The notes beneath the pieces were generated by a model. The model worked only from the letters and a program-made list of their open reading frames with translations. It searched no databases and was not told the DNA's origin. A DNA stretch of 24,773 nucleotides from a virus: positions 1 to 24,773 of IMG/VR virus record IMGVR_UViG_3300025012_000275. The stretch is one strand, 5' to 3'. Numbering within the stretch: the first letter of the stretch is position 1; every line of letters starts with the position of its first letter. Made by a program: the position numbers and the translations under genes. Below are positions 1-24,773 of this stretch, one piece after another.

Positions 1-1
1 A

Positions 2-991
2 ACGGGTGGAGTTTCTCTTAATGCTGAAACGCTGGAGGAAATGTCGCACCCGATTGCCGAAGCCATTCTTAAAGTAAGAAAGTATCGTAAGATCCATGAC
101 ACCTTCATTGTGTCGCAGCTGATGGGCCATCAGACCAGGGGAAGAGTACACCCCAATTTTAATCAAACACGGGTTGTGACGGGCCGGTTGTCCTGTAATA
201 ATCCCAACCTTCAGGCCGTACCGAAAAGGGACCCGGAGATGAAGGCCATCCTTCGTCCTCTTTTTTTGCCGGACGATGGCGCACAGCTTTTAAAATGCGA
301 CTATGACCAATCAGACGTTCGGGGATTTGCCCACTACATTTATTCGGTGACCAACGACAAGAATCACCCGATTCTGCAGGCTTACCAGAAGGACCCGGAT
401 ACTGATTTTCATACTTTCGTATCAGAGTTATTGGGGATTCGCAGGAATCCCGGACCAGGGGGAGGGGCAAACGCCAAACAGATTAACCTAGCCATGATTT
501 TTAATATGGGCATGGGGAAGCTAGCCAAACAAATGGGACTGCCGTATGAGGAGGAAATCGGCAGGAATAAGAAAGTTTACTTGAAGCCGGGGCAGGAAGC
601 TATTGACGTTTTCAACATGTACCACAGCAAAATCCCCGGTGCAGCAGACATGGCACAGATGGCATCGTCTATTGCTGCCAGCCGGGGTTATGTGACATCG
701 ATCTGTGGAAGGCACCTACGATTTCCGGATAAACGGTTCACCTACAAGGCCAGTGGCTATCTTTACCAGAGCTTTACTGCCGATCTGATAAAAAAGGCCA
801 TGGTAGAAACGGCCAAGATAGTTGTGCCACAGCTTTCAGTACATGATGAATTGTTATTCAGCATTTACGACAAGGAAACGGCTTTCGCCATTCAGAAAGT
901 TATGCAGGAAGTATTTGCGAACCTGACGGTAATTCCGATCAGGACAAAGCCAGAAGTTGGTCGTTCATGGGGGGAGGTTAATTTTATATGA
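2..991 (+). CDS. dpoZ: Family A DNA polymerase, C-terminal part (DpoZ-like), 5' truncated
   Basis: Replicative phage DNA polymerase of family A; 329 residues are visible and the reading frame is open to the window edge, so the exonuclease region, if any, is outside. Seen: the TGRLSCNNPNLQAVP palm entry; motif A DYDQSDVR (about 299-322); motif B AKQINLAMIFNMGMG (about 473-517); the YQSFTADLIKKAM helix; motif C VHDEL (839-853). Compared by eye with E. coli Pol I, motif A has Asp where Glu710 sits. In the O helix the Lys is kept, but the Arg four residues before it is Gly, and the Phe762/Tyr766 positions are Leu/Phe. Known: polymerases linked to purZ (DpoZ) accept dZTP. Calling this one DpoZ is inference from its purZ and datZ neighbours. 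Its stop overlaps the next start in ATGA. Confidence 0.9.
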   Translation, partial: TGGVSLNAETLEEMSHPIAEAILKVRKYRKIHDTFIVSQLMGHQTRGRVHPNFNQTRVVTGRLSCNNPNLQAVPKRDPEMKAILRPLFLPDDGAQLLKCDYDQSDVRGFAHYIYSVTNDKNHPILQAYQKDPDTDFHTFVSELLGIRRNPGPGGGANAKQINLAMIFNMGMGKLAKQMGLPYEEEIGRNKKVYLKPGQEAIDVFNMYHSKIPGAADMAQMASSIAASRGYVTSICGRHLRFPDKRFTYKASGYLYQSFTADLIKKAMVETAKIVVPQLSVHDELLFSIYDKETAFAIQKVMQEVFANLTVIPIRTKPEVGRSWGEVNFI

Positions 992-1125
992 CATGTAATA
1001 ATTGCGGGGGGACGATGGTTGGAGATGGAGTAACAGAACCCATCCGATGTGAAAACGTGGAACTTGGCGATTGGGAGTATAGAGAACCCGATTGTAATCC
1101 GATTGATTGCGAGGACGAGAAATGA
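988..1125 (+). CDS. 45-aa Cys-rich (zinc-ribbon-like) protein
   Basis: Small gene coupled at both ends by ATGA overlaps: its ATG shares bases with the polymerase stop and its TGA with the SSB start. A strong purine-rich ribosome binding site (GGGGGGAGG, 969-977) lies about 10 bases upstream. The 45-residue product has a CNNC pair near the N terminus and three further Cys (residues 21, 36, 41), so a zinc-binding knuckle is plausible. It is very acidic at the C terminus. I do not recognise a family. Its place between polymerase and SSB suggests a replication accessory role, which is inference only. Confidence 0.7.
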   Translation: MTCNNCGGTMVGDGVTEPIRCENVELGDWEYREPDCNPIDCEDEK

Positions 1126-1529
1126 TCAACGAGGTAAGATTAATAGGCAATGTGGGGCAGGACCCCAGGATCAACAAAAACAGCAAAGGAACCATGGCCA
1201 CTTTTTCTGTTGCCACTACTGAGAAATGGAAGGATAAGCGGACCGGTGATTGGCAGGAAAAGACGGAGTGGCACAAATGCGTTGCCTTCGGCTATCCGGC
1301 AGACTATGTTGACCAGTACCTGGAAAAGGGTGCTCTGGTTTATGTCGAGGGGTCAATGCAGTATGGTAAGTATGAACGGGACGGCGTTGAGATCCCTACT
1401 GCCGAGGTCAAAGCACAAAAAGTAAAAATTTTAAAGAAACAGGGGGATCGAGACAATCAGGCCAGGGACGGGAACAAGTCTACGGACAACGGGTACATGG
1501 GCAGCACAGGTTCTGACGTACCATTTTAA
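1122..1529 (+). CDS. ssb: Single-stranded DNA-binding protein
   Basis: OB-fold SSB of bacterial type that coats ssDNA during phage replication. Seen: the N terminus MINEVRLIGNVGQDP is characteristic of SSB; the core ATFSVATTE, EWHKCVAFG and YVEGSMQYGKYE match the OB-fold strands; the last residues DVPF form the usual acidic tip that recruits partner proteins. Length is 135 aa, short for the family because the disordered linker is brief. I chose ATG 1122, which overlaps the previous stop (ATGA) and places the canonical MINEV start first. A TTG at 1107 would add five residues not typical of SSB. Confidence 0.95.
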   Translation: MINEVRLIGNVGQDPRINKNSKGTMATFSVATTEKWKDKRTGDWQEKTEWHKCVAFGYPADYVDQYLEKGALVYVEGSMQYGKYERDGVEIPTAEVKAQKVKILKKQGDRDNQARDGNKSTDNGYMGSTGSDVPF

Positions 1530-1538
1530 GGAGACATT

Positions 1539-1871
1539 ATGAAATGTTGCACTCTTGAGTGTTACTCTGTGGCAATGGCCAAATCAACAGACACCGACAG
1601 GGAGTTCTGTATTGAATGCGCCATCAAGATTGCCAAGCACTTTGGCCCGGATAAGATAGTGACTTTGCCGGGAATGAGGTTTCCCTGGGATTACGGGGTA
1701 GACGGCCACTGCCCCCATTGCGGTATAAGTTACAACCGGTACCTGATCAATGTTACTGGTGATTGCCCCGCATGTAAAGCCCCACTGCCGGAGTATAAAC
1801 GGCCAACCTTGGAAATGAAACCGTGGGACGACGACAGAAAAATAGAGTATCGGGAAGGCCCACACGACTAA
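1539..1871 (+). CDS. 110-aa Cys-rich zinc-ribbon protein, function unknown
   Basis: Preceded by AAGGAG at 1527-1532, well spaced from the ATG and overlapping the SSB stop region. The product has a C-terminal half with CPHC and CPAC pairs about 20 residues apart, a typical two-knuckle zinc ribbon, and an N-terminal half with CC, a further Cys and CIEC that could hold a second metal. The C-terminal tail is charged (PWDDDRKIEY). I do not recognise a named family. Zinc ribbons of this kind in phage replication operons may bind nucleic acid or protein, but no function can be assigned from sequence. Confidence 0.8.
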   Translation: MKCCTLECYSVAMAKSTDTDREFCIECAIKIAKHFGPDKIVTLPGMRFPWDYGVDGHCPHCGISYNRYLINVTGDCPACKAPLPEYKRPTLEMKPWDDDRKIEYREGPHD

Positions 1872-1883
1872 TTGGGGGCACCA

Positions 1884-2078
1884 ATGGATAAAGAGTATTT
1901 CTGGGCAAGGTATAGGTCAGGTGATTGGCGGATAGCAGAAAAGAGGTTCTTGAATAGGTGGTTTGTTTGTGGGGTTGGTCACATAAAAAACCACGTTATT
2001 TTTGAAGGGTACCGTAGCCCCAAATCACCGGACGATATTGTTGAAATCGGGGAAAAGGTAATTTGCCCCTATAAATAA
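1884..2078 (+). CDS. 64-aa hypothetical protein
   Basis: Short basic-aromatic protein (MDKEYFWARY start, four Trp/Tyr-rich stretches, one Cys near residue 29 and one near the C terminus). The frame could also open at a TTG at 1872, directly after the upstream stop, but ATG 1884 with GGGGG about 7 bases ahead looks the better start. It is followed by a 29-base spacer that leads into purZ. I do not recognise the family. It lies in the replication operon, in step with its neighbours, which supports that it is real. Confidence 0.6.
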   Translation: MDKEYFWARYRSGDWRIAEKRFLNRWFVCGVGHIKNHVIFEGYRSPKSPDDIVEIGEKVICPYK

Positions 2079-2079
2079 A

Positions 2080-2089
2080 AACCACCACA
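2080..2089 (+). promoter_or_regulatory. AACCACCACA box in the spacer before purZ
   Basis: The 29-base gap before purZ carries AACCACCACA, then six bases, then the ribosome binding site GAGGAG. The same AACCACCA core lies just upstream of the ribosome binding site of the minus-strand tail chaperone G (16994-17003) and of the lipoprotein gene (24466-24473). Role unknown: a leader element, operator or translation enhancer are all possible. Confidence 0.3.
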
Positions 2090-2107
2090 CATTAGAGGAG
2101 ATTTGCG

Positions 2108-3124
2108 ATGAATGTACATGTTGTTTACGGCGGTCAGTTCGGCAGTGAGTCAAAACGGTTGTTTACCGAGTATTACTGCAAGAATTGGCAGCCAGGGGCC
2201 ATCATTACCAATGCTATGCCCAACAGCGGCGGATTTGATAGTGTAGGCGACAAATGGTCCACCCTGCCGATCGGCTACCCAGCTACCTTGATGATTTCCC
2301 CTGGATCAGTGATTAATCTCGATAATCTCAAGAAAGAGATTAAGCAGCTACCGAAAGGGGCCAAGGTAGTCATTCACGAAAATGCAGCAGTGATCGACGA
2401 TAGTCACTTCACAAGTGAAAAGGACTATGTTCGGGTTGGTTCTACCATGACCGGGGGAGCAGCTGCTGCAAAACAGAAAATGGACCGGGACCCAAGTGCA
2501 CGAATCCTGGCCAGGGATTATTTTGAAGACACCCTGAACAATGCCGCCTGGATACGGGAATTGCACAAACACGATAAGGTCCTAGCGGTCTGTGCACAGG
2601 GTCACAGTCTGTCGCTCAATTTCGGTTTCTGGCCATACACTACCAGCAGGAATACCAGTCCTGCTCAAGTCATTGCCGATGCCGGAATTTCTCCGATGGC
2701 AGTTAAACGGATTATTGGCTGTTTTCGGACCTTCCCAATTCGGGTATCCAACCGATTCGATGAAATGGGAGAAATGGTGGGTTGGTCCGGTCCCTGTTAT
2801 TCTGACCAGGAGGAATTGTCCTGGGAAGATATCGGGGTTCCGCAGGAGTTTACCAGTGTCAGCAAAAAGGTTCGTAGAGTATTTACATTTTCACATCAGC
2901 AATTGGTCGAATCAGTCCTGCTCAATGGCACCACCGATGTCTTTCTCGGTTTTATCAATTATTTGCCGGTCTACATGCAGGATGATTTTTTCCGGGCTGT
3001 GCGGGACACCTGCCTAAATAACGGGGCCAATTTATCGTGGATCGGTTGCGGTAAGACCACTGACGACATCTTTTCCCGCATTAGTGATAAAGGATATGGT
3101 TTTGACATTTCCTGGATAAAGTAA
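2108..3124 (+). CDS. purZ: PurZ-like (d)GMP:aspartate ligase (N6-succino-2-amino-deoxyadenylate synthase)
   Basis: Member of the adenylosuccinate synthetase superfamily, 338 aa against about 430 for cellular PurA, as for phage PurZ. Seen: P-loop region GGQFGSESKR (residues 8-17) with Ser13 where PurA has its catalytic Asp13; MPNSGG (37-42); GSTMTGGAAAA (111-121); AQGHSLSLNFGFWPYTTS (163-180), matching the PurA GAQG...HGTYPYVTSS segment; and TSVSKKVRRV (249-258), matching the aspartate loop. Known: PurZ condenses dGMP with aspartate using ATP or dATP, committing to dZTP, and lacks Asp13. Odd: the P-loop GKG is SKR, and the residue at PurA His41 is Gly42. Downstream genes for dGTP/dATP hydrolysis support the PurZ reading. 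A divergent PurA or the PurZ0 clade is the alternative. Ribosome binding site GAGGAG. Confidence 0.85.
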   Translation: MNVHVVYGGQFGSESKRLFTEYYCKNWQPGAIITNAMPNSGGFDSVGDKWSTLPIGYPATLMISPGSVINLDNLKKEIKQLPKGAKVVIHENAAVIDDSHFTSEKDYVRVGSTMTGGAAAAKQKMDRDPSARILARDYFEDTLNNAAWIRELHKHDKVLAVCAQGHSLSLNFGFWPYTTSRNTSPAQVIADAGISPMAVKRIIGCFRTFPIRVSNRFDEMGEMVGWSGPCYSDQEELSWEDIGVPQEFTSVSKKVRRVFTFSHQQLVESVLLNGTTDVFLGFINYLPVYMQDDFFRAVRDTCLNNGANLSWIGCGKTTDDIFSRISDKGYGFDISWIK

Positions 3125-3133
3125 CCTTAACCG

Positions 3134-3151
3134 GGGGCTTCAGCCCCTTTT
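3134..3151 (+). terminator. Hairpin with T-run after purZ
   Basis: GGGGC-TTCA-GCCCC (3134-3147), a 5-bp all-GC stem with a possible extra G-U pair, is followed by TTTT. It sits in the 40-base gap between purZ and the next gene, whose AAGGAGG begins right after. It has the form of a weak intrinsic terminator or attenuator that would lower expression of the downstream hydrolases relative to purZ. Confidence 0.6.
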
Positions 3152-3164
3152 AAAGGAGGAATAT

Positions 3165-3584
3165 ATGGACCAGAAGTTTGGGCCAAAAATTCCATTTACC
3201 CTTGAAATAAATCCGGGGGGGATGGAAGGGTTAAAAAAGGCCCTGGAACGGAAGAACAGGAAATGGGACGACGGCAAGTTAAAATACCACCTGATCCTGC
3301 CGCAGTTCCTGGAGTTGATGGCAGAAATTCTTACACGAGGTGAAATCAATCACCCAAAAGAACCAAACGGTACCCCCTCCTGGCAGTTGGTAGAAAAAGA
3401 GGCGTATGAGGATGCTCTATTTCGCCATTTTCAGGCATACCGCAGGGGGGAGATCATTGACCCGGACCCCAAGATGCCGACCGATCACATGGGCAACATT
3501 GCCGTAAACGCCATGTTCTTGTGGTGGTTTAATCGGCAGCGGGAAGGGTATCTGGGGGAAACTGACACAGTTAACGAGGACTAA
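3165..3584 (+). CDS. dATP/dGTP diphosphohydrolase-family protein (MazZ role)
   Basis: Likely nucleotide pyrophosphohydrolase that turns dGTP into dGMP, the PurZ substrate, and may also remove dATP. Seen: 139 aa with the family pattern DDGKLKYHLILPQFLELMAEIL (residues 35-56), RGEINHP (59-65), EDALFRHFQAYRRGE (82-96), then IDPD and the DHMGNIAVNAMFL segment (108-119), matching the all-alpha family known from phage as the dATP/dGTP diphosphohydrolase N-terminal domain (formerly DUF5664). Acidic and His residues in these helices would bind the metal. Known: the phiVC8 member is described as acting in dZTP synthesis. This differs from the MazG-like MazZ of cyanophage S-2L. Strong ribosome binding site AAGGAGGA just after the purZ hairpin. 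Activity here is inferred from family and context. Confidence 0.75.
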   Translation: MDQKFGPKIPFTLEINPGGMEGLKKALERKNRKWDDGKLKYHLILPQFLELMAEILTRGEINHPKEPNGTPSWQLVEKEAYEDALFRHFQAYRRGEIIDPDPKMPTDHMGNIAVNAMFLWWFNRQREGYLGETDTVNED

Positions 3585-3585
3585 T

Positions 3586-3786
3586 ATGCTACCAAAAATT
3601 CCGTCTTCCCTGGACGAGGCCATGAAGACCACTTATGCGGGACCATGGCACATACGATATAACCCAAATAAGTGCGCTTGTCCTGTTTATGATTGCGGGG
3701 CAGGGCGGTATCTTCAGTGCCAAAACCCCAACGGGTACGGGGTTGATGGGATTTTTTGTAAAGGCCACAAGGAGCCAAAATCATGA
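3586..3786 (+). CDS. 66-aa Cys-rich hypothetical protein
   Basis: Begins one base after the previous stop (TAATATG) and ends with an ATGA overlap into datZ, so it is translationally coupled on both sides. The product has five Cys (KCACPVYDC, LQC, IFCKGH) with a His near the last, a pattern compatible with one zinc site. No family recognised. Its position between two nucleotide hydrolases suggests a role near the dZ pathway, but nothing in the sequence shows one. An overlapping frame at 3635-3871 was judged a shadow. Confidence 0.65.
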   Translation: MLPKIPSSLDEAMKTTYAGPWHIRYNPNKCACPVYDCGAGRYLQCQNPNGYGVDGIFCKGHKEPKS

Positions 3787-4268
3787 CAGAAATAAGAGAT
3801 CATTTTCCAGCACCGTTTGGAAAGCACCCGGAATTAAGGGCAGGAATCGTTCCCCGGTGGGCAATTATTAAAACATCAAAAACTCAATCCGTTGCAGAGC
3901 ATTCCTACAACGTGGCAATGATAACCCGGATCATTTTGACTGGCTTTATTTTGACCCCGCTGGATGACAATGATATTATCCTGATGGCCCTGGACCATGA
4001 TTGGAAATCTGAGGTCTACACCGGAGATATCCCTAATCCTGCCAAAGTGCGTAACCCCAATGCAGAGGTCCTGTCGATCGAAGAAGCAATCATAAAGCTG
4101 GCAGACTGTATCGAGGGTTACGCTTTTATTAACAGGAATTGCAGCGACTCCACATCGGTAAAAATGTGGGTGATGGGCGATCTAGAAGTACAGATTAATG
4201 CCCTATGTAATTTTCTGGAAATAAACGGCAGGGACATCTGGCCTACAATCTCAGGGATGGTATTATAA
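3783..4268 (+). CDS. datZ: DatZ-like HD-domain dATP phosphohydrolase
   Basis: HD-domain phosphohydrolase of the YfbR/DatZ type, expected to strip dATP (or dAMP) so that Z replaces A in phage DNA. Seen, in order: PRW (residues 24-26), matching the Arg-Trp pair that holds deoxyadenosine nucleotides in YfbR; SVAEHSYNVA with metal His40; DHD with His72-Asp73; Glu77; TGDIPNP with Asp82; KLADCIEG with Asp108. All expected HD ligands are present. Length is 161 aa. Known: S-2L DatZ is a dATP triphosphohydrolase and co-occurs with purZ. Start ATG overlaps the preceding stop (ATGA), and the stop directly precedes the next ATG. Whether it removes triphosphate or acts on the monophosphate cannot be told from sequence. 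Confidence 0.85.
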   Translation: MTEIRDHFPAPFGKHPELRAGIVPRWAIIKTSKTQSVAEHSYNVAMITRIILTGFILTPLDDNDIILMALDHDWKSEVYTGDIPNPAKVRNPNAEVLSIEEAIIKLADCIEGYAFINRNCSDSTSVKMWVMGDLEVQINALCNFLEINGRDIWPTISGMVL

Positions 4269-4850
4269 ATGAAAAAGATTTTATTTGTTGATACGGAAAC
4301 AACCGGCCTAGACCCTAAGATTAACGGCATCCATCAGATCGCTGCTCAGATCGTTGTTGATGGCAAAATGGAAATGGAGTTTGATTTTAAATTCCGTCCA
4401 CTCGACACCGAAAAGATCGAACCGGAGGCCCTGGCAGTGTCTGGTTTAACGGTAGAAGAAGTCATGGCCCGACCTTTATCGAGCAAGGACGTTTATAAAA
4501 AGATCGACTCGATTCTCTGCCAGTTTGTAAACAAGTATGATAAGCACGATAAAATGGTGATATCGGGCTATAATTGCAATTTCGACGCTCAATTTCTCAG
4601 CGAATGGTACAAGAAGCACAATAACAAGTATTTCTTTGGCCTGTGCCATGGTGGAGCATACTTGGACGGCTTGACTATGGCCCTGCTACTGGAAATAAAA
4701 AAGGGAGAAAAGGTATTTTTCCCGGATCGGAAATTGGGTACGGTGGCAAAACACCTGGGTGTTCAATTGGATGATGCCCACGATGCCTTGGCCGACATTA
4801 TCGCTACCAGGGACGTAATACGGTCCTTATGGAGGGAATTGGGGCTATGA
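4269..4850 (+). CDS. DEDDh 3'-5' exonuclease (DnaQ-like)
   Basis: Stand-alone 3'-5' exonuclease of the DnaQ/RNase T superfamily, 193 aa, starting directly after the datZ stop. Seen: ExoI VDTETTGLDP with Asp8 and Glu10; ExoII GYNCNFDAQFL with Asp106; ExoIII HDALADIIAT with His171 and Asp176. All five DEDDh residues are intact, so it should be catalytically active and metal-dependent. It may proofread for the polymerase or degrade host DNA. Placement between datZ and a VRR-NUC nuclease, in one operon with the polymerase, favours replication or recombination. Whether the truncated polymerase has its own exonuclease domain is not visible here. Confidence 0.92.
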   Translation: MKKILFVDTETTGLDPKINGIHQIAAQIVVDGKMEMEFDFKFRPLDTEKIEPEALAVSGLTVEEVMARPLSSKDVYKKIDSILCQFVNKYDKHDKMVISGYNCNFDAQFLSEWYKKHNNKYFFGLCHGGAYLDGLTMALLLEIKKGEKVFFPDRKLGTVAKHLGVQLDDAHDALADIIATRDVIRSLWRELGL

Positions 4851-5254
4851 GCGAAAAGACACTGTGGAAATGGTTAAACAAAAAGATGGCCCATGACCCA
4901 AATTGGAGAAGTGCCAGATTGGAAAAATGTTTAGAAAAAGGAATCCCGGATGCGGTGGTGCGGTTTACTGATTCAAATTCACGGACGATGCTTATTACTT
5001 TTATGGAATTAAAGGATTGGTCAGAATCCCCAAAGCACCCTTTATCAGTAGAACAGAAAAATTTCATTCAAACATTCGGCGGGGCAGTGTTGATTAGAGC
5101 ACAAGATAAATTGTGCATGTTAGGCAAGAATCACAATCTTGTGCCACTGATGTCTGCTGATGTTGGGTACGCACTTAGTCACGGGATAGTTACCCCCATT
5201 TCAGATTTTACCCCGGCATGGCTAAATGCGGCCCTTACACATTGTGAACTGTGA
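4847..5254 (+). CDS. VRR-NUC-type PD-(D/E)xK nuclease
   Basis: Predicted small endonuclease of the VRR-NUC branch of the PD-(D/E)xK fold, 135 aa. Seen: acidic residues Glu26 and Glu30 in the N-terminal helix; KGIPDAVVRF with Pro34-Asp35; FMELK with Glu54 and Lys56; LSVEQKNF with Gln70; then GGAVLIRA, the order typical of VRR-NUC. The family cuts branched or flapped DNA, so processing of replication or recombination intermediates is likely. I chose ATG 4847 (ATGA overlap with the exonuclease stop, GGAGGG 10 bases ahead) over the ATG at 4829. It is the last plus-strand gene; its 3' end overlaps the end of the opposing late operon by 20 bp. Confidence 0.85.
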   Translation: MSEKTLWKWLNKKMAHDPNWRSARLEKCLEKGIPDAVVRFTDSNSRTMLITFMELKDWSESPKHPLSVEQKNFIQTFGGAVLIRAQDKLCMLGKNHNLVPLMSADVGYALSHGIVTPISDFTPAWLNAALTHCEL

Positions 5255-5417
5255 TATCTGGTTTACTGGTTTTGGTGACTATTACCCCTGACACCATGAC
5301 CACATAATCTCCCCGCGAAAAAGGTTTATCGGTAAAGGATATGGACTCCCGGCCTACCATATCCTTTATCTTTACCTTTCCTTCGCCAAGTATTTCTGTT
5401 ATCTCCACTATTTTCAT
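5235..5417 (-). CDS. 60-aa hypothetical protein, last gene of late operon
   Basis: Small beta-rich protein (KVKIKDMVG, GDYVVMVSGVIV) with no Cys and no signal or membrane segment, suggestive of a small barrel, but no family is recognised. Its ATG overlaps the upstream stop in ATGA, which supports translation in step with the late operon. Its stop end overlaps the end of the convergent nuclease gene by 20 bp. As the final gene after the tail-tip block it is probably a tail-tip accessory or virion protein (inference). Confidence 0.65.
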   Translation of the reverse strand: MKIVEITEILGEGKVKIKDMVGRESISFTDKPFSRGDYVVMVSGVIVTKTSKPDITVHNV

Positions 5418-5719
5418 GCCAAGGGTACCTCCACTTCGATTGTGGTGACGGTGGACAGGGCTTTCTTGGCCACTGTTACCGAAACATCGTAAGACATCAC
5501 CATGCCATAAAAAGTGGCAGGACCATAAACGATCTTGGCAATGTGTCCCGGCTGTATATAGTCACTATTTAGCATTTCCATAGTTAGTATAATCACATCC
5601 TGGCCATTTTCGTTGATTTCTTGCCGCCCAATCTCAAGCAAGGACGTTGGTAATTTTAAAAATGTTATAATATCGGGTCCCGGTTTATCGGCAGGGGCGC
5701 GTTGTGCAATAATAGCCAT
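5414..5719 (-). CDS. 101-aa tail-tip-associated hypothetical protein
   Basis: Unrecognised 101-aa protein in the distal part of the late operon. It is mostly beta by appearance: ITFLKLP, DVIILTMEML, HIAKIVYGP, FYGMVMSYDVSVTV, STVTTIEVEVPLA. No Cys, no hydrophobic export signal. It starts a few bases after the preceding stop and overlaps the next gene by ATGA. Position directly after the hub-like protein gene suggests a small tail-tip component; this is inference from context. Confidence 0.7.
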   Translation of the reverse strand: MAIIAQRAPADKPGPDIITFLKLPTSLLEIGRQEINENGQDVIILTMEMLNSDYIQPGHIAKIVYGPATFYGMVMSYDVSVTVAKKALSTVTTIEVEVPLA

Positions 5720-5722
5720 GTT

Positions 5723-6256
5723 TTACACCAGTGAAATATAAAAGACCACCCCAATTGGGTAGCTTTCGTCTTCTTCTAGTTCCATTTTAGGGACCGATAG
5801 CCGATAGATCTTTACCGCGTATTCGGTGTCAATCGAAGCCATGAATGGGGCCTTATCTGCGTCACCAGTAAGAGAAACTCTACCAATCGGATCGGCAGCG
5901 GGAGTTACTGACCCTCCCCTGCCCAGGTATTCGATGGTGTATTTACTTGGCACCACGTCAAATTCATATTTATCGAGATCTTCGGCCTCTCTCCCGGCAA
6001 ACAATGTGGTGTCAAGTTTGCTGCGGCTCTCGGACCCGATGTATTGCACAGATCCATCTGTCGACACAACTTCGTCAATAATCACATTGGTTGAGTGATT
6101 GACCGCAATAAATACTTGATCGCCAGGGCCAAAGGATGATTTCAGGTCCCCTACTTCATCAACATTTAAAATATCGTCGATATCTATGTTGAATAGATAG
6201 TCGCCCTTGATCGATCCCGCACTATACTTAACAAGAATGGTTCCTTCAAGTCCCAT
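5723..6256 (-). CDS. 177-aa tail-tip-associated hypothetical protein
   Basis: Unrecognised 177-aa acidic protein. The N-terminal part (GTILVKYSAG, DYLFNIDIDDIL, DQVFIAVNHS) looks like a small beta domain, followed by a longer beta-rich region ending in GVVFYISLV. It starts one base after the hub-like gene stop and is followed by two smaller genes with short spacing, so it belongs to the tail-tip cluster. Probably a virion component; no function can be read from the sequence. Confidence 0.75.
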   Translation of the reverse strand: MGLEGTILVKYSAGSIKGDYLFNIDIDDILNVDEVGDLKSSFGPGDQVFIAVNHSTNVIIDEVVSTDGSVQYIGSESRSKLDTTLFAGREAEDLDKYEFDVVPSKYTIEYLGRGGSVTPAADPIGRVSLTGDADKAPFMASIDTEYAVKIYRLSVPKMELEEDESYPIGVVFYISLV

Positions 6257-6257
6257 A

Positions 6258-8486
6258 TTAACTCACCAGGATGAATTGAACGGTTTCCGGGTCAATATCC
6301 TTAGCCACCCATAACCAGTGTTTTGTTTTATATTTTATGGTAACGATACTGTTGCCGCTGGCCACGGAAACCGACCCATCTTCATTGAAAGACACGGCCC
6401 CCAAGTTTACCCTGGTACTGTAGTCGTAAGAAAGAATGCCGTAGCAAGGTTCAGCCAGATTTCCGATGCCATTCTTGATTTCAATCTCTTCCGTGAGTTC
6501 CTCTTCCACGATCCCGGCAGGAATAATGATGGCGTTGGTTAGCTCAGAAGTAGATAAAGTGACCAGTTTATCTGCCCAGGGAACGATGCTGGCTGTTATG
6601 TTGTAAGTTTGGTCGTTTATTTCCTTAGCAGACAGCCGGTAGCCCCCGCTGTTGGCCTTGTTAGATATAAAATATTTGTTGTAACCGCTGCGTTTTTCCG
6701 TGGTAGAATTAAACCCGGACGTGGCACTAAGTACGTTTATTTCAATATCCGGCACCACAGTGTTATAAAGATTAGTATTAACTGGCCGCATGGGGAGAGC
6801 TTTAATTACCCCAGACGGGTATGTCTGCACTATGCCCCCAAACTCGTTCACAATAGCTTTGATCCCGGACAAGGGAGAATTGCCAGAAATCTGTACGTCG
6901 TTTGAGGTTACAGATTCATTGGCAGGAATTTCCCAAGTGATATTTTTACCCTTGATGGCGGCAATAGAATTAACCACTTCACTGCAGAGGCCACTTACCA
7001 GATTATTATCTTTAATTTCTGCCGCATGGGGAAAATCCAGGATTACTGAGCCAGATCTCCCGGCCACGGCATATCTCCAGGTTCCCGCTACTTCATTTTT
7101 GGATTTTTCAACCACAATCAAGTGGTATGTGTCGTCTTTAATTTGTATCTCAATCGGGTCGTATACCCCGATATTTTCCCATGCTGTTTCATCGTTTACA
7201 GTTATCTCGCAAGACAAACAGTATTCCAACAGAGAGTGTTGTACTTTGAAACCCGAACACTGAATTTCTGCCCCGGATATTTTTACCAAGAACGATGAAG
7301 ATTCACCCGATCGATCACTCAGAACAGAATATTGCTGACGCAGGGCGGCAGTAAGACTATTTAAATCCTTGATAGCATACCCCTGGGTAAGGGATGCCAG
7401 GATACTTTCCCCCAGGATAGGGTATTTTTGAACCAGAGAAGAAGTTAAGAAGTCAAATACCTTATATGATTGTTTTAAATAAGACGAAACTAGGGGACTG
7501 TCGCCATATTTCTGTAATAAGGCTTTCTTTAACTCCGCCGAAGATCCATAATATTGAGTTAAATATCGCAGCACTACCGGCACATCGCCGTAATGCTGGG
7601 CAAGGACGGCGAGTAGTTGCATGCCGTAGACCTGGATCAGGACGGCGAGTTGGCGGTTGGTGATGTGGTAGGTCTGGTCGAGGATGGAGCGGATCAGATC
7701 GCCGATAAGGCTGTAGGGCTGGGTTAGGTGGGCGAATAACTCGGATGTGTCAGGGATGGTCGGCGCGGCGGATTTGTATGGATGGTCGGCAGCGAGGCTG
7801 CCGACCATGCCCCATTTCCACGCCAGATATCCCTCAATCAGCTGCCTCGTATCTGTACCAACAACACCTGCAACAACAACAATCTCAGCAATTGATCCGT
7901 TGAGCCAGTCAGCGAAAGCTCCAAAGTTTACCCCCAGTGCCATACCAGAGGTCATGCTCTGAAGTCCGGCCGCACCATTAACAATTGAGCCGTTTACCCC
8001 TACACTGGATGAATTACCGTTAAATATGCCGAGAAATATCTGAAATGATGTTGATGCGCTGGCAGTATGGGCCAACCAAGCATCGGCAAATATCGATGGT
8101 TTGTTCACCTGGTTGCCGCGCAATGCCAGCAAATTACGATAGGTGTCATTCTCAACCCATCCATCATATACATACTGTCGTGATCCGGTCGTCCCTGTAT
8201 TGGTATTGGTTTTTGCGACAGTGATTATTGAAACAGGTTGTGGCAATGATATTGTGGGGTTATAAAGATAATCGGCAGTTCCGTCGAACGTAATGATATC
8301 CAATCCATTCAGGCCTCCCGACGTTAATGCTGGCTGATTTGCTGCCGTACCCTGTGAGAAATTTGCAGTAGCACCAGATTTGTTCGCCCACTGGCTGACA
8401 GTAGAACCATTGAGCGTGATTGTACTGGCGTCGCTGGCATCCAGCCAGAGGGCAGTGGTGATTTGGGCAGGGGTCCACAGGGCCAT
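6258..8486 (-). CDS. Chimeric tail hub protein: LamG-like domain, LxQxY repeats, hub domain
   Basis: Long (742 aa) tail-tip protein made of three parts. Residues 1-250: a concanavalin/LamG-like jelly roll (ALWLDASDASTI, SQWANKSG, IITFDGTADYL, IAEIVVV, EGYLAWKWG, AADHPYK), a domain common in phage tail proteins and probably glycan-binding. Residues about 253-391: ten imperfect repeats, mostly 12-16 residues, of the form LxQxY. Residues about 398-742: a hub-like region (ISGAEIQCSGFKV, LSCEITVND, AWENIGVYDPIEIQI, YHLIVVEKS) resembling gp27/late-control-type baseplate hubs. Base composition shifts from GC-rich to AT-richer within the repeats (about 7600), a sign that the N-terminal module was acquired. 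Start ATG overlaps the previous stop (TAATG). Confidence 0.8.
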   Translation of the reverse strand: MALWTPAQITTALWLDASDASTITLNGSTVSQWANKSGATANFSQGTAANQPALTSGGLNGLDIITFDGTADYLYNPTISLPQPVSIITVAKTNTNTGTTGSRQYVYDGWVENDTYRNLLALRGNQVNKPSIFADAWLAHTASASTSFQIFLGIFNGNSSSVGVNGSIVNGAAGLQSMTSGMALGVNFGAFADWLNGSIAEIVVVAGVVGTDTRQLIEGYLAWKWGMVGSLAADHPYKSAAPTIPDTSELFAHLTQPYSLIGDLIRSILDQTYHITNRQLAVLIQVYGMQLLAVLAQHYGDVPVVLRYLTQYYGSSAELKKALLQKYGDSPLVSSYLKQSYKVFDFLTSSLVQKYPILGESILASLTQGYAIKDLNSLTAALRQQYSVLSDRSGESSSFLVKISGAEIQCSGFKVQHSLLEYCLSCEITVNDETAWENIGVYDPIEIQIKDDTYHLIVVEKSKNEVAGTWRYAVAGRSGSVILDFPHAAEIKDNNLVSGLCSEVVNSIAAIKGKNITWEIPANESVTSNDVQISGNSPLSGIKAIVNEFGGIVQTYPSGVIKALPMRPVNTNLYNTVVPDIEINVLSATSGFNSTTEKRSGYNKYFISNKANSGGYRLSAKEINDQTYNITASIVPWADKLVTLSTSELTNAIIIPAGIVEEELTEEIEIKNGIGNLAEPCYGILSYDYSTRVNLGAVSFNEDGSVSVASGNSIVTIKYKTKHWLWVAKDIDPETVQFILVS
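7314..7730 (-). repeat. Ten-copy LxQxY coding repeat array
   Basis: Codes for residues about 253-391 of the hub chimera. Successive units begin LTQPY, LDQTY, LIQVY, LAQHY, LTQYY, LLQKY, LKQSY, LVQKY, LTQGY and LRQQY, spaced mostly 12-16 residues. The first three or four units lie in GC-rich DNA and the rest in AT-richer DNA. The repeats are degenerate at DNA level, although AGGACGGCGAGT occurs twice near 7603 and 7639. Confidence 0.75.
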
Positions 8487-8854
8487 TAAAGATCCCCTCG
8501 CACGATATACTCAGTATGTCCGCACATTCCATCACGCCACGGCTGGTCGGTGGCCGGTCGATTTTGGCACTGGATAGCATGCGTAGCAGTAGTTGTCATG
8601 TCGCCTCGATCGAGGGGTACAATGACCGCCAGTTTGCCACATACTGAGCATTTGATTATGTTGTCTGGTCGCCGCTGTTGTGTCGGGGAAATTCTCGGTT
8701 CTTCTGTGAACCGACCACTACTAATAAGCGCAACATCAATCTTTGCGATGACATCCAACAATGACGCGCCGGAATCTAGCTCAGACTGGAGTAATGATTT
8801 GGTGTTTTGCAAATCTCTTACTGAAAACACGTTAGAATTCATCAGCATACCCAT
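8486..8854 (-). CDS. 122-aa zinc-finger protein in tail-tip cluster
   Basis: The N-terminal part looks helical (SVRDLQNTKSLLQSELDSG) and the C-terminal part holds a likely zinc site: CSVCGK, then His about 22 residues on, IQCQN and GMCGH. No family recognised. It sits between a Cys-rich tail-tip protein and the hub chimera, with a TAATG overlap to the latter. Start could be 8854 (used here, GGAAAA ahead) or ATG 8842, which overlaps the upstream stop. It may be a tail assembly factor rather than a virion part; this is speculation. Confidence 0.65.
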   Translation of the reverse strand: MGMLMNSNVFSVRDLQNTKSLLQSELDSGASLLDVIAKIDVALISSGRFTEEPRISPTQQRRPDNIIKCSVCGKLAVIVPLDRGDMTTTATHAIQCQNRPATDQPWRDGMCGHTEYIVRGDL

Positions 8855-10632
8855 TTTTCCAATCTGGTATAATTAATTATAAACCATGCGCCCCAAAAAC
8901 TATTTTCGGAATTGATGGTGGAATGGAAACCAACTTTTCGGGTGTAATAAACATCAAAACCACCTACCGAGCACTCTCCACATTCCATGCACAGCGGCGG
9001 GTAATCAAAACATTGTCCGGCTATCTGATCCTGTGGCGGCGGTGCTGAACGTATTTCCTCACATCGAGCTATCGCCGCCGCCCGCGTTGAAAAAATACCA
9101 TAATATCCATCACCCAAGCCTGATTGCTGGGTGATTCTGTACTGGCCGGAAATTCCGATATCAGTATGATTCGCTACCGAGCCCCATGCGCCGGTACCAA
9201 CAAAAACATCTGGACAACCAAAACTACCGATCCCTCCAGTTTTTATAAAAACTTGTTGCCATACGCCATTTGTTGAGCGAACACCGCCGTTGACAACACT
9301 ACAACCATCAGTGACCTCGATCGGGGCAAAGCCGCAGGCATCCCCTGTAAATACTCTAATGTATGGAACATCTGTAATAGCATCCCGAAGACTTTGGCCA
9401 TCAAACGAAAATCCGTTACCTCTTACTGACCAATAATATGGAGTAACACCACCAATTACGGCTACAGTACCAGAGGTATTGTCGGCCAAAACCTCAACTG
9501 AATTCTCGCGATCCCAGACAATTGGCGTAGCATCCTCGCAGCAGTTCTGCGGACGAATTATTGTTTCTTCATATCGAGTTCCACAACCTGCCGGAGTAAT
9601 GGGGCCAAGGCCAATAAACTCAATAGGCCCCGCCCAATCAGCAGTTAATCTTGCCCTGGTTACTTCATCGAGATCTTTTCCGCCTTCAATACGCGAAGTT
9701 CGTACCTTGCAGCCATCATGCTGGCCATCCACACAGCATTTTTCGCGATAAAACCAAGGCTCCGTAACGGGGGAACCGGCAGGGGCCAGTGGAAAATAAT
9801 CAATACAGCCATATTCCTGTACCGGATCTGGTGGTGGCTCTGGTTCTGGGTCGTCGTCTGGTATTCCGGTTTTACTTTGTTCCCACCCGCATACTTCGGC
9901 CAGGGTAGTTTCGTCTTCGTCAACTGGCGGAGTGGTATCACACGAATAGACTTGGTAGTGGTAAAAGGCCAGGGCCACGGCATCCTGTGTCTTTCCCAGA
10001 TCAGAACCAACGTAATTGGGGACACCAGGAATCTCAACAGTAACCAAATCTTCAACTGTATGAAATTCGGCACGAATGGTACCGGTACATTTTCCGTCCC
10101 AAAATAAAGTGTTGCCCTTAACCCGAATAATGGGGGGGTTAATTGCCCCGGTCTTATTAATTACTGACCCCATCCAGGAACAAGATAAACTAGAACGAAC
10201 TGGTAATGTTAAGGTTACGGACGAGGAATCCTTCACATCAACAGTGATCACAATACTTTTTTCGTTAACCACTGTCTCTAAGATCTTGCCAGCGCTTAAA
10301 CGCAAAACATAGGGTAAATCAGGGTGACTGCGTACTATTCGCAAATCAACTTGGTAAGTTCCGGTCAATCTGCGTTCACAGGCAGACAGATCAGCGTCAG
10401 TTTTTTCCAGTACTTCCCCCATGTCGGCAGGGGGTTCTTCCTTTGGCTCTTTCCCGGTTACGATGGGATCTTTGCAAGGGGTCAAGTCAAACAATTCATC
10501 GATGATTTCTGCCACCTCTCCTGCTGTCAAAGGCTCATCTTTTACTTGTTCGATAATCAGCCAATAGCCGTCTTCCGGGGCTAGGTTTTCTGATGCGGTG
10601 CAGGTGACTATTATATTCTGGGCAATGGTCAT
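8842..10632 (-). CDS. 596-aa Cys-rich tail-tip protein (paralog 3)
   Basis: Third and largest of three tandem related tail-tip proteins. The N-terminal half shares their layout: a YWLIIEQ start, SHPDLPYVL (near residue 100), a short beta stretch, LSCSWMGS, INPPIIRVKGNTL and GTIRAEFHTV. A proline-rich acidic linker (PEPEPPPDP, about residues 262-270) leads to a C-terminal half with many Cys (KCCVDG, QNCCED, CMECGEC) and a segment (YYWSVRGNGF) that looks like an Ig-type or cadherin-like beta domain. No export signal. Likely exposed on the tail tip and involved in host contact (inference from place and domain style). Start ATG overlaps the upstream stop in ATGA. Confidence 0.7.
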   Translation of the reverse strand: MTIAQNIIVTCTASENLAPEDGYWLIIEQVKDEPLTAGEVAEIIDELFDLTPCKDPIVTGKEPKEEPPADMGEVLEKTDADLSACERRLTGTYQVDLRIVRSHPDLPYVLRLSAGKILETVVNEKSIVITVDVKDSSSVTLTLPVRSSLSCSWMGSVINKTGAINPPIIRVKGNTLFWDGKCTGTIRAEFHTVEDLVTVEIPGVPNYVGSDLGKTQDAVALAFYHYQVYSCDTTPPVDEDETTLAEVCGWEQSKTGIPDDDPEPEPPPDPVQEYGCIDYFPLAPAGSPVTEPWFYREKCCVDGQHDGCKVRTSRIEGGKDLDEVTRARLTADWAGPIEFIGLGPITPAGCGTRYEETIIRPQNCCEDATPIVWDRENSVEVLADNTSGTVAVIGGVTPYYWSVRGNGFSFDGQSLRDAITDVPYIRVFTGDACGFAPIEVTDGCSVVNGGVRSTNGVWQQVFIKTGGIGSFGCPDVFVGTGAWGSVANHTDIGISGQYRITQQSGLGDGYYGIFSTRAAAIARCEEIRSAPPPQDQIAGQCFDYPPLCMECGECSVGGFDVYYTRKVGFHSTINSENSFWGAWFIINYTRLEKWVC

Positions 10633-11615
10633 ACGATTCCAAATCCCCCCATCGGGGCAGCCACTACTTTTTGCCCGCTGATGTCAACACAATATTTCAT
10701 GGGGTCAGCCCCGTCCCAAATGGCTATAATAGTATTTTCTTTGCAAGTAGAGTAATAAACTTTTCTCAGTGATATGTCTTTACACAGCAGAACAATGGTG
10801 CCATACATATCTGGGCACATGGCCAAGGCATCTTTTACACATTGGGGGATGTCCAATCGTAGTTGATCAGTGTCTGTGCTGCCATCAGGTTCCAGCCAGG
10901 ATGCAGTAACGGTGTTTTCCAGATTCTCGATCTTATATCCGTTTAACCGAGTAGTCTTTTTTGGCACATAGACCATGATGCCGTCTGACTTGTATTCTTC
11001 TTTTTCCTGTTCCTGCAGGGCCTTTGATTCTTCTTCGGTTAATTCCTCTATAGTTAACGGTTTACTGAGGATCATTTCAGAAACGTAGTACCCGCCCACT
11101 GCCGTACCCTTTACTCGCAATCCACCAAACACTGTCGAAGAAAATTTGAGATAGTTACCAAAAATAGTGATTTCTGGAGTAGGGATCTCGTCCCCGTACC
11201 TATTATAGCAGGGAGTTTCCCACGCCACTGTGGTATCTTCCATATAATAGGTTAAATCTATCTTATCTGCGTTATTGACGAAAAGTGAAAATTCTTTGTC
11301 TTTGCGGATTCGGGTTTTCGGGCCAATGGTGCCGATAGCGGGAGACAGGCCGTAGACAAGATCCGGGCTACTTGGCCACGCGTAAAAGCCCAACCACACA
11401 TAAATATCACTTCCCGCAAAACCAATCGGGCATCCTGGCGGACGCAGGGTTTGTGCCGATTTGCCGGTAACGGCGGCAGTCCACATCTTATAAATGTCTC
11501 GTGCACTGGCATAGTAAGAAAGACGTGATGGCACAACCTGTTCCAGTCGCACCCAAACGTCGTTTACAGGGGGGTCCTGGTTGGATATCGTGACTGTGAT
11601 TGACTCGTTCGCCAT
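10629..11615 (-). CDS. 328-aa tail-tip protein (paralog 2)
   Basis: Second of three tandem paralogs. Seen: the beta start ITVTISNQDPPVNDVWVRLEQ, SSPDLVYGL (near residue 100), KDKEFSLFV, IDLTYYMEDTTVAW, PTPEITIFGNYLKFSS and FGGLRVKGTAVGGYYV, which line up with the equivalent parts of its neighbours. A Glu/Lys-rich stretch (ESKALQEQEKEEYK) precedes a distinct C-terminal domain with several Cys. I chose ATG 11615, which overlaps the upstream stop as TGATG with GAGG eight bases before it, over the TTG one codon earlier. Probable virion component of the tail tip; no catalytic motif is seen. Confidence 0.7.
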   Translation of the reverse strand: MANESITVTISNQDPPVNDVWVRLEQVVPSRLSYYASARDIYKMWTAAVTGKSAQTLRPPGCPIGFAGSDIYVWLGFYAWPSSPDLVYGLSPAIGTIGPKTRIRKDKEFSLFVNNADKIDLTYYMEDTTVAWETPCYNRYGDEIPTPEITIFGNYLKFSSTVFGGLRVKGTAVGGYYVSEMILSKPLTIEELTEEESKALQEQEKEEYKSDGIMVYVPKKTTRLNGYKIENLENTVTASWLEPDGSTDTDQLRLDIPQCVKDALAMCPDMYGTIVLLCKDISLRKVYYSTCKENTIIAIWDGADPMKYCVDISGQKVVAAPMGGFGIV

Positions 11616-12355
11616 CAAATTGCCTCTAAACCAGTACAGTAATCAATATCAACGTATTCATCTTCCGGGTCCACATGGTCAGGGGGCTGGTAACTGTCAG
11701 GAATATCTAAATGGCCGTCAATATCATAATTACATTCGCCGTTTTCAGTTCCGTCCGGGTGTTTTATTTCTATTACTTTGTTGCCGCCGTTCCATATTGC
11801 GTAGACGTGGGACTGGATTTTATTTTCTATTGCGCCGGGGCGGGGTTCCATTGATAAAGAGTATTTATGAACACATACTTTATAAAATACTGCCAGGGTT
11901 CCGTATACCCGCTGCGAAAGAATAATCTTTTTATTATCAATCCGTATGCTAGGTTGGTTCAATGCTTCCCCATCACGTGACCAAGCACCCCCGACCCAGG
12001 AAAAATTAGTAATAGATAATGCCGGGTATCTGGTTTCAAGCTCTGATTTTAAATCGCACTGAATAACTTCACGAAAATCTAATTCAAATATCTGGCGCGG
12101 CCCTAACTCACCCCAGGAACAATCGGCAAAATACTGAAGATCCGGCCTACTGGGATAAGCATAAATGGTACGTGGCGCAAGGGTCGGGCATTTTGGCTCA
12201 GGTGGCTTGCCCTGAAACATTAAATGGTTGATAAACTGGTACAACGCAAACTTAGTAATATACCCGGTATAGGGGTCCCATGGCTCCTGTTCAAGTAGAA
12301 CGAAATCACGGGTATCCCTATAGTTGGATATATTAATAATGAGACTGTTGTTCAT
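11615..12355 (-). CDS. 246-aa tail-tip protein (paralog 1)
   Basis: First and shortest of the three tandem paralogs. Seen: LIINISNYRDTRDFVLLEQEP at the N terminus, SRPDLQYFAD, ELDFREVIQCDL, ITNFSWVGGAWSRDG, NQPSIRIDNKKIILS and RVYGTLAVFYKV, in the same order as in the 328- and 596-aa proteins. The C-terminal tail is short and acidic (DHVDPEDEYVDIDY). Its start overlaps the upstream stop as TAATG. Probably a structural part of the distal tail. Function is not shown by the sequence. Confidence 0.7.
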   Translation of the reverse strand: MNNSLIINISNYRDTRDFVLLEQEPWDPYTGYITKFALYQFINHLMFQGKPPEPKCPTLAPRTIYAYPSRPDLQYFADCSWGELGPRQIFELDFREVIQCDLKSELETRYPALSITNFSWVGGAWSRDGEALNQPSIRIDNKKIILSQRVYGTLAVFYKVCVHKYSLSMEPRPGAIENKIQSHVYAIWNGGNKVIEIKHPDGTENGECNYDIDGHLDIPDSYQPPDHVDPEDEYVDIDYCTGLEAI

Positions 12356-13347
12356 TATGCCTCGCCGGTGAACACCAGATTAACGTAATTGCCACTGTAC
12401 GAAGTAGCCCCGGCAGGAACAGTTCGTACTTCGAAAATTGGGATGGCGGCAGGATGGGTCTGGAACACGATAGTGTTTCCCGTAGCCCAAGTCCCGCCAA
12501 ACCCGTCAAATTCCAGGGTAAAATAAGGAAGACTGAAATTAGGGTTATTTGGGGCAAAGTCTGTAGTTATATCGCCAGAACCTACTGACCCAACAGTGTC
12601 GCCCACCACACTAAACGTGGTTGCGTTTAACATAGTCAGGGTCCAGGTCTGCTCGATAGTGGACTTGTTGTTCATGATCAGGGGAAAACCGCCCTCATCA
12701 AAGGTACCGGCAGCGGACGTTTCGACCCAGTTATCAACCACACATTTTAGGTCTTCTGACGATGGCTTATAGATCGAAGCCACCTTGCTTCCTGCTGCAT
12801 AAACGTTGGATAGGGCAGAATCCATGGTGATAGTGACCCTGTTATCAACAACAGAGGGAGTGCCCGAAATCACCCTGGTTTCTTCATTGCCGGTAACAGA
12901 CGAGGGGGTTGCTTTATCTGATACCCGTATGGTTAACGCGTCCCGGAAAATGGTGGCCAGAGCAGCTGTTTCAACGTCAACCACCAAAGTAGTGCCGGAT
13001 TGAGAAACGAGGACACCGGCCCCAAATTTGTCCTCAGAACCGGCAAGATCGCCCTGGGTATTTCTCTGGGTGCCAACTACAAAGTGCTGTCGATCAGCAG
13101 CGGGGGTGACGGCCTCAAGGAAAATACCGGGAAAGTATAAAATGTCGCTATTGTTGGCGTTTAACTTTGCAAATACTTTACGGTATTTGGTAGACCCTGC
13201 ATCACGTTCTGCCTTGGGTACGTTGGGCCAAACATTTTGAACCACATTGGTGGTTATCGGGAGATGTGAAATTCTCCCGCCGTTGGCACTGGTGTCGTTA
13301 ATGGTAGCGGGGTAAAAAAACTGCAGATCGGCATCAGTAATGGCCAT
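12355..13347 (-). CDS. 330-aa distal tail protein
   Basis: Beta-rich structural protein between the tape-measure-proximal genes and the tail-tip paralogs. Seen: start AITDADLQFFYPATINDTSANGGR, then TTNVVQNVWPNVPKAERDAG and KYRKVFAKLNANN, a layout I associate with distal tail proteins of siphophages, including Mu-like ones. It is followed by alternating Thr/Val-rich strands and a C-terminal jelly-roll-like stretch (YFTLEFDG, NTIVFQTHPAAIPI). No Cys cluster, one Cys only. Tail-tip ring or hub-adjacent role is inferred from position. Start is one base after the preceding gene. Confidence 0.7.
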   Translation of the reverse strand: MAITDADLQFFYPATINDTSANGGRISHLPITTNVVQNVWPNVPKAERDAGSTKYRKVFAKLNANNSDILYFPGIFLEAVTPAADRQHFVVGTQRNTQGDLAGSEDKFGAGVLVSQSGTTLVVDVETAALATIFRDALTIRVSDKATPSSVTGNEETRVISGTPSVVDNRVTITMDSALSNVYAAGSKVASIYKPSSEDLKCVVDNWVETSAAGTFDEGGFPLIMNNKSTIEQTWTLTMLNATTFSVVGDTVGSVGSGDITTDFAPNNPNFSLPYFTLEFDGFGGTWATGNTIVFQTHPAAIPIFEVRTVPAGATSYSGNYVNLVFTGEA

Positions 13348-13348
13348 A

Positions 13349-13726
13349 TCAAACCTCCAATAGGGTTATTTGCCCGATAAACTTTTTTGTGTCACTTTCC
13401 AATTCAAACTGGTGCAAGGGGGATAAACTCTTGGTATCTATTACGTAGACATCGTATAATGTCCCCCGGTAATTTAAAATAAGCGGAATACCAGTGCTCT
13501 GCATGGACTTTATCTGATCAATGGTGGATTTGCACCACATTCCCTGGAGTGCCCCATCTTTATTTTGGCTGCCGAGGGTAAAGGACCTGCCGCCTTGCAA
13601 GGGCAAAACTTTAATCGACGATCCGCCATCGAGCGATATTTTCTGATCATAGAGCAGATTATCGGCAGTCTCCAACCCCGCCAAATACATGTTGTCGTTA
13701 ATGACCACTCCTCCAAGGGTTATCAT
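13349..13726 (-). CDS. 125-aa distal tail protein candidate
   Basis: Directly follows the tape measure gene with an ATGA overlap, the position of the small distal-tail protein in siphophages. Seen: ITLGGVVINDNMYLAGLE at the N terminus, SIKVLPLQGGRSFTLGS, IPLILNYRGTLYDVYVID and HQFELESDTKKFIGQITLLEV, a pattern of beta strands fitting a small barrel. Likely forms or helps form the first ring below the tail tube. No specific family is claimed. Confidence 0.7.
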   Translation of the reverse strand: MITLGGVVINDNMYLAGLETADNLLYDQKISLDGGSSIKVLPLQGGRSFTLGSQNKDGALQGMWCKSTIDQIKSMQSTGIPLILNYRGTLYDVYVIDTKSLSPLHQFELESDTKKFIGQITLLEV

Positions 13727-16272
13727 CGTGAGCCGTACCTCTCTTTTTCTGCCATAGCTTGCAAGAACCTGTCAACATCAGATTTCGATCCATGTAAACT
13801 GATCGGTTCGCCGCCATTTATGGTAAGGGATAAATTTACCTGGTCCCCGCGCTGTTTTAACTGATTATTGGGAATTATCGTCCCATTATTGGCAGGAACA
13901 AATAGCTCAGGGCCGCGTTCACCAACTATGTAAGGTTTGCCTCCGCCAACCCCGCCACCGATAGCTTTGCCGGGAATACTGACATTTCCACTGGCTTGAT
14001 TTAAACTATCGGCATCCCCCATCAAATCTTTGATTTTTTTCTGCAGCGCGTCAAGCTTTCCGGATATTTCCCCGGCTACATGGGCAAAGGTATCGCCAAC
14101 CTGGACCCAAGTAGCGCTGAGTTGCCCTGTGGTGTCATTTAGGCCCTGGGACTGTTCTGCCAGATCGGCAAGCTTTTTCTTGTATTCTTCAACTTGGGCC
14201 TCTAAGGATTTTTGTTTGGCCTCAAGTTCTTGTTTATGCCGTTTTTCCAATTCCAGGATCTTACCGCCAACTTCGGCAGTCTCCTTGGCCTTGGTATTGA
14301 TCATGTCTTGCTTGGCTAAAATTTCGCTTTTTTCCTCGCCTTCACCCTGGTAAATCGCCAATAGTTTCTGATATTCCTGTAAATATTGGGAGATATCCAT
14401 GGACTTGCCGCCACGGGATATCCGATCGTAGTATTCGTAAGTTTGCCGTGCTCTTTCAACATCTTCAGCAGAGACTGCAATAGTTTTGGAAAGGCCATCG
14501 GCAGGAAGAGAACGGATAAGATCCGCAGCCCGTTGTAACGTAGCCAATTGCGCATCCCAATCTCCTGCTTTTGCTGCTTCTTCTGCTTTTGCCTTATATT
14601 CATCGATTTGAGCAATTATGTCAGAATAAGCATCCTCACCGGTCATACCTTCACGGAAAATGCCCCGGATCTCGTCAGCAAGATTTCTCTCTTTTTCGAG
14701 AATGGCCGCATTTTCTTTTTCCAATTCCTCCGATACTTTGGTGTAATCATTGATGATGCCATCAATGGCAATAGAAAAACTATCTGCCACATCGCCAATG
14801 GTCTGACTTACCTTAGCAAATTCATTGGTGGGGTCAACCTTAAGTAAACGAGCTAAGCTCTGCTCTGCCTTACTGGTATCAACATCAAGTTTCGGTTTAT
14901 TACCGGACAATTTTTCCTCGATCTGTTTCTTTAATTTATCTATCTCGGCCTGGACCTTGGTTTCGTCAAATTCAATTCCGAATTTCTGCATAAAATTAGG
15001 ATCATCTAGATTGGAAAACATATCCTTGATTTTTTTGGCCTGATCCCACATGCCCACAGGGTTATCCGGCAGAATGTCTGGTTTATTCTGGTCAAGCTGC
15101 CTTTGCAATTTGGTTATTTCAACTAATTCCGACCGCACCAAAGCATACTTGGACATATCAAAAGAGTCAGTATCAAGAACCCCCTGGCCCCAATCGGTGA
15201 AAGAGGTATCTCCTTTCATCAGATCGTAGCCGGAGATCACGTTATTAATGATCTCGACCAACCCGCCAAGAGCAGTTCCGGCCATGCTGGCGTATTCCCC
15301 AATCTCAACAAAAAACTGGTACACCATTTCCGGGTTCTCGGCAATCTCTTTCATCGAATCAGCAATCTTTTTGGATACTTCATCGATCAAGGCCATGCCT
15401 TCTGCGCTGTTCCTGAACTGGTTCATGGAATCAGCAACAGAGTTTATCATATTGGAAATACTTTTGAAAGAACCATTACCATCACCAATATCTTTCAACA
15501 GGAGAAGCCATTCATTCCGCACGTGGACTATTGCGCCCTGAAATGATTGCATGCGTTTTTCTGCCGCACCAGAGTGTAATTTTTCCAAACCCTCGACCAG
15601 GGCAGGAATACCCAGATCACTGGTAAGTTGGCCTTTGGCAATCTTCTTGGTCATGGCCAAGATCGTCATATCAAGTTCAGAGGCCATGGCACGAATGGCA
15701 GTGGGGACTTGCTCAGCAAACTGCCTGCGCAATTCCTCCATTGAAATTACACCTTTACCAGCCATCTGCTGCATGGCGATAGTGATCAATTTCAACTGCT
15801 CATCGGTACCGCCAAAGGCGGCAACAGAATCTACCAGGGTTTCCAGGACCCGTTCGGTGTCCTGGATTCCGGCTGTTCGTAATTTAACAAAAGAATCAGT
15901 AAGAACGGAAATACTGTAAGGTGCTTTTTGCGCCAGTCCAACGATGTATTCAAATGCTTTAACACCACTTTCAGCAGTGCCGGTGGCGTTCTCCAACATA
16001 ATGATGGTCTGCTCAATGGTGGAGTTCACTCCGGTAAAAGCATCAGCTATTGCCACGGCACCGGTAGCAAGGGAAGAAACTAGGGACGACATTTGGCTGC
16101 CGACCTGTGATAAACCAGAATAGGTGAGCCATTTATTGGTAACTGGTACAGCCAAATTACTGAATTGCTTCTGTAATTTGGCTGCCTGGGCAGAGGTACT
16201 CGCAAAATGCCGATTAATATTGGGGAGAACAGTGGTGGCATTAGATACTACGTTAAGAGCTAGAGTTGCCAT
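13723..16272 (-). CDS. Tape measure protein
   Basis: Sets tail length and is packed in the tail tube lumen until DNA ejection. Seen: an N-terminal tape-measure domain with YIVGLAQKAPYSISVLTDSF, LKLITIAMQQMAGKGVISM, EELRRQFAEQVPTAI and KIAKGQLTSD, the well-known phage tape measure pattern; a long central helical part with coiled coils (ELEKENAAILEKERNLADEI; KRHKQELEAKQKSLEAQVEEY); and a C-terminal PYIVGERGPELFVPANNG motif found near the end of many tape measures. 849 residues at about 0.15 nm each predicts a tail near 127 nm (rule of thumb). It overlaps the T frame upstream by 20 bases, as usual for G/T/tape-measure order. Confidence 0.95.
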   Translation of the reverse strand: MATLALNVVSNATTVLPNINRHFASTSAQAAKLQKQFSNLAVPVTNKWLTYSGLSQVGSQMSSLVSSLATGAVAIADAFTGVNSTIEQTIIMLENATGTAESGVKAFEYIVGLAQKAPYSISVLTDSFVKLRTAGIQDTERVLETLVDSVAAFGGTDEQLKLITIAMQQMAGKGVISMEELRRQFAEQVPTAIRAMASELDMTILAMTKKIAKGQLTSDLGIPALVEGLEKLHSGAAEKRMQSFQGAIVHVRNEWLLLLKDIGDGNGSFKSISNMINSVADSMNQFRNSAEGMALIDEVSKKIADSMKEIAENPEMVYQFFVEIGEYASMAGTALGGLVEIINNVISGYDLMKGDTSFTDWGQGVLDTDSFDMSKYALVRSELVEITKLQRQLDQNKPDILPDNPVGMWDQAKKIKDMFSNLDDPNFMQKFGIEFDETKVQAEIDKLKKQIEEKLSGNKPKLDVDTSKAEQSLARLLKVDPTNEFAKVSQTIGDVADSFSIAIDGIINDYTKVSEELEKENAAILEKERNLADEIRGIFREGMTGEDAYSDIIAQIDEYKAKAEEAAKAGDWDAQLATLQRAADLIRSLPADGLSKTIAVSAEDVERARQTYEYYDRISRGGKSMDISQYLQEYQKLLAIYQGEGEEKSEILAKQDMINTKAKETAEVGGKILELEKRHKQELEAKQKSLEAQVEEYKKKLADLAEQSQGLNDTTGQLSATWVQVGDTFAHVAGEISGKLDALQKKIKDLMGDADSLNQASGNVSIPGKAIGGGVGGGKPYIVGERGPELFVPANNGTIIPNNQLKQRGDQVNLSLTINGGEPISLHGSKSDVDRFLQAMAEKERYGSR

Positions 16273-16980
16273 TCGAATTTTTCTCCCGCAGAAATTTCAA
16301 CACTTTACAATAAAAACGTCTTACAGACAAAGAAAGTTCCAGTTTATCGGCCCTGTCTACCTCAAAATAGGTGTCCATGGCGTGATTTATGGCGATATCA
16401 TTTAGTGCAATCGGACCATCAAAACCCACTATTGCCTGATCCTGGCAAGTTAAATAAAGTTCAATAACTGGTATATTAAACTTATGGGTCATTGGCCGAC
16501 ACGTGGAGCAGGGGGCATTTGCCTGCCCATCATATAGCTCTATGCACAATTCACAGTTAGCATAGGCAAACCACCGTGCCAGCTGTATCAGTTTTTTGAG
16601 GCTACCCCCATTTCATCGACAATCTCATCGCGCAAACCGGTATGGCACTGCTCAACCCACTCTAGAAACCGCATATCTTTGCCGTCGATATTGATGGAGT
16701 ACAGGGCTGCTCGGTCAACATCTTTGGGGAATTTTAATTCTTCCCCTTTTTCATCGAAGAAATTTCCCCAACCGGTCAAACATTTCCTGGCCACTAGATT
16801 TGCCCGTTTATAGGGGTTTATGGTGACTTTTACATTGCCAGTGGCATCGTAGGCCATATCAGACGATTTGGATTCGATGTTGGCCAATTCCTCGATCGAC
16901 AGGGCCTTAATGTTGATAAATCCGCCATCTTCATCGTTGGGAACATCAACCTTTTTGTTTTTGTTAACACTCAATCTCAT
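16253..16980 (-). CDS. Tail assembly chaperone GT (-1 frameshift product)
   Basis: Extended form of the G chaperone made by a -1 shift at 16591-16597. The 130 residues of G are followed by 112 residues read in the -1 frame, beginning LIQLARWFAYANCELC and ending in a Ser/Asn-rich tail, for about 242 aa in total. Known: in lambda-like tails G and GT bind the tape measure and guide tube assembly, and neither stays in the virion. The T part carries a CELC...CSTC pair of CX2C motifs 11 residues apart, perhaps a zinc site. The T frame has no strong start of its own (only TTG at 16549), which supports expression by frameshifting. It overlaps the tape measure start. Confidence 0.85.
16588..16980 (-). 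CDS. Tail assembly chaperone G
   Basis: 130-aa chaperone between the major tail protein and tape measure genes. Seen: MRLSVNKNKKVDVP start, FINIKALSIEELANIESKSS, and an acidic-helical C terminus ending MGVASKN just before TGA. The slippery A AAA AAC occupies the last sense codons. I chose ATG 16980, which has GGAG about 7 bases upstream; ATG 16992 lies in the hairpin arm region and lacks a good ribosome binding site. The family is fast-evolving, so the call rests mainly on gene order, size and the frameshift site. Confidence 0.85.
   Translation of the reverse strand: MRLSVNKNKKVDVPNDEDGGFINIKALSIEELANIESKSSDMAYDATGNVKVTINPYKRANLVARKCLTGWGNFFDEKGEELKFPKDVDRAALYSINIDGKDMRFLEWVEQCHTGLRDEIVDEMGVASKN
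16591..16597 (-). promoter_or_regulatory. -1 programmed frameshift site A AAA AAC
   Basis: On the minus strand the G frame reads TCA AAA AAC TGA. The heptamer A AAA AAC is a canonical X XXY YYZ slippery site in the correct phase, right before the G stop. A -1 slip continues with CTG ATA CAG and stays open to 16253. Only a weak hairpin (GGCA...TGCC) is visible downstream. Confidence 0.9.
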
Positions 16981-16993
16981 AACTTTCTCCATT

Positions 16994-17037
16994 TGTGGTG
17001 GTTGAGAATCCCCCCTCGCCCTTTGCCAACCACCACA
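16994..17037 (-). repeat. 11-bp perfect inverted repeat before G (contains AACCACCACA box)
   Basis: TGTGGTGGTTG (16994-17004) and CAACCACCACA (17027-17037) form a perfect 11-bp inverted repeat with a 22-base loop, in the 79-base gap between the major tail protein and G, the longest gap in the late operon. In the minus-strand transcript the second arm ends just before the G ribosome binding site. No T-run follows, so it is not a standard terminator. It may set the G/major-tail-protein ratio, act as an RNA processing site, or bind a protein. Confidence 0.7.
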
Positions 17038-17071
17038 GGAGGCAATCCGGGTCCGGGGGGAAAGTTAAAAC

Positions 17072-17836
17072 TTAACAAGAAGTCGCGTCAGTGTAACCAA
17101 GAACCACCAACGGGGTGGCTCCGTGAACGGCAGTGGTGGCTCCGCCAGAGAAATCAGCGACCAGGGACGCTTCATCGCCAACGTCTTCCGCAAGGACGAT
17201 GGCCCCGGCTGCAACAGATTCCGCCTTAAAGTACATGGGGGCAGTTTTGCCGGGGATATTGTCGATGATTAAGGTGTCCCCAACTTCAAATCCTTTGGTA
17301 ACAAAATCTGCCGAAGCAGAAGTAAGGGTGCGGGTAGCAGCGACATAATCAACATCTGCCCCCACCTTATGGGCAATGAACAAAACGAAAGCTCCGCCAG
17401 GCATATAATTCAGGGACCCGGTAAAAATGCCGTTGGGGCTGTCTACTTTGGGATCGCTCATCGACCCAACATAGAGGCCAGCAGCAGCATCACTGATGAG
17501 ATCCGGGGCAGAGAAATCACAGCCCTGTTTCACGTACAGCCGGATATCAGCAATCTTGGTACTGTTAATGGCGGCATCCCGGAACTCTTCCAGAGATTTG
17601 TCGCCGGGGATGAAGTTATAGTTAATCTGAGTTTCCTCATAAGTACCGCCAGACGGCACGACCAGGGCAATGCGCCGACCCATCTCGGATATCTTCTGGG
17701 TTTCCATAGTAAAACCGAGACAGAGACCCATCCCCTGCAATCCGCGTACCAATCTTTCTTCAGTGGTGGCGGGGTGCAAAATAACGGCTGCATTCTGACC
17801 GGCGACGAAATTTACGGGGCTTACTTTAAGTGCCAT
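17072..17836 (-). CDS. Major tail (tube) protein
   Basis: 254-aa protein forming the tail tube. Evidence: position between tail terminator and G/GT chaperones; a very strong ribosome binding site AAGGAGGT; a beta-rich sequence with an N-terminal ALKVSPVNFVAGQNAAVIL, central QINYNFIPGDKSLEEF, LNYMPGGAFVLFIAHKVG, and a C-terminal part with alternating Ala/Val/Asp strands (DTLIIDNIPGKTAPMYFKAES). Size and composition fit siphophage tube proteins. It should be one of the most abundant late proteins. Downstream hairpin at 16994-17037 separates it from G. Confidence 0.8.
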   Translation of the reverse strand: MALKVSPVNFVAGQNAAVILHPATTEERLVRGLQGMGLCLGFTMETQKISEMGRRIALVVPSGGTYEETQINYNFIPGDKSLEEFRDAAINSTKIADIRLYVKQGCDFSAPDLISDAAAGLYVGSMSDPKVDSPNGIFTGSLNYMPGGAFVLFIAHKVGADVDYVAATRTLTSASADFVTKGFEVGDTLIIDNIPGKTAPMYFKAESVAAGAIVLAEDVGDEASLVADFSGGATTAVHGATPLVVLGYTDATSC

Positions 17837-17848
17837 TGAACTACCTCC

Positions 17849-18256
17849 TTAACAGGCATTTGTGTCGCTTCCGCCGTACAAATATTGGTACGGGAAAACA
17901 ATATTATGCCGATACAAATCGGCACCTTCTAACTTACCAACTGAACTAAATTCCGGTTCAGAAAACATCACCCCAGGGATGGCCTCACTGACCAACAGGG
18001 TAGACAATCTTGATGCTATTTGTTTTGCCTTATTTGTGCCCTTACCATACTCGGTGTCGATATCAATGACCATGTTGCCATTGACTATCCGTAAATTTGA
18101 TCCCATTTCTATTGGTTCGGAAGAGGAGTCAATTTCCGAGATCATTATTCTCTCGCCAACCGGAGGAACAGTATTTTCAAACACTATGGTGACAGTGGTG
18201 AAATTATCGTGTAAATATTTTTCGATAGTGGCCCGGAAAACTGTATAATCTATCAT
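17849..18256 (-). CDS. Tail terminator protein
   Basis: 135-aa protein just upstream of the major tail protein gene, the usual place of the lambda gpU-like terminator that caps the finished tail tube and joins it to the head. Seen: IDYTVFRATIEKYLHDNF helix, VTIVFENTVPPVGERIMISEI, a central beta part, KAKQIASRLSTLLV helix, and DLYRHNIVFPYQYLY. This alpha-beta alternation (VFENTVPP... in particular) is typical of phage tail terminators. It overlaps the preceding gene by a few bases. Confidence 0.75.
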   Translation of the reverse strand: MIDYTVFRATIEKYLHDNFTTVTIVFENTVPPVGERIMISEIDSSSEPIEMGSNLRIVNGNMVIDIDTEYGKGTNKAKQIASRLSTLLVSEAIPGVMFSEPEFSSVGKLEGADLYRHNIVFPYQYLYGGSDTNAC

Positions 18257-18651
18257 TTTATGGCCCTTATTCGCCTATTTAATTCTTTTTCAAACCGTAT
18301 CCTGGCCTTGAGCAATGCCCTGCTTGGTGATCTGTTTCCGGGACCTTCGCCATTTTCAACGTAAGGGGCATAAGGGACATTATTATAAAGATAGACTCGT
18401 TTATCCTTGGTGATTCGAAAATTAAAATCCGGTACTGAAGGCTTAGTACGTTTTCCGGGTCTAGGAACATATGACGATCTTCTGTTGGTCGATAATTTCC
18501 AAGAATGTTGCAAAAGACCAGTATCAACCGGGGTATTATTCACAGCTTCTTTCCACGCCTCTTTTCCTGCACCAGTTACAGCAGCACTGGCCTTTGCGCC
18601 AAATGCCTTTAATTCACGGTCAATTTGCTGTGCGAAACTTACACCGGCCAT
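18253..18651 (-). CDS. HK97 gp10-like neck/tail completion protein
   Basis: 132-aa protein with the well-known pattern of HK97 gp10-like proteins: an N-terminal helical part (FAQQIDRELKAFGAKAS), NNTPVDTGLLQHSWKLS (residues 38-54), a basic middle, YLYNNVPYAPYVENGEG, and a C-terminal basic helix (ALLKARIRFEKELNRRIRAIK). Known: this family sits in the neck or tail completion complex of siphophages. It lies between head closure and tail terminator genes, as expected, overlapping both by a few bases. Confidence 0.85.
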   Translation of the reverse strand: MAGVSFAQQIDRELKAFGAKASAAVTGAGKEAWKEAVNNTPVDTGLLQHSWKLSTNRRSSYVPRPGKRTKPSVPDFNFRITKDKRVYLYNNVPYAPYVENGEGPGNRSPSRALLKARIRFEKELNRRIRAIK

Positions 18652-19013
18652 TAGATTACTTTCTCCGTGCCCAAGGAATACCGGGATTTGTACTGGTCGT
18701 AACGGACCCCTTTTACCCGAAACTGGTCGCCATCGGGATTAACCACCATATCGTTTTCTTCGGGGACCGTGCCATCTTCCAAGTCTAATCCAGATACTGA
18801 AAAGACCACACTGCCTTTGTACATTTCCTTTTCAAACTGATTTTTAATATCTTCCTGGGTCATGTCGACTGAAAAATCTTCATATACTACAGTGACTGCA
18901 CCAGTCGTAGGGTTATATTCTTCCGATACGAATTTTTTAAAGGTATGGGTTCCTGCGGTAAATTTTCTTATCAACCGCTGCGCCAATAAAGGAAATTTTT
19001 CCCCCAGTAACAT
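18651..19013 (-). CDS. Head closure (stopper) protein
   Basis: 120-aa protein in the head-closure position between adaptor and HK97 gp10-like genes. Seen: a helical N terminus (EKFPLLAQRLIRKF), then beta-rich sequence (VTVVYEDFSVDM; SVVFSVSGLDLEDGTVPEENDMVVN; DQFRVKGVRYDQYKSRYSLG), fitting the small beta-barrel of stopper proteins that seal the packaged head (SPP1 gp16-like). The PEENDMVV...GDQFRVKGV segment is typical of this class. Assignment is from position and fold style. Confidence 0.7.
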   Translation of the reverse strand: MLLGEKFPLLAQRLIRKFTAGTHTFKKFVSEEYNPTTGAVTVVYEDFSVDMTQEDIKNQFEKEMYKGSVVFSVSGLDLEDGTVPEENDMVVNPDGDQFRVKGVRYDQYKSRYSLGTEKVI

Positions 19014-19015
19014 AA

Positions 19016-19444
19016 TTAGACCCTTATAAGAGTAACTTCACCAAGTTTACGGGTGCATAGTGATTCCATCAATACATCTGGATATCCGAAAGATCGTCTC
19101 GTGGAATATGTTGGCGTTGCCCCGGAATATTCAAATTCTTCCTCCAGGGACCCAACTTTGCTGCGTTCCCGCTTAATTTTGCCCCTGTCGTCGGCAGAAG
19201 TAACATCGCCAAAAAGAGTGTTGGCCATGTCAGCCATGGCGTAATAGGCCACTGCCTCCTTGATGTCGTCAGCAATATCAGCAGAAATGGCCCAATCCAC
19301 ATCAACACAAGTCCATTGCGTTTGCACGTAGACTGATGCCTTGGCTATATGTGATGTTTTCAGGGCATTGCTCAGGGCGATCCAATCAGCAAACTGGACA
19401 AGGATAACGTCTGCTTCTGTAGGGGTAATAATGGCTTTGTTCAT
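19016..19444 (-). CDS. Head-tail adaptor (DnaT-like/gp15-type) protein
   Basis: 142-aa, mostly alpha-helical protein that resembles the adaptor family docking under the portal, often annotated as putative DnaT-like ssDNA-binding protein. Seen: TPTEADVILVQFADWIALSNA near the N terminus, KTSHIAKASVYVQTQW, DIKEAVAYYAMADMANTLF, and a C-terminal KVGSLEEEFEYSG followed by a variable tail. It is the first gene of the neck module in transcription order. Weak ribosome binding site AAGG. The 46-base AT-rich gap upstream separates it from the accessory genes. Confidence 0.75.
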   Translation of the reverse strand: MNKAIITPTEADVILVQFADWIALSNALKTSHIAKASVYVQTQWTCVDVDWAISADIADDIKEAVAYYAMADMANTLFGDVTSADDRGKIKRERSKVGSLEEEFEYSGATPTYSTRRSFGYPDVLMESLCTRKLGEVTLIRV

Positions 19445-19490
19445 GTTAAACCTTATTTGGGCGTAATTTTAATAATATATAATTTTAATT
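19445..19490 (-). promoter_or_regulatory. AT-rich 46-base gap with possible promoter
   Basis: One of the longer gaps in the late operon and its most AT-rich stretch. It has two direct copies of TAATTTTAA flanking ATATATA (plus strand) and a TATATT on the minus strand that could act as a -10 element. No convincing -35 box is present at 17 bases, so a promoter for the neck and tail module is only possible. Confidence 0.25.
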
Positions 19491-19574
19491 TCACATCGGC
19501 CCGGCAATCAGCCACAGCACCGCCGCCAGTTCGACAGTGAGGATGACGAGCAGGGTGTTGATTAGGTGGTTCAT
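19491..19574 (-). CDS. 27-aa single-pass membrane microprotein
   Basis: Very short gene: start MNHLINTLLVILTV, about 20 uninterrupted hydrophobic residues broken only by a Glu in the middle, then a Gly-Pro end. Its ATG overlaps the stop of the upstream 63-aa gene as ATGA, which supports translation. Possible roles are a small membrane effector, holin helper or superinfection factor; none can be shown. It could be a chance frame, but the coupled start and the clean transmembrane segment argue for a real gene. Confidence 0.5.
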   Translation of the reverse strand: MNHLINTLLVILTVELAAVLWLIAGPM

Positions 19575-19762
19575 TCTTCTACCAATTCCTTGACGTTGTG
19601 CCACTTGACAAAGAACGTCTTACCGCAATTATCATAATTCAGGTCAACCCCGCGCATTGATATCATCGTGACACGGCCGGTATATATGCTGCCGTCTTTC
19701 TCGATCCTGACGGTACTGTAAAGCCTGAGTTTTCTCTGATTTTCCTGTTTACAGAAGTTCAT
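19571..19762 (-). CDS. 63-aa hypothetical protein
   Basis: Small basic protein (NFCKQENQRKLRLYSTVRIEKDG start; GRVTMISMRGVDLNYDN; TFFVKWHNVKELVEE end) with the alternating pattern of a small SH3-like barrel. I chose ATG 19762, which overlaps the previous stop (ATGA) and has GAGGAGAAAGG directly ahead, over an ATG six codons earlier. Family unknown. It sits in an accessory stretch between tail fibre and neck genes. Confidence 0.6.
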   Translation of the reverse strand: MNFCKQENQRKLRLYSTVRIEKDGSIYTGRVTMISMRGVDLNYDNCGKTFFVKWHNVKELVEE

Positions 19763-20277
19763 CCTTTCTCCTCGCTGCATTTCCAGATATTCGGAATCTC
19801 AACCCCATCCACCACAGTCGGCTGCCAGATATTCGGCCGGTCACGGATGCACAGGTCAAATCTCCTGCCGAGCCATTCAGGAAGCAGACGGATCAGATCG
19901 CGGTCCACGATGTCTCGGTTGTAAGGAAAACCATTTGGATATTTGGCAACGATAGCCTGCTGCTGTGAGTCTAGCTTGGCAAGATCGGTTGCGGAAACGG
20001 CAATCCTTTTAATCATATTACCAACAACAGTATCCGTTTTCAAACTGTCTGCCATCGCCACATCGAAATCAAGCCGTTCCTGGAATCTTCCAGATGGGTC
20101 GTCAGGCAGATCGTTATCCCAAAGGATTATGAATGTCATGCCCTTCAGGACACCTTTGGAGTTGATGAACGTTCCGCAAGGGAAAGCATTCAGCCACCTG
20201 GCACCATAGAGACGTGTCGGCTCGGCAGGATTGACGACAAAGTAGCCGGAGAAAATGTTACCTCTATCGAGTTTCAT
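19759..20277 (-). CDS. 172-aa hypothetical protein downstream of tail fibre
   Basis: Unrecognised 172-aa protein: beta-rich N terminus (GYFVVNPAEPTRLYGARW, GMTFIILWDNDLPDD), a helical middle (ATDLAKLDSQQQAIVAKY), and a basic-aromatic C terminus (EWLGRRFDLCIRDRPNIWQP). No signal peptide or membrane segment. ATGA overlaps on both sides place it in one translation unit with the fibre gene and the 57- and 63-aa genes. A fibre accessory or chaperone is possible from context, without sequence proof. Confidence 0.7.
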   Translation of the reverse strand: MKLDRGNIFSGYFVVNPAEPTRLYGARWLNAFPCGTFINSKGVLKGMTFIILWDNDLPDDPSGRFQERLDFDVAMADSLKTDTVVGNMIKRIAVSATDLAKLDSQQQAIVAKYPNGFPYNRDIVDRDLIRLLPEWLGRRFDLCIRDRPNIWQPTVVDGVEIPNIWKCSEEKG

Positions 20278-20447
20278 TCCGCCACCTCGTCATCAATCGC
20301 CTTCAGCACCTCGGCGAGTTTCTGCTTCCCGAACTCTTCACCAGTGGAAGTCTCCCACCAGCCTTCGCTATCGTCTTCGGTGGAGGCTATCCCAGCGAGA
20401 ATGATCTTGATCTTATTTTTCAATCTGTCTGCTTCTTGTCTGGTCAT
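20274..20447 (-). CDS. 57-aa hypothetical protein (possible fibre accessory)
   Basis: Acidic, helical 57-aa protein (TRQEADRLKNKIKIILAGI at the N terminus, then WWETSTGEEFG and KLAEVLKAIDDEVAE). Its ATG overlaps the tail fibre stop and its stop overlaps the next ATG, both as ATGA. The two helical ends with a short acidic middle resemble small fibre-assembly proteins, but no family is recognised. Confidence comes mainly from the double overlap. Confidence 0.65.
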   Translation of the reverse strand: MTRQEADRLKNKIKIILAGIASTEDDSEGWWETSTGEEFGKQKLAEVLKAIDDEVAE

Positions 20448-21730
20448 ATCGCGTACCCCCGCACTTTCAGCACTTCGGCATCACTCGCGGATTTTCCCCA
20501 GAATTGTGTTTGCTGTACCCCGAATGGTATCACACTGTTCAGCCCAACACGTTCGTGCGTCAAGGGATTTTGCGAGCCGTCATAGGCAACCGCTGTTCCC
20601 CATGTGATCGCGGTGAAGACATTCTTGGCGTAACCAATCCGCTGAGTTGTGCCGGCAGCGTTGGTCTGTTTCGCGATCAGGAGTTCGTCGGTCCGTACCC
20701 ATCCGCCCGTAACCGTGACCTCTGCAACCGTAGTACCATCGCTTGATTTCAGTTTGCCTCCTGCATCAGCGAAGATCAGCCCCGAGACTACATCACTGGC
20801 ACTGAGGATATTCGCTGGGGCCGTGACCTGTGCGCTGGATACCCCCATTTCTACCAATGCAGCAGCAGTGAACGCACCCCCCGACAGTGCAGCGGTCATA
20901 GCTGCATTCAGCGGTATCGCCAGCCCGTTGCCGCCACTGGTGGCTGCTGTGGAGGTTACTGAGGTGGTTGCGCCTGCGCCAGATGCTGCGTAGGGCATTT
21001 GGTAGGGAGAGGCTACGAGTTGTGGTTCCCATATTGTGCATGTACCTGTTGCCGGCTCACCACAACCAGCCCCAAAACGGAAAACCCACACACCCCCAGT
21101 TGCACCAATATTAGCGGCTATAGTTAATATATGCTCTCCAGCGGATGGAATGGTTGTATCCATCGCCAAGGCCCCGTCAACGTAAAACGTCATTGTGCCT
21201 GATGGCATTATCGAAGGGATGAATATATGTTTCAATCGCAACCCACCATCAGTTATCGCCCGCACCCGCAGGGAATAGCTAGTATTGGCCAAGACCGTAA
21301 GATTTTGTGATATAATATATCTCGCCGCAACAGTAGTGGTTGTTATGCTGCCATTCGTATTTACCGTCATGGTTCCAGGTGTTCCTATGGTGGTAACTGG
21401 CCAATTTGTCGGACCTGTTCCTGGCGTCCCACTCACAGCCCCCTCAAGCTTGGAGTTCTGCAACAGGTTGCTATACGCAGGCTGCACCATCACCCCCCGC
21501 AGCGGATGATTGACAGGCCACGGGACCATGTTGCCTGAAGCGTCGGGCTGGAGGCCCGCTGCTGAGGTTTGGATTCGGGGGCCGACGGGGCAGGTGGATG
21601 GGGTCTTGGCGTTCCAGAGGGATAAAAGTTCCGGAAATTCAGGAATCGCGGGAAGTAAAATAGGGTTATTCCGCTTTTTATCCCGGAGATCCCACAACAG
21701 CCATGCCATGTATTTATAGGATTTTTTCAT
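20444..21730 (-). CDS. Tail fibre protein with LamG-like C terminus
   Basis: 428-aa putative receptor-binding or side-fibre protein. Seen: an N-terminal part with a basic start (KKSYKYMAWLLWDLRDKKR) and a Pro-rich stretch (NPILLPAIPEFPELL), a GVMVQPAYSNLLQNSKLEG segment typical of phage fibre proteins, a beta jelly-roll-like middle (YSLRVRAITDGGLRLKHIF, TMTFYVDG), and a C-terminal LamG/concanavalin-like region (NANIL-type strands, GGWVRTDELLIAKQ, QTQFWGKSASDAEVLKVRGY). The GC-rich, Ala/Thr/Gly-rich middle differs from neighbours, suggesting exchange. Lies between endolysin and neck genes. Confidence 0.75.
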   Translation of the reverse strand: MKKSYKYMAWLLWDLRDKKRNNPILLPAIPEFPELLSLWNAKTPSTCPVGPRIQTSAAGLQPDASGNMVPWPVNHPLRGVMVQPAYSNLLQNSKLEGAVSGTPGTGPTNWPVTTIGTPGTMTVNTNGSITTTTVAARYIISQNLTVLANTSYSLRVRAITDGGLRLKHIFIPSIMPSGTMTFYVDGALAMDTTIPSAGEHILTIAANIGATGGVWVFRFGAGCGEPATGTCTIWEPQLVASPYQMPYAASGAGATTSVTSTAATSGGNGLAIPLNAAMTAALSGGAFTAAALVEMGVSSAQVTAPANILSASDVVSGLIFADAGGKLKSSDGTTVAEVTVTGGWVRTDELLIAKQTNAAGTTQRIGYAKNVFTAITWGTAVAYDGSQNPLTHERVGLNSVIPFGVQQTQFWGKSASDAEVLKVRGYAI

Positions 21731-22299
21731 ACTCTCCTAAACCAGCCCCGGAACCCCTCGTGCAAAGGGTTATTTTTATAATGAATATACTGCTCACCAT
21801 TCATACAATTTAAAAGGATGGATTCGTTTAATTCGTCACTTCCCGGCCTCGACACGATACATCGACCAAGAGTCTTGATAGTGATGCTTCCCAACTGGCC
21901 GTCAACTTTAATGTCGGGGTAAGTTTTGCCGTGCTGGTTTAACATGTTAAGGGCAATCTGTAAAAATTCCACGGCTCTGGTAACGCCCATATTTACTGAC
22001 GTATCAAACAATTCCTTGGCTACCGGCAGAGAAACAAGAGCAACTTCGTCACCTTGGAATCGATCCCAAAAGTTTATTCTGTAAAATTTCTTGACGTGCG
22101 GTAAAAGTTCTTTCTGAACGGCCAGCGGGACTTTGCCATCTTTTTTATATCTGTCAATTATCGGCCACCCCATCCAGGATTTCCAATATACTCTGGAAAT
22201 ACCCGCGTAAGTTTCTTTACCGGGGTCGCCCTTCACGTTTGAAAGGTTTCTACCTTCCATGCGTTCAGTTTCTTCAAAGGATATTTCAAAAGGGTCCAT
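21727..22299 (-). CDS. GH108 endolysin (muramidase) with peptidoglycan-binding domain
   Basis: Phage lysozyme cutting the glycan strand of peptidoglycan at the end of infection. Seen: the N-terminal GH108 motif FEETERMEGRN with catalytic Glu15, then DPGKETYAGIS (residues 25-35), where most members have DPGGxTxxGI, and a middle with FDTSVNMG that matches the family helix; a C-terminal domain (PDIKVDGQLGSITIKTLGR) fitting PG_binding_3. Length 190 aa is normal. No signal peptide, so a holin is needed. It overlaps the membrane protein gene upstream as TAATG, the usual holin-endolysin pairing. Confidence 0.9.
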   Translation of the reverse strand: MDPFEISFEETERMEGRNLSNVKGDPGKETYAGISRVYWKSWMGWPIIDRYKKDGKVPLAVQKELLPHVKKFYRINFWDRFQGDEVALVSLPVAKELFDTSVNMGVTRAVEFLQIALNMLNQHGKTYPDIKVDGQLGSITIKTLGRCIVSRPGSDELNESILLNCMNGEQYIHYKNNPLHEGFRGWFRRV

Positions 22300-22736
22300 T
22301 ATTTTCTACCAAGTTTTTTACTTTCTTCAGCCATATCCCTTTCTTTTAATTGCAAGTATGTAAGTGTAGAGATGTTGGCATTCATGTCGGTAATTGATCT
22401 CAAAAGTGCTTCGTATCTTTCTTCTGTTCGTGCTTGGCCAGTGGCCAGCGCACTAACTTGGTCAGATATTTTTTTCACATCGGCTGCAGCCGTCCCGATA
22501 CTGGCTGCATATTGTGCCTTCATATCATCTCTAACTTCTCTAGTGTAAATGTATGCCCCGCCAATTGATAGTGTTACTAAGATAGACCAACCAACAATCC
22601 GATTTTGCCAAGTAAGCATCTTGGGAATGTTGTCGGTCAATTCCTGCATATTTTTCCGTCGTTCTACTTCAACCCCATGCAACGCGCACTGCCCATCTTC
22701 ACCAAAGGTACATTTTCCTGTTTCATGGGCAGTCAC
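22299..22736 (-). CDS. Membrane-anchored coiled-coil protein, holin candidate
   Basis: 145-aa protein: a hydrophilic N terminus with Cys9 and Cys17, one transmembrane segment (about residues 47-65, VGWSILVTLSIGGAYIYT), then a long helical C terminus likely to form a coiled coil. It sits directly before the endolysin gene (TAATG overlap), so a holin or holin-like role is likely, although most holins are shorter and lack such a long soluble tail. The start is GTG 22736 with AGGAG about 10 bases ahead. Confidence 0.65.
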   Translation of the reverse strand: MTAHETGKCTFGEDGQCALHGVEVERRKNMQELTDNIPKMLTWQNRIVGWSILVTLSIGGAYIYTREVRDDMKAQYAASIGTAAADVKKISDQVSALATGQARTEERYEALLRSITDMNANISTLTYLQLKERDMAEESKKLGRK

Positions 22737-22763
22737 TGTTCATCACTCCTATTATAAAATATA

Positions 22764-23159
22764 CTACGCTTCGTACACTTTTCGATTAAATTTCTTTGAT
22801 CCCTTTTTAAGCATGTGGAATCTTATAACCATGGTTAACTGCCTGCCGACAAATGGCCAGATACCTTTCCTAATCACCGTGTCATGGTAAAACTGATCTG
22901 CTTTGGGCTGCTCATCGTGCGGCAATCGCCCACTATTTATTAAATCACAAAGAATATCATGACCACAGGATGCTTCAATTGTCTGATCGATATCTGGAAA
23001 TGGTCCACTATTTCCGTCCCAGGGATAACCTTGATAAATCTCCAGTTTGCCGGATGGGTATAAATGGAAAAATTTATCTGATATGTCGTAACCGTAAACT
23101 GTTGTCTGTACAGAAAAATTCTCGGCTACAACGTATTCGTATCCTTTCCAGTATTTCAC
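22764..23159 (-). CDS. DUF1353 family protein
   Basis: 131-aa protein of the DUF1353 family, common next to lysis and tail genes of phages of Gram-negative bacteria. Seen: YPSGKLEIYQGYPWDGNSGPF (residues 33-53), EASCGHDILCDLINSGRLP, ADQFYHDTV, then a basic helical C terminus. The conserved HD pairs (GHDILC and YHD) look like a metal site, so an enzymatic role is possible, but the function of the family is unknown to me. GTG start overlaps the preceding stop (GTGA). Confidence 0.85.
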   Translation of the reverse strand: MKYWKGYEYVVAENFSVQTTVYGYDISDKFFHLYPSGKLEIYQGYPWDGNSGPFPDIDQTIEASCGHDILCDLINSGRLPHDEQPKADQFYHDTVIRKGIWPFVGRQLTMVIRFHMLKKGSKKFNRKVYEA

Positions 23160-23245
23160 AGATCACCGGCATCTTCATTGGGGTAGTTACATATCGGACA
23201 TCTCGGTCCTTTGTATTTATGGCCGCATTCTTTGCAAATTACCAT
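23156..23245 (-). CDS. 29-aa zinc-ribbon microprotein
   Basis: Tiny gene coding for two CX2C knuckles: start MVICKECGHKYKGPRCPICNY, then a short acidic end. Its ATG lies over the last codons of the secreted-protein gene, and its TGA overlaps the GTG start of the DUF1353 gene (GTGA). The overlap on both sides and the clean four-Cys ribbon make it a credible gene despite its length. Function unknown. Confidence 0.65.
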   Translation of the reverse strand: MVICKECGHKYKGPRCPICNYPNEDAGDL

Positions 23246-24030
23246 TGCATCAGTACCTCTTTACTGTTATTTCCGTATGGGGCATGAAGATAAATTCCAC
23301 CGTGTGCCGTGCCCCGATCTGCGTCGCCAGTTCCGTTGGGCAGCCCATTACCCGGCTTATATAAAAACCCATCTTTCTCAGCGCGGGAATCTCTGTTGCA
23401 GGTGTCCTCTCTATCCCGGCAATTCTTGTTCGGGTCTTTGACCACGAAAGTCAGTCCGTCCGAAAAGGTGAATTTTACCGGACCTGAGCCAAGGGAGTCG
23501 CCTCTTTTATTAATTCGCCACGCCCATCTTCCGCCGTTCCTTTGCCCGTATGCCTTATATGTCACAGAGTTCTTGTACGTTCCTGGGGTTGCTGGTCCTG
23601 TCGTCTCGCCAGATGTCCCACTGTTGGCCACATAGGTGACACCGTCCGACATTTTAATCACGAACACCAGCGGTCGCGTATATTGGTCGCCGGATTTAAT
23701 CAGCAGAAAAACGGGTGCACCTTTATGTGGGACCCCTTTCCTCGCTACTTCGCCATTTACCGATACCGAGACAACCGACCCGTCCTGCAGTGTCCTGAAC
23801 AAAATCCCCGCAGAACCGTTCCCCTGATCCGTCGATCTTTCGAAGGTGATCGGGTGAGGAAAAACTTTTATCCCTGTTGACGGCACAACTGGATCGGGTA
23901 CAGGTATCGTTGTCCCGCCCGGAAAATACTGGGCACAAAGTGCATTGCACTCGTTGAGGGACTGTGGGATACTTATCGCCCCTGCAGGTACCGCCCATAA
24001 CAGGATAAGGGCCAGGACAAGGCGGAACAT
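23239..24030 (-). CDS. Secreted protein with signal peptide, function unknown
   Basis: 263-aa protein with a classic signal peptide (MFRLVLALILLWAVPAGA, cleavage likely after AGA), so it is exported to the periplasm. The mature part has two Cys close together (ECNALCAQYF), then beta-rich sequence with three similar-looking strands pairs (HPITFERS, PLVFVIKMSDGVTYV, VKFTFSDGLTFVV), and a C-terminal Cys pair and Gly/Asn-rich end. No family recognised. It sits beside the lipoprotein gene, before the lysis genes; host-surface modification, exclusion or envelope disruption are possible (inference). ATG 24030 (GAGGAGG ahead) preferred over TTG 24033. Confidence 0.75.
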   Translation of the reverse strand: MFRLVLALILLWAVPAGAISIPQSLNECNALCAQYFPGGTTIPVPDPVVPSTGIKVFPHPITFERSTDQGNGSAGILFRTLQDGSVVSVSVNGEVARKGVPHKGAPVFLLIKSGDQYTRPLVFVIKMSDGVTYVANSGTSGETTGPATPGTYKNSVTYKAYGQRNGGRWAWRINKRGDSLGSGPVKFTFSDGLTFVVKDPNKNCRDREDTCNRDSRAEKDGFLYKPGNGLPNGTGDADRGTAHGGIYLHAPYGNNSKEVLMQW

Positions 24031-24455
24031 CAATCTACCTCCTCAACTGTTCCCTGTGGCGGGATAACATCTTCAAGCCCCTCCGGTTCAGCAATTTCTT
24101 CAGCAGGAAGTGTAGGATCCAGGAAAACTGGAACCGCTGGCACGGGCTTAACCTCTTCCTTGACCTGGGTCGTGGTGGTAGAGGTCGTAGTTTTCTGCGA
24201 CAGATCCGGCATAAGTTTACCAACGGCATCCCGGATTCCGCCAAGTGCCGCCAAACCACCATCAGTTGCAGCAGAACCCGAAGCATCTTGAGTGGGGGTC
24301 GTAGCGGTGGTTAAACCTTGTGCGTCAGTGCGCATGGTGCCCTTGGAACTACCATTGGTGGTCTGGTTAAATGCGACATCTGTCGGGCTGTAGTTTACCG
24401 AACAGCCGACTAACAATAGCCCCAGTGTAAGTCCTGCGATCAAAGTTTTTATCAT
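24030..24455 (-). CDS. Lipoprotein, function unknown
   Basis: 141-aa lipoprotein: signal sequence MIKTLIAGLTLGLLLVGC with lipobox LVGC, lipidated Cys18, followed by Ser at +2, which in Gram-negative cells favours the outer membrane. The mature part is Thr/Ser/Pro-rich and acidic, without clear fold, with a Thr run (TTTSTTTTQV). Known: phage lipoproteins serve as o-spanins or as superinfection-exclusion factors; o-spanins are usually shorter, so this is open. The ribosome binding site GAGGGA follows an AACCACCA box. Stop overlaps the next ATG as TGATG. Confidence 0.8.
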   Translation of the reverse strand: MIKTLIAGLTLGLLLVGCSVNYSPTDVAFNQTTNGSSKGTMRTDAQGLTTATTPTQDASGSAATDGGLAALGGIRDAVGKLMPDLSQKTTTSTTTTQVKEEVKPVPAVPVFLDPTLPAEEIAEPEGLEDVIPPQGTVEEVD

Positions 24456-24465
24456 TTTGTCCCTC

Positions 24466-24473
24466 TGGTGGTT
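24466..24473 (-). promoter_or_regulatory. AACCACCA box before the lipoprotein gene
   Basis: In the 27-base gap between the decapeptide-repeat gene and the lipoprotein gene, the minus strand reads AACCACCA immediately followed by the ribosome binding site GAGGGA. The same core occurs before purZ and before tail chaperone G. Role unknown. Confidence 0.3.
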
Positions 24474-24482
24474 GTGCGATAA

Positions 24483-24773
24483 CTACTTTTGATTTTTGGC
24501 CCTTTTAATTGCATCGGCCAGCTTTACCCCGCTGGCTACCAAATTACAAATGAAAAGGGAATGAGATTCCATGATTTTGGCCGTTTCGGCGGTCAATTTT
24601 GCCTCAGCAGCAATCTCCGCCAGTTTTGCTTTCTCCTGGGCTGCTTTCTCAGCGTCAAGTTTCTCCTGGGCTGCTTTCTCAGCGTCAAGTTTCTCCTGGG
24701 CTGCTTTCTCAGCGTCAAGTTTCTCCTGGGCTGCTTTCTCAGCGTCAAGTTTCTCCTGGGCTGCTTTCTCAGC
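24483..24773 (-). CDS. Decapeptide-repeat coiled-coil protein, 5' truncated
   Basis: Last 96 residues of a protein whose start lies beyond the right edge. It has at least four complete copies and one partial of the decapeptide QEKLDAEKAA, then a degenerate continuation (QEKAKLAEIAAEAKLTAETAK) and a C-terminal segment with one Cys ending IKRAKNQK. The repeats are Ala/Glu/Lys-rich and should form a long continuous helix or coiled coil, similar in style to TolA-like or scaffold/connector helices. No function can be given. It is the first visible gene of the late operon. Confidence 0.75.
   Translation of the reverse strand, partial: AEKAAQEKLDAEKAAQEKLDAEKAAQEKLDAEKAAQEKLDAEKAAQEKAKLAEIAAEAKLTAETAKIMESHSLFICNLVASGVKLADAIKRAKNQK
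24631..24773. repeat. Exact 30-bp tandem repeats
   Basis: Four complete identical 30-bp units (24631, 24661, 24691, 24721) and a fifth of 23 bases cut by the window edge. The unit begins TTCTCCTGGGCTGCTTTCTC and codes on the minus strand for QEKLDAEKAA. There is no sequence change between copies, so the expansion is recent or actively maintained. Confidence 0.95.

Follow-up and report, generated by a model that had tools for sequence, protein, structure and literature searches.

Can a phage that carries the genes of a 2-aminoadenine (Z) genome cassette still make Z when its PurZ homologue has lost the site that holds and uses ATP? The question arises from the window, a stretch of 24,773 nucleotides of viral DNA (IMG/VR record IMGVR_UViG_3300025012_000275), and concerns an enzyme regarded as the one constant of Z-genomes: a 2026 survey found Ser13 in all 147 phage sequences and termed purZ the central activity, of single origin (PMC12884076). 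If a PurZ under selection has dismantled its ATP site, either other chemistry can drive the ligase step, and the production of Z-DNA and of unnatural nucleic acids in general would stand to gain from it, or a Ser13 PurZ gene alone is insufficient for calling a Z phage.

An earlier inspection of the letters and open reading frames (the sequence-only reading) had placed a polymerase, an SSB, a PurZ-like ligase with Ser13, a dATP/dGTP diphosphohydrolase-family protein (DUF5664) and a DatZ-like HD hydrolase in one block, and profile matches bear this out: all five genes lie within the window on the plus strand, the family A polymerase with its C-terminal part (Table 1). The block is completed by a DnaQ-like exonuclease and a weakly nuclease/helicase-like ORF. 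We compared three distinct viruses of one lineage, A (the virus of the window), B and C, one of the latter two (JROS01000092.1) from an independent enrichment. Virus A is also present in a 45,432-base record (45.4 kb), which was used for the whole polymerase gene. The window and G001 are identical over nearly all of their extent and may derive from one sample. Both Cys-rich proteins, of 110 and 66 aa, are kept in all three viruses, and a search of 50,697 phage records (E 0.1) gave a match for neither; in the place of the 68-aa ORF, B and C have a gap of merely 31 and 32 bases.

Table 1. Features of the gene block, in window positions; residue numbers are those of the PurZ homologue of virus A unless marked otherwise.
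Feature	Position	Strand	Remarks
DpoZ-type family A DNA polymerase, C-terminal 329 aa	2..991	+	cut by window edge; PF00476 E 3.5e-46
SSB (single-strand DNA-binding protein)	1107..1529	+	PF00436 E 8.8e-27; further ATG at 1122
110-aa Cys-rich protein	1539..1871	+	zinc-ribbon-like by eye; Pfam matches under cut-off
68-aa ORF	1872..2078	+	without family
PurZ homologue, 338 aa	2108..3124	+	dGMP pocket kept; ATP/phosphoryl-transfer site lost
Ser13 codon	2144..2146	+	PurA Asp13, S-2L Ser23
S15-K16-R17	2150..2158	+	replaces P-loop G-K-G
G41-G42-F43	2228..2236	+	Gly42 for catalytic His (S-2L H52, PurA H41); next Thr (S-2L T53) deleted
V161-C162	2588..2593	+	replaces E187-G188 (S-2L numbers)
S250-V251-S252	2855..2863	+	aspartate-loop T-V-T changed to S-V-S
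Gly281	2948..2950	+	replaces adenine-contact Asn305
Lys316	3053..3055	+	replaces adenine-stacking Pro336
DUF5664/dGTP_diPhyd_N protein, possible dGTP (dATP) pyrophosphohydrolase	3165..3584	+	PF18909 E 5.8e-22; alignment with SH-Ab 15497 form
66-aa Cys-rich protein	3586..3786	+	
DatZ/YfbR-like HD hydrolase	3783..4268	+	YfbR-like E 1e-11
DnaQ-like 3'-5' exonuclease	4269..4850	+	PF00929 E 1.6e-15; phrog_192 E 3.1e-36
ORF	4829..5254	+	phrog_2165 (DNA helicase, E 4.8e-5); VRR-NUC match below cut-off

The polymerase, claimed as that of a Z cassette, is of the DpoZ-1 type by model score and signature. Against NCBIfam NF038380 (DpoZ; cut-off 500 bits), the fragment in the window scores 347 bits and the whole protein (589 aa; L003:5115-6884 in the 45,432-base record) 544.8 bits; that of C reaches 511.1 bits, and that of B, whose contig has a masked stretch within the gene, stays under the cut-off at 460.4. 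The signature residues L455, F459 and G548 are present together with insertion 2, G548 of B being masked and not readable, and insertion 1 of the phiVC8-like clade (phiVC8 349-353) is absent from all three polymerases. The best matches are in the group of SH-Ab 15497, PMBT28 and K21lambda1, at 38-40% identity.

The ligase is recognizable as a PurZ homologue by profile (PF00709, E 5.2e-17; phrog_1211, E 2.7e-50; NCBIfam PurZ, 209 bits, E 6.7e-62). Aligned in S-2L PurZ numbering with 95 other PurZ rows, A, B and C have the claimed Ser13, as do all 95, and all 15 positions of the S-2L dGMP pocket carry residues found in other PurZ. The AF2 model (pLDDT 90.9) has S-2L PurZ (7odx) as its best fold match (Z 40.7, rmsd 2.1, 325 residues aligned). 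In the superfamily tree that the sequence-only reading had called for (48 rows, without archaeal PurA), the ligases fall outside cellular PurA (100/100) and apart from PurZ0 (99/99), and sit with PurZ (96/84), branching off deep with a stem of 1.71; an earlier 82-row tree had left the base unsettled. They stay under the 300-bit cut-off of the PurZ model NF038379 (A 209.4, B 213.4, C 219.8), above which lie S-2L (349.8), phiVC8 (397.2), SH-Ab (421.5) and PurZ0 of Cicada (370.3). The same cut-off is failed by OspOH (241.3), BpsS-140 (211.5), L008 (146.8) and L009 (114.1); OspOH and BpsS-140 keep the catalytic His.

It is at the committed step that the earlier account lacks support as worded: by alignment, near-universal residues for binding and using ATP, namely the His, the Thr and the P-loop glycines, are missing from the ligase, an anomaly which that account had overlooked. 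In A, B and C alike we find H52G (His in 95 of the 95 other PurZ rows), G27R (Gly in 95/95), deletion of T53 (93/95), G25S (93/95), N305G (91/95) and P336K (84/95); 5 of the 10 ATP contacts of S-2L PurZ have changed together. At the triphosphate and phosphoryl-transfer positions G25, G51, H52 and T53, the ligase reads S, G, G and a deletion, and the P-loop GKG reads SKR. Fifty columns are conserved in 95% or more of 76 rows, and the three viruses break the same 8 of them (G25, G27, H52, T53, E187, T274, T276 and, mildly, P129). Many conserved columns are broken in other remote members too (15/58 in the PurZ0 L019, 10/55 in BpsS-140), with H52 and G27 intact. A motif scan found the catalytic His in 4/4 PurZ0, 6/6 PurA, BpsS-140 and the remote ligase L008; L009, missed by the scan, reads NASH by eye. 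No His occurs in virus A from residue 5 to residue 89, and therefore no alignment shift restores the catalytic residue; His 25 and His 73 are found in B and C, and A lacks both. R17 and E21 of the homologue are found at their columns in none of 76 other rows; the residue of E. coli PurA that aligns with E21 is Asp. Because both the model cut-off and the catalytic-site test failed, filing the ligase as a PurZ enzyme was rejected. We consider it very probable that it is not a standard ATP-dependent PurZ.

Judged from the sequences, the changes are neither decay nor sequencing error, because three distinct viruses share them and the gene is under purifying selection. For the B-C pair of PurZ, dN is 0.079 and dS 0.728 (ratio 0.109), against dN/dS of 0.077 and 0.184 for two canonical pairs. 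Residues 1-66, which carry most of the changed motifs, are identical in all three viruses at 55 of 66 positions versus 174 of 251 in residues 67-317 (permutation p 0.015). The B-C ratio is 0.091 for DpoZ and 0.188 for the HD protein, which at 63% identity is the least constrained of nine genes compared.

For the two remaining companions, the earlier account is supported in part. The protein assigned to the dATP/dGTP diphosphohydrolase family has the dGTP_diPhyd_N/DUF5664 domain, and the DUF550/MazZ domain is absent from it in Pfam; between the 25 listed of its 128 phage matches and 60 listed PurZ records, no record is shared, as an overlap of record lists. A 109-aa ORF upstream of the polymerase, seen only in virus A, is MazG-like by eye only and has no Pfam family. 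The HD protein has the claimed metal residues, and across the DatZ residues examined (metal sites and R19, W20, I22, Q29, A32, G74, P79, K81 and K116) it equals S-2L DatZ at 15 of 16 positions in all three viruses; the remaining position, E93, falls inside a stretch that is missing between K81 and K116, and other DatZ do not conserve it either. Several of the 15 are common to YfbR as well, and the protein is inseparable from YfbR by fold (Z 12.0 for YfbR and 11.8 for DatZ, a tie), by phrog_7076 score (109 for E. coli YfbR, 76 for A) and by a tree in which its path is shortest to phiVC8 DatZ with unsettled branching.

Together, these data lead us to a tentative model in which the cassette of this three-virus lineage descends from a Z-genome cassette, its PurZ homologue having been rebuilt and Z synthesis kept via altered chemistry. 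The DUF5664 protein would supply dGMP, the ligase would no longer activate its O6 with ATP in the standard manner, and activation would come from another phosphoryl donor or with a partner's help, the first candidates being the two conserved Cys-rich proteins. Host enzymes would carry the succino-product to dZTP, the HD protein would remove dATP and DpoZ would prefer dZTP, so that the cassette would still yield dZTP. Were dZTP not made, a polymerase that prefers Z and an enzyme that removes dATP would be expected to be a burden, and DpoZ and the DatZ-like HD protein are both kept. On balance we infer that it is plausible, and somewhat likelier than not, that the phage makes Z-DNA and has Z in its virion. 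That it does so with a PurZ that dropped ATP, the dGMP O6 being activated from another phosphoryl donor, is rather unlikely; it is a narrower form of the altered-chemistry model, which admits a partner protein too. Our analysis indicated no alternative donor or partner, the HD protein is the least constrained and has lost a segment, and the polymerase lacks insertion 1. The HD protein could also be a YfbR-like nucleotidase and not DatZ, which would weaken the argument from the companion genes.

The His and the P-loop are essential in PurA, and loss of activity is therefore the simpler chemical reading. The homologue would then be a pseudoenzyme that binds dGMP, perhaps aspartate, and makes nothing. 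It would serve as a sensor or scaffold, or as an inhibitor whose target might be host PurA, reached via the dimer interface common to both, with little or no Z made and DpoZ copying ordinary DNA. Selective loss of the ATP and phosphoryl-transfer site, with dGMP pocket, predicted fold and purifying selection kept, is the usual mark of such proteins, and R17 and E21 might form a pair that shuts the ATP cleft. Retention under selection of the DpoZ signature and of an HD protein with DatZ residues speaks against this explanation, which we consider unlikely, if a serious contender. It is improbable that the sequence-only reading was right throughout and the ligase a working ATP-dependent PurZ despite its changes: Ser13, K16, Q164, R127, R212 and R256 are kept, the tree places it with PurZ, DpoZ and DatZ-like companions are present and the gene order is close to that of SH-Ab 15497, but the invariant His and Gly27 are replaced, half of the ATP contacts have changed jointly, and the model score is low, a failing shared by His-bearing OspOH and BpsS-140. 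Very improbable, in our view, is a 6-substituted base other than Z, formed from dGMP by a different activation or nucleophile and accepted by the DpoZ-like polymerase. The polymerase, HD protein and ligase are each somewhat off canonical form, and the aspartate loop TTVT (Thr274 in 75/75 other rows) reads TSVS; yet these changes are conservative, Arg280 is kept, and ten further proteins scanned against Pfam, a subset of the ORFs of this genome, include no extra base-modification gene. That the window was wrongly assembled or sequenced, for which its possible common sample with G001 would speak, is in practice already refuted: B and C show the same changes amid synonymous differences, and one of them comes from an independent enrichment.

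Set beside known systems, the HD protein shares metal residues and fold with E. coli YfbR and S-2L DatZ and differs from both in the missing K81-K116 segment and in an additional residue that follows the HD pair. Actinophage PurZ0 (7vf6), which occurs with DutZ/DmtZ, resembles the PurZ homologue in Ser13 and in belonging to the deoxynucleotide branch of the PurA superfamily, but forms its own clade, keeps NAGH in 4/4 and is more distant in fold (Z 33.1); among 20 proteins of the window virus scanned against Pfam, a subset of its ORFs, none matched a dUTPase family. In fold, Ser13 and dGMP pocket the homologue is like the PurZ of S-2L and of phiVC8 (6tnh, 6fm1, 6fko; Z 39.5-39.9), and it departs from S-2L PurZ at the ATP site, from G25S to P336K. 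The PurZ of the Acinetobacter phage SH-Ab 15497 group has GSTGKG and NAGH, unlike that of the window virus, and SH-Ab and PMBT28 have a fusion of DUF5664 with DUF550 whereas here DUF5664 stands alone; relative to the SH-Ab 15497 Z-cluster, the window virus has additional Cys-rich genes and the DnaQ gene. The order helicase, polymerase, SSB, PurZ, DUF5664, DatZ/HD and small gene is nevertheless the same in SH-Ab 15497, PMBT28, Klebsiella K21lambda1 and the window virus.

The PurZ homologue of virus A, to which the window belongs, has kept the binding place for dGMP and most of that for aspartate, but not the place for ATP. In an alignment with 15 PurZ/PurA proteins, the ligase retains Ser13 (according to PMC12884076, all 147 phage PurZ/PurZ0 sequences examined have this Ser); NAGHT is changed to NSGG-F and the P-loop GSTGKG to GSESKR, with Gly27 replaced by Arg. 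When the substrate contacts of S-2L PurZ (PMC8342488, sections 7 and 8) are mapped onto the homologue, 15/15 positions of the dGMP pocket carry residues found in other PurZ. Five of the ten ATP contacts are changed: Ser stands in place of G25, Gly in place of H52 and N305, and Lys in place of P336, and T53 is deleted. S23, G51, F306 and G335 are retained; at Q308 the homologue has Asn, which most PurZ share. These contact counts exclude copies from viruses A and B (L001, L002, L003, L010, L025, L026) and two remote ligases (L008, L009), show E. coli PurA separately, and were made after removal of near-duplicates (94 to 75 rows). Among the 95 other PurZ rows, a count with the same exclusions that keeps near-duplicates, the His and Gly27 are each present in 95/95 and Thr53 in 93/95. 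In PurA, the equivalent His41 is a catalytic residue. The virus A ligase has no His at all in residues 5-89, so that the loss holds however the sequences are aligned and a misaligned His is ruled out; in that stretch, His 25 and His 73 occur only in the homologues of the sister viruses B and C. H166, beside Q164, was considered as a compensating His and dropped, as 3/95 canonical rows likewise have His there. PMC12884076 makes no mention of the PurZ His in its abstract, its introduction, the first and third parts of its results or its discussion.

The changes are not peculiar to one assembly. A scan with the PurZ alignment yielded a 71% identical relative, virus B (contig JROS01000092.1, from a toluene-degrading Desulfobulbaceae assembly that derives from a sulfate-reducing enrichment on toluene), and a later scan a second, virus C (IMGVR_UViG_3300027851_000044). 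Both have the same gene order in the PurZ region and the same residue changes as virus A: of 50 columns that are at least 95% conserved (76 rows), all three break the identical eight (G25, G27, H52, T53, P129, E187, T274 and T276). Other remote members break as many or more conserved columns (PurZ0 L019 15/58, L021 10/55, L078 8/52, L087 8/56), with H52 and G27 intact in all four. Between B and C, PurZ has a dN of 0.079 and a dS of 0.728 (ratio 0.109), and the ratios for the polymerase, HD protein, DUF5664 protein and helicase are 0.091, 0.188, 0.15 and 0.022; several A-B and A-C values of dS are saturated and give no ratio. Of four canonical PurZ pairs, two gave ratios of 0.077 (phiVC8-K300, with a dS of 2.3 near saturation) and 0.184, the other two being saturated. 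The shared changes and the dN/dS values together rule out a pseudogene or an assembly error. Moreover, three-way identity is 55/66 in residues 1-66, which hold the changed loops, versus 174/251 in residues 67-317 (p 0.015), so that the altered active site is itself conserved.

No second PurA/PurZ gene that could do the work turned up: G001 (the 45,432-base record of virus A) and G002 each have a single reading frame matched by PF00709, and A3 matches one place in virus C. The PurA of the assembly that includes JROS01000092.1 is canonical; the host assignment of virus B is weak, since it was made by binning sequence from a heavy SIP fraction (PMC4299903). A search for further members with a two-row alignment returned no virus besides A, B and C among viral contigs, and none besides B among genome contigs. 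The scan of PurZ loci covered the best 80 of 575, and one search pattern demanded K-G in the P-loop, so that relatives lacking the His may be under-represented if their P-loops differ. An MCP-based search for sisters with canonical PurZ gave 24 loci, of which 19 were scanned (L131, which is virus A itself, and L130, L143, L144 and L147 were left out); PurZ was present in one, virus C itself, and DpoZ in two, virus C and a fragment ending at its polymerase, many of the loci being short fragments in which absence says little. A DpoZ-based scan turned up virus A, virus C and that fragment, and no other lineage.

By tree position and predicted fold, the homologue is closest to PurZ. In a 48-row maximum-likelihood tree, A, B and C group with PurZ (96/84), where they form a deep branch on a long stem (1.71), apart from four PurZ0 (99/99) and six cellular PurA, none of them archaeal (100/100); the base of an earlier 82-row tree was unresolved. 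An AlphaFold2 model from a 51-row alignment (pLDDT 90.9, pTM 0.90) matches S-2L PurZ best (Z 40.7), followed by phiVC8 PurZ (39.5-39.9) and P. horikoshii PurA (35.6), with PurZ0 lower in the list (33.1). With 209-220 bits against the NCBI PurZ model, all three viruses stay below the cut-off of 300, as do OspOH (241 bits) and BpsS-140 (211), although these two have the His. The Ser13 ligase of the latter (Bacillus phage vB_BpsS-140, L021) branches at the base of PurZ and scores higher as a PRK04293 adenylosuccinate synthetase than as PurZ; neither DatZ nor polymerase I is annotated within 5 kb of it.

The sequence-only reading had proposed a complete Z-genome cassette of family A polymerase, SSB, PurZ-like ligase, DUF5664-type protein and DatZ-like HD hydrolase. 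All of these genes are there, and all are significant by profile search. The window holds only the C-terminal part of the polymerase; the whole protein of 589 aa, in L003 (a piece of G001), reaches 544.8 bits against the NCBI DpoZ-1 exception model (cut-off 500), which strengthens the DpoZ assignment. Among 2,882 phage records, 28 of the 30 best listed matches to the polymerase are records listed as PurZ carriers. It has the exonuclease residues and, among the features of the phiVC8-like clade (numbering from PMC8599892), L455, F459, G548 and insertion 2 but not insertion 1. In Ochrobactrum phage vB_OspP_OH (L022), PurZ and DatZ-like genes occur with a polymerase that has none of L455, F459, G548 and insertion 2.

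The HD protein agrees with S-2L DatZ at 15/16 positions named in PMC8065100. The sixteenth, E93, which is not conserved in other aligned DatZ, falls in a segment between K81 and K116 that is missing from A, B and C; these also have one extra residue after the HD pair. Among the phage matches listed for it (40 of 73 records), HD proteins from PurZ phages rank best. As discriminators between DatZ and YfbR, PHROG name, fold and tree all failed: E. coli YfbR scores higher (109 bits) than the window's protein (76 bits) in the PHROG named dATP triphosphohydrolase, and fold scores of a predicted model (pLDDT only 71.9) tie.

The conserved loss of the ATP site from the committed enzyme nonetheless leaves a complete working cassette unsecured. 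A standard PurZ uses ATP to phosphorylate dGMP at its O6, after which the phosphate is displaced by aspartate. We tentatively prefer the reading that the ligase step would persist via another donor or a partner, because selection maintains the polymerase and the HD protein, both of use only where dZTP is produced; this preference hinges on the HD protein being DatZ, a putative assignment. Two basic residues new to the homologue, R17 and K316, and the pair R17/E21 would, on speculation, suit a donor of phosphate smaller than ATP as well as they would suit a cleft that is closed. A dGMP-binding pseudoenzyme, consistent with an intact dGMP pocket beside a lost ATP site, is somewhat less likely given that same selection on the polymerase and HD protein. 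The narrower case within the preferred reading, an ATP-free ligase, is a little less probable still. Among the open-access papers listed in searches on PurZ, no title or abstract start describes PurZ without an ATP site, and none PurZ as a pseudoenzyme. An ordinary enzyme tolerating the losses is improbable.

The window, a virus record of 24,773 bases, and IMGVR_UViG_3300024999_000173 (G001) are the same virus. Without a mismatch, window positions 1-11121 match L003, 11113-21155 match L115 and 21030-24743 match L114, all pieces of G001; differences are confined to the first 15 bases of G001 and the last 30 of the window, in a tandem repeat. Because the window spans both ends of G001, the map of virus A appears circular, at about 45 kb; the G001 record has no exact end repeat. 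Scans of the window for tRNA and Rfam families gave no match, and a promoter/terminator scan gave no more sites than shuffled sequence.

Features located in virus A, virus B and two larger phage contigs (L003 and L114 are pieces of G001)
Feature	Location	Source	Remarks
TOTE-type archaeo-eukaryotic primase	L114:16756-18288	virus A genome, besides DpoZ	PF22548, E 1.1e-16
Perfect 30-base tandem repeat	24630-24773	window	4.8 copies; contig stops within repeat, there unlike G001
Polymerase	L107:2383-4143	virus B	includes masked run, read as X
Extra ORF flanking polymerase	L107:1877-2386	virus B	HNH homing endonuclease-like by eye
Extra ORF flanking polymerase	L107:4315-4968	virus B	HNH homing endonuclease-like by eye
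Ser13 PurZ-like ligase	L008:7761-9002	larger phage contig	147 bits (PurZ model); adjoins P-loop kinase-looking gene without PHROG match
Ser13 PurZ-like ligase	L009:7788-9206	larger phage contig	114 bits (PurZ model); adjoins P-loop kinase-looking gene matching phrog_139, deoxynucleoside monophosphate kinase (E 9.8e-8)

Small genes accompany the cassette. Two Cys-rich proteins of 110 and 66 aa are kept in all three viruses, those of B and C being 64-66% and 47-49% identical to their counterparts in A; a search of 50,697 phage records at E 0.1 gave no match to either. Virus A alone also has, upstream of its polymerase, an ORF of 109 aa that resembles MazG by eye. The 25 listed of 128 phage matches to the DUF5664 protein include Limnohabitans DC31 and Escherichia forsur, and a comparison of record lists places none of these 25 among the 60 listed PurZ records. 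Phage Wayne has a DUF5664 protein, likewise a lone domain, that cleaves dATP, dGTP and dUTP (PMC12884076), which makes a nucleotide-cutting role in the cassette possible, by analogy, for the window's protein. In phage SH-Ab 15497, DUF5664 is fused to DUF550, whereas that of the window is a lone domain. The order of helicase, polymerase, SSB, PurZ, DUF5664 and DatZ-like gene is the same in SH-Ab 15497 and virus A, which adds small genes in between.
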